Assembly (NCBI GenBank): GCA_950295325.1 | Contig: OX485806.1 | Span: 27,406,001-27,470,000 of the forward strand | DNA from: Polytrichum commune | Taxonomy: Eukaryota > Streptophyta > Polytrichopsida > Polytrichales > Polytrichaceae | DNA: 64,000 nt | Direction: 5' to 3' | In this document: piece by piece, positions 1-64,000 of the stretch | Numbering within the stretch: the stretch's first letter is position 1 | Layout: the number at the start of each line of letters is the position of its first letter | Translations under genes and position numbers: made by a program | The notes under the pieces: model-generated | What the model was told of the DNA's origin: nothing | Databases searched by the model: none | Seen by the model: the letters and a program-made list of their open reading frames with translations, nothing else

Positions 1-238
1 TCGGAGACCATGAAAGAGATATATTGGTCGGTCATATTTCAGCTTGAATCTAGTATGGGAGGGGGGTCCAGTTAGCCTTCAAGTAGCTTCATAATCTTAA
101 GTGGTCCAATTAAACGAGATGTTAGGAAACGGTCTTTGAAGATGGAAAGGAGGCGGGTTACTATGCTCTGTGGCTTGTTTGCGCCAGAAAGAGAACTTCA
201 TGTGATCACATACAGGCCTAACAGATGAGTCTAGAATG

Positions 239-274
<36 letters not shown>

Positions 275-2711
275 ATATCACATAAAGAGTCCGATCACAA
301 GGTATCATTTGGGTGACAACTCGTAACTAAAAACCTTGTCAAATACCAGTCAAATATAATAAAGTGTCCAACATGACTCAAGATAAAGTATCTAACATGA
401 CTCAAGATCTTGCTCTAACCTGAAAATACCATTGTGGGTGAACTTGTGACTCAGGCTGGTGGTTTCTTTGGGATTTTCACTTCGATTATCGCATGGTACG
501 TTGCGTGCGCGGGTTTGATGACAGCTGATAACTCCTACTTCGTTCTCCCAGTCGGGCCTCTCAACAAGCGCCGTTAAGATTTCATGTCGTTGAAGACCTT
601 GAACTTCCACCTTGCCTTCAAGATGAGCAAGCTCTAACTAGCCGATGTAACTCGAATATTTTAACAGCTTCATAATTTGATTAGGAATTAGTCGAAATCG
701 CCGCACTGATTATGTAGTTGAATCAGTCCCTGGTCAGCAAATTTGTGGGTGGTTAATTTGCTCAGTCTTCTCACTGTTCTTAGCACATGCAATATTATAA
801 AGAGAGAGCTAAGTGCAGCTCCTATCCATGGCCCCGGTGATCATAGCTCCAGCTCTCCTTGCTGTAATATGTATTAATTTATAGACTGCTCAAAACTTGG
901 AATTGATTTCCTTCCACCTGAGCAGCTTGAAGTTGTTGCCACTCAGATAGGATGGTTCTTCCTTTGATATTTACCTCAGTTGTTCCCCGTTCCTTGTTAT
1001 AAGAACACCATTGCTGAAGCAGCCTTGGTTTGTACTATATTAGGAATGTTGAGAAAAATAGTAAATTCTCCAGGACTCGTAATATCCAGATTTCTGAATT
1101 GAATAAAGAGTTTTGCAACTCATTTTCCGTTATTGCACAATGATGATATTGAATTCCATGTGATTTACCTCGGGGATGGCATTTGGATTCATATAAGCAT
1201 TCATAAGGCAATCTGCTCATGTTGTAGCAACCCCCTCGTGATTATCATATAACACGATTGCCCCCAGCTTAAAACCGTTACATCTGCCACTGCTTAAAAT
1301 CTCCTTACCACTGGTCTTCTTCCACTGCACAGATTTGGAATCTATGAATACGAATTGGAAATCTGTAGTACATCATAATACCATCTACTGGACAAGAACC
1401 AGTGGTAAAGAACCGTAATTCTTGCAGTGAACATGCCATTGGTTACTAAAGTACAGCAATTTTCCCATGTAGATTTTCACCATGCGAATTGCGGTTCCTT
1501 ACTGGTGGTTCCCTTCCACTAAAAGGGTTTGAAATCTATAAATTTGGATAAGAAATTTAGTATTGGAGTTGATCATAACACCATTCATTTGAAGAAAATC
1601 AATTTGAAAATAGGGATTTTCGAATCTTCTTTACAAGTTGACATATGAGATGATGTGGAGATGAAACTTAACGAACTGCTGTAGTTGCTATCATATTAAC
1701 ACATCGTTATCATATTGTCCAACATGAATCATTTTTGAAAGCAGTAATTTATCTTCATCTGTGTGCACTTCACAATATTCTTTCAGATTTTCACTTAATA
1801 CTCTTACGCATTGGTGTTCGATTCTCTACAATGAAGTGCATGGAAGTGTCAAAACACCAGATTTAACCTCATAGATTGAAAAGTACTCAGGTGTTTGTCA
1901 CCAGAAAGATATTTAAATGCTGGTGATACTCTTCTTTTACAGGAATCCGGGTCCTTTTTTCAGCAATTTGGCATGTCGATTCTTGCATGCCAATTCATAT
2001 TTGCAAAAGAGTTCAGGTTCTGCTCATAATTTCCAAGATAATTGGGAAACAGGAGATGTATTTTAAGAGTAGGGCTTACTATCCATAAACTTTCAATCAA
2101 CTGAGTATACGCACTATGGAGTTTTGAGACAATGCACAGCAACTTAGAACAAGCAAAGGAAACTTTTTTTCTTGTCTTAGCATAAAGCAAAGAAAACCTC
2201 AACCATAGACATGTGCTCTTGCCTATTTATTAAATGGATTTCCCTCCATTCGAAACACTCGCTGTGACTACTATAATCTTCAAGTGATGTTTCAACGATG
2301 GTTTAAATTGTCTTACTGCCGTATCTCTTGAATGCCGGTGCTGTACAGAGTATCTCTTCTCGTATGCTCGTGCTTTTAAATCGCAATACCCCTGTTACCT
2401 GTTTTCCAGTAACACAAATATCTGCATCGTTCTTTGATTGCTTAATTCCCTGTATGTGCTCCTTAAGAAATTAATTTGCTGGGGCAGGTTTGAAAAGTGC
2501 CGCTGATGTGAGTTGAAACATGGTTGCAACATCATTTGTCGAAACTTGTCTCTTGTGCACAAATTCGCATAATGTTCGGAGGTGGTTTCACAATGACATT
2601 ACAATGACAACAATCTCTCTTCAAAAGTAGCCTTTCAAAACTGAAAAATCCTCTAAATAAGCATTCCGCAGACTCCGGTTCTATAGCAAATTACCACCAG
2701 TCGTAATCAGA
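1..2711. other. Intergenic DNA, no gene seen
   Basis: AT-rich sequence with frequent stops in all frames; the few short open frames have no recognisable domain. A compound (GT)n(TA)n microsatellite lies at about 239-273. I see no RNA gene or transposon end before the snoRNA cluster that begins at 2,712. Confidence 0.6.
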
Positions 2712-2804
2712 GGGATTGGCTGTCAGCTGGTAGTGCATGTTTTATTCCTCACTGATTTCTCAGAACAGGTCTATGTATTGTATCGTCATCCAGCTTTCAA
2801 TCCC
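2712..2804 (-). ncRNA. U25: Box C/D snoRNA sno3, U25/snR56-like (cluster A)
   Basis: On the minus strand an extended terminal stem (GGGATTG with CAATCCC, then GCTG with CAGC) encloses box C (ATGACGA, one change from RUGAUGA), D' (CTGA), a C'-like GTGAGGA and box D (CTGA). The guide before D' contains CATAGACCTGTT, which pairs with the conserved 18S rRNA segment AACAGGTCTGTG with one G-U pair. It would direct 2'-O-methylation of the G in ACAGG, the site served by vertebrate U25 and yeast snR56. A second guide before D can pair with the 18S GGTGGTGCATG segment with one wobble. The assignment rests on boxes, stem and guide; no alignment was run. Confidence 0.8.
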
Positions 2805-2843
2805 CAATATTTTCATTTTAGATTTCGCATCTTAATGATGTAT

Positions 2844-2922
2844 GAAGCCTCAGTCGAAAGATGGTGATTAATTATACATCATGCATTTCAGATGTTTTCG
2901 GATTCTCTTCATCACCGGCTTC
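2844..2922 (-). ncRNA. Box C/D snoRNA sno2, LSU rRNA guide (cluster A)
   Basis: The minus strand reads a GAAGCC terminal stem, box C GTGATGA, D' CTGA, a C'-like ATGATGT, then box D CTGA and the closing GGCTTC. The 13 nt before box D, TCACCATCTTTCG, match perfectly the complement of the conserved LSU rRNA segment CGAAAGATGGTGA. By the five-nucleotide rule the target is the second A of CGAAAG, a site I associate with yeast 25S A817 (snR60). The D' guide (ATCCGAAAAC) has no target that I recognise. It lies 40 nt from both neighbouring snoRNAs, as expected for a processed polycistron. Confidence 0.82.
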
Positions 2923-2961
2923 GCCCATCATCAAGGTTAACAAATATCAGGTGAACATAAA

Positions 2962-3079
2962 GGCTTCAGTTTGCATTTTCGCGTCATTGAAATGCAAGGG
3001 CATACTGAGGAGGTTCTCCTTGTCAAACAAGGTCCCAGCACCACTTGCAACTGCGCCCTAGAGGTAACCATCATCAGCC
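2962..3079 (-). ncRNA. Putative box C/D snoRNA sno1, orphan (cluster A)
   Basis: The minus strand begins GGC-TGATGA and ends CTGA-AGCC, so boxes C and D sit directly inside a GGCT/AGCC terminal stem. The body of about 118 nt is longer than usual and has an internal hairpin (CCTTG with CAAGG). The same sequence recurs at 20,924 and 22,006 with boxes and stem kept while other bases vary, which argues for a functional RNA. No rRNA target was recognised, so it is an orphan guide or a different small RNA class. Confidence 0.65.
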
Positions 3080-3156
3080 ATTTCCAAAACACTTTTAACA
3101 AACCCTAAACTTCAAAGTGAAACAAAAGGACGCGACCTCCGAACATTGCCGATTGA

Positions 3157-3284
3157 GTCTGTGAACAGGACATAAGTAATGGTGAAGGGACAACCCAGCC
3201 CACGTCGCGCCTGACCGATTTGTTGTCGGCCTCGTTTACGAGGTGCAGCGTCATTACAATAGCACAAGGCATGCTCACAGCACC
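3157..3284 (-). ncRNA. Putative H/ACA-like RNA (cluster A)
   Basis: This is the upstream member of cluster A on the minus strand. A stem GGTGC/GCACC closes a hairpin with an internal loop, followed by a CTCGT/ACGAG mini-stem, an ACAACA H-box-like linker, a second structured segment and a terminal ACA close to the 3' end. The order fits hairpin-H-hairpin-ACA architecture, but I cannot fold it rigorously. The close relative at 20,738 has a better-paired first stem. A structured leader rather than a true H/ACA snoRNA is possible. Confidence 0.45.
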
Positions 3285-3629
3285 AGATACCAGAGGCCTA
3301 AACGGTATGTATCACCTCATTACAAGCCTATCATCAGCTGCTACATGATATGAATTAGCCACAACATCAAGGTAACTCAAGGAAGAACCATACACAGAGC
3401 GAAAGTCCTAAAGAGATATCATACTACGAAGGTTTCAGAGTTTAAGTACTCTAGAAGAGCTGCGAAGGAGACGAACTCTGCAGGCGCTCTCCAAACCCTA
3501 AACGCAGTCGATAGGATGTAACCCTAACGACTCACATCCGTATGTTTTAGGATGTAATCATACATTCATCCTCACAGCTGTGACGTTTTAGGAGTTACAT
3601 AGGAAGTTGAGAACTTCAAGTCACATTGA
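3285..3629 (-). promoter_or_regulatory. Upstream region of snoRNA cluster A with telo-box
   Basis: Upstream of cluster A in minus orientation. A telo-box core (AAACCCTAAA on the plus strand, about 3,493-3,502) and a second ACCCTAA near 3,519 occur 200-240 nt from the first RNA. Telo-boxes are typical of plant snoRNA and ribosomal-protein promoters. No clear TATA box was identified, so the start site is undefined. Confidence 0.4.
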
Positions 3630-4717
3630 GGGCCAGTGCACACGAGGTCCCAAGTCGAAGTCCCAAGTCACTTGAGGTCAATCCGTGCAATCTTAGCCGT
3701 TGAGAGGATGGGAGTTGGGGCCTACTACATTGTTTTATCTAATAAGTGTGGGTTGGAATTTAATGTGGCCCACATGGATTTTATAGTACTTGCTTTGATT
3801 AACATCAATAATTTTGTAGATCTTGTCTTGTGTTGTCTTGAATTTTCATCCCAATATGCAGATGACAAAACCCACACTAATTTTTCACATTGAAAATTAT
3901 AGTGGGCCACTTCAAATTTATAATGTAAAAATATTATGGTTAATTGGGAATTATTATGGCCTACACTAATTAGGCAAACCAATGTACTTCACATGGGGTC
4001 TCAAAGCTCTAAGTCCCAAGTATGACATGGATGCCTAAGGTCAAGGCATCCATAGTTGACCAGGTCCATTTAACCACTCACTAGGGTCATTCAATGCTAA
4101 TGTAGATGAGACATGTATTTTTTGTGAACAAAGTTTAAGTTTATGTGGTGGATGCTTGTGATTGAATACCCTCATAAGAGTTTTGATAATTGTCGTAGCC
4201 AATGAGTAGCATTGAGATGAGTGGTTATGGGTTAACCCATAGATTGACTATGTGTAATTCTAACATTTACGCTTCAAAATTGTAGCAATTTCCATATCAT
4301 GATTTTAAAAATGTGTTTCTCTTTGCAAGAAAAATAGTTCACCGCTATGACTCCTCCTAAACAAATGCAGATTCTCTTATTTATCGGTTATAGATGCCTC
4401 AACCTTACTTGGCAACACTTTTTGGACATGACACTTGGGACTTGTGTTGAGATGTGATGTGAGCAAAAAGCTAGACCCAACTCTCTACACAAGTTGCCAT
4501 TTAAATTTTATATTAAAAAAAACAAGAAAAACAACAACAACAACAATTTGCATAAGATAATCAAGATTCAACTGTGGTGGATATTAACCATACTCGAATG
4601 GACTCAAAACCATATTTTAATGATTCTTTGAGGCTCAAAAATTGGAACTTTGCCTCCATGTTGGCACTTGTTGACATGTGTGTGACTTGAGACTTAGGAC
4701 CCCATGTGAACCAACCC
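3630..4717. mobile_element. Tourist-like MITE (family T2), enlarged by nested insertions
   Basis: The left end (GGGCCAGTGCACACGAGGTC) and right end (CCCCATGTGAACCAACCC) are imperfect inverted repeats, and the interior matches the 395-bp element at 19,959-20,353 in order: the caagtcacttgaggtcaat block, the agacccaactct block, and the ggaactttgcctccat block. This copy is about 1.1 kb because extra sequence sits inside it, including another TIR element at about 3,725-3,990. It is a non-autonomous, decayed copy. Confidence 0.7.
3725..3990. mobile_element. Small TIR element nested in the T2 MITE
   Basis: The left end TACATTGTTTTATCTAATAA and the reverse complement of the right end (TACATTGGTTTGCCTAATTA) agree over about 27 bp with a few mismatches. 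A second inner inverted pair (GTGGCCCAC and GTGGGCCAC) follows. The element has no coding capacity and interrupts the T2 MITE, so it inserted later. Confidence 0.6.
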
Positions 4718-5881
4718 TTATGTGGTTTGGTCTCCTTTGGATGCAATTCATGTAAAAAAGGAAATTTGGAACCATTATTGGGGTTGAGAGGTTTTCATAC
4801 CACTTTGTGCTATTGTTTCTTTATTGTCAACAATTCACATGTTATAACTTAGGTAGATGTAATACACATCTATGAAACGTACAAATTCACAAATTTGAGA
4901 GAATCCAATGGTTGTAAAGTATAAATTAGCATGAAGGGATAGCTAGTGAATATAAAGGTTTTGATTAATTTTTGATGGTGAGATGGAAAGTAATATGGAT
5001 TTAAAATAGATTCAATGGCTTAAAATCAAAATACATACATTTTAGAATTTGAGTTTCTAGCATTGGAGTACATATTTATATTATAAGGGGGGTCAAAGTT
5101 CATTGATCTGGTGGTGGGTGTGTCTCATACCTATTGTGCTTGAGTGTCATGTTTGGAACATTGTTTGGGTTGGAGTGTTGCCCAAAATGCTAAAGATAGT
5201 TGATCCTCACAACACGCAATGACCACGGGCAAGCAAGCTTGCATCCACCCTCAAGCAACAATAACCTCCCAAGGTAGATGGGCCTTAAGTGGCTTGTTTT
5301 CTTAATTGGATCCCTAGATTTTATTGGTATGTGGTTCGTTGAGGATCAAAGAGGAAACATTGTAAAGACACATGTTTTAAAGAGATTTGACTACCTCTTC
5401 AAATACTAATAACTACTCCACACTCAAACGTGAACATTACTGGGAGGACCTATGTATCCAGTTGAGAAGTCAACAAACATGCACTTCTGGTAACCATAAC
5501 TATATCAGGGGAGGTCTTATTTTCAAAGCAATTTTTGCAGATGTTTCATCATATATTTGCTAATGCAACATGAGTTTTGTTGTGTATATCTAAATAGTAT
5601 AAGTTGGAGAACATGAAAACAAACCAAATAACATCCACATACCTTACATGCAATTCCAAGAATGCATTTCATTCATGTTCTCCTTATTTTTCCATCACAT
5701 GACACTAATTTTATGAATCATCTATTGGAACTCAAACGAATACATACCTCAAGATGGCCAAACATGACGAGGCCATGAGGTGGGATTTCCCGAAAAGTTA
5801 TGCCCAAATGATAGTCCATAGGGTCTTTGTAGGACTGTACACTAGAACAAAATTTCTCCGTTACAAATGTCCATTGCAACT
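4718..5881. repeat. Intergenic DNA with one end of a TIR element (family K)
   Basis: Mostly unannotated AT-rich sequence. At about 5,280-5,445 the sequence GGGCCTTAAGTGGCTTG and roughly 160 nt after it match, in reverse orientation, the right end of the TIR element at 43,044-43,719. Only that end is recognisable here. No gene is seen. Confidence 0.5.
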
Positions 5882-6015
5882 TGTGGCAAGAAAATGCATA
5901 AACAATTTTTTTGGTAGTCAACCAAAGGGTTTAGAGTGTCAGTTGTCCAAAACCCTGCAACCAGATTTCTTTGGTTAACAACCAAAGTGATTTGTTTATG
6001 CATTTTCTTGCCACA
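5882..6015. repeat. Long near-perfect foldback hairpin
   Basis: A perfect 24-nt inverted pair (5,882-5,905 and 5,992-6,015; arm starts TGTGGCAAGAAAATGCATAA) continues inward with a less perfect CTTTGGTT/AACCAAAG-rich second pair, giving a stem of about 50 bp with a loop of about 30 nt. There is no coding potential. It could be a foldback MITE or an inverted-repeat small-RNA precursor; strand and transcription cannot be told from sequence. Confidence 0.75.
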
Positions 6016-7259
6016 TTTGCTATGGCCAAGTCGCAATTGATGGTTGTGATGGACAAGTACTCTTTTTGTGGAAAGGGCTAATTGGATTGAGTAAGGTGGA
6101 GAAAACATAAACCATAATATTTGTGAAAATGTCACATGACACATAAAAATATCATATATGTCATTTTCTTAAATGCAAGGAAAGCCGGCTTGAATTTGTC
6201 CTCGAAGGCAACTTTTGCCAACTTCAACTTTTTTCAAAGTTCAAATGCATTTCACAAGACTAGAAACTAAGTCGGCCTTGAAAAGAAAAAACATCGCATG
6301 TGAATGTGACATTTTTCACCAATACTATGTGATAACATTATTGAACTCTGTGATGATGTTCCCCAACACTAGAAGAAATCGTGTCCATAGCAACCACATG
6401 CAATTGGCCCTTTCGACCCAGTGGGTGTGGGGATTACCCTATGCAACTAAAAGTGGAGGGTTGGACCCCATGGGATCCGAGCCATAAAACATGTATATAA
6501 ATATTAAAGTAGAAGGCATCAACTTAATTATTATAAACTAAAAAACTATAAATAGCACACAAATATAAGTTTCATTTTAGAATGACAAAAGAACCTTTCA
6601 AATGGTAAGTCAAATAGATTAGAACCTCAATGCTCATGAGGATTTTTTGATATCTTTTACTTCCAAGTTCATTACCTGCTTTATTGATGTTCAATAACAT
6701 GCTTTTAGTTTTACTTCTGGAACGAAATCCCAATCAATTACTTATTTGCTAAAGGAAACTGAACATATATATTTGAAAAATTGGGCCTTCAAGGTGAAGT
6801 TGCACTCAATATGGGATTTGTAGACAAGCGACCTTCAAGAATGCAAGGGCAATTTTTTTTAGGAATCGGACGGGGACGGACGCCAATTGTTGGTTGGGAT
6901 AAAATAAAATAATTTTTTTGGCGGGGCTGCTTGGGATGCCGGATCACAGGCCCATGACACCCCTTCCTCATACAGGAGCCACTTCGGAGGGCCCCACACC
7001 AGCCGGGCTGGCTAGGGGCCAATCGGACCCCCAGTATGGCTGGTATATCATGATGGGGACATGGCTCGGCCGGATAGGGCCAGTGATCGGGGAAATTTTT
7101 GGGCATAACCGGTTGAGATCCTAGTGTTTGCAAGTCCCACCAGTTACATGTTAACATCCTTCGGTTTTCCTTTACTAAATTGGGGTATATTTTATAAATT
7201 CCTCTAAAAAATTGATAATTTCCCTGCAGTCTTGAACTTCAACCGGTTATTTCGCAAAC
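6016..7259. other. Intergenic DNA with a GC-rich patch
   Basis: AT-rich to about 6,900, then an abrupt GC-rich block (about 6,918-7,085). From about 7,088 it carries a dispersed repeat (gcataaccggttgagatcct...) also seen near 33,370 and, inverted, near 59,030-59,110. Open frames across the GC-rich block overlap on both strands and resemble nothing known. Confidence 0.5.
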
Positions 7260-7700
7260 TCAACCGGTTCTTCCCATCATAGGCTGGGCCCGCCCAAATG
7301 GCATGAGCTCTAACCCCATCCCGCTCTCATTGATTGCTTCTATTTAATTTCTGAATATATAGAGCCTGCTGTTCTCCGGGCCGAGAAATGCCGGGTGCCA
7401 CGTGTTCAGCCGGCCCGATTCTGCCCCAGCCCGGCCGGACCCGGCATGCGTGCACTTCAGTGTAGCCCTAATCAGAGCTCGAAGATCGAAGACTCTTCGC
7501 AAGAACGGGACTAGTCAATAGTGAATTTTTCAATCACAGTTTCAGGGTAGTGTAGGTGATGAGGCTTGACATACAAGTCTCAATCTAGAATTGTTTCTCA
7601 ATTATAGAAAATTGTGAGCTCCGATTTCACGTAGTTAAGGTTTACTGTCAAGCCAATGTAGTGAAGGCAGGCGAGATTCGGGCAAGCAAGGGATGCAAGA
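7260..7700 (+). promoter_or_regulatory. Putative promoter and 5' leader of the MIP2/NBAS gene
   Basis: In the 440 nt before the proposed start codon are a site II-like TGGGCC (about 7,286), a TATATA run (about 7,355) and a G-box CACGTG (about 7,398) in a locally GC-rich stretch. These are seen directly; their use as a promoter is inferred. Confidence 0.4.
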
Positions 7701-10700
7701 ATGGATCGCAGAGGGCCTGTTTTGTTTCAGCTCTTCACGCATGCTCAATCCTCGCCATCTCAATGGGACGAGGGAAATTCTGCTGATGAGGTGTGTAATA
7801 TTTGCCAGAATTTGCTCACAAAATTGCAAGGGTTTTGGACTGGCGATCATTGAAAAATTCTTAATTGGATTTGCCCAAGTTGATAAGTAAGTCCCTTAAT
7901 CATGTAGCAGATGAGAGTGAAGTATTGATGTAGTGCTTACTATTGCAATTTGGGTGGCAGGGTGAAGGTGGGGCGGTGGCTGGGATTGGGAAGAAACTCC
8001 TCCAATTGCCATATGTAGGAGGTATGCATGTCTCATCATATGTACCACTCATCTGCTTTGGTGCAATCCAAATCAAAATGCATCTAATTCAAGGTAGAGG
8101 GTTCTGGAACCGTCACTTTAAGCGCTGAGTGTCTACACTACGAACAGATTGATAACGGTTGAGATGTTTCTTATTAGCAATTGAAAGGAGATTCCTGGGC
8201 ATCAAAGTATGCCTTATTTGAATTCCGTATGCAAAAGTTATAGGGTTCGAAGTTTTATTGGTAGACGATCCATAACCGACACGGAAGCCTGATGTTTAGG
8301 TGGGTGACATTCTCAAGATCAATGTGTACTTGTACTTCCAGATTTTAGGGTGTTGGTTTTAGCACCCTCTACCTTACACCTTTTCTGTGTGCATTGTGAT
8401 TTGAATTTTTGTAACTCTGCAGGTGTAGCAAGCTGGGCATGGCCCCCTGCAGCAAGATTGGATGTGAGCCTGAGCCCTCCTCTTGTTTCTCCGTCTTCGA
8501 AATATGTAGCAATTCTGCATCAGGCCACAGTGACAATTCTGGCCAAAGTTGACAATTTCAAAGAGCCTACAGGAATTTGCAGAGGTATGTTCAGAGCAGT
8601 CTCTTGGTTGGCATTTTTTGAATCCTTCTGACTTCCATATAATGTGTGGTTCAGTTGCGGAGAACAGTGACATTGTGGTGTGGGTTTTGTAGGAGCCTCA
8701 AGGGTGGAAGCATATACTCATGGAGTATGGCTGGAAGAATGGGAGATGATTGTGGTTGTTAGCTCGCAGAGAAGTCTTCACTATCTGAATGTCAGCGGAC
8801 AAGAAGTTGACAGCTTGATGTTGCCAAATTGGAAGGGATCTGGGCAGATTTGTGGTTTGTTTGCCCATCATGCATCCTTAAACAAAGGGTAAGCACTTTT
8901 CCATGGGGATGTGTCATCTCGATATGGATTTTGATAACTTAGCTGTGACTAATGTGTTTCAAAAACCTTAAAAGATTATCCCTAATAACAATTTCTTCAT
9001 GTTCATCTTGCTTCATCAGGACTTTGGCTTGTAGGTGCATTTCTACCTCTTAGTCCATAGACATGGAAATGATAAGTCTATTGGCTGCTTTGACTATAAG
9101 GTGAATTCTGGATGCATCCGAGATTGATATCAAAGGGTTGCACAGGTATGAAGTGGTGGTGTTGACGTCAGATGGAGTGCTCCACCACACCCTCAAGACA
9201 GACAAGTATGATGTAGCAACCCTATCAGCTGTGCAATGGAGTGCCAAAAAACAACACCCTCAAGGAGTGTCAGGACTTCACTTCCATCCTGGAAAATCTG
9301 TGTTGGCCCTTGTTGGGCCTTCAAAGGACCCATCTACAGGTTGCTTCATTTGTGAGATTGTAATATTTAGCTTGGACTGCACCTTGCAGTTGATTGCTTT
9401 GTATGTTTGTGTGGAAGGTGGTACGCTTGGTCCAGTGGTAGTTATTATATGTCTCTTTGCCTCCCTGGTTTCTTTTCCCACCTGAATTCCTTCTGTCTGG
9501 TTAGGGCATAAGAGGTACTTGGAGAAAAATTCCAAGGATTTATATTTCTAGATGTTTTTTTTTCCACCAGGTAAGAATCTGACGTACGCTGTTTTTGTTT
9601 CTTATAATTGTACTTCTAAGAATCCTTATCAGTCCTAATTTGTAAGTGCAGGAGGAAATTTGTGGTTCTGAGTTTCTTTGGGGTGTATTGCAGGAGGCTT
9701 CAGTTTTTCCCTATGGAACTTATCAGGCAGTCCACAGCTATTTTGGAGCAATCTTGGAAAGCAGCAAGGAGGGGGTGCTTCGAAATGGTTTAGCGGCAAA
9801 TACTCTCCTGAGAAGAAACCTATTGTGCGGGTATCTCCAAGTGCTGAGCTTGTTGCTGTTATTGATGAGTCAAGCAGGCTACATGTATTATCAAAGAAAG
9901 CAAGAGGGATGGAAGATGTTACGTTGGCAAAGGAGGCAGAGACCAGCTCCCCAAAAGTCAGATGTTGGGATATGGATAAGATTGATGAGGTAGAGTGGCT
10001 TTCAGAGGATGTAATGATGGTGGTAAGACATGATGGAGCTGTAAATGAAGTACTTGTCCCTAGTTTGGTTCCTCTTTTGGATGAAGTCCCACCTCCCTTC
10101 TCCCCAGGTTGTCAGATTGCACAGGGTGCTAAAGGCCAGACGTTTGTGCTTGATCATCTCCCTATTTTAGAGAATGTAAAGGGTGGAGAAACCTCAGTTG
10201 TGGACAAGAGTGTTGAGCACAGAAGCTGGAGAGGGTGGAGATTGTCGTCAATTGTGGAACGGTCCAAGGATGAGATGTTCCTGATTAAGATTAAGGAGGG
10301 AAATTATGTGGCTGCAATGCAGTTGGCTCAGAAGTATGCGCTAGATGTAGATGAAGTGTACAAGGCTCGTTGGACAATGTCTGACTTTGGGAAGTTAGCT
10401 GTGTCTGAGAATCTTACTAAAGTGTGTGACCGGAAGTGGGTTGTGAGGGAATGCTTAACAAGAGTGTGCTCAACCCAGGAAGCTATGACTTCTCTGCTTG
10501 TGTATGGTCTGGTGGAGACTGAAAATAACAGTCGTGAGGACAAAAGTGCTCACGATGATGAGACATGGTGGTTCCGCTTGGAACGCCTTCGCCTCTTACA
10601 ATATAAAGACAGGCTTGAAACTTTCTTGGGCATGCACAATGGCAGGTCAGTGTCTTGTTTCTATTGCTTGCCACACTGTTCATTGTTTACTTGTCTCTTG

Positions 10701-13700
10701 TCTCTTGTAGTATTTTCTCACTGTTCTCATGGTTTCTGTCCAACTGCTTCACCAGTGCCTTTGGGGCGTTTTTGCTTGCTCCTCTCTAGCAATACTAAGA
10801 CTTTCTGAATTATGGGCCCTGGACCCTAACCCTTGATGTCATTGGCAGATACTTTGCGAAAGAGTATACTTATTTCCGCTCTGCAAATCTTCGAGATGTT
10901 GCTTGTGAATATGCCGAGGGGGGAAGAGTTGGAGCATTAGATGTGCTGTTGAAGCGGCACAGCTTTTCATTGGCTCCATCTTTGTTAGCCATTTTAGATG
11001 CAATACCTGAGACACTCTCACCTCACAGCTACTCAAAGCTTTTGCCAGAGTTAACACCACCAAGGGCGTTCCTTGTTCGTGGGGAGAGTGATTGGGTAGA
11101 GAGCAGGAAAACTGTTGCAAAACTTAACACTGGCAGTCATGCTTTGGTTCATATGCTGGGGGAGGTGAGCCTTTTAGAAAGCACTGAGCACATGGTGAAG
11201 TTGGTGCAAGGTCTATTGTGGCCTTCAGAGACTGAAATCACGGAGTGGTACAGGGGGCGGGCTCATGCTATTGACAGACTAAGTGGGCAACTAGAGAACA
11301 GTTTGTCCCTTCTGGATTGGGGTCAACGAAAAGGGGTGACTGGACTGGACTCGTTGTTTGAAGATGTAGCCGACTTGATTAAGGTTGTGGTGACCGGTGA
11401 CAATTCAGAAGATTCAAAACTCGAAATGGCTTTAGATGAGTGGGAATTGCTGAGCGAGTACGAAAAATTTCAGGTGATGTTACAGGGGGTTCAAGCAGAC
11501 TCTGTAGTGGATAGGCTGAGAGAGCAGGCCCTCCCCTTCCTGCAAAGACATCGGCATCGCTCAACTCCTTCAGTGTTGCCTTATAGCGATTCTCCTGCAC
11601 TTTTCTCGTCAGTATTGGCCACTTGGTTAAGGGATCTGGCTCGACAGAACAAGCTGGAGGTCTGTGCAGCTGTTTTTGAAGACGCAGCTAGTGCTTCCAA
11701 GGGGAACGATCTTTTTGAAAATGAATTTGAAATGGTTGGAGTGGCAGTAGATTGCATCTACTTGTGCCCTGCTTTGGATCAATGGTCTTTGATGAAGACT
11801 ATTTTGGCCAGGTTCACTCACAACTTGGACTCTCCTGTGAAGAATACTGGGGTGGCTCGTTTTGAAGATACAGCATTAAGAGGCCGCTTGCGAAGAGGAA
11901 TAGTAAGTCGATTCCGGAGCTCTGTCAGTAGTAAGCCATCAACAAATGTGGACCCTGAAAGTGGCAGCCGCAGAGCAAGCCTCACTGGGGGAGATCCAAG
12001 ACTTCAACAAGCTGATGCTCTTGTGGAATCTGGCGAGCTTCTGGCTCTCTATCAGGTCTGAACGCCACTGCTGCTCATGTCATTAATGATCCCAAATGCA
12101 ATACTGTATAGAGATTAGGATGACTGCCTCAGAGAGAGGTGCCCTACTGTCTTGCCTACTCAAATTTGAACGATTTCCTTTCAGATTTTTGCTTGTGAAG
12201 GGTACAACTTTGAGTCGGAACTTAGCAGGCCATGTGAGAAACTTTCACAGCTTCTTAGATCTAAAATTATTTGTTTCTTTGCAAGCAAGTGATTTTGAGG
12301 TGAGGTCAAAGATGAGGAAAGAGGTTTGAAGGCTTTCTGTCTATACAGGTTGGAACACCAATGAAATTCTTGGCAAACTGTGAAGAGGATGTTACTGGAA
12401 CAAAGGAGCTTCTCCGTACTTTGTTGTCGAAGTTCTCACATCGGCAGCCAGCAAGATCAGATGGTGAATGGATGGTTTTGTGGCGTGACCTCACCACGTT
12501 ACAGGAGAAGGCTTTTCCTTTCCTGGAGAAGGAGTATCTGCTGGATGAGTTGTGCAGGGGTTTGCTACAAGCTGGCAAATTTTCTTTAGCTAAAAATTAC
12601 CTGACAGGTACAGGGAGCACAGTCCTCCATGCTGACAAGGCAGAGCAGCTTGTGCTTGATACTGCTCGGGACTTCTTCTACTCTGCTCCTTCCTTAGATT
12701 CTTCAGCAGTAAGTTCCAAAATAGTCTTGTTTCTGATGCATATTCTGTTGATTAGGTGCTTTCTAGCAGTTTAGTACAACAAAGGCAACATCTCAATGAT
12801 ACACCTTTCATGGTGTATTTTTGTGTAGGTTGGATGATCTCTTGGGCTTTCTGGGACTCTTGTTCTGCCTTGCTTGAGGTTTGTCAGGTTTCTATGTCAG
12901 TTGACTGTTCACCACAGCTCCTAAATGAAAAACTCAAATCAGGACTTGAATTGGGAGTTTTGGGTGTTCTGGAGGGTGCAGATTGAAATGGCTAGAAATT
13001 GTCTTGCTCTCGTGCCAGGGAGCAAAGCTGTGACAGCTGAAGAGAACATGATAGAAGCAGTGACTATAAAATTGCCAATGCTAGGAGTCACGCTTTTGCC
13101 ATTGGAGGTTCGCCAGGTAAAAGACAAAATAGATGTGTTGCGGATGGCTTTATCAGCTCATTCAGATGCTTACCTCAATCTTCCTGAGCTAATGGAAATA
13201 GCGATGCTCCTTGGATTGGACTCTCCTTGTGACAAGGCTAATGTTGAAGCAGCCATTGCACGGGAGGCAGCCGCGGCTGGGGACTTCGACTTGGCTAGAG
13301 ATCTCTGTCTGGGTCTTGTTAAGAAGGGCCATGGTGCGATTTGGGATCTGTGTGCTGCCCTTGCCCGAGGACCAGAAATGGGTAGTATAGACCTGAATTC
13401 ACGGAAAGGGCTACTTGGTTTTGCACTTGCTCATTGTGATGAAGAGTCAGTGGGAGAGCTGCTGGTAGCATGGAAAGATGCTGATATGCTTGAAGAGTGT
13501 CACAAGCTGGGTCTTCCTTCAACAGGTCAGGCTAAGCTTGAAATAATTAGTACACCTGTCCTGGAGGAAGGTTGTCGAGCTTTATCTGAAGTAACTGTCT
13601 CTGATGAAACAAGCTGGGATCTACAAAAAGGAGAGCATAGAAAGCTTGCATCATTTGCTTGCTATCAAGTCCCATGGCTATTGAAGACCATCTCGTCTGA

Positions 13701-16700
13701 TGAATCAAGTGATAATCAGCTCAAAGAGGATGTGTGCCATGCTTTAGCAAGAGAGTGTAGCAACCCAAGTTCATATGCTGCAGCTCTTATTGTCTATGGT
13801 GTAGCTAGTTACGACATGGTTTGGAATGACAACCTAGTTGCAAAACTGGCTCAGGGAGCACTGAGCTCAGTCAGCAGACATGGCGACAAAGCTGGATGTG
13901 GCTATTTGATGAATATGAGAGATGCTCACATGGGTGCAGAGGTCTTGGAGCAAGAGGTGGGCAGACGCCATGTGTACGAGGACTCTGTGCAGGCTATGCA
14001 TATGTCACGCTTGTATGCAGCTGTGCAGGATGCAAGCCTAACATCAAGTCTGCCACAAAAGAGGAGGGAAATTTTGCTCTCATCTCTTTCATCTTTAGCA
14101 GGTTTCTTCTTACTTTTTCACATCCATAATTAAAATTCCCGACTGTTTACAAAGTGCCTTATTCTAATTGAAACCTAGATGACTTAATTTCGGCAATGAT
14201 GATATTTGAGTCTGATGCCTCTGCAGAATCTGCCATGCAAGATAGCGATTCATCTGGGTGGAGACACAGAAGAGTGAGGACAGAGGAAAAGCTTAAAGAG
14301 ATGGGGCAAGCTAGGACTCTTGAAAGGATGATACCAGGTGCTGATTTTAGACGCTTTGCTCTAGGTGACCAAGAGTACATATCTCACTCAATCCTTGAAT
14401 TAGTGGGTCCTTGTGCAAGGAAAACACGACTCAGTGATGTACTCTCACTTGCTGAACAGTACTCTGTGGACACATGGCAGGTATTGATATCCAAGTTTCT
14501 GTCTGGTGTTGTTGTTCTTGTATCTACCTAAGGACTGGGGAGTAGGCTTGTGATACATAACATATCAAATTTCATGTTAAAATAGGTGACCTCGAATTTT
14601 AATACAGATACAGTGGGCTTTGGTTCAAGTCATGAAGACTGAGAATATATCTTGGGGTTTAATATTGGTTTCAGGTGCTAATGCGATACATGGAAACATT
14701 GTTTCAATCGGAAATGGCTACTGAAGACGACATTGCCTCTCTCTTGGAACATCATGGGCAGCAGCTTTTGCAACGCCCAGAAGCTGTGCTTAACGCATTG
14801 ATTCCAACTGTCTATTCTGCTTTGGATGGTGTGAATAAGAAGCGTTTGCATTACTACTTTCAAGTGATCTCTGAGTGTTCCAGTTCACTTGAGAAGGATG
14901 GCAAGCATACTGAACAAAAGATGAGTGATTACTGGAAGGCAGTTGCTGATGAGAGTCTGGAGGCATCAAAAGTTGCTCAGGATCTGGACTTTAAACGCAT
15001 TGCTGGATTGGAATCCCTCAATCACTCTCTAGCAATGGAGGAAATTGTGCATCACTTGAACAGGTCAAATGTTGCTCATCTAGCAGCCATGATAGGCCAT
15101 TTGCATGACTTTGCAGCAGATGGCCATTTTCCTACCTCTGAGGAGGTATACATGGCTTTTATTGGGAAAGTGTTGAGTGTTACTTTTGCAGAGTCCTCCC
15201 AGGATGAAGTGGCAATTGACAAGCCAGTGGATACAGTGGAAAGTTTAGATATTAAATACTCTGTGTTCTGTCACCATTTGGATCAACTTTCAGCAGAAGA
15301 CACTCTGAGAGTTGTTGAGGCAATCTTGCACAAGAGTATCCCTATCTGTGACAAATTCAATGTTGAAGAGCCTTATGGGGAGACACTCCTTTCTTTGCTA
15401 GCTTTGTGGACCAGAGTATTTAGTGATGCAGAGAGCTTGCTAAGGTCCAGGCAGCAGGCCTCCACAGAAATCAGCTGCCAACAGGTGAAGGCACTGCACA
15501 CATGCTGCAAGACGTTCACAGTGCTGGCAAAGGAGAAGACAGTTTCTAGAAAGCAAGGCTGGGAGGTTGTGAACAAAGTTGTGCACTCAGTAGCACTCTT
15601 ACGATTTGATGCTGTAAGCATGAAGTTTCTGAATTATATGGTGTTAGGAGGTTGCCCACTTAGCGCTGTGCTGGCAGTAGCAGATTGCCTTAGTGCAGAA
15701 GATTCACCTCTTGCCAGTGGAAAGGATGGAGAGAGGCTAAAAGGTCCAGGTGCTCAAAATTCAGGAAGCCAGTCCACCGAAGTGGACCCTGACAATCAAT
15801 TTATTATAATGAATCTTTACTTGCGGATTCTGGAGTCAGCTCTACCAGACATTGAAGGCACTGGAAGACGCAGTGTAATAGCAGTCTTGACATCTCTGGC
15901 CAGTGATGGTAATCTTGAGGAGTGTGACATACGGGAACAGAATATTCATCATCATACTCAGCAATCAGTGTGGCAATGTTTAAGTGCATCTGCGTGTAAC
16001 TTGCAGATCCCTCCACGCACACGCATTAATATATTGGAGCTTCAGGAAGCCTTGCGTACAGGCCAGTTGAAAGGTCTGGATGGGCTCCCTCTTCAGTGGG
16101 GTGATTGGGATAGTGGCTCCACAGTGGAAGTGGACAGAGCGGAAGGCCACGAGGTGTCTCAGTCTCAAAGTAGTCTTGCTGCTTTGAAATCGACAGAGCT
16201 TGTGCGCCATCTCTGGCCAAACAAGCAAATAACAAATCAAGATATCTCGACAGTTGATGCGGCCACTGCCTTGTTCAACAACCTTATAGCAGATGCGTCC
16301 ACACAGGAACATGTGCTGGCTTTGCGGTCTCTTTTGGTAGAGTGGGACACTGTTTTTGAGGCTGAACCCACCAAAACCACCAAGGCTGGGGAGACTGAAA
16401 GTTGGGAAGAGCCAGAGTGGGGAGAAGGGTGGGAAGAGTGTGAGGATGACACGACAGTCCATGCGTTACATTTATGCTGGGCAACAATGCTACAAAGGTT
16501 GGCGGTCGATGGTTGCATGAAGGAAGCTCTACAAGTCCTGGATGGAGCCTTAGCCCACCCCTCTACACCCCTCCTTAACAAGGAGGAAGCTGAGCAGTTA
16601 GTATCCAGTGTTGGAGCTCATAATGCTCTGTCTGGTTTGAAACTCTCTCTACTTTTACCTTATGGTCCACCTCAGGCCAGTGCTCTGAGTATGGTTGAAG

Positions 16701-17275
16701 AGGAGATCAAGCAGGCCATTCAGACGGATTCAGTAGAACCATTTAGAAGTGACTCAATAAATCCAGGGACTTCAAGTGTGGATGAGGAACTGATAGGCCT
16801 CCTCATTGCAGCCGGTGTTCTTCCCTCAGTGGCTGGGGATGCAGAGCTATCCCATTTATTTGCTGCTATCTGTAGGGCCCTAGGACCTCTCGCATGGAGA
16901 TTACAAGAGCACCAACTTGAGCGTCTTCAAGGATCCAAGAGCACGTTATTGGAGGGCAGCAACAGTTTGTACCTTGTTACCTTCCCGTTATTTGTCGCAG
17001 AACTTGCTCGGGCGAGGCTCTATCCTGTTGCGGGTGCATTAGTGCTGCAGTTCATGCGTGTGCCGCCTGCTCTCATGGTTTGGAATGCAGCATATGTGGC
17101 TCTCAAGCAGTACTTGAGTGTCCTCTGTGAACCTGGATCGAGTACTGAATCATCTGTACGTGAGATGCAAAGCAGTCCATATATGCCGTATACTATGCAG
17201 CACCTTGCCAGCCGGTTGAAGGAGGTTCCACAGGCAGGGTTATCTGTGCTTGTGAAGGACATGAAGCCTCTTTAA
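7701..17275 (+). CDS. MIP2: MIP2/NBAS-type Sec39-domain protein (vesicle tethering)
   Basis: Spliced gene of 11 exons: 7701-7790, 7961-8021, 8423-8584, 8693-8888, 9146-9339, 9694-10645, 10849-12055, 12349-12708, 12982-14101, 14227-14480, 14675-17275. All junctions are GT-AG, all phases agree, and the total is 7,197 nt (2,398 residues plus stop), about the length of Arabidopsis MIP2 and animal NBAS. The start gives MDRRGPVLFQLF, resembling the family N terminus. Exons 1-6 encode the N-terminal beta-propeller; an alpha-solenoid starts near residue 427 (KEGNYVAAMQLAQKYALDVD) and includes the Sec39 region, where RQPARSDGEWMVLWRDLTTL and FCRGLL-like KAGKFSLA-type motifs are well kept. A Trp/acidic stretch (ESWEEPEWGEGWEECEDD) lies near residue 2,105. 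Known family role: subunit of the Dsl1/NRZ-type tether for Golgi-to-ER retrograde vesicles at the ER. Introns 1 and 2 are the least certain. Confidence 0.92.
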
Positions 17276-17680
17276 ATTGGTGGCTGCTTGTTCAAAGCAC
17301 CTCTCCAAGTAGCCCAATTCCATGTTTGTACCGGGTTACCTTTCAGAGCTTGCCAGGGTGAGGCTCTATCCTGTTGTGGGCGTGTTAGTGCTGCAGTTCA
17401 TGCGCATGCCTCCCACTCTCGTAGTTTGGAATGCAGCATATGCGGCTTCTCAAGCAGTACTGAGTGTCCTGTGAACCTGGAGCAAGTACCAAATTGTCTG
17501 TACATGCAATGCAAAGCAGTCCATATGTGCCGTATTCTGTTCGGCACCTTGCTAGCCGGTTGAAGGAGGTTCCACAGGCAGGTTTATATGTGCTTGTGAA
17601 GGACACACAGCAACATGCTTAAACCAACGGTTGTTCATTCTGTTGAAGGACCTCTCCAAGTAGCCTGATTCCTTTGGGAG
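17276..17680 (+). pseudogene. Tandem duplicate of the MIP2 3' end
   Basis: Sequence from about 17,330 to 17,620 repeats the last ~290 nt of exon 11 (from GAGGCTCTATCCTGTTG to the final GAAGGAC) with substitutions and small indels that break the frame. The flanking CACCTCTCCAAGTAGCC of the 3' UTR also occurs twice, near 17,300 and 17,650, so the duplicated unit of roughly 350 bp spans coding end and UTR. No intact reading frame remains. Confidence 0.85.
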
Positions 17681-19269
17681 ATCAATCTGCTATGGCGTCC
17701 ATGAATTTCCTGTCAATTTTTAAAATTTTCAAGTCCACATGCAGCTCTGAGGTGGTCAGTCGCTGAGCATTGTAATTTGCAAGAGTGTGTGTACAGAAGG
17801 CAGTAGTTGATTTCAAAATGAGTGAAGGGTAGATCATTTCCGAGTGTGCGGACTTCCTGTGATTTATCACAGATTGTGCATTACAATGCTGTAAGATATT
17901 TGTCATCTGTTTGCATTTGACCACCTTATCAGGACTGGAAAGAACAATTATCTTCAATCTTTTGTACATGTTGGTGCAGACCCACCATTGCTTTAAAATT
18001 GGAGTACTTGTGTTTCTGTGCATTCTCTCCTTGAGTTGGTGATACCTTCAATATCATATCAATGTTTCTAAACCTGGTGTGGTGTCCCAGCTGAACATGC
18101 TATGCCATGGCCTGGCATGCCTTCAAGTCTCATGAACTACAAATATAGAGGCAATTAAATGACTGATTGGCAGGTGACAACTAAACATGCCAATTCCCAT
18201 AGTACTTTGAATTCTTTGTGGAAGTTGCAGATGTTGCTGTATTGGTGAGTATACAAACCAAGCAGACAATTGGCAGTGTTGTTTTAATTGGACATAAATC
18301 CGTTCTGCATTGCCCTTCTTTTTTAACATGTGTCTAAGTCATAAATATTGTTCCAATGGTACCAAGCCCAATTACATATAGTTACAAACACAGTAAAAGT
18401 TGTATGTGCATTCCTTAAATAATCAGGACCACGAAATGAAATTTAAGTATGCATTGGGTCAACATTATATTTCTAGTGTTAACTACACTAAGTCTTGTAT
18501 TTGGTGTCACCAATTCTATTAGTCTTGCTCAATACTAATACTAATTGTAGACTGCCTGTGTGGTGTCACTGACGTTACAATGACGTAAAATACCACATAC
18601 AAGTAAATACAATATTTAATGTAGTGTGGCCCATGTTAATTATTTCCATGCTAATTTTCCACCAACAATAATACTAATAGGACTATGCTAATTTTCGTTC
18701 AAATTTCAAGATCATTGACAATGCCATGGTGATCGATGATGAATAGTGTGATTCACGCTAATTTAGATTTATAGTGCACTGATACGAAGTTGGAGGCTAG
18801 GATCCCCCAATTTGTAAGAAATGCAATTGAAGTAAACATATGTGTGCTAGAAATCATATTAGGATTTGTGTTAGGGTTTTCATATCGTGTTTTATTAAAA
18901 ATATTGTTGATTCCATTCAAATGAAGCAAAAATACACCACGCATTCACTCAATCACCCCAAGCCAAGCTTATAAGGGAGACCAAGAGGAAGCAGTAAATT
19001 ACTAAATCGAATTGAGTGACACCACTTTATCTACGAGCTAGCTATCAATGAACCAAAAGCCACAACCAACTTCCCCACAAATCAATCTTCAAGTAATCAA
19101 ATGAAAAGATGTATACACATAAATCATGAAAAATTGCATGTGTTTATCACAACCTTGCTTCAATGCACACCTTTCCATTCACATAACAATTAGCATTTCA
19201 AGTGAACTTGTCCTCACTACAAGTGCACATGACACGTTTTGCATCCCATGACTTATCAAAGTGCTCAAG
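17681..19269. repeat. Intergenic DNA with a MITE fragment (family S5)
   Basis: No gene recognised. Around 18,489-18,575 (ggtgtcaccaattctattag...) there is a reverse-oriented end fragment of the S5 MITE family seen whole at 19,270. The rest is unassigned AT-rich sequence. Confidence 0.5.
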
Positions 19270-19668
19270 ATATTATCTTTAGTATTGTATGTAGTGTCAT
19301 ATGATATTTCATGTCATGTGGTGACTTTTCTGATGACACTTCTTATGAATAAGTTTACAAGTAGTGTCATGGATGATAAAAAAAAAGGAATCTATGCCAA
19401 TTATTGAAACAAAAATTTGGTGTATTCTGCATCCTAACACTGTTGCAATGAAATATTGTCATGGATGATTAAAATTTGGATGAAAACACACTTAGTAAGT
19501 GATAGTTACTTGCAACATTGTAAATCTATAGAGCCAAATTTTGTTACAAAGAATGACAAATAGTGTCAGGTTTACATTTAGCATTGGTGACACTATGTGA
19601 GCAAATTACAAATGGTATTGAGCAAGACACATAAAATTGGTGACACTAGCTACAATACTTAGTGTAGT
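19270..19668. mobile_element. MITE, family S5
   Basis: Non-coding element of about 400 bp sharing ordered blocks with 48,521-48,857 and 55,953-56,350: gatgacacttcttatgaata, tgtcatggatgat (twice), taagtga.agt.a.ttgcaa, and ttggtgacact near the right end. Ends carry degenerate TAGTGTAGT-type inverted repeats. The three-copy alignment defines the family. Confidence 0.65.
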
Positions 19669-19958
19669 GAGTCGCAATGGAAAGCTACATACGATTCCAA
19701 GCAAAGTGGTTACATGGCTCAAGTTGCAAAATTGTGATGTATTAGTGCAAAGGTGAGGTCCACTAGAACAATATTTGCTTTCTTATATGTGTGCACACAA
19801 TCACCTTTACTTTAGATGCATCAAAGTGTTGCAGTAAGTAATCCACTTGGGAGTCATTTCCCTTGCTCGCTTCAAACAACTCTCCACACGTCAATTCAAG
19901 TTCGCTTGCAAGTGGTGCTTCCTCCGTTTTAAAAGGAGGAGGTTCTTGAGAGATCTTA

Positions 19959-20353
19959 GGGCTGGTTCACACAGGGTCCCCAATCCCAAGTCACTTGAGG
20001 TCAATACGTGCAACCTTAGTTGTTGAAAGGATGGAGTTGGGACTTACCACGTCACATGAGGTCCCAAGTCCGAAGTCCCATGTATGACATGGATACCTAC
20101 ATGACAAACACTTTTGGAAGGTGAGACTCAAGACTTCTGTTGAGGATTGGGTCGAACAAAAAACTAGACCCAACTCTCAACGCAAGTCCCGCAAACATTT
20201 ATGCATAAAATAATCAAAATGTGACTTTAATGATAATGAAGCATATTTGAACGAATGCTTGAGGCTTAAAAGTTGGGACTTTGCCTCCATATTGGGACTT
20301 GCTAAGTTAACATGAGTGGGACTTGGGACTTGGAGTCCCATGTGAGCCGGCCC
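19959..20353. mobile_element. Tourist-like MITE, family T2
   Basis: Terminal inverted repeats GGGCTGGTTCACACAGG and CCCATGTGAGCCGGCCC are flanked by direct TTA repeats (19,956-19,958 and 20,354-20,356), the 3-bp target duplication of PIF/Harbinger (Tourist) elements. It is 395 bp with no coding capacity. A longer, interrupted relative is at 3,630-4,717. Confidence 0.85.
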
Positions 20354-20356
20354 TTA

Positions 20357-20401
20357 GAATGCAATGGTCACGGGCCTTCAGTCTCGTGTGTGTAGTGGCC
20401 C
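20357..20401. mobile_element. Terminal fragment of MITE family H
   Basis: About 45 nt, starting atgcaatggtcacgggcc and ending CTCGTGTGTGTAGTGGCCC, match one end of the family H elements at 44,405 and 59,340. Only this terminus is present, directly beside the T2 element and ending in a TTA. Confidence 0.75.
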
Positions 20402-20737
20402 TTAGGGTTTACACTTTGAAGGGCGCCTCCCATGTTCAGATCTCCTTCAAACGGCTCTTTCTCATGCGCACTATATAGGTCTCATACACCCTCCAGGTTT
20501 CTCATCTCTCTCTCTTCTAGTCGCGCTCTGTGTGGTAGTTTGTCTGGACTCATTGAGTTGTAGGTTTCTCTTGTGCTTGTATGATGTGTAAGACAATTAG
20601 GCATGTTGCTGAGCCGGGTCCTCTTTTGATATGTTTGGTGCTTGCGTTTTTAGGTTCAGGGTTTACGGTTTAGGGTTTCGGATTATGTTAATCCGTGTTG
20701 TCTTGTTTTCTTGTGAGGAGTCTGGCCTCTGGTATCT
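20402..20737 (+). promoter_or_regulatory. Putative promoter and leader of snoRNA cluster B
   Basis: A telo-box TTAGGGTTT (20,402-20,410) is followed 60 nt later by CTATATAG (about 20,471), then a CT-rich leader and further TTTAGGGTTT motifs (about 20,670) before the first RNA at 20,738. Telo-box plus TATA is the usual plant snoRNA/ribosomal-protein promoter layout. The first telo-box abuts the family H MITE terminus. Confidence 0.5.
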
Positions 20738-20866
20738 GGTGCTGTGAGCATGCCTTGTGCTATTGTAATGACGCAGCACCTCGTAAACGAGGCCGATAAC
20801 AATTTGGTCAGGCGCGACGTGGGCTGGGTCGTCCCTTCACCATTACTTTTTGTCCTGTGCACAGAA
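20738..20866 (+). ncRNA. Putative H/ACA-like RNA (cluster B)
   Basis: A 7-bp stem GGTGCTG (20,738-20,744) with CAGCACC (20,774-20,780) closes a hairpin with an inner AGCA/TGCT helix and an unpaired pocket. Then come a CTCG/CGAG mini-stem, an ATAACA H-box-like motif (ANANNA), a second structured region and an ACAGAA terminus. It is homologous to 3,157-3,284. H/ACA RNAs guide pseudouridylation; no target was deduced. Confidence 0.5.
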
Positions 20867-20923
20867 TGCTTGGAGTTGCAGTTAGGGTATTAGTGTGGGT
20901 TTCCTAGTTTTGATGTGTAACAT

Positions 20924-21041
20924 GGCTGATGATGGTTACCTCTAGGGCGCAGTTGCAGGCGGTGCTGGGACCTTGTTTGACAAGGAGAACCTCCCCAGTA
21001 TGCCCCTGCATTTCTATGACGCGAAATTGTATACTGAGGCC
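20924..21041 (+). ncRNA. Putative box C/D snoRNA sno1, orphan (cluster B)
   Basis: Box C TGATGA lies immediately after the 5' GGC stem and box D CTGA immediately before GGCC at the 3' end. The internal CCTTG/CAAGG hairpin and the ATGACGCGAAA block before box D are shared with the copies at 2,962 and 22,006. Guide target unknown. Confidence 0.65.
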
Positions 21042-21075
21042 TTTTGCATAACGCAAGTTCTAGTTTTGTGGGGAT

Positions 21076-21163
21076 AAGAAGGTGATGAGGAGAAATTGTC
21101 GCCCCAGTCCTATGCGAGTACTTGTGCTCTATGAGGATTGACTCTTTCAAATTCTGATTCTAC
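21076..21163 (+). ncRNA. Box C/D snoRNA sno4 (cluster B)
   Basis: Box C GTGATGA and box D CTGA are enclosed by AGAA/TTCT; a C'-like ATGAGGA is internal. A central block, GTCGCCCCAGTC, is invariant in all three copies (here, 31,014 and 31,635) and can pair with the conserved LSU rRNA domain V segment GACTGGGGCGGT (10 Watson-Crick and 2 G-U pairs). The D' box is degenerate, so the exact target base is uncertain. Confidence 0.62.
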
Positions 21164-21313
21164 TGTTGTATCAGTGAGGATTTAAGGGAAGTGATGATGC
21201 ATTCCGCGACGTCCGAACGTATTTATACGTATGTGGATTTGCGAAACATGATTTGCACGTCAGTCTGATCCCTTTAGATGTGGGGAATTGAATACGTGTA
21301 CGGGGAACCAGTG
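21164..21313. other. Spacer of snoRNA cluster B
   Basis: About 150 nt between sno4 and sno2. The part with gcgacgtccgaacgtatttatacgtatgtgg is also conserved in the 31,550-31,620 array, so it is part of the duplicated unit. No extra box pair is convincing here. Confidence 0.45.
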
Positions 21314-21393
21314 AAAGCCGGTGATGAAGAAAAAATCCGAAAACTTCTGAAATCTGTGATGTGTAATAATCACCATCTTTCGACTGAGGCTTT
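21314..21393 (+). ncRNA. Box C/D snoRNA sno2, LSU rRNA guide (cluster B)
   Basis: Terminal stem AAAGCC/GGCTTT, box C GGTGATGA, D' CTGA after ATCCGAAAACTT, C'-like GTGATGT and box D CTGA. TCACCATCTTTCG before box D is a perfect 13-nt antisense to the conserved LSU rRNA motif CGAAAGATGGTGA. All boxes are canonical, making this the best-formed copy. Confidence 0.88.
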
Positions 21394-21425
21394 GATCTGG
21401 AAGTAGGTTGTATGTCAGGTTCTTA

Positions 21426-21513
21426 GAGAAGGCCGGATGGCGATATACTACATAGACCTGTTCTGAGAAATCAATGAGGAACAGAACATGCACTACCAAC
21501 TGACGGCCTTCTC
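21426..21513 (+). ncRNA. U25: Box C/D snoRNA sno3, U25/snR56-like (cluster B)
   Basis: A perfect 10-bp terminal stem (GAGAAGGCCG with CGGCCTTCTC) surrounds a weak box C (ATGGCGA), D' CTGA, a C'-like ATGAGGA and box D CTGA. The D' guide CATAGACCTGTT is antisense to 18S AACAGGTCTGTG, as in U25. The non-canonical box C is the one doubtful element; the copies at 2,712 and 31,282 have ATGACGA instead. Confidence 0.8.
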
Positions 21514-22005
21514 AATACGAACTACTTTAATCATGATATATATTAGCGTCCAATACTAAACCGCGGTATAGTGTCACCAACACTAAATGTTAACCTAAAT
21601 CCTAAACACTGTTTGACATTCCTATGGTTTGGGATCATAGGGTTACAGTGGTGCGATTACTGTCACTTTCCAAGTTCTTTTCATCCAATTTCCAATCATC
21701 CATGGCTATTTCATCACCAGTTTCTGACAAGAGAAGATAGGGTTTTGGCCAATGGATGAACTCACGAAATACCATTCTCAATGTAATTTTTCTCTAACCG
21801 GAGACGAATTCGACTTTTAATGCAGGTTTCATTGCGAATCTTTGGACAGATTCAAGCAATGGGCGATTCTTTACTTACAATTATTACTTGGATGTATGTT
21901 CAAGGTGTTCAAATGCTCTTTGGGTTATTGCTACATCGATGTCTATTGGCTGAATCTTATCATGGTGTGGTTAACTAAAACGGATGTATTTTAGTTACAG
22001 TATTG

Positions 22006-22123
22006 GCTGATGATGGTTACCTCTAGGGCGCAGTTACAGGTGGAGCTGGGACCTTTGTTTGATAAGGAGAACCTCCTCAGTATGCCCCTGTATTTCCATG
22101 ACGCGAAAATGTAGACTGAAGCC
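22006..22123 (+). ncRNA. Putative box C/D snoRNA sno1, orphan (cluster C)
   Basis: Third copy with an intact GGC-TGATGA start and CTGA-AGCC end. It begins a compact array in which sno1, a decayed sno2 and a decayed sno3 follow within 350 nt. sno4 and the H/ACA-like RNA are absent. Confidence 0.6.
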
Positions 22124-22139
22124 TCTACATAGATGTAGA

Positions 22140-22210
22140 CCTTTATGACTCAATCCGAAAACGTCTGGAATGATTGATGTGTAATTAATCCCTATCTTTC
22201 AACTGGGATT
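22140..22210 (+). pseudogene. Decayed sno2 copy (cluster C)
   Basis: Matches sno2 through ATCCGAAAACGTCTGG and the CTATCTTTCAACTGG region, but box C is missing, D' has become CTGG, the 25S-directed guide has changes and box D reads CTGG. It is probably not a functional guide RNA. Confidence 0.7.
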
Positions 22211-22250
22211 TGACAAATCATTAAGAGGTGAAAATAATATGAAATATTAC

Positions 22251-22350
22251 GGGGATTGAAAGCTGGATGGCGATATAATATGTGAATGTGATACATTTTT
22301 GAGAACTCAGTGAGGAATGACACACGCATTACCAACTGACAGCCAATACC
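22251..22350 (+). pseudogene. Decayed sno3 copy (cluster C)
   Basis: Keeps the terminal stem, ATGGCGA and the CATTACCAACTGA 3' end, but the U25-type guide before D' has diverged and D' reads TTGA. The 18S guide is therefore lost, though a box D guide could still act. Confidence 0.6.
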
Positions 22351-23173
22351 TCGTAGTTGAATTTTGTGACTAATTACATTTGTTAAAAATTCGAGATAAT
22401 GGTTAAGGGAGGCACCATGCAAGCTGACGTCCTTTCTAATTCAAACTGTCACTTGTGAACTTGTATACTCGGATCGCTGTGAAGTGGTTCTAATTATACT
22501 GGCACTTTCATCCTTGGAATATGATTGAAGTTTAGAATCCGAGTATGAAATGGATGACCATCTTCGCAGGGAAATGCTGTCATTCTCCGAAGCATGGAAA
22601 CGTGGTTATACGCCTGTGCTATATTCTCGATGATTTTGGTCATTGCATAAAATTTTCTTACTCGAGAAGATGATTAACTGCATGAAATCTCGAGAAGATA
22701 TTTCACTGCATGGCGCTGGCATGGAAAACAAAATGAAAATCCAAATGTCCACTACTGCGAAGTTTCCATTTTAATAGACGGTCAGTTTGAGATCTGTTCC
22801 GTGTAGAGAGAAAATCTTTGCCAGAGCGATGTAGCCTTCAAGTGGAAGTACCAGCACAGATGCACAATATCTATTGGAGCAACTGCAGATGTCAAGCAGG
22901 TCATTCTTTCAATCCTACAAAGCGAATGCAAGAGTTTCGGGAAATGGTTTCGAAATGCAACAACCGTTTTGGCACATATACAGAATCGCTCATCAAAGAA
23001 ATGGAGAAATTGTATATCACAAACAGAAACAAACCTCAAGCGCCTATACATATGGCGCTGTATTTACAACATACCAAACCTGAGTCCCGGGCAGTCTGAA
23101 TCGACTGCAAATCCTATCTTACAACCTTTCAAACTAAAAGTGTTCTCATAGACCCGCCTTTACTAACCCTGAT
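22351..23173. other. Region after cluster C with small inverted and direct repeats
   Basis: No gene recognised. A 9-bp inverted pair TACTCGGAT/ATCCGAGTA (22,466-22,474 and 22,537-22,545) encloses a further hairpin, and a 28-nt unit starting CTCGAGAAGAT is tandemly repeated at 22,661-22,715. Short open frames near 22,820-23,150 overlap in several frames and look fortuitous. Confidence 0.45.
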
Positions 23174-23538
23174 CTACACTCTCCTCCTTCGCCCCACTCC
23201 GGAGAGGTTGGCTTTGATGCGCCGGAGGTAGAAGAGGGGGTTTATGTAGTTAAACCTGGCCCTGGACTTAGCCTTCTGGTGGCCCACCGGATGCGTGATT
23301 GCGTTCTTCTTCCAGCGCAACCTGTTCATAGGATTGTATCTGCAACAAAACATACAGCAACGCGTCAAACACTTGACTCAGCATCACAGAAGTGCGGCGT
23401 AATTCACAAATGCAAGCGTAACTTCGATGACAGCATAAATCGATAACTCATTACACACCTGTTCATGCGCCACCTCGCAGTTGTACGAGGGTGCGTTGCG
23501 GCCATAACATCGGCATCGGCCCGGCGCAAAGCGTCCAT
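23174..23538 (-). CDS. Small basic conserved protein, two exons (copy 1)
   Basis: Exons 23538-23459 and 23339-23174 on the minus strand join in phase through a GT-AG intron of 119 nt to give 81 residues, from MDALRRADADVMAATHPR to a GVGRRRRV C terminus. It is strongly Arg/Lys rich, with a conserved core THPVGHQKAKSRARFNYINP. I do not recognise the family. A paralogue at 26,406 has the same intron position and phase and about 80% identity, and a third, truncated copy is at 32,777, so it is a real, selected gene. A G-box CACGTG in an inverted context lies about 390 nt upstream (23,925). It faces the plus-strand snoRNA clusters tail to tail. Confidence 0.82.
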
Positions 23539-24110
23539 GACTCGAACCTTGTTGCTACCTTGAAACTCTGTGTGAGATCTCTCACACCACAACTAATAAT
23601 TGCGCAGGAAATTCCACCGAACGCTGCAGAACCGAAACTAGATGTAAAAATACGACACCGAAGGTAGCTGGAATCCAAAACACGATGGGCGAAGATGGGA
23701 TTTAACAAGAGAAGATGTGAGAAGAGGATGCGATGAGAGCAGGATGATTCTGTGCTGCAGTTCCGCGGCCTACCTTATACATAGTGTATCACAGCCTGGC
23801 TGAAATGTATACGCGCAGTACATTTGTGTCCCATCCGTATGTACGGTACGTCCACATTGAGTGGCGGTTGCTAGCTGGGAAGGGGGAGGGTCTTGGGACA
23901 GTCGACGCGTGGCATGTGACGTGGCACGTGCCACCTGTCAATCCTGCCTGCCTTCGGAGGGACTGGATGAGTTGCATCGGAGGGTTGGGATTTACTTTCC
24001 TCAAGATGCTCCGTCCTTTGTCCCTAAGGAGTCATCATTCTCCCCAATCTGAATCAACAGTGGAAATAAGGTCACTAATAATATTCACAATGAAAAGGTC
24101 CTCCTACTAA
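23539..24110 (-). promoter_or_regulatory. Upstream region of the small basic gene, copy 1
   Basis: Contains the palindromic GGCACGTGCC (G-box at 23,925-23,930), nearby ACGTGG and ACGCGTGG motifs and GACAGGTGG, which also occurs in the upstream modules of the two related copies. Other open frames here lack support. Confidence 0.4.
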
Positions 24111-26040
24111 GGAAGGTAGGAGCGACTTAAACCAAGGCAACACCCAAAACCAACACCCTTGAAATCATGCATAGGAGTACATGTTGATTTGAGAATGTTC
24201 ATCATGTGAACATGAAGCCCCCTACCGGTTTTGGGTGTCAACGTAATTTTTTTTATCTCAATATGAGGGGGGATAAGAACTACAATACACATGGTCTTCT
24301 TCTTCTCTTTCTACATGGGAGTGTTTTGGGGTTCATATGGATGCCACATGTAAGTCAAATACCTTAACTTCTCAGTTTATGGTGCTCCTACCTTAGTATG
24401 GGTTTCATTTGAAGTTATTCATTGATGTAACTATTTATTGAGAATGTTGTTTTCATGAAGTAAGCTATTTCATGTTCCTTGTCTTGCATGATACGTTGAT
24501 TATCCCAAGTAGCGAGGGAGAGCTAATAGTGCATGTGGAAAATTGTGTGAAGATGATACTAAGTTTCTTGACACTAGGGAATTAGTGCCGCCAAAAGATC
24601 TAGAAAGCATCGTTCATCTCAACACTATTCACCAACAAACACATGTCTTGTGTTTGGTGTGTTTTATATGTACGCCGTAAATATGTTAAAAAAAGAAACA
24701 AATAGCAATAACCAATGAGAGCAATGGGCAATGAAGGTTATGGAAGCAAGGAATGAGGGGATAGTTACATGTGGATCGAAGAAGTTGGTAAAAATGATTA
24801 GAAGCACAATTTCGATTTGTTAATCATCTTGGACTCTTCTTTCGTGTTTCGTATCCTACGAGAACTGGGTGTAGAGGTAGAAGTGCATGTTTTGGGTCTC
24901 CTTACGCTACATGGCTACATGATCAACCTTCAAAGCTCAGAGAAAAGGTCATCGAATGATTGGCCTTTGAACATCGTGCGAATGCATTATTTGGGCACCA
25001 AGGATTGTGAGGCAAGACTCGCAAGACCAAAGCACTTCTACTAGACCAATTTTTTTGGGCCAAAATTGGATAGCCAAGTGTTTGTTATGAAAACAAGATG
25101 GTGTTAGGTATTTGGATGAGACGGGTCCCTAATAAAATACAAGTGTAAAAGGAATAATTAACAATAGTTTACTTGCAAGCGGACGTTTTAGTTCTACACG
25201 CACTTCTCCTATGACATCAAACATGTCATAAATGCAAGATGATTAGCAAGTCCAAATTGAGGTTGTAGCCAATGCCATTTCCCTCATAGTTGTTGGAGCC
25301 AACATGAAGGAGAGGGGGATTCATCACACAAGGGTGTTTCTCTCATTCATTGAACATAAAAGCTCCAAAATAGTGTGCAACCCGGAGGTTATTATCTGAG
25401 TTGATGTGGCACCAAAATTACCTTCAAAGGTTCCGAATTAGTCTGGTCCAAGTCATTTGAAAAGGGTCAGCTACAAACCTACGGGGGTCAAGTTTTGATG
25501 TTGGATGGATGAGAGGTACACTTTTGTATGCGATAATGCCCTCTATCCTCACATTAATATCATTGCATCTTCTCCTTTTTAGAAAGAAAATTTTCTTTTT
25601 CTTAAACTATCATATGAGTCCTCCCAATGATGAGAGATTGAACCTGGAATGGTCCAATCTCTCTCAAACATATGTCTTTTTGGTGTCCATTCTAAGATCC
25701 GCACCAAACCACACATCACTCAAATGTAGGTATTTTGATTAAGATGAGTTAGTGAATTAGGCCCGCTTATCTTAAGGTTTTTATGAACAACTATAATTAG
25801 TGGATAGAGCTTGGAAGATTCAAATGTTGCACTTTACAACCCACCCACATACACTACACCCAATCCAGTGGCCATCACTCCCCAAAATAAAGCTAAAAGT
25901 GGCTCCTGCTGGTAGGAGCCGTTCGCCTAGTCACCCACACCAATAAGTGTGGGCATTCTATAATAGGATTGGTCAAAGAGTAGGTGCCTATGCCGTGGTT
26001 GCACCTGTATCCACACCGCTATCGTACTTAAAATAAGTGA
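24111..26040. other. Intergenic DNA, no gene seen
   Basis: No recognisable gene. Two adjacent perfect 7-bp hairpins stand out: GGCTCCT/AGGAGCC at 25,901-25,920 and CCCACAC/GTGTGGG at 25,934-25,953. Around 25,200-25,300 there is a degenerate dispersed repeat (gatgattagcaagtccaaattg) also near 29,320 and 60,210. Confidence 0.5.
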
Positions 26041-26170
26041 CGTGGGCCCGCTAACTTCAGGCGGCCGGTACAAGCTTTTACAAAGTACACGTGGCAACGG
26101 CCCTATGGATCTTTGATTAGGGAATCCACCTGTCGGTGCCACCTCAGCTTGCCACGTAGCTTCTCCTCCG
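26041..26170 (+). promoter_or_regulatory. G-box promoter module of the small basic gene, copy 2
   Basis: TGGGCC (26,043), CACGTGGCA (26,088) and GGTGCCACCTCAGC...CCACGTAG (to about 26,160) form a module whose counterpart, in the same orientation relative to the gene, sits at 33,110-33,200 upstream of the truncated copy. Conservation of an upstream block between duplicates suggests a shared promoter. Confidence 0.55.
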
Positions 26171-26405
26171 GGAGAGCTCTTCAACCCAGCTGCCTCGACC
26201 GATAAAGCTCTCCAGCCCTCACTCTTGACCAGCATCCCATCCCCGTTCTTATTATTACATACAAATCATCAGTTTCCAGTTCCAGCTTCCGTTACATTTG
26301 TTCAGTTTGGATCATCTCAATATTACTTATTAATCGCTGCTTATAGCTTCTGGATTAAGGGTTAGCAAGGTTTAGATTGTTGGGTTTTGAATTCATAGTC
26401 TCAAA

Positions 26406-26962
26406 ATGGACGCGTTGAGACGCGCTGATGCCGATATCAATGCAGCTGCACATCCTCGAGCTACGGCTAGGTGGCGCATGAACAGGTACTCAACGAATGC
26501 ATCGCACTGGAAAAGTTTATTTTGAGTTGAATTACAGCATTCAGAGGTTCCTTGGGTGTTTTATTGGGAAGACTATAGAAAAGGGAGGATTCGGCGTCTT
26601 CTCTTTGCGTCTGTCGTCGTTGGCAAGGAGACAGATCCTTCTCTCTTTATCTCTGAAATGACTCAATGTGTACAATGTTGCTCATGAGTCCTTGGATATG
26701 TATCTATCATGTTTTTTTTTGGGTCACCTTTGACGAGCATTGCAAATTCTAAGTTGTGAGGTCGCTCAATTTCTTAGTTCAATGTCGTTGCAGGCGCAAC
26801 CCTTTGGCTAGACTACGGTGGCAGAAGAACAAGATGACCCACCCAGTTGGCTACCAGAAGGCCAAGACAAGGGCAAGGTTGAATTACATTAACCCCTTGT
26901 TCTACCTACGCCGCATCAAGAACAACCTTACAGGGGTTGGTCGAAGACGGAGGGCTATTTAA
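26406..26962 (+). CDS. Small basic conserved protein, two exons (copy 2)
   Basis: Exons 26406-26485 and 26794-26962 join through a GT-AG intron of 308 nt at the same position and phase as the minus-strand copy at 23,174, giving 82 residues (MDALRRADADINAAAHPR ... GVGRRRRAI). The C-terminal two thirds are highly basic, and the core HPVGYQKAKTRARLNYINP is nearly invariant among the three copies. The Arg-rich tail suggests a nucleic-acid-binding, nuclear/nucleolar or organellar protein, but that is inference only. Family not recognised. Confidence 0.85.
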
Positions 26963-27976
26963 GGCTTTGACGCACATCCCCAAACAACAAATAGAGTTCC
27001 TGGTTAATTATTGAGGTACCAGGGTACCGAAATAGCGCATGCCAACGTGCTAGTCAATTGATAGCTTGTAAATATATTAGGATCGTCATCAAAATTATGT
27101 GCAATGCCACCTGTGATGGTTAGTAATGCACAAACTGTAAAGAATCCGAGTTATAACGCAGTACAACATCTTTCGGATTGATCAACAAGTTTTTCTGCTT
27201 GTGCAATATCATTTTCAAAGAGAGGTCAAGTGCCAATGTTCCATCTGCAGTGTAACAGATTTGAAACAGGTAAAGTGCACCCATCAGCAATCTGCTAGAG
27301 CAAGACTCCATCCGATACCTAGCATGGTCACAACAGAAATAATACTGCTTGTATGCTGATTTGCATTGAGTAACCATTCGAGAACCAGCACTTGCACACA
27401 CAATGGTGTCCACAATGAAATCTAATTCCAGATGCAGACTGTATTACACCAAATAAAGCTCAACAGAGGCTGCATTTGTATTATAACCCATTTGTAATAC
27501 GTATAGGATGTAACATCCCGGCCGGGGATTCAATGTTTACTGAAGTGAAAAGAAATGCGCCAAACTTTAAGGTTTAAAGTAAAGGTAAAAGTAGAAGTAC
27601 AATTAAAGTAAAAACAGTAAAAGTCAAACCAAAGCATAAACAGAACCTTCAGAGAGTGAAGTAAAAGTAAAGTTGGAAACCTAGATACTATATAATGGCG
27701 ACCATTGTTATATGTTGGTAAACCTTTTGTATTTTCCTGAACAGGATCCCATATCATTAACCCACCAATATCATTGCTCAAAACGTTGAGAGAAATCGAC
27801 GCCCTCATTGTAATTCGTATCAAGACCCAGCGTTTTTTGATTACCTGGTAATTTGAAGACTAAACATCATCGTGTTTGCCATTAATAAAAAAAAGGCAGG
27901 GGTTGTCGGTTTGAAGTTTGTCACAAAGTTCAGAATCATCACTGCAACAGCCAACGATCGACACAAAATAACACAA
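26963..27976. other. 3' flank of the small gene and upstream region of NIP
   Basis: No recognisable gene or promoter motif beyond AT-rich sequence. Between about 27,560 and 27,640 there is a run of aaagtaaa-type short repeats. Upstream in-frame codons before the proposed NIP ATG are not supported by homology. Confidence 0.45.
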
Positions 27977-29829
27977 ATGGCAGACATCCGAATTCAGATG
28001 CCGGCCGTGCCCTCCCGCTCCTCCCTCGGGAACAAAGTGGGAAGATTATCTAGTACCCATGATGACCCAATTGAGCCGAATTCTTCAGCAGATGATCACC
28101 CCGCAGGGTCGTCGTACGAGACCCGAAGACCCTGGATCTCTCCGCTGAAGAAGGCAATGGCCGAGCTGATCAGCACGTTCATCCTGGTGTTCGCGGGGTG
28201 CGGGGCCATCATGGTGGACGCACTGCGGGGCGGGGTGGTCACGCATGTTGGTGTTGCCCTCACGTTCGGGCTCGTGGTGGCGGCCATGATTTACACCGTG
28301 GGCCACATCTCGGGAGCTCACATGAACCCCGCGGTCACCATCGCGTCCGCGGTCACCATCGCGTCCGCGGTCACCAAGCACCTCCCGTGGCACCAGGTGC
28401 CTATGTATGTGGCGGCCCAGTGCGCAGGGGGGGTCGCCGCATCGTTCGTGCTCAGCTTGATCTTGCCTCCGGCGGCCTTCTTGGGCGCGACGTTGCCGTC
28501 GGGAAGCGACGTGCAGTCGCTGGTGCTGGAGATCCTCATCACCTTCATTCTCATGTTCGTCGTCTCCGCAGTCACCACCGACACACAATCGGTACGTGAT
28601 CATCGCCTCCTCCTTATACCCTTTTCTCATCGAAACTTGATTAAAAGCTACCACTAAGGTAGATGACTTTTGAATGGTCGCTTTTTCCGACGAGCCCACT
28701 TGTCCTAGGATATGAAGCACGCGGTTAGTGCGTGCAAGGTGGTAATAAGCAAATTCAAGTCGAGACCGTCGCCACTTTCCTCACAATTCCTGGAGCCAGC
28801 CCTGAAGAACATCTTCGTCATTATCAAAGTGAAGGTTCTCGTGCTCATCAAATTGGTCATATACTGTAGGTCCCCCACCCAAGACGTGAGTTTAAGAAAG
28901 GTTGGACTACATGTTAAGAAATCGTTGATTGTTCGAGCGAGGCTCAGATGGTCAACGTAATCGGGGGATCTATACGATCGTTCAAGAAGAAACTCAAAAA
29001 AATCTTCACTTTCGTCATGAATGTAAAGATATTCATACGAGCCATGTAATCATATTCATGAAAGCATTTGGTGTGAAAACCATTTGGTGACAAGCGCCAT
29101 TTGAAAACCCCATTTGGAAACCCCCATTTGAAACCTCAGTCCCCCCTTGAGTAGGTTCATTGGACTAATGTGTTGTTTTGGTTTGCTTTGCAGCACGGCA
29201 AATTGGCAGGAATCGCCGTTGGCTCCACGATTGCACTAAATGTCATGATGGCCAAGTAAGTTCCATAACCGTAACTTGCATTTGGACAAACATTCGGATC
29301 AATGCGTGCATGTGCTGTACGAGATGATTAGCAACTCCAAATTGTGCCCGTAGTCATTTGCCTCATACTTCTTGGAACTCATATGAATATCTTAATTCAT
29401 TATCAAAGTGAAGACTCTCGTAATGATTAAGTGCTCAAATAGATCCTAGAAATCATGTTGACTATTGAACTTAGAATGGAAAACCGGAGGATGTCAACAT
29501 GTAACCGGTTGGACATGCAAACACTAGGATGTCAACCAGTTATGTCCAAAAATCTCCCCGATCACTGATCTACATTAAGTAACTCTTCAATCATTGAGTA
29601 TTGGCATGTTTGCACCCGTGGCAGGCCAATTTCCGGAGCATCAATGAACCCCGCAAGGTCGATCGGCCCAGCAATGGTGTCCCTGAACTTCCATGCCCTG
29701 TGGGTGTATATTGTCGGTCCAATTCTGGGTGCTGCAGCCGGAGCATTAAGCTACAGTCTCATCCGCCTCCCAGAGGAAGAAGGCTCCGCCTGTGACCAAA
29801 AACCTGCCACCAGACAGCCCGGTTGCTGA
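27977..29829 (+). CDS. NIP: NIP-type aquaporin (NOD26-like intrinsic protein)
   Basis: Exons 27977-28591, 29194-29255 and 29625-29829 join in phase to 293 residues. The start MADIRIQM is preferred because the upstream in-frame extension is not NIP-like. Transmembrane helices follow a hydrophilic N terminus from PLKKAMAELISTFILVFAGC; both pore motifs are present, SGAHMNPAVT and SGASMNPARS. NIPs conduct water, glycerol and metalloids such as boric, silicic or arsenous acid through membranes. The H2 filter position looks like Phe (ALTFGLVV), which differs from the Trp of NIP-I types. The segment after the first NPA contains TIASAV twice, encoded by a perfect 18-nt direct repeat. Lys replaces the usual Gly just before PISGAS. 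Confidence 0.92.
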
Positions 29830-30398
29830 TGATAGTGCAGTGTAACAAAAGTTAGAATTCTCCAACTCAGATGACACGTCATCAGTTTGTCCACCTGGGA
29901 CGTTACCTCAGCTACACGTCAACACAACCTCCCTGTACAAGGTAATTATTAACTGACTTCCAAAGACTTCTTTGAGAACCCTCCGTCAAAACTCCCGGCT
30001 CTTCTCAGCAGTTCGCCACGACGCTATATAGGGACATTATAGCAGTTAGTTGTACAAGACAGAGTTAGTGTGCTTTATAGTAGATAGGTAGCAGGCATCA
30101 ATTCATGTATATGCATACACACGATTGTGAATAAAAGATCTACACATTTACTGTCAGTCACTTGTGCACACTTGGAGAGATTATGCTTACATAAACCTAT
30201 ATGTTCAACAGTTGAATTGGACATAACCTCTTCAACATTGCCTTCGGATCAAGTGACGGTAATGGGTACTCTGCAATGGTCATATAAAGTCGAAGGAGTT
30301 GGAAGTGGCAACAATCGCAAACCCAAATATGTTACACATGCAGATAATCTTTTTTGCAAGAAACATGTCAGATGACAGGTATCGATTTAAACTCCAAA
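29830..30398. other. NIP 3' flank
   Basis: Probable 3' UTR of the aquaporin gene followed by intergenic DNA. I see no further gene; open frames around 30,127-30,375 have no recognisable features. Confidence 0.45.
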
Positions 30399-30774
30399 GG
30401 TTGTTTACACTAAGGGGTGGTTGTGGCTGTGACTCGTCGTAGGCTTATATAGTAAATACATGGAAAAAGGTATGTTAAATGCTATTACCTCTTAACCCAT
30501 CAACCCCCCTACTCAGTGTGGTTAACCACAGTTGTGCTCATGTGTCATCACTAGACTAGAGAGCTCAAAGGCCAAGACTTGGCAACTAGTTTAACACTAC
30601 AATCCAAAGTCAACAAGGATAATAATCACTTTAATTTCCTCACAAGCTCAAGACCTGTTTCCATGATAGTTGCCGATCTAAAAGACTGACCCCATCACCA
30701 ACCACAACCACGAGAAGAGGATTTGCAAAAGTGTATTGTAGTTGTGGTTGATTGGGTTGTAGTGTAAACGACCC
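30399..30774. mobile_element. MITE with TTTACAC-type inverted termini
   Basis: Left end GGTTGTTTACACTA and right end TAGTGTAAACGACCC are inverted repeats, and a second inner pair (GTGGTTGTGG with CCACAACCAC) follows. The end sequence is related to the 47,469-48,042 element and to the Tourist-like elements here. No coding capacity; target duplication unclear. Confidence 0.65.
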
Positions 30775-30784
30775 TTCCGATCTT

Positions 30785-30855
30785 CAGACAAATTCTCAGC
30801 ATACTGGGTATGCAGAGTCAGGAAACTCTGACATCCGTGCAGGGATGATAGGAAG
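30785..30855 (-). ncRNA. Conserved element, possible snoRNA remnant (sno5, copy 1)
   Basis: The minus strand contains TGTCAGAGTTTCCTGACTCTGCATA, conserved at 32,295-32,360 with CTGA in the same place. The block GTCAGAGTTTCCT is complementary to the conserved LSU rRNA segment AGGAAACTCTGGT (two G-U pairs). A box C is not convincing, so this may be a decayed or non-C/D element. Confidence 0.35.
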
Positions 30856-31013
30856 AAGAGATTTGTAGTACAAAAACATTTCGGAACACATCGTGCAACA
30901 ATTAATAACAAATAACGTGAAACATGTAACGAGAAAAATAGATTGATTGGAGGGAAATACACTCAATGGAGGATTTCTTGCTTAAAACAACACAGAATAC
31001 AGAATAAAAGAGT

Positions 31014-31101
31014 AGAATCAGGATTTGAAAGAGTCGATCCTCATGGAGCACACAGCACTCGCGTAGGACTGGGGCGACAATTTCTTCTCATCACTTTTCT
31101 T
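31014..31101 (-). ncRNA. Box C/D snoRNA sno4 (locus D, downstream copy)
   Basis: Minus strand: box C GTGATGA, central GTCGCCCCAGTC block, ATGAGGA C'-like box and box D CTGA closing with a short stem. Close to the 21,076 copy. It is followed on the same strand by nothing recognisable and preceded by a truncated sno1 at about 31,136-31,185. Confidence 0.62.
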
Positions 31102-31135
31102 TGATCCAAACACCTACAAAAATGCAAGATAAAAG

Positions 31136-31185
31136 GCCTCAAATCTACAGTGTCGCGTCATGGAAATGCAGGGGCATGTTGAAAT
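31136..31185 (-). pseudogene. Truncated sno1 fragment (locus D)
   Basis: Only the 3' third of sno1 (CATGCCCCTGCATTTCCATGACGCGA...) is present on the minus strand. Box C and the 5' stem are gone. Confidence 0.6.
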
Positions 31186-31281
31186 CTTAAATGTCCCGAC
31201 CAAAGAATTGAAGACCAACACACCATCGAGGTAAGGGTTTAGGGTTTAAGGGTTTTCCTACTGAGAGTATTTCCTATTGAC

Positions 31282-31367
31282 AAGGCCGTCAGTTGGTAGT
31301 GCGTGTTTAGTTCCTCACTGATTTGAGTCTCAGAACAGGTCTATGTACTATATCGTCATTCGGTCTT
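31282..31367 (-). ncRNA. U25: Box C/D snoRNA sno3, U25/snR56-like (locus D)
   Basis: Minus strand: stem AAGACCG with CGGCCTT, box C ATGACGA, D' CTGA after CATAGACCTGTT, C'-like GTGAGGA, box D CTGA after GCACTACCAA. The 18S guide is identical to the copies at 2,712 and 21,426. Confidence 0.8.
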
Positions 31368-31402
31368 CTCCGATCACATAGAACCACAACCTACTACCCA
31401 TC

Positions 31403-31481
31403 AAAGCCTCAGTCGAAAGATGGTGATTATTGCACATCACAAATATCAGATGTTTTCGGATACTTACTTCATCACCGGCTT
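31403..31481 (-). ncRNA. Box C/D snoRNA sno2, LSU rRNA guide (locus D)
   Basis: Minus strand: box C GTGATGA, ATCCGAAAACAT then D' CTGA, C'-like GTGATGT, TCACCATCTTTCG then box D CTGA and GGCTTT. Boxes and the 13-nt LSU guide are intact. Confidence 0.85.
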
Positions 31482-31634
31482 AGATTGAGTTTCCGAACAC
31501 CGCATTCCTTGATCCCACATACACAGGGATCAGATTGACTTGAAAATCATGTTTTGCAAATCCACATACGTATAAATACATTTGGACGTCGCGGAATGTA
31601 TCGTCACTTCCCTTGAATCCTCTCTATTAACAGT

Positions 31635-31721
31635 AAAATCAGAATTTTAAAGAATCAATCCTCATGGAGGACAAGCGCTCGCGTCGGACTGGGGCGACAA
31701 TTTCTCCTCGTCATCTTTTTA
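31635..31721 (-). ncRNA. Box C/D snoRNA sno4 (locus D, upstream copy)
   Basis: Minus strand: box C ATGACGA, GTCGCCCCAGTC block, ATGAGGA and box D CTGA. It is more diverged than the 31,014 copy but keeps the candidate guide exactly. Confidence 0.58.
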
Positions 31722-31753
31722 AACCCAAACAATAAAAAATAATGTAAGACAAA

Positions 31754-31871
31754 GGCCTCGATCTACAGCTTCGCGTCATAGAAAATGTATCAGCCTACTG
31801 AGGAGGTTTCCCTGTCAAACAATGTCCCAACACTGCTTGCAACTGCGCCCTAGAGGTGACCATCCCGAGCC
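31754..31871 (-). pseudogene. Decayed sno1 copy (locus D)
   Basis: Full-length sno1 similarity on the minus strand, but box C TGATGA has become CGGGAT and box D CTGA has become TCGA, so a functional box C/D RNA is not expected. Confidence 0.7.
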
Positions 31872-31923
31872 AAGCGACGAATCAACACTCAAACCCTAAA
31901 CAGAACTCCAGCCTCGTGACATT

Positions 31924-31970
31924 CTGTAGACAGGACAAATGGGCGAAGGGACTAACCAGCCCACTTCTCT
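31924..31970 (-). pseudogene. Remnant of the H/ACA-like RNA (locus D)
   Basis: Only the 3' part (GTGGGCTGGTTAGTCCCTTC...CCTGTCTACAGAA on the minus strand) matches the H/ACA-like RNAs at 3,157 and 20,738. Its 5' hairpin is replaced by the U2-like sequence immediately upstream. Confidence 0.5.
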
Positions 31971-31982
31971 ATAAGTCTCGAT

Positions 31983-32028
31983 GAACAGATACTACACTTG
32001 ATCTCAGCCATAAGGCCGAAAAAGTTAT
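31983..32028 (-). pseudogene. 5' end of a U2 snRNA gene fused to the snoRNA array
   Basis: The minus strand from 32,028 closely follows the conserved U2 5' end: TCGGCCTTATGGCTGAGATC, then the branch-site recognition region AAGTGTAGTATCTGTTC, then diverges. About 46 nt with few differences are kept; the rest of U2 is absent, so it cannot be a functional U2 RNA. It lies at the start of the locus D array in the same orientation. Confidence 0.8.
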
Positions 32029-32051
32029 CCTTTAGCAGGATCAACTACCCC

Positions 32052-32101
32052 ATATATAGTTGCCAAGTCCTCACCGATCCAGACACCGAAGATATGGGAC
32101 C
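32052..32101 (-). promoter_or_regulatory. Plant snRNA-type promoter (USE plus TATA)
   Basis: On the minus strand GGTCCCATATC (32,101-32,091) resembles the plant upstream sequence element RTCCCACATCG, and TATATA (32,059-32,052) follows about 31 nt later, with the U2-like start about 24 nt further on. This USE-TATA distance is typical of RNA polymerase II snRNA genes in plants. Confidence 0.7.
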
Positions 32102-32776
32102 TGCGATTTGACTGTATGCCCTCCCCGATGAATCAGAGTAGCTCAGCCATTAATCTACTTCAGAAATGTATCTCTCCTTGATCATTAATGAACAGTGTGA
32201 TTGAGTTCCACCTGGTGGAACCTTTGTCTTCCACTTGTCAAACCTAAACACCGCTACCGATATGGAAACGAATGTGATGATTTTCGGATGTTTTGACAAA
32301 GTGTAAGCTATGCACCCATTATGCAGTATCAGGAAACTATGACACCCGTAGAGGAATCATAAAAACAAGACATGGTTTTCTAACGGCAAGCATTAGTCAG
32401 GACACGTTGTCCAACAAGTCATCAATTTGAAAGTCAGAAGAATCTGATTTAAAAGAATCCCTTCAATTTCTTCACAATAATGTATAGTACAATTGTGGAC
32501 TGCTAATGTGTCATGCCAACCAACATAGTAGCTGGCAATGCACATCCTCTGCAAATACACACAAGATCAAGTGAATTACCTTTCTAGGATATGCACGGTG
32601 TTGCCTGATGATCAGGAATTCAGAAGCTATTAACAGGCAGTATAACTGCCACAGCACGAATTCTGCTTTCAATGTGGACCTAACATGTACAAATCTCTCA
32701 TAGTAGTGCATTTGTGGAATATAGAGCCCTTCAAATGTCGAAGATTGATTCACAGCATGCCTGCTGAGCTCCTCCT
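32102..32776. other. Upstream of the U2-like promoter
   Basis: No gene recognised. At about 32,295-32,360 (minus strand) lies the second copy of the possible sno5 element, containing GTCATAGTTTCCTGATACTG. The rest is unassigned. Confidence 0.4.
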
Positions 32777-32914
32777 TTATATGGCCCTCCGCCTTCGGCC
32801 GACACCTGTGAGGTTGTTCTTGATGCGGCGGATGTAGAAGAGAGGGTTAATGTAGTTGAACCTTGCCCTGGTCTTGGCCTTCTGGTAACCCACTGGGTGA
32901 GTCATTTTGTTCTC
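32777..32914 (-). pseudogene. 5'-truncated copy of the small basic gene
   Basis: The minus strand reads NKMTHPVGYQKAKTRARFNY through GVGRRRRAI and a stop, nearly identical to exon 2 of the 26,406 gene, but similarity stops abruptly at about 32,914 inside exon 2 and no exon 1 is found upstream. The conserved G-box module survives at 33,110-33,200. A deletion or replacement removed exon 1 and the intron. Confidence 0.8.
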
Positions 32915-33109
32915 AGGACCACTTACTTCGAACTACCAATCACTGTGTAACACACACCTCAGAGAAACTAGACAGGGATCAAGACAGCTCAAAAATCAAG
33001 GAATTCAAATGTGGAATCGTGGAGCTGAAGAGTCAATTGAAAGAGTCTGATGAAGAGTTGGGAATGCTATGAAAGTGTCTGCGACGAAAATTTTATGGGT
33101 CAAGGGCGA

Positions 33110-33200
33110 AGGACCAGAGAAGGGCACGTGGAAAGGTGATGTGGCACCGACAGATGGACATTGGACAGTATCTTGTGGAGGGGTGTGGTGGTGCCACGTG
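33110..33200 (-). promoter_or_regulatory. G-box module of the truncated small gene
   Basis: CACGTG at 33,125 and 33,195 flank a block containing GTGGCACCGACAGATGG that matches the 26,088-26,160 module in the same gene-relative orientation. It marks the original promoter of the duplicated gene. Confidence 0.6.
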
Positions 33201-35366
33201 TTAATGCCGACTTACAAAGGGGACCCTGGACTCATCTGGGGACTATTTGGAAATTAAGAACAGCGGTTTTCGTATAAGTAGCCACAAATGCATCTCAGTA
33301 TAATTCCACGCCTCAAAAATCTCATGGCCATGACTTCATTTTACCCATATCAGTGTCCTCGGAGGATTTTGGGCATAATCGGTCAAGATCCTAGTGTTTC
33401 CAAGACCAATTGGTTACAGTCTGTCCTCTATATCTATTAACAATGGGGAGTGGAAAGTTTCTTAACGCTTATAGAATGTTAACACTTTAACAAACTCAAA
33501 GTTTGACGAAGAAGAAGAAGAAGAAGATTACTTATAAATGTAGCATGAGTAAACTATTATTGTAACAATAAATGAAGTTTCAAAACACAAGTGAGGAGTT
33601 TCACTTTGTAGAGGTCTACTGGAATTGATTCGCATGGAAAACTCTACTTGACTTTGTCGATACAACAAGATCTCTTTCTTCTAAGCCAAACTAAACTTTA
33701 GACTAGTCTTTCCCATATCTATTGCCCTTAGATTCACATTGAAAGTTGCTAAATTGACCCTCAACCATAGGGACACAAAGTCTAAGCACAAATATTAAAA
33801 CAACACCCTCAAAATTCGAGAGACAAAATCTTGGCCGCCGCATGAGACTTGGAAGGCAAGTTTCAGACAAGCATAACTCACTCATTAGATGTCAGACTTT
33901 GACAAAGTTACTACCTTTAGAATCGTCTTCTCAATAGCTTTCTAGTGGTATGCAATTTGACCTACAAATTTGAAAATCAAAAGCAACATTCTCAAGAACT
34001 CGAGCACTAGTACATTGTGATTCAAGCATCTAGGACAAACTGAATTGACAAGACTTGAGAGGGACTTGTCATCAATATCATGGATTTCATCAAATCTAGT
34101 TGGGGGTTTGTTTGAATTTCTATATGATATGTTAAATTGTAGGGTATCATATAATACAATAATAAGTCTTGAATTTAAACAAGTTAGTTCTCAAACTCAG
34201 CCAGTTCATCTGTGACTCACGGTCAGTTCTTCCTGTTCATTGATTCAAATCTACCTCCCACATATTCCCCATGAGGATTCCACTCATAGGATTAATGCAT
34301 TCGGAGGTTAAAGCCAAGTCACATTCATACTACCAAACTGGAGTCTCAATAGATGGATGTGCATCTGCTTTGAGATCTGGAAAAGAATTTGTTGATATTT
34401 TGACTTGAGCACAAAATTACCAATGCTTTCTTGAACTACCTCTGAACAGAGTCGAGAATGTGTCAATGAGAGACAAGTACAAAGTGCACTCCTGCGAGTA
34501 GGATATTCATCTCCAAAGATCTGTGGACAAAGCTACATCAGCACTACAGAACTCTATTCAAAAAAGAAATAACCTGCAAAACTACATGAATATCCGACTT
34601 GAATCCCTCCACGCTCAACTTTTTAAGACCATGGGAGAGCTTGTTTCAGTGGTTGGGTCCAAAAGTACACACAAGGCAATCGATTTTGACGAACATGGGC
34701 ATATGTGAAAGAGCAATCAATATACGACCCTCCAGCCTTTGGGAAAGGTTGAAAATTCTCACAAGCACAGCAACAATGGGAAAAAGTGGGTCCCCACAAA
34801 TTTGGAAGTTTTTATCGTCCTTGCCCCCATAGGTTGTTACCTGGGCTGTATCAACGTCCCAGGAAAGAATTTAGCCCCCATCCATCCATTGCTAACTTAC
34901 GCCATTCCATTCTGTTCGCTTTTCCTTGTTGAGCATGTGACTCACCACACCCAATCAATCAATCAAACACGGCTAAAACCCTTCACGGAAAGTTCGGGGT
35001 AACTCGAGGAGCTGATTCATGAAACCCACCGCGCTCATCTCATCACATCACATCACATCACGATGACAACCAACTCAACGGTTTTCTTGTGAAGGGAGGG
35101 AGGCGTGGTGGTTGGAAGAAAAAGGAGAATCAGGAGATGTTTCTACTTTTCTTTTCCATGGGACTCTCTCGGATCATGTCAACTCTCTCTCGAATCGATG
35201 TGGCTAATCAAATTCATGAAACCCACGCTCGTTACATCACGACGACCAACTCGATGTTTTTTCTTGTGAAGGGGAGGCACAGTGGTTGGTTGAAGGAAAG
35301 AAGAAGAATTAGAAAGTGTTTCTACTTTTCCTTTCAACGGGACTCAACTCTCGTCGATTCTACGTG
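33201..35366. other. Intergenic DNA with a local tandem duplication
   Basis: No gene recognised. A (GAA)n run sits near 33,508-33,525, and a roughly 190-bp unit (gattcatgaaaccca...ggttggaagaaaaagg...tgtttctacttttc) is duplicated in tandem at about 35,015-35,210 and 35,211-35,350, in or near the 3' UTR of the receptor kinase. A dispersed repeat related to 7,090 lies at about 33,345-33,420. Confidence 0.5.
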
Positions 35367-38300
35367 TCATTGTTGTTGTGCATCTTGCGCCGGTTCCTCG
35401 TCGATCGGCTCGGGAACAATGTCACTCGACCCTCGCCGCGCGTGACCTTGCGGAGCGCCTCCGCTACCGTCCCACCGGCCGCCACTCGTGGACGCAAGCC
35501 CACCGGCCGGTTTTCCGGCCACCGGAAGGGACCCATGATACACATCTTCCCGTAACCCGGACGACGAATTGTTGTTGTTGTGGTTGTGGCGCCAACTACC
35601 AAAGAGCGCCTCATTCCACGAGCTATGCGACGAAGTGCGCATCGCCAACGACTCCCCAAAATTCTCCTCTCGCACCACCTTGTGTGGATTCTCGAGCGCC
35701 TTCAAAACGTGCCGCATGCTCGGCCGTTTCGAAGGTTTCGAATGGAGGCACGCGCGTGCGATGATCGCCATCGCCCACACTTCTTCAAGTAGGTCTTCAT
35801 CGACGATGAGCGACGGGTCAACGAGCTTCGGTAGCGATTCCTTGTCGTGCACACTAATTAACGGGAGCGCCCACTCGAGCCACGTTTCCGTTCGAGGGTC
35901 CGCCACCCCACTTATGCCGAGTTTGCCGGACACGAGCTCCAGGAGAACCTTCCCGAAGCTATACACATCCGAACTCGTCGAGACCGCTGCACCTGATTTT
36001 CATTTCACGGCGGATAATCATCAGATACCAAGGTCTCGGCAAATAAGAAAGAAAGGAAGAAAGAAAGAAAGAAGGCAAGACGACTCCAATGTTGCCACCG
36101 GCATGAATTATGGTGTCCCTCCATTTCCGAGCTGGTTTAAGGTTCACGCTGGCGTTGCTTCGAGTTGGTTTAGGGTTCACGTGAACGTAAATGGGGATCA
36201 CAAAAATTAGAGCCCCCTGCCCAAGGACTAGTGCCTCCTTTCAGAGATGAACACCTTCAACAGGTGCCGACAAGCCCGCCGACACCTATGTCCCCCAAAC
36301 CAAAGGCGAGCCCCTAGGTTCCCACATGGTGGGTTGAAAATATCCAATTCACCCAGATACCCCACTATGGTTAGGTGCACCGGAAATGTCACCCATCCAA
36401 GTACTATTCCGGTTTAATCTCAGAGCTCCCATGAGATCCTGGTTAAGGCCTTCGGTTGAAGCCACCGTTACTTTCATGGGTGGGACTCTCATGTTGTGAT
36501 GTTTCAAATCTCCATTCCAACCTACTATACTTTTGGAAAGATTGGACGGCAAGGGCGCATAGGTCGTGAGGCTGTTGCCGTTCGACCTTTCCAAAACTGC
36601 CAGCAGTTTGACAGTGGAACGTTGGAATGGAGGATTCTGGGATGGCCCGGGACATTAATCCATATGCACGGGTGCAATGCGTCAGGGTGGGGACAGACCC
36701 CCACACTAGTTTAGTAGGCACGAGTTCATATTCTCAAAAAGAATGGCTCAACCTCCTAACATGGGCAGCAGCTCCACAATCCACCTATGTCAATAACTTT
36801 GTCCATTTTTACGAGTGATTTTTAAGTGTTTCCAAGAGGACTCTCGTCCATGAGTGATTTTAATCACATGAGCCCAATAGCTTGTTTGTTACTTATCAAT
36901 AGCTGATGTGTGAGAGCATTTTCCAGTGAGACTTGTATATGTTCAATCTATTGATGTAGTTTTCATGTTTGATTCAAGCCTCTCTATCCACAGCTACTTG
37001 TGACACTTTTTATGGACTTGCATCAGTGACTGGACATAAAGAAGCAGCATAAAGAGTGCATTGGGTTGACAAGATGCTCTTACCTGGATCTCCTTGATCT
37101 GAGGATCTGCTCCCCCGACAAGCAAAACAGCGCCCATGTTATTAAGGAAACAACACGACATGGTCAAAGCCCCCAGAGTGCACATTGTCTAAGACTTGTA
37201 ACTTCCAGGGCAAATTTGGGCGTAAATTAAAGGGTTCGCTAGATGATGTTCTGGTTGAACTCATACCCTGCAAGAGAAATCATAATACATCTGCCAGACA
37301 CCTTATCGTCTAGAGGTAGTATTAGAGGAACAACTCCTTACAAGAAAGTAAAGACACTTTTAAGAGGTATCAATAAATGTGGGTCATATGATAACAACTA
37401 CTGTTCAAGATTGAGTTGGAACTAAGGGCATCATTCCATGGGCGAGACTAACTCAATTAATGATTGTCAAACCCACAACATTACACTAAACATCTAAATC
37501 ACACTACATAAGATGTTTAGTGTAGTTCAGAAGCACAGGTCAGCAACTTACTGTGATAGGCCTAGTAAGCGAGTGATGCGGCTGGGATGTGGATCCCCAT
37601 CTTGCACCCTTGCATCACTCAAGCTCCCGAGCCTAACCTCAAACTTGTCATCCAACAGGATACTGCTTGCCTTCACATCTCTGTAAAAAAGAAGCCATAG
37701 TTCCTCCATGAGATTGTACACCATGACGAAACTCCAAGACTAGAGCTGTAGGCCCATCTTGAAACAATTCAAAGCATGGCTGCAGTCAATCACAAACAGC
37801 CCATTCGAAATCATAGAAGGGACTCTGAAATAACAGGTGTACTTTCAAAAAATCCTCATCAATTAATTCAAAAACAATAAAACAACAGGCCAGAGTGCTT
37901 CTTGAGCTTGTGCTTCTTGCTGATGTATTTCTTACTGTCAAGTTCACTAGTTTTTAGTGCATACAGACTTATTGATTGAGGCTGTTTGTACCAATGTTGG
38001 ACCAGTATACAGGTGAATGCATTGTATCAAGAATCAACACTGATATTGGTATCGAAGAACCTACCCATGGGTTTCAAAATTGTACTACCAACCCAAATAG
38101 TGGTATCTGGTGGGTATCACAAGGTGAGGGAATCTTTATATACCCAAGTTATTATTTGGGTCAACACCATTCTAAATCATATCGATACTAGGGCAATTTT
38201 ACCTAAGTATGAAGGCACTTTCATGATATATAGACATGAATGGCATCGAAAACAGAAATATTCTCAAATAACCATGCCCTACTGGTAATAAAAAAACCCA

Positions 38301-41216
38301 ATACCAGTCCAACACTGGCCTGTACTACATCAAATGTATATCTGCAGAGTAAGTTGGCTCTAAAAATTCCAGGGAAAACACTAGACCTGATGTCTATTTG
38401 AAAATGCACCATGATGGCATAGAATAGGTAGATGAAGATTGGAAGCATTCTGATGACTGCTTTAGCCTTGGCAAAGTATACAAAGTTCTGCCATCCTCAA
38501 GTTTCTAGAAATACAGGCAGAATCTAACACTTCAAGAGAATCGCCACTACACATTCACTAGGTTGTTACAATGTCTATCAGTGGGTCAATGTGATTCATT
38601 ATCCCAGTCAGGAAACTGCCGTACAGTAGACTTGTTCGACTCCGTCATTTCTTACTCCTGTGCCAATTCCCTTACTCCTTAATTGAAGACACTGCCAGAC
38701 TCTCCAAGTCTATTTTCAAGGTTGTAACAAATGTTCATCAGTGGGTCAATGTGGCTTCTTACACTAGTCAGGTAACTCTGTTCAACTCCATTTCATATTT
38801 CCTCTATACCAATTCCCTTACTCTTAGATTCAAGACACTCCCAGACCCTCCAAGTCCAACTAAAAGAAGGCGAAATACAGAGCTCAATTGTGCAAGAAGC
38901 ACATTCTTATAGCAATGACACATTAACCGACGCAAGTGCAGAAGGACACTTCACAAAAACGAAGACAAAAACTCACCATTCAGAATTCATCAGTAGGTCA
39001 GTGTGGCTTTGCTATATTAGTTCGAACTCCATCATTTCATATTCCTTCTATGCCAATTCCCTTATTCCTAGATTCAAGACACTGCCAGACCCTCCAAGTC
39101 CAGCTAGAGGAAGCCGACATACAGAGCTCAGTGCTGTAAGAAGCACCTTCTTACAGCAGCGACAAATCAACCAACTGCGAGTGCAAAAAGAGAAGGATAC
39201 AACATAACACCAAAAGGCAGAATCTCGCCTGTGAATGATGGGCGGGGAGCATTCGGAATGCAAGTATGCGAGCGCCTCTGCGACACCGATTGCAATTTTG
39301 AGCCGAGTGATCCAATCCAAGCTCTGCAGCACATCCTCACACGGACCCGGGCTGCCTTTCTTGTGCAAAGCAGAAGCCAAGTCTCCATTTGGAGTGTACT
39401 TGTACACCAAAAACTTCTCATCGTCACGGTCCAGGCAGTGACCTAACAACAACACAAGCCTCGTGTGGGAGGCTCTTCCTAAAACCTCCAATTCCTGCAA
39501 ATACGAGTCCATCCGCACCTTGTTGAGGTCGATCCTCTTCACAGCCACCATAGCCCCAGTGTCCAAAAGCCCTCGGTAGAGATCTCCAGAGTGGCCATTG
39601 GCAATGAGGTTGGTGACGGAGAAATTCTTGGTGGCTTGTTGCAACTGGGCATATGTGAAAACCTCGCCCATTCGGCTTGTGGGAAGAGCAGGGGGAGGAG
39701 TAACCCTGGCAGATCCACCTCGGCCACCACTTCCTATGCTATTTGCTCGGCCTGTTCCACGATTTCGTTGAAACCTGTGCACACAGAACACAAGCGCTGC
39801 AACAATAATGATCAACCCTAACCCTCCTCCAACGCCGGCTACGATAGGAACCAGATGCTTGACGCTCTTGTTTCCTCCAGCATTTTGAGGAGTTTCTGTT
39901 GGCAGAGGTGGTTGAAGATTAACTGGCCCAGGAGCCATGACCGGCGTTGTTGCCCCATACACCAAGCCTTTTCTTGCATAAAATCTTGTACAAGAGCGTA
40001 CAGTATGCTGGTTGGGTGCATCTGTGAGACAATTCTTCTTCACCACCGCGTCCGGGAGCAGCCCAAAGGGTAAAGTGGCATTGAAGAAGTTGAAGGAGAC
40101 ATTCAAGGACTGTATGTTTTGCAGGGTGTTGAATTGGGAGAGGATGGGACCATAGAAGTAGTTGTGCGCAAGGTCCAATCTTTGGAGCAACACAAAAGTG
40201 CTTAACCCTTGTGGCAAAACCCCTGACAACAGGTTACTCGAAAGGTCCAGTGACACCAGATTCCTCAAGTCACCAATCCTGTCTGGTATCGTCCCCGAAA
40301 TATGATTCTCCCTCCAAATGAGAGAGTGAAGACCCGCACAGCGTGTAATCTCCTGTGGAATACTCCCCGAGAGGTTATTCGATGCCAGGTTCAAAAGGTT
40401 GAGGTTTTGGAGGTTCCCCAGATCACCGGGTATGGGACCGGAGAGAAGATTAGCTGACAAATCGAGCTGAGTTAAAAAAGAAAGCTTCCCAAGCTGCGAA
40501 GGCAGCGCTCCCACAAGCTTGTTCCGCGGAGCCAAAAATGTCTGCAAGTTGGTGAGATTGCCAACACTGGGAGGTATCTGCCCGGAGAGATAGTTATGGG
40601 ACAGGTCGATGTCTGTCAATGTGAGAGCATTGAACAGGTATGGAGGGATGGCCCCCATTAGATTGTTATAAGACAGATTAAGGATGGTGAGGTTAAAAAT
40701 GTTGCCAACCGAGCCTGGGATGGCTCCCGTGAGGTTATTCATGGCGAGTGACAGGACTCTCAGGCTTGACAAGTTGCCCAGTGCACTGGGGATTGCACCG
40801 GTGAGTGAACAGCCGGTGAAATCCAAAGTCTCCAAAGCTCTCAGATTCACAAACGAGTCTGGGATGGACCCAGACAAGGCAAACCCCGAAGCATTGAGCT
40901 CCCGCAAGTTAGGCAGATACTGCACAGCATTCAAACCAAAACCAAAACCGGAGAAAGATTGATTAGCCTCCCGGGGCAGGCCGCTCAGCTGGATCCCAGT
41001 CACGCTGTTGTTTGTGCACTGAACCCCTTGCCACCCTGTACAAGGGTCCTCCGAAACTGGCCAAGCATTTTGTTGCACATGTAAATCCTTTTGTAGCTGC
41101 TGCATCGCTTGCATCTCGGAGCTTGAGAGTGCTGCCTCCACCACCACATTACTTAATAAAAAGTACTGCAACAGCACCACCACCATCACCACCATGCTCC
41201 ACACTCTTAACCTCAT
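35367..41216 (-). CDS. LRR receptor-like pseudokinase (At2g16250-like)
   Basis: Four minus-strand exons: 41216-39229, 37680-37552, 37106-37084 (23 nt) and 35992-35367, total 2,766 nt (921 residues), close to the Arabidopsis At2g16250 length. The chosen Met starts a signal peptide (MRLRVWSMVVMVVVLLQYFL); earlier in-frame Mets would add a hydrophilic lead. Then an N-terminal LRR cap (CTGWQGVQC), about 12 LRRs to residue ~400, a membrane span near 452-475 and an intracellular kinase-like domain from ~530. The ATP lysine (VAVKRID) is present, but the catalytic loop reads HRDVKASS (Asn lost) and DFG is replaced by LGS, so phosphotransfer is doubtful. The C-terminal tail is Ser/Asn/Gly rich. Such proteins act as plasma-membrane receptors or co-receptors. 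Intron 1 uses a GC donor. Confidence 0.9.
36375..36445 (-). pseudogene. 5S rRNA-like fragment in intron 3 of the LRR kinase
   Basis: The minus strand contains AGGATCTCATGGGAGCTCTG, GATTAAAC and AGTACTTGGATGGGTGAC in the order of 5S rRNA (compare GGATCCCATCAGAACTCCG, GTTAAGC, AGTACTAGGATGGGTGAC), with the loop between the A box and C box shortened. It is a decayed 5S gene copy or a 5S-derived retroposon head; an intact 5S RNA is not possible. Confidence 0.65.
37483..37525. repeat. Mini palindrome of the TACACTAAA family
   Basis: TACACTAAACATCT and AGATGTTTAGTGTA form a perfect 14-bp inverted pair around a 15-nt loop. The ends match the family S MITEs further right, so it is probably a deletion derivative. 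It lies in intron 2 of the LRR kinase, close to the 5' splice site. Confidence 0.6.
38560..39200. repeat. Imperfect tandem repeat in intron 1 of the LRR kinase
   Basis: A unit of roughly 150-250 bp with TCAGTGGGTCAATGTG, CCAATTCCCTTACTC and CAAGACACTGCCAGACTCTC appears about three times up to the 5' splice site of intron 1. It explains much of the 1,548-nt intron length. Confidence 0.65.
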
Positions 41217-42149
41217 TGTCAATGCTGAAGCTGGGTGTTGCTGATTCCTGAACAACCTCCTCTGCTTGTTCCCATCCTGAAGAAGATGACCTCTCAAGGT
41301 CTCCTCCATGTCCCCAGACATCCTGTATCCATGCAGCCCCACCCCCCCCCCCCCCTCCCCCTTCCTCGCAGCAAGCAATACAACCCTGGGTTAAACCCTC
41401 TGGGAAGACGAAAATGTTTGCAGGAAGCTTAACCCATCCGCATTTGCATCAGCACGTCATCACTACAGTTGTAACTGCTTCTACAGCTTCCAAATAGATA
41501 TAGATGGTACCACAGGCTTAGTTTATTAAAATGCAGAAATTGCTTCTGAGTTGATGTTGGTGTCCGTGACTCCGTAATGCTTGAATGTGCACATGGCGTA
41601 GTACCATGTCAGCAGCCCTCTCGAGGACGACGACATGATCGCCTCCTGCAAGCTCATCGAGAAGATGAGGTGTAAGGTGGTGTCGTCGTTCAAGCTTCAA
41701 GCTTTCAACCACATTGCCATTGTCACAGTCCGAGTAGCACAAGTTGAAGCTCCAATTGGTCACAACTGGTCACATTATCATCGTGGTTGTTGGTGTCTTC
41801 AGCGCTTCATCCTCATCCTCCTCCTCGTCCTCCTCCCAGGACAGGAAGTCCCCAACCTACACACCGTGCCCATGGTGAACCCAAACCACTCTGTCTATCT
41901 GTCTGTCTGTCTGTCTGTCTACTGCCACAAGCACAAGGCAAGGCAAGGTTGCCCTTTCAGTTTGCACCACCGGAGACCAAAGCTTGTTCCGGAAGTGAGA
42001 TCTTCAAGAGTCAAAACAACACAATGGGGTGTGGTGGTTTACTTGTGCGCCGCCTGGAACAAATGTCGCCCTAACCCTGTCGAAGGCATCCGAGCATGGC
42101 AATGCGGGCATCAAGTGTGCGTGTTTGCATCCCACATGTGTGAAGGCAT

Positions 42150-42187
<38 letters not shown>

Positions 42188-43021
42188 CGCTCGTGTGCAC
42201 ATGAGAGCTCCCTTTTCTCCCTACGCTATCTTACACCACCAATTCCCCAAATGTAACAAACTCCCACAAAATCAAAACACTTCAGTGACTTCGACAATCC
42301 ACATTGCCTCGTCATCTGTCACTGCCCAATCCACATAACCTCCTTCCTCCTGCTTCGTCACCCCAAACTCTCCAAATTCTGCAAACTCTCTCTCTCTCTC
42401 TCTCTGCAACCTCCCAACCAATGCCACTCAAACCCACACTACCCAAAAAACCAGAGGTGCACAACACTCACCAAAAAACTCAGGAGTCACGGAGGTTGGG
42501 GATTTCATTGGCAACCGACGATGCAACCGGATAGATGCCCCCCACACGTACGCATTCATCACTCAGCTCGCCTCTAAGTGAGGTTAAAGTTACCTTACCA
42601 TTACCATACCTTACCCCACAGAAACCTCTCTCTCTCTCTCTCTCTCTCTCTGTGCGTGTGTGTGTCTCTCTCTCTCTCGCTCTCTCTCTGCAAGTCGGAG
42701 AGGGAGGGAAAGCAAAAGCAGTAAGTTAATAACTTAGCAGCAAAAGCTTGAAATGCAGGTGCAAATCAATGAATGAATTGAACTGAATTGAATGCAGGAG
42801 GGCAGCAGGGAGCAAAGCAGGCGGGCAGGGAGGGGAGCAGTCTTAATTAGGCACGACGGATGGGGTGACAGTACTGTGAAATGGCCTGGGTGGTGGATGA
42901 CTGAGGAAGTAAAGTAAGTTCAGCAGTCATACTCTACTTCAATCAATCAGAGGACTTCTCCTGCCTCCCTGTGCTGCAGATGGCAGACGACGAAACGAAA
43001 GGAGACGAGCCGAGCCATAGC
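41217..43021 (-). promoter_or_regulatory. 5' flank of the LRR kinase, CT-rich
   Basis: Upstream of the kinase (minus strand) are a C homopolymer (about 41,340-41,357), a (CTGT)n run (41,898-41,922) and several (CT)n runs at 42,153-42,184, 42,386-42,406, 42,627-42,652 and 42,666-42,690. On the transcript strand these are GA repeats, frequent in plant 5' leaders. No defined TATA box or gene was found. Confidence 0.45.
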
Positions 43022-43719
43022 TTAGCTTACGGAAGGTGTATGTGGGCCTTAAGTGGCTCGTTCTTCATGCGCTCCAACTTCTACCGGTTGGATCTACTCC
43101 ACCCAACTCGTGTTGCATCACCAGATCTACAATGAAACATCTGCAAAAACCGGATCGACGATTGGACCTCCCCGGCTTTAGTTATGGTTATTGGAAGTGC
43201 ATGTTTGTTGGTTTCGAAACTAGGGACGCAGGCACTCCCAATCGTGTGTTTTCACTATCGAGTGCAAAGTGTTTTCACCTCCTGCCTCTTTGTGCAAATG
43301 GCAGAGGACGAGACGAGCCCATAGTTTAGCTTACGGAAGGTGTATGGGGGCCTTAAGTGGCTCGTCCTTCATGCTCTCCAACTTCTACCGGTTGGATCTA
43401 CTCCACCCAACTCGTGTCGTGTTACCAAATCTACGATGAAACGTCTGCAAAAACTGGATCGACGATCGGACCTCCCCTGTTTTAGTTATGGTTATCAGAA
43501 GCGCGTGTTTGTTGGTTTCGTCACTAGAGGCGCAAGCCCTCCCAATTGTGTGTTTTCCACCATCGAGTGTAGAGTAGTTATGAATGAGTTTGAAGACGTA
43601 GGCTAATCTCTTTTAAACACGTGTCGTTGCGATGTTTGGATGTTTGATCCTCACCGAACCAGGTACCAACCAATCGAATCTAGGGCGTCCGATTTAGAAA
43701 ACGAAGCCACTTAAGACCC
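43022..43719. mobile_element. TIR element (family K) with internal tandem duplication
   Basis: Ends GGGCCTTAAGTGGCTCGTT (from 43,044) and the inverse of AACGAAGCCACTTAAGACCC (to 43,719) are inverted repeats. The left 300 bp are duplicated in tandem: unit 1 from about 43,022, unit 2 from about 43,325, each starting ttagcttacggaagg. Partial relatives are at 5,280-5,445 (right end) and about 57,385-57,600 (interior). Non-coding. Confidence 0.7.
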
Positions 43720-44404
43720 ATCTTACCTTACTTTACAACCTCGCACACTTGCATGCTTTCCTTTTACTCTTTTTTAGGGGACCCTAACGGCGATCGCCAT
43801 CGACGAGAGAATCAAAACACACCTCACAAGGCGGCTTGTTGATTCCTATCCGGGCTTGAGAAAGTAGCAAGGAGAAGACCTAGGTGACCAAGACACGACC
43901 GACTTAATGGACACGACGACGGCTTGTTAACATCACCAACCGAACACACACACACACACACACAATGAACCAAAGTGAGGAGTATAATTGGAACGGAGAG
44001 TAGCAAGGAGAAGACCAAGACGTGACCGTCTTAATGTACATGATGTCTTGTTAACATCACCAAATCACATTATGAACCAAGTAAATATAGCGGGAGCCCA
44101 AAGGCCATGAACCTTAATGACAAGAGCCAATAGCACGACGAAAAGAGTTGCGTGGTCCTCTCATCCCCCGCCAAATGATGGTGTATGGATGGGTGCCATC
44201 GATTGATTAAAATCCCTAATGGACATACATACATGGATATATGGATACATACATACATAAGTCCAACTGCTTTTGCTTGCAATCGAGGGAGTCCGAGTGG
44301 ACTGACAGCATAGGAAGAGTTATCTGGAGCGCTGAAGAAATGAATCAAAGTGTGAGAGGGAGTGCAGTGGGACTGAGAGAAGATGATCACCAAGGCCTGT
44401 GTAA
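43720..44404. repeat. Intergenic DNA with a short tandem duplication
   Basis: A unit starting agtagcaaggagaagacc and ending cttgttaacatcacc occurs at about 43,865-43,942 and 43,999-44,061, with a (CA)n run (43,948-43,964) between. No gene seen. Confidence 0.55.
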
Positions 44405-44914
44405 GGGCCACTCCACACATGTGCCAAGAGCCGTGACCATGAAGTTGTGACCAAAAGCCCAAAAGAAAATGTCCCAAGCCGTCCCAAGGCACCTCCAGAA
44501 TCGTGTAGTGTGGTCACAGACCCTCAAGTGTAAGTGTGAAGTCATATGCATGTGACCGGACCCTCAACAAAATTCTATTTCAATGGATTTTTATTCATGA
44601 GGGTCCTCACACGAGATAAATAGAATAAACCAACGGTTGTGAGCTTTTGGAGTGTCGTGGTCTCCTGGTTTTGAGTTAGGCCTACCTCCAAAGAGGTGGT
44701 TCTTGAAAATAATCTAAATGACCATGAAACATGGTCCATTTGATGCCATGTAGGAATCCATATAGACTTTACATCCACCTCGCATTCCCATACTCCGTTG
44801 GTCTCTCGAGCGTGGTGTGATGAAGCAAACTTGGACCGGCTCCGCCATTTCCACCAATGAGAGGGCCTGAAATGTAATGGTCACGGGTTCTCAGTCTCGT
44901 GTGGGAAGTGGCCC
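44405..44914. mobile_element. MITE family H, inverted copy
   Basis: This 510-bp element starts GGGCCACTCCACACATGTG and ends CTCGTGTGGGAAGTGGCCC; its full length matches the reverse complement of 59,340-59,841. The left flank is TAA; the right flank has changed. Non-autonomous. Confidence 0.85.
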
Positions 44915-45170
44915 AAAGGTAGTGCAAGAGAAGGTGAACTTGGCAAGAATGGTGGAAGAAGAGACGAGATGAATCAGGTGGACCGCCAAGCTAAGGAAAG
45001 TGTGTAAGTTAGGGAGAGAGGTAATTATAGTACATGAACGTACCTCCCATTCATCCAACACACATAAAAGCTCTGATAATAGTCGGTTTTTTAGTAAGCT
45101 CTAATAAAAGCCTGGTGGTTAATATTTTTAGTTGACTTGACACCCGAATTAGCTTAGAAGACCTCCAAAG
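44915..45170. other. Intergenic DNA, no gene seen
   Basis: Short unassigned stretch between two MITEs, with nothing recognisable. Confidence 0.5.
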
Positions 45171-45393
45171 TACACTAAATAGGATATTTAGTGTGATTTA
45201 CTGTTTGGAGTTACATGTTCCTATATATTTTTACTGTTGATGTATTTTTTTACCAAGTAAAGATGTTAATGTTTCATAGTGTCCAAACAACCAATTCGAC
45301 CATAGTTGGTAAAAAACTGAGATGCATAATAGACAATTGTAACATTGCGTAATTTCAGATAGTAAGTCACACTTAAATATCATATTTAGTGTA
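45171..45393. mobile_element. MITE family S, copy 1
   Basis: Ends TACACTAAATAGGATATTTA and the inverse of TATCATATTTAGTGTA are inverted repeats; the 223-bp interior (accaagtaaagatgttaatg, gtccaaacaaccaatt) matches 60,628-60,829. Non-coding. Confidence 0.75.
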
Positions 45394-46437
45394 GTGCACT
45401 CGAGGTCATTTGAGATGAATCGGCATCGAGTTTTGATGTTGGTAGGAGGAGAGGTACGCTCATATATGGTAATTCCCTCTCTATGTAAGTTAGTCACCGG
45501 TTGAAGATGGTTGGGATGTAGTAACTTATGGGGTTGATCACACCGACCAGTTTAAACACCATCCATCGGCATCTCTGGCTGTAATAGTGTGAAACGTGGT
45601 GGGCCAACATCTATTTTTGAACATAATCCCCAACAATTTCATGGTTGGAACCGGACAGAAAGTTTGGTGTGGTCGGGGCATGAGTCATGGGCACAACTTG
45701 ATGTCAAGCTTGAGTGGGGCAAGGTAAAAGGAACTTCAGTGGGTCTTACATGAACACTTTCCTCTCTACACCCACTTGCTATAGGATATGAAACACACAA
45801 CATGTGCAAGAAGAGTAGCAAACCATGTCCAAATCATGCCCAGTCACTCATCCAAGTGGAGGGCACTTTGAGCAATTTTCTTGCGTTGTTATTATTATAA
45901 CTTATAGTTTACATTCGTGAAGAGAGTGGTTATGTCCTGTAACGGACGAAATGAGAGTGGACGACGAGTTGTGATAGCAACGAGACATTCATCGACATCT
46001 CGTCTATTATATGTCTGTATTTACCTTCCACGAAATGTTTTAGAGCTCGTGTGAACATCGTACCAGTTTGCCAAAGTGAAGATTCTTTGAGTTATTAAAT
46101 GATCATATAGGTCCTCCCCGCCCCAACCATGGTGGTGGTTGCATCTACAAGGGGTAACAAACTTTGAGCACTCGATCCATGATTTTGCAACACATTTATT
46201 TTTGGCTTTGTTCTTAGGTTCACACCCAAACACACCCCAGTCAAATACATGTGTCCGCTTAATATCGAACTCCAAATTGGGCACATTTCCTATAGATGCA
46301 CGTTTTATAGGATTGTGGAGCTTTAATCCATGGTTTTAGTTTATTGGTTTTCAAGCTCAAGTCCAAACTTGAACTTCAACGATAGCCATGGGACTTGAAC
46401 TTGAAATCGATCCAAAATAAGGAGGAACCAAGCTAAG
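45394..46437. other. Intergenic DNA, dispersed repeat remnants
   Basis: No gene. Blocks such as caaagtgaagattctt...atcatataggtcct near 46,070-46,115 recur near 28,830, 29,400 and 60,340, pointing to an old, decayed dispersed repeat. Confidence 0.45.
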
Positions 46438-46760
46438 TACACAAAATATGATATTTAGTGTTTGATACACTAAATACGAACGCATACACTAAATATCAAT
46501 AACCCTATGGAAGTAAGTAACAATAAATGTAAACTCAAACACTAAATATCAACTATGGTAATATGTGGAAGTTACATGCTTGAATTTAGTGCTAGTAAAG
46601 ATATGGAAAATATATATATAATAAGGGAGATGACAGTAGGGAAGGTAGCAACACATTTATGTCTAACACTAATTGTCAAAGAATTGACAATTAGTGTTGA
46701 GCACGGTAGGGTGGTAACAATACTAAATATAATCAAACACTAAATATCATATTTTGTGTA
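46438..46760. mobile_element. MITE family S, longer variant
   Basis: A near-perfect inverted terminal repeat (TACACAAAATATGATATTTA with TAAATATCATATTTTGTGTA) continues to a match of about 30 bp. The interior has extra TAAATAT palindromes and a TTGACAATTAGTGTT inverted pair. Non-coding. Confidence 0.75.
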
Positions 46761-47468
46761 GTTACAGTAGAAGATGCAAAGTCATATGGTTGGGCTTTGG
46801 CAACTTCACGGGGTTGCCACACACAACTTGAGCTCATGCTTGCGATTTTGGTGGGCCAACGTATAAATTACTTATTTATTTATTTTTAAAATGAAGGGGG
46901 GGAGAAGAAAAAAAAAATTAACTAACTTGAGCCCTTACATGTGTCTAATAAGCTAGTGGATTTTTATCTAAAGGTTGGTCACTTCCTTTTTGGAATGTTT
47001 TTCAAGTTCAATCTTTGGGATAAGGTGAACTGCCAAGCTAATTCGTCACAATTAAAGGTGTGGCAATCAAAAATTAGGATTTGACACTTTGTAGGGTTGC
47101 CACACATAATTTGAGCGCGAGCTCTTGAAGCTTTTAAATATTATGGGGCATGGTCAAAGAACTCGAACCCTTACATGTGTCTAATAAGATGGGTTATTGG
47201 GTCGATGAGCGATGACGGTGGATAAATCATTCACAAATTGGATGGTACGTGAAGGTGTTGGATGATTATCTCCAACTTCAGCCTCCATTGCCAAGGGGAA
47301 AAAGAAAATGCTCGTCCTATGTATATTTTGTAAGCCATATTCACAATAAATAAGCTTCATGGAAACATTTGCTACAAGTGCATCGACCCAATGCAAACAC
47401 GAGAGCTAATGAGAGTCTTATATGGGTGAGGGATGTCATGCATGCTCATTGGGATTGGAAACTCAAGG
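46761..47468. other. Intergenic DNA, no gene seen
   Basis: Two related blocks (caacttcacggggttgccacacacaacttgagc near 46,800 and cactttgtagggttgccacacataatttgagc near 47,090) show a local duplication. No gene recognised. Confidence 0.45.
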
Positions 47469-48042
47469 GTTGTTTACACCATGAACCATGAATTCGTCCC
47501 AAGTCGTGTAGAATCTATGATTGGTTGTTGAATACGTCCCATGATCACTTCGGTTTACACCCAGGAAAATTTGTCAGAGTGACCATGGAGTTCGAGGTCC
47601 CCAGAAGACATATTTTAAGGCCTACATTATTCACTAACATGGTCCAACGGGTTTTGCGGTGGGAGAGGCAAAAAAATGTGCTCTAATAGAAATAGGCAAA
47701 AGCCCATGGCAGAGAAATGCTATTATAATATATTTTCATGAATTGTTTTTTTGGGGGGGGGAAGAGAAGATGAAGACAAGAGATTGGTCAAGTTTGTGTT
47801 TTTCTTTTTCTTTCAAAATTGCCCTTTTTGGGCATACATTAAAAAAAATCAACATATCCACTCCTTGGTGCATGGTCATCCCTCTTGGTCTACAATCGGT
47901 TTACACCTAATGGGGGGCCCAAAAGCTTTGTAAAATGATTCTTTCAAGAAATCGAACCATGGAAGTTGGACCATGAAGTTGGACCAATGAAAAAGGCCAT
48001 CTTCCATGGCTCGACTTCATGGTCCATGGTGTAAACCGGCCC
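47469..48042. mobile_element. TIR element with TTTACAC-type termini
   Basis: Left end GGGTTGTTTACACCATGAAC and right end TCATGGTCCATGGTGTAAAC-CGGCCC are inverted repeats, flanked by TCAA on both sides (47,465-47,468 and 48,043-48,046). It is 574 bp, non-coding, and related at its ends to 30,399-30,774. Confidence 0.75.
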
Positions 48043-48520
48043 TCAATAATAGTGTTGGCGCATCATGCCATCATCGTGTAAATGATCATAAGCTCATTCT
48101 CAAACTCTTCTACATATCCATCATCAATGTTGCTATCAGTGGGATCCGTCTACAATACGGCGTCATGACAACTAAAGTGACAGCCTCTCTAAACATTGGT
48201 TTGCAACAAATGGAACATAACATTATTCAGATCCATGACAATATTATGTGCGACTGACAGTGTTTCACAAAATATTCCTCACATTTAGATTGGATGTGGG
48301 ATATAATCCGGTGAATATTGTCAGTCCCATAGAACATTGTTATGGATTTGAATAATGTTATGAACACCTCCATCATGATATATTCATACATTAGAGTTTC
48401 GGAGTGCAGTCTTGGCTAAAAAGAGAACATGCTTAGTTGACGTCCGGAGACACATGTTTAATCCCATAACTTGGACCCACATTGTCCAAATATATGCTTC
48501 CTTTAGCCCTTATTTCATAA
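48043..48520. other. Intergenic DNA, no gene seen
   Basis: Unassigned; an 83-codon open frame at 48,006-48,257 overlaps the TIR element end and lacks recognisable features. Confidence 0.45.
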
Positions 48521-48857
48521 TACACTAAATAATGATATTTAGTGTCATACGGTATTTAATGTCACCGTGGTAACTTTTCAGATGACACTTCTTATGAATA
48601 AGTGAACAAAAACTGTCATGGATGATGGATGAGTTCATCCATTGATGTGAGGAGATGTTGTCATAGATGATTAAAACTTGGATGAAAAATCACTTGGTAA
48701 GTGACAGTCATTGCAACACTGTAAATCTATAATCCCCCCAAAAAATTACAAGGGATGACAAATAATGTTAGGTTGACAATTTAGTGTTGGTGACACTCCA
48801 CTGCGGTTTACAATTAGTATTGAGCACGACGATTAGAATTGGTGACACTAAATATGA
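48521..48857. mobile_element. MITE family S5
   Basis: Starts TACACTAAATAATGATATTT and ends near TTGGTGACACTAAATATGAT. The interior shares gatgacacttcttatgaata and taagtgacagtcattgcaac with 19,270 and 55,953. Confidence 0.75.
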
Positions 48858-51202
48858 TAGTAATTCGTATAAGTAACTAGGCCCATGGTTTATGATGAAC
48901 CCAACATTGTAACCATGCATTATACATGTTTATAGTACAAATAACTTTGTTGAGTTCGTGAAATTTTGACTATGTATGAACTAGTTGAAAGGCTAATCCA
49001 AAGAGATACTCGCTACATTAATTAGATCTCTTTTTAGTATCCAAAGTTGTCAAATGTGTCCAAAATAGGTTTGACTACCTTTCGTGAAATCGTAGAAATT
49101 TATGGGCTTCATAATTTTTATAATCTAGTTGGTGCAACCAAGAGCATGCTATTCTAAGAAAGTAAGAATTAGTTTTTCCAAGCAAGCCAAGTACTTAATG
49201 ACTTTTGTTAGTATAAAAGGGAGTCCTAAATCAGTTCATGTTAAGTGCGTTCTAGTTTATTGAATTTGCTCAACAATCCGTGTTTTTTAATCCTTTAATT
49301 ATTATTTGAAATTGTTATTCTGTGTCAAGAGTTGCATTAACTTTAGGTGAGAACAAGGTGTTTAAATTAGAATATGTGTGTTTACTTTGCATGGATATAA
49401 ACGAATCCAAAGAACAAACATGGTGGCATTAGTCAATATCGTAGACCATAGATCACCAAATACTTACTAAGTGATAAAAACCAACTTCAAATGACATTAA
49501 CCATTTATTGCCATGGGGTACATTTCATACCGGCATCCCTAATGTCAAGGGCGTTTGAGTCCACTATTGTCAACAGTTCTTTTGATTGGCCACTTGCATG
49601 TAAGAGTGAACTTCATAGTAAAGGCATGTGAACAAAAAGATCACGATTCCAACAAAAGTTGAGAAGATCTAACAATCGTAAAGGCGATTTTATCAAGTTG
49701 GGGCAGCTAGTGAAAATATTTTATAAATTCGGATGATAGGATGGATGTATCCTTGGATTAAACCATATACACATATACAAACCTTGAAAACGTACATACA
49801 AAATTTTGAATTTGGAGTTCATGTGCCTCTTTTAGAGGTCAAAGTGCATTGACTAGATGATGGGTGTCTCTCATATATGAACTTGAATGCCATCTTTGGA
49901 TTTTAGGTGTTGTCCAAGCTGCTAAAGATAGCTTAGTTTTACAATGGGCAAGAAAACTTGGCTCTTTGCTCAAGTCTTGGTGACAAATTTACATAGATCA
50001 AATTCACCTCGTAGTGTCGTTCTCCTTCATATCACCTCGAAACCTAACGAGACTTGCGCCTATCTTTTCATGAAGTATGTACGAATCATCATGTCAAGTA
50101 GGAAGTCCAGATGATGGTGTGAGGTGGTTGTCTAGAACACTCTCCTGGCGAGAATAGATCCCTTGGGTCACCATGCACAATAATGGGTTAAATGCCAAAA
50201 GTTCTCAAATGTTCTTCCACCCCCACATTACGCACCATATCTCTTGTAGTAGAATTTCACGTCGCCTCTAAATATTGGGTTGGAGAAACCTTATTCCAAC
50301 TAACATGATGACAACTATCCACATGGGTATTGTACTCTACATAATGGGCAATGTTTGGTGGCAACCATGTTACTAGGAGGTTCGGTGAAATTCTACTTTG
50401 TAGATCTCCTAAAGGTTCGTGGTTGATTCACTCCAACTTTGATACTCTTAGAGTAATTTGAGATCTTTGATCCTAACTACAATTTTTAAATGCTAAAGAA
50501 AAATCAGGTTATAGAGAATCTCCTAGAAGAAAACTTGCCCATCACAACCATCCGTTATCGCTTGGCCATTGCGACTCATGGCGAAAAAATACATAAATAA
50601 ATCATTTTGGTTGTGACCCCTAACAATTTCACCTTCGACGTACTTGGCTGCTGTGAATTCTTGGCCCAAGATTCATAAGTCCCATGTAAAAGGGTCAGAG
50701 GTGTTCAACAATACATAAGCCCAATACTTTGACATATTTTAGGAACTAGCAAGAGGGGATTGTTGCATACGAGTAAACCTCTCATCCATCCATCCATCCA
50801 TTTAACAAAATTAATTAAACCTCTACACATTTGTGGTTACTAAATTTCAGTCGGGCCTCGCTAGACTAATTTACGTTTCTGAAGCTAATTTCAGTGTCAA
50901 AACGACTTGGAAAAGCAATATTTGTGCTACATACATACAATCTATAACTGGCTTTGTTGGATGAATGCAAGGTGCACTTAAATGCACTAAGTCCCTTTCA
51001 CCAACTTGGCAACTCACCCAACTTACACATGTTTCCAAATTTTGATTTCGTAAGCATGTTAACGGCATTGTACATGGTAACATCCAATTTTCTATATTTT
51101 GTAAAGTTGTGGGGGGATGCGGAAGTGTATCGTGCAACTAACCCTATATCATATTATCCTTGGAACATTAATAGGTATGAACTAGAACGGAGACACTAAG
51201 CT
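48858..51202. other. Intergenic DNA, no gene seen
   Basis: About 2.3 kb of AT-rich sequence without a convincing open frame, RNA gene or element end. A short (catc)n run is at about 50,786-50,802. Confidence 0.55.
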
Positions 51203-51625
51203 CATTATCCCATTTAGTGCATGTGGTATTGATTCCCGAAACATGCACAATTTTGTCAAATCTCAAAATTAGCGAGGGTTGAAATTTTTACCCAGTGATG
51301 CTAAATTCATGAATACATGTTCACTTATCATGGGTTTCAAAGATAATTAGTGCGTGTTTTAGGATTTTTGCAGAGTGCACAATTTGTTTTGGTAAGCTTG
51401 AAGAGGCTTCTTCTTTTCAATTGGCGTTGCTCACTCCTGAAGCATCTCATGACATCAAGAAATTGAAGAGAACTTGCATTAGGAGTTTCCGACACGCTGA
51501 CACTTTGGGCTCCCTAAACCCTAGACCTTTTGGTGGCACTATTTTCATAGCATTAAGAAATTTAGTCCCACCTTCATTAATTTCCTACTTGCACTATTAG
51601 CCCACCCTTACTAAATGGGATAATC
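51203..51625. mobile_element. MITE family N, copy 1
   Basis: Ends CATTATCCCATTTAGTGCAT and CTTACTAAATGGGATAATC are inverted. The interior (gtcaaatctcaaaatta, gaccttttggtggcactattttcatag) matches 62,037-62,428. Confidence 0.7.
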
Positions 51626-52183
51626 AATGTATTGAAGGCCAACCCCACTAACGCTTGCAACTACCAATTGGGCAATGTGGCAATGACAACGATCGTGCTA
51701 GATGGTCCCGGGACGCAGATCGCAATAGTCCATTGCCCTAAACCGATGAATATTAGTGGGAAATTGGGAGTTAGTTCAAGCTTGGCAACCAATAGAAATG
51801 ACCATAATCGTAACATTACTAAGCAACTACATGATGGTCTCTTTCCAAGCAGAAAAAAATGTTGCGATTAAAAAAACTATGATAATTTACAATATCTTGT
51901 CGAAAAGTTCACAAGACACAGCTTGAGTGCTCCCCATAAACATGAAATCTCAAAATTAAAGGGAAATCATTTTCATGTGATACTTGGTCCCACAAAACAC
52001 AATCAAAGAGTTTTGTAATGTTATGATTCATATTGTTTATTATTATAATGACAAACCCATAATGAGCATATTGAAGAACCAATGGAAATTGTCAAAAGTT
52101 TAGTTTGTCCCAAATATTGTTGAAATTACATTCTAAATACCTTGTGTTGTTATTTTCTTATGTTTGTGAGTGTGTGTGCCCCA
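51626..52183. other. Intergenic DNA, no gene seen
   Basis: Unassigned; a 79-codon open frame (51,632-51,871) has no recognisable feature. A short block (acattactaagcaactacatgatggtctc) recurs near 54,890. Confidence 0.45.
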
Positions 52184-52436
52184 ATGAATAAATAAATAAA
52201 TACATAACCAACGTTGGGCAATCTGACGTGAATTTGAGCCCGTTGGCCATACCCTGCTCAAGAATCCTCTTGGTGTGGGGTGGGGTTTACTGCCTACTTT
52301 ATGGTGGGTGGGCTCTTGACTTCCTACCAAGTTTCCAACAATTAAAGAAAAGATTTCACAACGAGAATCAAACTGCCAACCACTTCATTCGGAAATGGGT
52401 ACTTCTCCACTATCACCTAGTAGTTTAGGGTCATAT
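52184..52436 (-). mobile_element. tRNA-derived SINE, copy 1
   Basis: Minus-strand element homologous to 56,470-56,725. It has a tRNA-like head (decayed A box near TGATAGTGGAGAAGT and decayed B box GTTTGATTCTC), a unique body (cccaccataaagtaggc...ccacaccaagaggatt) and a simple TATTTATTTATTTATT tail at the 3' end. Non-autonomous retroposon. Confidence 0.75.
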
Positions 52437-55400
52437 CAGACCTGCCCCAATGAGTAGGGAGAACCAGTTGCTAGTTACATATGAACCGGTTGAGTTTGAG
52501 AAATAACTGAAGTGACAAAAAAAATTATTTATTTAACTGAAAATATTTCATAAGATTGAATTTAACAGATGACAAGATTTTCATCAGCAAGCTTTAAAGT
52601 GAATTGAAAACAAACATTGTCCTATAAACTAGACGGAGATGACATGAATATGCATTTAGTTTGTTGGTCTTACATCAAAAGTCTAATCATCTAAGATTTT
52701 GTAAGTGTTCATGTTTTATAAGTGACTATTGACTAACAAGGGTCATTTCTATGGTAGTGTATCCCCTTATTTAAGTTGACTATTGAGCTTCTAAAGGTTA
52801 TCATATTATGAGCAAGTAATCCAATTTCTTCTAAACACGTATCTTTTTGGAATCCGTTCTTGGAGCCACCCCTTTAACCCCTAAGTGCCCGAGCAACCAT
52901 ATATGGTTGATCAAAAATTTCGGCTCGTTTGTGTGTGGGCAGGTAAAATTCCTTTGACCGCGTAAATTTTTTTGGCGGGCAGTATGGAAGGGCAACTTTT
53001 GGATTGAGGCATTTTTGACCAAAAAGAGTAAATATTCAATTTTAGAGAGGGTCGCAAAGGCATATGTGTCCGTGATGTAGGGAATGGGTGGAGAAAGTGC
53101 TTTACTATTTCCTCAATGTTTCAGCTAATTGGACTATTGTACTTGTTTTTGACATCCAAAGAGTTCTCATTATTCATTTCTTTTGAAAAGTGTCGTAGTG
53201 GAAAGAGTAAAAAAAATCCGTATTTTTGACCGTTGAATATTAGTATTCACAATTACCAATGTGAAGTAATTTGCAATATCAAATCGTCAAGTGTTAAAAT
53301 AAAGAAAATGCATTTCAAGAATTGCAAGGAGGATTGCGAAATGATTGGGATAGCTCTATATGCATACATAGGGTCTTTGGAATCACATTTTCGTATTCTT
53401 TCACATGTTGGAGTTGTTCATGTCACCTCAAACTCCTAAAAACACTTATGAGCAAATCATACCAACATTGTGGGGAGGGGCGGCATACAAAAAAAAGAAT
53501 GTATACATTTCTCCTGTTTGTATCTCACAACTCTTATGCAATCTCGGTCTCAAAATTGGTATGCATACTAATAAACAAGTTCTTTAAACATCTATACGGT
53601 TAGATTTTGGATAAAAGACAAATTCCTCCATTGGGGATTGTATTAAAGCCATGCACATATTTCTTAGGAAAAGTGCATTCCGAAAGGCTTGGGCACTTAG
53701 GGGTTAAATCCAGGCAACCTTTTAAGATAAGTAATCAACTTAGGCACATCTACCTTAGAGCATGGCCACTGTCACCAACTGCAAGAGCTCAAACGCTTAA
53801 GGTAGTGTATCTCTTTCAATTTGTGATATGTTGTGGACAACTAAAATCAAGGTTATAATGAGCACAAAGCATGTGATAAAAATGATCCCCTTAAATATAT
53901 AGACCATGAAGGCATAGCATGACTTGTGTGCGCACATGACCCCTTTGCAACATATAAGTAACACACTGTGTTATAATTAAGTGAGTGGAAGCTCCAACAT
54001 AGTATGTAAGGCCATGGATTTGCCAACTGTACACTTTAATGAAATATATACAAGGCATTAGAAGCAAGTGTGACATGTAACTTGTGATCCTGCATTCTCA
54101 CAATCATGTGGTTTAGGCAAGATCATAATTTGTTATTCAAGAGGCACTTTGGAATCCCATGCACATTTTGGCGCATGACCAAGACGGGTAGCACAAAAGA
54201 TGTCCCTATGCGACCATAATGGGTCATGGGTACTTTTCACTTGTAATCATTGTAAGGAATTAAGGTACACTTCAAGTATTTCTAAGTGTATGGGGTACAA
54301 GTCCACTTTTAATTATTTATTCAATGAGACAATCAACATATAAATTGGATCACTCTAAGTACCCAAACTTGTCAATTAAGTGTCCAGCGTGAAAATGACG
54401 ATTCCTTATACGTAGAGTTTGAGGATGTGATTTCTAACAAAACAATAGCTTGAATGAAGGCTAGAGACTACGAATTTATCTATTGAGGTCAATTTAATAA
54501 AAATCAACAATAAACCTATAGGGACAATTTTTTACTGCAGCTCCGATAGTGGGTGTTGGGAAAAACAATCCAATCGCTGCTATACTTGTAATAATTGTCT
54601 TGGTAACTACACCAAGTATCTTATTTAGTGTGACATTAGAATTCAGATGCCACATAAATATTAAGAGTCTTTGAAAACGATTTGTTATCTTATTACAAAT
54701 TATTGAAGTCTCTTGTCATAGTAATAAACTAATTTCCATGTACTAATAGTAGTGATTCTCATCAATCTACGTTCATGATAAAACATGTGGCCTGATATAA
54801 TTAGCCTAATTTTCATTGTTGTGGGTCGATGATAAATAATGCAGCCCACACCAAATCATATGCATATAATTTAAAATACCACATAACATCACTAAGCAAC
54901 TAGATGATGGTCTCTTTTCAGAGAAAGAGGTTGTAATCAAATAACTTTGAATTTATAATTGCTTGTCGAAAACTCCATAATACACATCATGAATGCTTCC
55001 CGTAAATGGGGTTTCCTGGAATTAAAGGATAGTTGATCTTGCCTCGACATGTGGTTATGCAATACGCAACCAAGGAGTTGAGTAATGATATGCAATTAGA
55101 CAACCCATGAAGTTTTTCTTGGGTAAAGCACAATGCAAGATTTACTATAAAGTAAGATTTTAAAATAAACAAAAATTGTGAAGGTTGATTTTGAAACTAC
55201 TTCATATGGTTGGAGTTGCAGTTTCTACAAATTTATTTTACAAGTGTAGTCCTTCCACGGAAATAGATTATGTTTTATCAAAATTGTGTGAGATCTAATT
55301 CTATTACTTAGAAATATACAAGGGCCATAATAGGTTCAAAAAGGAGCAAAAACAAAAAAGAAAACCCAAAGTTCAGAAGGCTCTTACTTTTCTTCAATGA

Positions 55401-55952
55401 TAAACTTTGTAACAAGGGCATTGTTTCGAGACTTGACTCGTTTGATCACCTTAATGACCGTGTATAAATGGCCTACTAGGATGTTCTCAACGATTTCAAT
55501 TCGCTTTGGGGGGTCAAAGACCTGATTGTAACCCAGAGCAACTTAGTTTTCACTTGGAAGGTTAGATTGCATAAGGGCATTATTTCTTGATTTCCACTTG
55601 GGCTGCGTTGGTTCGCTTGTGTTGGTTGCATTTTGATTCCTTTTTTGCAATTGAAATTTCAATTTGTGCCCCCCCTCCCCCCTCCCACAAAAGAAAGAAG
55701 AAGAAAAGAAATGAAAAAAAGACTGTGTATAAATGTTGTTGTTATAACCCTTAATAAAATTTGATAGAGATAGTATGGAATTGAGTGTAGTAGCTACAAA
55801 TGGAGATTGAAAGAAAGAAAGAAAGAAAGAAAGAAACCATCTAAAGAAAGACTAGTGGGATACCTCTAAAATGACTTCCAATATCATAAGCAACCCAATT
55901 TGGACCGAGTTTTTCACCAACAAATCTTGTGTCATAATAACATGTGGCAATG
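52437..55952. other. Intergenic DNA, no gene seen
   Basis: About 3.5 kb without a supported gene. Two similar open stretches near 53,220-53,900 overlap in several frames and look non-coding. An (AAAG)n run is at 55,813-55,836, and a C-rich tract at about 55,670-55,685. A lone TATCTTATTTAGTGTGACAT near 54,612 looks like an S-family MITE end. Confidence 0.5.
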
Positions 55953-56350
55953 CACCAAAGACTATATTTGGCGTCATTTGATGTATTATGTCAACGTGGT
56001 GCCTTGTCTAATGACACTTCTTATGAGCGAGTTTAAAGATATTGTCATGGATGATTGAGGTTTGGATGAAATCCATGTCAATAAGTGAAACAAGGTTTGG
56101 TATATTTTGCATCCTTACAATCATGTAATGAAAATTTGCCATGAACGATTGAAAATTAGTTGAAAAACCACGTAGTAAGTGACAGTAATTGCAATAGAAT
56201 TGTAGGTTTACAACGCCCAAATGTTTTTACAAGGAATGACAATATAATGTTAGTTTACATATAGTGTTGGTGACACTTACACAAGCAATTTACAATTAGT
56301 ATTGAGCAAGACAAATAGGATTGGTGACAATAAATACCATATTTAGTGTT
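55953..56350. mobile_element. MITE family S5
   Basis: Third full relative of 19,270 and 48,521, with the blocks aatgacacttcttatgagcg, tgtcatggatgattgagg, taagtgacagtaattgcaa and ttggtgacaataaatac in order. The right end reads ATATTTAGTGTTGT. Confidence 0.72.
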
Positions 56351-56469
56351 GTTCCACCCCAATAAGATAATCAAACATAATTCGGTTACTCATTTTAATT
56401 GGGCATCCATATTTGATGTGTGTGTGGATGTGTTTAGGTGTGGATTTCAAACGCATGCCAAAAAGACAT

Positions 56470-56725
56470 GCAAATAAATAACCAACGTCGGGCAACCGAC
56501 GTGAATTTGAGCCCGTTGGCCTTACCCCCCTCAAGAAATCCTCTTGGTGTAGGGTGGGGTTTACTGTTGCTTACCTTGCAGTGGGTGGGCTGTTGGCTTT
56601 CTATTATCTTAGCTAGCTTTTCTCTGTCAAGTAGAGAGAAGATTTCACAGCGGGAATCGAACCGCCAACCATCCCATTCGGAAATGGGTACCTCTCCACT
56701 GTCACCCGGTAGTTTAGGGACATCT
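56470..56725 (-). mobile_element. tRNA-derived SINE, copy 2
   Basis: On the minus strand: a 5' tRNA-related head with A box-like GGTGACAGTGGAGAGGTAC and a perfect B box GGTTCGATTCC (plus coordinates 56,653-56,663), then a body shared with 52,184-52,436 and a TTATTTATTTG tail. The intact B box suggests a younger copy. Confidence 0.82.
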
Positions 56726-57111
56726 CGTGCATTCATTTAAAAGACATTGGACATCGTGCTTACGATTCTAGCTATTATCGGTGCGACAATCAACATGGTT
56801 AAATAGACTTGATTGTGAAATAATAAGATTTTTCCTTTGATTATGAGTAAGATATTCATATGAACTTCATATACTAATAATATATAATTAAAATAGGGTA
56901 CTTACCGCGTCGGTTTGGATTTGCTAATCATTTTGTTTAATTCACATGTTTAATATCCTAGGAGAAGGAGAAGTGAATTTTTTGGATGCATTAACCATTG
57001 AAGGTTTGTTTATCTTAGTATTTTTCAGACATAACGATGACGTTTGTATGAAGGTAGAAGCACATGATTCCATCAATGACCCCAATTCTAACACTCATTT
57101 TTTCTCAGCTG
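56726..57111. other. Intergenic DNA, no gene seen
   Basis: No recognisable content between the SINE and the foldback. Confidence 0.45.
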
Positions 57112-57195
57112 GGGCGAACCAACCCATACATTGGTTCCTTGGAGGCAAGGGTTTTAGGCATCCAACAAGGAACAAGTGTATGGGTTGGTTCGCCC
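57112..57195. repeat. Compact foldback hairpin
   Basis: GGGCGAACCAACCCATACAT at the left and ATGGGTTGGTTCGCCC at the right form about 30 bp of nearly perfect stem (three mismatches) around a loop of about 25 nt. The size and mismatch pattern resemble a miRNA-type precursor or a tiny foldback element. A G homopolymer follows at about 57,219-57,237. Confidence 0.7.
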
Positions 57196-58040
57196 AAATC
57201 CTTTTCTTGTTGTCCATTTGGGGGGGGGGGAGGGGGGAACAGTACATGGCTAGGAAGGGTGAAATGACGCTTGTGACTATGAACATTTCTATAGGCACTG
57301 GATATGTTATGATTCGTGTGATCTCAACGTTATTGTGCTCATAAGGTATGTGGTGTTATTTATTTTGTTTTTTGTTTTTTTCCCCATGTTCTCCAACTTC
57401 TACTAATTGGATTTACACAATGAACGTTGTGTTGCATTAGCAAATCCATGATGAAGCATCAACATTAAGTATCAAGCTTCCCTTCATGTAGTCATGATTA
57501 TCGGAAGTGCATGTTTGTTGATTCTTTAAGTGAAGATATAGGTGCTCCCAATTGTGTTCACTTACTCAGTGCAAAGTGCTAGAGTAGCTAACAAAGTATG
57601 GAGACATGACCTAATTCGTATCAAACATGTTTCAACATGGTGTTTGTTCTTTGGTCCTCACCCAACCACACCGATTAGAAATAGTTGTCCGGTGAAGAAA
57701 AACAATTGTATGACACCCACATACCTTATCGTAATTGCTAATCTAAATACAATACTAGAATATCTGTATATGTAGTGCTCAAAGTGTTCATAACGTTACT
57801 CAAACTACCCTAGCTATTCCCTTTGCTATACATGGCAAGACTAGTGGGAGTCTACGAACATATGTATCGAGATTATGCACGTAAAACAAAGCATTAAACT
57901 TTTGACGCGCATGTTGGCCAACCGTGGTTGGTTAGCCTGGGTATATAAAGATTTTACACGGACCTCACTCCATGGCTAGTATCCAAACCCCATATGTCGG
58001 TTTGCTTATGTAGAATGAGCAATACCTAGGCTAAGTACTA
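57196..58040. repeat. Intergenic DNA with family K interior fragment
   Basis: About 57,385-57,600 (ctccaacttctactaattgg ... gtgcatgtttgttgatt ... gtgcaaagtg) matches the interior of the family K element at 43,070-43,270 without its termini. No gene. Confidence 0.5.
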
Positions 58041-58758
58041 CAGTCCACCCTCTATAAGTGTTACCTCTATAAGTGTTAAAATTCCATAAGTGTTAACATT
58101 TTTTCTACTCCCTACTTGGGGAGACTACAATAACGTTAAGTGTTAAGTGTTAACTGATTGGCTACTCCCCTCTTTGTTCTTTTGCCCTCTATATCTGTTT
58201 ACTTATTATTATACTATATAATACCATACAATACAATATACTGTAACATAGCACATGTAATATACTGTAACATATTGTAACATACCCCCCATTTAGTAAT
58301 TATTAGCGTTTAGGATATTGACTGCAAGTCCCTCCCTCGTCAACTCAGTTTACCCTAGCAGGTTGAGCCAGTCTACCAACGTTCGAATTTCAGACTTGTA
58401 AGGCGAATCACATACCATTAGAAAACTATTGAGGAAACTTTACGTCATTATCTTGAGCAGAGGTCTACTGATGTTATGCATTTGGTCAAGAAATTAGAAA
58501 AGTTTGAGAAAGAGATTGATCACCTACATGTGAATCAGCTCCATCAGACCTCTATAGATGCCTTCTTCCATCCTAGAGGAGTGGAAATGGAGGAGTGAGA
58601 CTCCTCAATTGTATTTTGGAACTTCATTTGGTATTATAACAATATTTTACTTGTGTTACATTTATACGTGTTATATTTTGATTTGTTAAACTCTATATTT
58701 CTATAAGTGTTAACAATATTACCACTCCCAATTGTTAACACTTATAGAGGGTGGATTG
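58041..58758 (+). mobile_element. pogo-like DNA transposon remnant
   Basis: A 718-bp element with termini CAGTCCACCCTCTATAAGTG and the inverse CACTTATAGAGGGTGGATTG, flanked by TA on both sides: the TIR type and target of Tc1/mariner pogo (Lemi1/Tigger-like) elements. A second copy of the repeat motif follows the left TIR. A reading frame at 58,422-58,598 encodes the end of a transposase-like protein (LEKFEKEIDHLHVNQLHQ then TSIDAFFHPRG, stop), resembling the Q-TSID-FF tail of pogo-type transposases. The N-terminal DNA-binding and DDD catalytic parts are absent, so it is internally deleted. Confidence 0.8.
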
Positions 58759-59336
58759 TATTCATTTTGCAAGGGTAGCCCATCATGAAACATGGTAATA
58801 TTCTTTACAGATTCCCAAAATTCCCAACACCAAGGGAGAACCACCTTGGTGCCGAGTAATGTTACAATTGCGAAAGGCGCTTCTTCTACCTTACAAAGTC
58901 GGCCATGCACAACAACAAACGCTAGTTACATATGAACCGAGCGAGTTTGAGAAATAACTAGTCGAAGTTCAAGACCGCAAAAAACTCAACGATTGTTTTG
59001 GAGGAATCTATGGAATATACCTCAAATTAATGAAGGAAAGCCGAAGGATCACAACGTGGAACCGGTTGAACTTGGGAACACTAGGGTTTTGACCGATTGT
59101 GCTCAAAAAGCTCCCGGGACACACATGCACCATGGCTTGGGAGAGTTGTCAACAAGCTTGCAAAGATAGGACAAGGAGAGTGGGATTCTTCACGAATCGT
59201 GCGGGCTAAGTGATGAATGATGTCCACGTGTTTGTGTGTCTATGCACAATCAAAGGCACGAAACCGCACTCTATTTTCGGCCTCCCTATTTGAAGGGACG
59301 CATTACTATCTAATAACTATGGGAAAATTAATAGGT
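58759..59336. repeat. Intergenic DNA with dispersed repeat R1
   Basis: From about 58,925 to 59,115 lies a block (ttacatatgaaccgagcgag ... gtggaaccggttgaacttgg ... ctagggttttgacc) matching, in reverse, 7,088-7,285 and partly 29,462-29,565 and 52,470-52,500. Nothing coding. Confidence 0.5.
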
Positions 59337-59339
59337 TAA

Positions 59340-59841
59340 GGGCCACTTCACACACGAGACTGAGAGCCCGTGACCATTGCACTCCAAGCACTCTCATTGG
59401 TGGAAAGAATGGAGCTGGTCCAAGTTCGCTTCACACTACACTTGAGGGACCAACGGAGTATGTGAATGCATGCAAGATGGATGTAAAGTCTACATGGATT
59501 CCTACCTGGCATCCAATGGATCATGTTTCATGGTCACTTGGAGTATTTTCAAAAACCACCTCTTGGAGGTAGGCGTAACACAAAACCAAAAGACCATGGC
59601 ACTCTGAACACTCACAACCGTTGGTTTGTTCTATTTTATCATGTGTGAGGACCCGCGTGAATAGAAATTCATTGAAATAGCATTTGGTTGAGGACCCGGT
59701 CACATATGACTTCACACTACACTCGAGGGTTCGTGACCACACTACATGGTTTTGGAGGTGTCTTGGGACGCCCTTTGGGCACTTTCTTTTGGGCTCTCAC
59801 AATTTCATGGTCATGGCTCTTGGCTCGTGTGTGAAGTGGCC
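59340..59841. mobile_element. Tourist-like MITE family H, complete copy
   Basis: Perfect 19-bp terminal inverted repeats (GGGCCACTTCACACACGAG with CTCGTGTGTGAAGTGGCCC) and a TAA target duplication (59,337-59,339 and 59,842-59,844). 502 bp, non-coding; full homologue of 44,405-44,914. Perfect termini suggest recent movement. Confidence 0.9.
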
Positions 59842-59844
59842 CTA

Positions 59845-60627
59845 AGATAGATGATCTCATTTCAATGGAGCCTTTATTTTGAGACTTTCCCACTCCCATA
59901 AATTGCCAAAGCTAATTTTCCAACATCCCACTTGATCAACGGTATTTAAGAGCTCACATCACACATTTGAAAGAAGAAAAAAGGTGTGTGTGTGTGTGTT
60001 TTTTTTTTTTTTAAATGTATATTTCCATAAAGGGAATAGCGGTATCATACTTTGAATGTAGAAGACCAACAATCCCCATTTTATCAACCTCGACTTCAGT
60101 CGTGATGTGGTCTTTGTGGATATAACGTAAGTGGGCCTTAAACAAACACTTTTATCTCTACACTCACTTCATGTAGGATGAAAACACACGCAATTAGTGT
60201 GAGACAATTAGCAAATCTGAATTGTGTTTGTAACCAATAGCTATTTTCCTCATAATTTTTGAAACTTTGTTGATTGCGTGTTTGTGTGTGTGTGTGTGTG
60301 TTTCTTTATTATATAATAATTTTATGAAAAGTGGAAATTCTTGTGCTCGTTAAGTGGTTATATAGGTCCTTTCAAATTATGTGGAACTCTTGAATCTTGA
60401 ATAGTTTAGATTTTTAGGCACATACTCCAATTTCTTTTGAGTACATGTTTTGTTTGGTGATTGTTCTTATACTCACACCTACCCAGACACCTCTCAAATA
60501 GTAATCTTGGTTAGCAAATATAGCTGAAAGACCTAATTAGAAAGGCTCCACTAACCACCATGGCTGATAAGCATGTTTCATGCATACTTGCCAGAAAAAA
60601 TACTTCAAATGCAAAATGTAGGCTTAG
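59845..60627. repeat. Intergenic DNA with GT microsatellites
   Basis: (GT)n plus poly-T at 59,983-60,013 and (GT)n at about 60,277-60,301. Remnants of the dispersed repeat seen near 25,230 and 46,080. No gene recognised. Confidence 0.5.
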
Positions 60628-60829
60628 TACACTAAATATGTTATTTAGTGTCACTTACTATCACAGTGCTATATCATGTAATGTTTTACCAAATAAAGTT
60701 GTTAATGTTCTATATTGTCCGAACAACCAATTTTACATTTTGGTGGGTGAAATACGAGATATATAGTAAATAGATACAGTGTTGCGTAATTCCAAATAGG
60801 AAGTGACTCTAAATATCGTATTTGTTATA
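60628..60829. mobile_element. MITE family S, copy 2
   Basis: TACACTAAATATGTTATTTA at the left and a decayed ATATCGTATTTGTTATAG at the right. The interior (accaaataaagttgttaatg, gtccgaacaaccaatt) matches 45,171-45,393. Confidence 0.7.
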
Positions 60830-61090
60830 GTCACAAGGGAAAGTTTGGAGTAGACATACCAATTTTTTTGTTAACTTGAGCAGTTTCACATGATTGTAGT
60901 ACATGTGTAATATTTCATGGGTTTGGAAATTGATGTCATAAAGTTTAGCTAAAAAATAATAATTCGTGATTTATTCCTATGTTTTGAAATTATTGTAAAT
61001 TTTCAAAGGTGATATTCTCTCCTAACCCGTAATCACAACATACATAGACTTATTATCAATAACTAGGAGACGAAAACTTGAGTACTGTTA

Positions 61091-61473
61091 GGGCCGGTTC
61101 ACACTATGGCCAAACTTCGAGAGGAGAAGCGTTTGGACCAATGAAAATGCAGAAATGTCCAAAGTCCGTCATCTCGGCCTTCACACTAGAGGCCGAAGTC
61201 CAAAGGATGTCACCTCCAAAAGAGCCTAGGTGGCAACACTTTTAGGAAGTTATGGCGCCAAGAGTTCGGCCTCTCAAGCAAAGTTTGGGTCGAGCAAAAT
61301 GCTCGACCCAAACTTCCGTCGAGAGGCCAAACTTTTTTTCATTAAAATATTCAAAATCTGACAGTGGATTATTTTAATATTTTTTTTCAGCCCAAAGGCT
61401 TCTCCTCTCGACATAGTTTGGTCCAGAAAAGTGACGCTTCTCCTCTCGACTTGGGCATAGTGTGAACCGGCCC
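61091..61473. mobile_element. Tourist-like MITE, family T1
   Basis: Inverted repeats GGGCCGGTTCACACTATG and CATAGTGTGAACCGGCCC, flanked by TTA on both sides (61,088-61,090 and 61,474-61,476). 383 bp. Internal sub-repeats of the cttctcctctcgac type occur twice at the right end and once inverted at the left. Non-coding. Confidence 0.9.
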
Positions 61474-61476
61474 TTA

Positions 61477-62036
61477 GTGTTCTTTTCAAGGAACCCAAAT
61501 ATGTGTCCTTTTAACTCACTTTTCTCATCACGTCGAATGTGACGGCTACATGCGTGATTCTTCATGACTTTTTCCCATCACCTTAGGAAATGACGGCTAT
61601 GTGTGTGGAACTTCATGACTTTAGGGGGACTCTATGTAATTGGGGAGGGGGGAAGGGGTATCATAATTGGGTTTGTCTACTATGAACATGACCATTTCTA
61701 AGGTAGGCCATGCTCCTATTACAGTTTGTGACCTTATGTGGACACGTAAACTGAAGGGTACAATGGACACAACGAATATGCTAAATGGACCCTACAAAAC
61801 TAAAAACCAAGTGGGGGTGTAGCACAAACAACATGTCCATTGTGTAGCACACTGAGACATGTTTAAACCTTAACTTCCTAAGAGGCCATATTTGTCCAAA
61901 AGGAAGGTGCTAGGAAGGTCACAATAGGTATCATTGTCTTCCTCATGAAATTTTCTTGTTTATGGCGATGGTCCCATTCCAATATGACATGATGGTTGTT
62001 CATGAGATATTTTAAAGCCCAAGAACGAACTACAAT
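61477..62036. other. Intergenic DNA, no gene seen
   Basis: Two related blocks (catgacttt...catcac...atgacggctacatg) near 61,530-61,620 indicate a short local duplication. No gene. Confidence 0.45.
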
Positions 62037-62428
62037 GATTATCCCAATTGGTGAGGGTGGTACTAATTTCCGAAGCACGCACTATTTAGCCAAATCTCAA
62101 AGTTATTAATGGCTAAAATTTAAATTGACTGACACTAAAGTCATGAACACATGCTCATTTACCATACAAGAAAATCAGCGCGTGCTCAAAGGTGTTTGTA
62201 GAGTGATAACTTGTTATTCTATGGAAATACATACTTGTCTTGAATAGTGCCAAGTGTTGACACCTTTAGTGAATATGTTGTTATGAATTGTATTTTCAAT
62301 GAGTAATGAATGAACAACGATTCCTAGATCTTTTGGTGGCATTAATTTCATAGAGTAAAGAAATTCAGTATCACCTTTAGTAATATCCCACACTCGTTAT
62401 TGGCCCTCCCTCACTAATTGGGATAATC
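62037..62428. mobile_element. MITE family N, copy 2
   Basis: Ends GATTATCCCAATTGGTGAGG and CCTCACTAATTGGGATAATC are nearly perfect inverted repeats, with AAT on both sides as a likely 3-bp duplication. 392 bp, homologous to 51,203-51,625. Non-coding. Confidence 0.8.
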
Positions 62429-63261
62429 AATATAGCTTTCCCCTTTGTTGAAACATTGTTTTATATAATAACTTACTATTATTTTGATTGGAAATGATCA
62501 ATTTTCTATGGACTTTGTCTCTTACCTCAAAATGCTAATCTATTCTTAATATTCACTTGAAAGTTGGCCTATACTTTATCGCATATATTTATCATTATTT
62601 TTTGAAGTTCAATGATTATAAATTGATCATTAAAAAATAGTGAAAATATTGTATTGATGTGATCTTGAAGTCATTGGCAACAACTTTTTTTCTAGGTATA
62701 ATAAGCGTTGAGATTTTGGAAGCTTCATTTTTAGATGATCTAATGAAACCATAATACGTTTCAGATTGTTAAGAATTAAGTGAGTGGAGGCTCCAACATA
62801 CTAGATTTACATACAATCATGTTTTTGCAATGAAGTAGGATGTGTTCACAATGCACGTGGGATATGTAAGCAATTGAGGCGAAGCCTCCACCTAGTACCA
62901 TTCAGCCTCTTGTATGTATTTGTGCTTAAGTCATGCGAAAATACTTAATTTGAGATTAACGGATTTTCTTGCTTCTATTCAATCAAACAAAACTCGAAAA
63001 GAATAAGTTTACTTGCTCAACCGAGCTCCAAAAATCTATTCATGGAGCATTTTCTTCCTTGGACCTCCTACACCTCATGGACAAGCCTGCTCTAATTTTC
63101 TCACATCTCATACATAAAAATTTTGAATCGCATTTTTTTGTGAGGTCACATCTCACATAGTGCTTGATATCTTATCTTTTTCTTCCACCTAGACATAACT
63201 TAAATTTAAGATGACCTTCGTTGTGCAATTGAGCTCTATGTGATTTGCCGAGGTCATAGTC
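62429..63261. other. Intergenic DNA, no gene seen
   Basis: AT-rich. A small inverted pair (AGTGAGTGGAGGCTCC near 62,780 and GAAGCCTCCACCTAGT near 62,882) marks a possible minor element, and ttaagtgagtggaagctccaacata also occurs near 53,979. No gene. Confidence 0.45.
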
Positions 63262-64000
63262 TTGCGAGTTGATATAAACACATATTCCTTGGGTTTGAGT
63301 TGGGTTGAGCTTGATTACCACATCAATTATTTTTCACCATATTTCTACATTGAACTACCAACAACCTCTACACAAATTTGTAGAAGCTTTGCACATATGA
63401 ATGGTATTATAGCATGTTATGGTGTCTACTATGAACCAACTCACATTAACATAACGGCAAAACTACATGGTTATCCAAACATTCTACGAGCTTACCTATA
63501 TCCTCTCTTCCTTGTCATTCAACACACCCAAACACTCAATGTAGATTTTTCGTATTTTTATAGATAGTTTCAATGGCATATACCTCCTCAATAATCATCT
63601 CCGTCAACCATCCCCTCAACATAATCACCTAGATGATCTTCTTATTGCAAGATCCTTTTCCATATACAACAAAGTCAACCCCACACCACAATTCAAAACA
63701 AATGTGAACATCACAACATCACTGGGAATGACAAAGTAGACATCCTTGCCACGCAAGGATCCACAAAGGACTCTATTCCCTTGTCACATACTCCTTTCCA
63801 GCTCATAGGCCATTGTGTTCCTTATTGGCTTGCCAATGTTCCCACTTTCCTCACAACATGATGGCTACCTTAAACGATACATTGAGAAATAATACCTAAG
63901 TTTCTTAGTCTTGAACGCATCCATGACATTTATCTACATCAATAAATGGCTATATAACACAAATCTCCATCATGTTTGGTCCGATATCTTTTGGACCTCT
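63262..64000 (+). pseudogene. Decayed LINE fragment (RNase H domain), runs off the window
   Basis: Translated across two frames, this resembles the RNase H domain and downstream region of plant non-LTR retrotransposons: KLHGYPNILRAYLYPLFLVI (family form ...RAELYALLLAI), a shifted FIDSFNGIYLLNNHL segment, and GNDKVDILATQGSTKDS (family form GNEEADxLAxxGA). The catalytic Glu of RAEL is now Tyr and stops or frameshifts interrupt it. The right part (WLYNTNLHHVWSDIFW) suggests continuation past 64,000. No reverse-transcriptase part is visible to the left. Confidence 0.65.

Follow-up and report, generated by a model that had tools for sequence, protein, structure and literature searches.

Mixed H/ACA and C/D snoRNA arrays in Polytrichum commune and their recurrent linkage to U2 snRNA genes

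Genes for snRNAs and genes for snoRNAs are commonly treated as two distinct classes, each with promoters of its own. In plants, snoRNA clusters with mixed C/D and H/ACA content and with paralogous copies are well described (PMC5122169, PMC8351944, PMC7464842; these and the other sources are cited here for excerpts of their text), and the polycistronic snoRNA genes of plants typically have promoters with telo-box and Site II elements (excerpts of PMC4660826). The Arabidopsis HID2 clusters comprise U31a/b, snoR4a/b, U33a/b, U51a/b and snoR5a/b, and methylation at 25S G2620, G3292 and A816 falls in the hid2 mutant (excerpts of PMC8053127); for G2620, no change was found in an earlier report, as cited in the excerpted PMC8351944. 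Clusters of snRNA genes with other snRNA genes are also known from Arabidopsis, where U1 and U4 were proposed to have duplicated together (excerpts of PMC545797).

Here we describe the snoRNA genes in a stretch of 64,000 nucleotides of the Polytrichum commune genome, hereafter the window, together with their relatives across the assembly. Judged from the sequence comparisons below, they are probably mixed H/ACA and C/D plant arrays transcribed from promoters of their own, which would have descended from a U2-linked cassette and would duplicate as neighbouring units.

The snoRNA arrays of the window

A sequence-only reading had proposed four related arrays in the window, and Rfam and BLAST searches recovered all of them to within a few tens of bases of the proposed positions. 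The ordered snoRNA set described for array 1 is present at 20722-21512 (+), although it consists of six genes (H/ACA, CD1, U31b, Z122, Z196 and U33) rather than five, U31b and Z122 being separate. An H/ACA gene does lie at 20,738, where it had been placed, but an outer stem (GGCCUC/GAGGCC) had been missed, hence the gene starts near 20722. The features of array 1 and its promoter-side flank are:

20403..20410, + strand: telo-box TAGGGTTT, 319 nt upstream of the array 1 H/ACA
20472..20477, + strand: TATATA, putative Pol II promoter, 250 nt upstream of the array 1 H/ACA, aligned with the spacers of sister copies
20722..20866, + strand: H/ACA snoRNA, snoR5/F1/F2-like, with its H box (AUAACA) at 20796 and an ACA close to the 3′ end
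20923..21042, + strand: long C/D snoRNA (CD1) with an internal hairpin, weakly Z278-like
21076..21163, + strand: U31b C/D snoRNA; Rfam 56.1 bits, E 2.5e-8 at 21078-21160, above gathering
21182..21276, + strand: Z122 C/D snoRNA; Rfam 50.7 bits, E 1e-4 at 21183-21275, above gathering
21312..21396, + strand: Z196/R39/R59-family C/D snoRNA; Rfam Z196 43.8 bits, below the gathering score of 55
21428..21512, + strand: U33 (SNORD33/Z195-like) C/D snoRNA; SNORD33 32.9 bits, below the gathering score of 44

Rfam gathering scores are reached in the window by two of the six families, U31b and Z122, and the other four score below. The snoF1_F2/snoR5a model matches the array 1 H/ACA at 26.0 bits (E 0.0048), not reaching the gathering score of 60; of the expected two-hairpin fold, hairpin 1 with its pocket, the H box and the ACA were recognised. 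The Z278 model aligns with CD1 over its full length at 20.8 bits (E 0.065), below the gathering score of 36, and with one further CD1 copy elsewhere in the genome at 22.9 bits; in three other array loci searched with Rfam, no Z278 match was obtained up to E 1. Boxes C and D are exact in the array 1 copies of U31b, Z122 and Z196, which have terminal stems of 4-7 bp, and the boxes of CD1 are exact as well. The array 1 U33 has an exact box D, a terminal stem of 9 bp and a box C that appears weakened by eye (ATGGCGA).

With the telo-box motif defined as in the excerpted PMC4660826, both a telo-box and a TATA element lie upstream of array 1, and array 2 has a telo-box with no TATA nearby; no Site II element was found within 350 nt upstream of either array. 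Some plant snoRNA clusters are intronic (excerpts of PMC4660826), and the snoRNAs of the window could in principle reside inside a protein host gene. This is very improbable, since the region around array 1, from 17276 to 27871, has no ORF of at least 180 aa (an exon below this length would escape the search) and telo-boxes stand upstream of arrays 1 and 2. Protein-coding genes in the window include an aquaporin gene at 27872-28657 (+; Pfam MIP) and a gene for an LRR receptor kinase-like protein at 39048-41378 (-).

Array 2 occupies 2718-3298 (-) and contains H/ACA, CD1, Z196 and U33, without U31b and Z122:

3493..3500, - strand: telo-box, 202 nt upstream of the array 2 H/ACA
3158..3298, - strand: H/ACA snoRNA, 94% identity to the array 1 H/ACA
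2961..3080, - strand: CD1, boxes retained
2845..2921, - strand: Z196, boxes retained
2718..2798, - strand: U33, found by BLAST with the array 1 gene

Array 3 lies at 22004-22344 (+) and contains CD1, a Z196 remnant and U33:

22004..22124, + strand: CD1, boxes retained
22152..22213, + strand: Z196 remnant, box C gone and box D CTGG
22258..22344, + strand: U33, 71% identical, D′ guide altered

Array 4, at 31282-32028 (-), is made of a U2 5′ fragment, half an H/ACA gene and all five C/D genes, and an extra partial copy at 31012-31177 (-) behind it carries the 3′ end of CD1 and U31b. A double partial version on the minus strand had been described before and was found, its U2 fragment having gone unnamed:

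32029..32118, - strand: homology to the U2 promoter flank of the linked U2 at C4:26009478
31983..32028, - strand: first 46 nt of U2 snRNA (positions 1-46), 91%; remainder of U2 absent
31920..31967, - strand: H/ACA 3′ half, adjoining the U2 fragment
31753..31872, - strand: CD1, boxes C and D both mutated
31633..31720, - strand: U31b, found by BLAST with the array 1 gene
31525..31614, - strand: Z122, three guide changes
31400..31481, - strand: Z196, boxes and guide retained
31282..31368, - strand: U33, found by BLAST with the array 1 gene
31134..31177, - strand: further CD1 copy, 3′ end only, found by BLAST
31012..31097, - strand: further U31b copy, boxes and guide retained; Rfam 44.6 bits at 31015-31099, above gathering

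The U2-flank homology of array 4 amounts to 75% over a 137-bp match that includes the U2 5′ end, and weaker pieces reach 32674; at arrays 1-3 of the window, BLAST detected no U2. The U2 5′ end beside half an H/ACA gene in array 4 is probably a deletion scar, and the arrays of the window are members of a larger, genome-wide family. The extra partial copy is preceded, at a distance of about 60 nt, by a telomere-like sequence, AAACCCTAAACCC, at 31235-31247 (-). Beside arrays, both in the window (23181-23343, 26790-26961 and 32778-32913) and at C4:26.01 Mb, there is a recurring repeat of some 140-170 bp with 75-88% identity; its copy near 32.9 kb contains a 42-residue ORF, recognised by eye, that had no Pfam or PDB match.

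Copy states ranging from intact to dead, as claimed earlier, were borne out by array 4, where both CD1 boxes are mutated, and by array 3, where Z196 lacks box C. Another reading is that most copies in the window are pseudogene remains of a snoRNA family spread by a repeat, the functional members of which lie elsewhere. In favor of this, boxes are mutated in arrays 3 and 4, and three dispersed segments of 95-97% identity (C3:31.85, C6:21.39 and C6:1.92 Mb), which share a left boundary, bear H/ACA and C/D pieces. Nevertheless, array 1 has exact boxes in CD1, U31b, Z122 and Z196 and an exact box D in U33, and it retains its guides and a promoter-like flank, which makes such an origin quite unlikely. 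The ORFs downstream in the three dispersed segments include a cysteine-rich stretch that looks RING-like by eye. A transposon was considered as a possible carrier; no terminal inverted repeat was found in the sequence read of these segments, the right ends of which may lie outside it.

rRNA guides and conservation among copies

Three array 1 genes contain four uninterrupted antisense elements of 12-14 bp, which end 0-1 nt before box D or D′. Targets were read on the rDNA of contig C22, on the assumption that it equals plant rRNA at the target sites. On this rDNA, the box D guide of Z122 pairs over 14 bp with 25S CTGACGTGCAAATC and that of Z196 over 13 bp with 25S CGAAAGATGGTGA, and the D and D′ guides of U33 each pair over 12 bp, with one G-U, with 18S TGGTGGTGCATG and 18S AACAGGTCTGTG, respectively. 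The first pocket of the H/ACA snoRNA, the 3′ strand of which starts 15 nt before the H box, is complementary to 18S CGA-U-C-AGAUACC, placing a candidate target U within 18S CGAUCAGAUACC; the pocket fits a single site within some 4.1 kb of rDNA, and 8 of 2000 shuffled pockets had any match. We take this 18S site to be the place of yeast snR31. No convincing rRNA target was found for CD1 on the readable C22 rDNA.

The 19.9-kb contig C22 carries rDNA unlike that of plants, with an 18S that we take to be animal-like, and is probably an assembly contaminant. For the rRNA of the plant itself, sequence-pattern searches of the assembly gave no match, and a search with the 5.8S model gave matches on C22 and in a fragment on C5. 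This fragment (C5 ~7937780-7938540), presumably plant-like, holds the 18S 3′ end, ITS, 5.8S and a short 25S piece and lies inside other sequence.

Conservation was measured on alignments of 16-28 copies per gene, from which BLAST hits covering less than 55% of the gene were omitted; copies too near the end of a retrieved stretch were also left out of the conservation and stem alignments, and the RNAalifold analysis additionally dropped identical rows and mostly-gap columns. The copies are mutually related, so that the conservation and covariation figures lean high. Mean pairwise identity is 0.76-0.95 in the C/D guides and 0.63-0.78 in the remainder of each RNA, and falls to 0.18-0.30 in aligned 40-nt spacers downstream of three genes, gaps being scored as differences. 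In four of the five C/D genes, box D shows stronger conservation than box C. Among the H/ACA copies, identity is 0.60 in the H box and 0.70 in the ACA versus 0.77 in the rest of the gene, and the H box of the array 1 type is exact in 1 of 25 copies and within one mismatch in 13. The earlier proposal that boxes are kept while spacers differ thus applies to the guides, to box D in those four C/D genes and to the diverged spacers, but not to the less conserved H box and ACA.

Conserved terminal stems had likewise been proposed. The two sides of the U33 stem form 5.29 bp with their own partners versus 4.40 bp with the partners of other copies, a fit reached by none of 2000 permutations, and own-partner pairing of CD1 was matched by 14 of 2000 permutations, supporting the proposal for these two genes. 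Clear own-partner preference was lacking in Z122, Z196 and U31, where 118, 659 and 1892 of 2000 permutations were as good. A covariance analysis by RNAalifold, the check suggested earlier, revealed two-sided change in the H/ACA snoRNA at five pairs (23 cells, where shuffling gave 7 on average and never 23 or more in 300 trials), although its consensus is partly doubtful and the stems of its second half are distrusted. Two-sided change was also found in Z122 (8 cells versus 2.2) and U33 (6 versus 2.2), with 1 cell in Z196 and none among the consensus pairs of U31 and CD1. The designation as a plant snoRNA array held, given the plant Rfam families, the rRNA antisense elements beside box D or D′, the telo-boxes of arrays 1 and 2 and guides that are more conserved than spacers.

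U2-linked copies across the genome

A DNA search of the genome with array 1 returned 78 matches, and a search with the H/ACA gene alone returned 25, on chromosomes C3, C4, C5 and C6, all of which were scored. Rfam searches of the array loci placed a U2 snRNA ahead of many arrays: 13 of the 25 H/ACA copies are preceded by a same-strand U2 at a distance of 190-560 nt, which is 407-560 nt in 12 of these 13, and in one further copy U2 lies 2243 nt upstream. U2 is absent from the flank read in the other 11 of 25, indicating that the arrays do not need U2. U2 sequence likewise precedes two lone U33 copies, at C4:3184597 and C4:38742978, by about 0.5 kb. A full U2 covariance match was obtained for the linked genes at C4:26009478, C4:26075751, C4:26079860, C4:26113796, C4:26152304 and C6:33385585; for the remaining 8 of the 14 cassettes, 65 N stand in front of a U2 that can be read in its 3′ part only, and we infer that these eight carry whole U2 genes. 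At C3:40996953-41000852, two snoRNA arrays form an inverted repeat with arms of about 1109 bp, 99.3% identical and about 1.7 kb apart, which could represent recent duplication, conversion or an assembly artefact.

Two genome searches for U2 gave at least 46 and at least 40 places, of which 8 are shared, for a total of about 78 or more, and the downstream flank was read for part of these places. In 30 stretches behind other U2 genes, Rfam gave no snoRNA that reached gathering, and BLAST with the six genes gave no match, a weak negative because several snoRNAs here score below gathering. When one linked U2 was used as the query, a snoRNA match stood downstream in 9 of the 10 best places listed, and the remaining one stands in tandem with a linked U2, about 1.2 kb ahead of it.

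Across the 14 cassettes, which are located on chromosomes C4, C5 and C6, the distances among U2 genes correlate with those among H/ACA genes (Mantel r 0.67, a value reached in 2 of 5000 permutations). Between the C4 and the C5/C6 groups, U2 differs by 14-24% and H/ACA by 12-31%, and the U2-H/ACA spacers align within each group. This correlated divergence fits joint duplication of one ancestral cassette. As the cassettes are related, the counts of linkage do not represent independent events. The fit is imperfect: by U2 distance the five C4 copies group together (0.00-0.14), but by H/ACA distance two of them, at C4:26.010 and 26.079 Mb, are for the most part closer to C5/C6 (0.12-0.22) than to the remaining three on C4 (0.17-0.20), a discordance that calls for conversion or rearrangement in addition. 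The linked copies, with their shared spacing, orientation and correlated divergence, probably descend from an ancestral cassette that would have consisted of a U2 snRNA gene, a spacer of about 0.5 kb with a snoRNA promoter, the H/ACA gene and a C/D array.

Of the 14 cassettes, 10 have a TATA element some 30 nt ahead of U2, the four without it all being on C4. The Arabidopsis-type USE pattern occurs in none of 27 U2 flanks, and a TCCC(A/T)TA element was seen by eye near -70 in most of them. Downstream, most U2 genes shown (13 linked and 14 unlinked) have, by eye, a CCC..GGG element and an A-rich tail. Since this 3′ flank is common to linked and unlinked genes, the 3′ ends of U2 are probably formed as usual. 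Of the 13 linked copies, 10 have a telo-box between U2 and H/ACA and 3 lack one, and only 6 of 24 copies have a Site II element in the 350 nt upstream. The TATA and usual 3′ flank of U2, together with the telo-box in the spacer, favor separate starts for U2 and the snoRNAs.

An alternative is that cassette and transcript coincide, with Pol II from the U2 promoter reading past the 3′ signal and the snoRNAs being cut from the extended transcript as a sn-snoRNA polycistron. The constant order and orientation, the spacing of 407-560 nt in 12 of 13 close copies and the correlated divergence of U2 and H/ACA would be expected from such a unit. However, linked U2 genes mostly retain the 3′ flank type of unlinked ones, 10 of 13 spacers contain a telo-box of their own, and arrays 1 and 2 of the window have telo-boxes without U2, and we therefore regard the single transcript as unlikely. 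The broader idea that U2 and an array of rRNA-modification snoRNAs form one inherited, co-expressed module, possibly a U2-snoRNA polycistron, seems rather doubtful; if true, such a module would couple splicing-RNA supply to ribosome biogenesis in this plant lineage.

Under the preferred reading of separate starts, U2 would be transcribed from its own promoter, and U2 and the snoRNAs would be separately initiated neighbours that duplicate together. As the families, guides and motifs suggest, Pol II would start each intact array from its own telo-box/TATA-type promoter, the array precursor would be cut into single snoRNAs, and the released snoRNAs could guide pseudouridylation and 2′-O-methylation of rRNA.

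Comparison with described snoRNA and snRNA clusters

The Polytrichum array resembles the HID2 clusters in being a mixed array with U31, U33 and a snoR5-family H/ACA gene, shared by family name, and in that each has one C/D snoRNA without a known rRNA target, snoR4 in HID2 and CD1 here (excerpts of PMC8053127). Unlike HID2, it also has Z122 and Z196, and the excerpted account of HID2 mentions no U2 neighbour (PMC8053127). Tandem snoRNAs behind a telo-box/TATA-type flank are shared with plant polycistronic snoRNA genes in general (excerpts of PMC4660826), from which the Polytrichum copies differ in the rarity of Site II (6 of 24) and in the U2 gene ahead of 13 of 25 H/ACA copies.

With the Arabidopsis snRNA clusters the cassettes share the linkage of small-RNA genes up to a few hundred nucleotides apart, but both partners are snRNAs there, and the word snoRNA is absent from the main text of PMC545797. 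The U3-U5 linkage of Euglena is similar in that a snoRNA gene is repeatedly linked to an snRNA gene, and different in that it is convergent, involves U3 and occurs in a protist (excerpts of PMC2784804). Among the matches listed in the open-access literature, older subscription papers being outside this scope, there was no report of plant U2-snoRNA linkage, and the one match listed for "U2-snoRNA" was a trypanosome paper. A recurrent U2-snoRNA cassette makes selection on co-location, through shared chromatin, read-through or joint dosage, testable. In comparison with these described systems, the snoRNA arrays of Polytrichum are of an ordinary, known kind, and their U2-linked setting is the new and unusual part.
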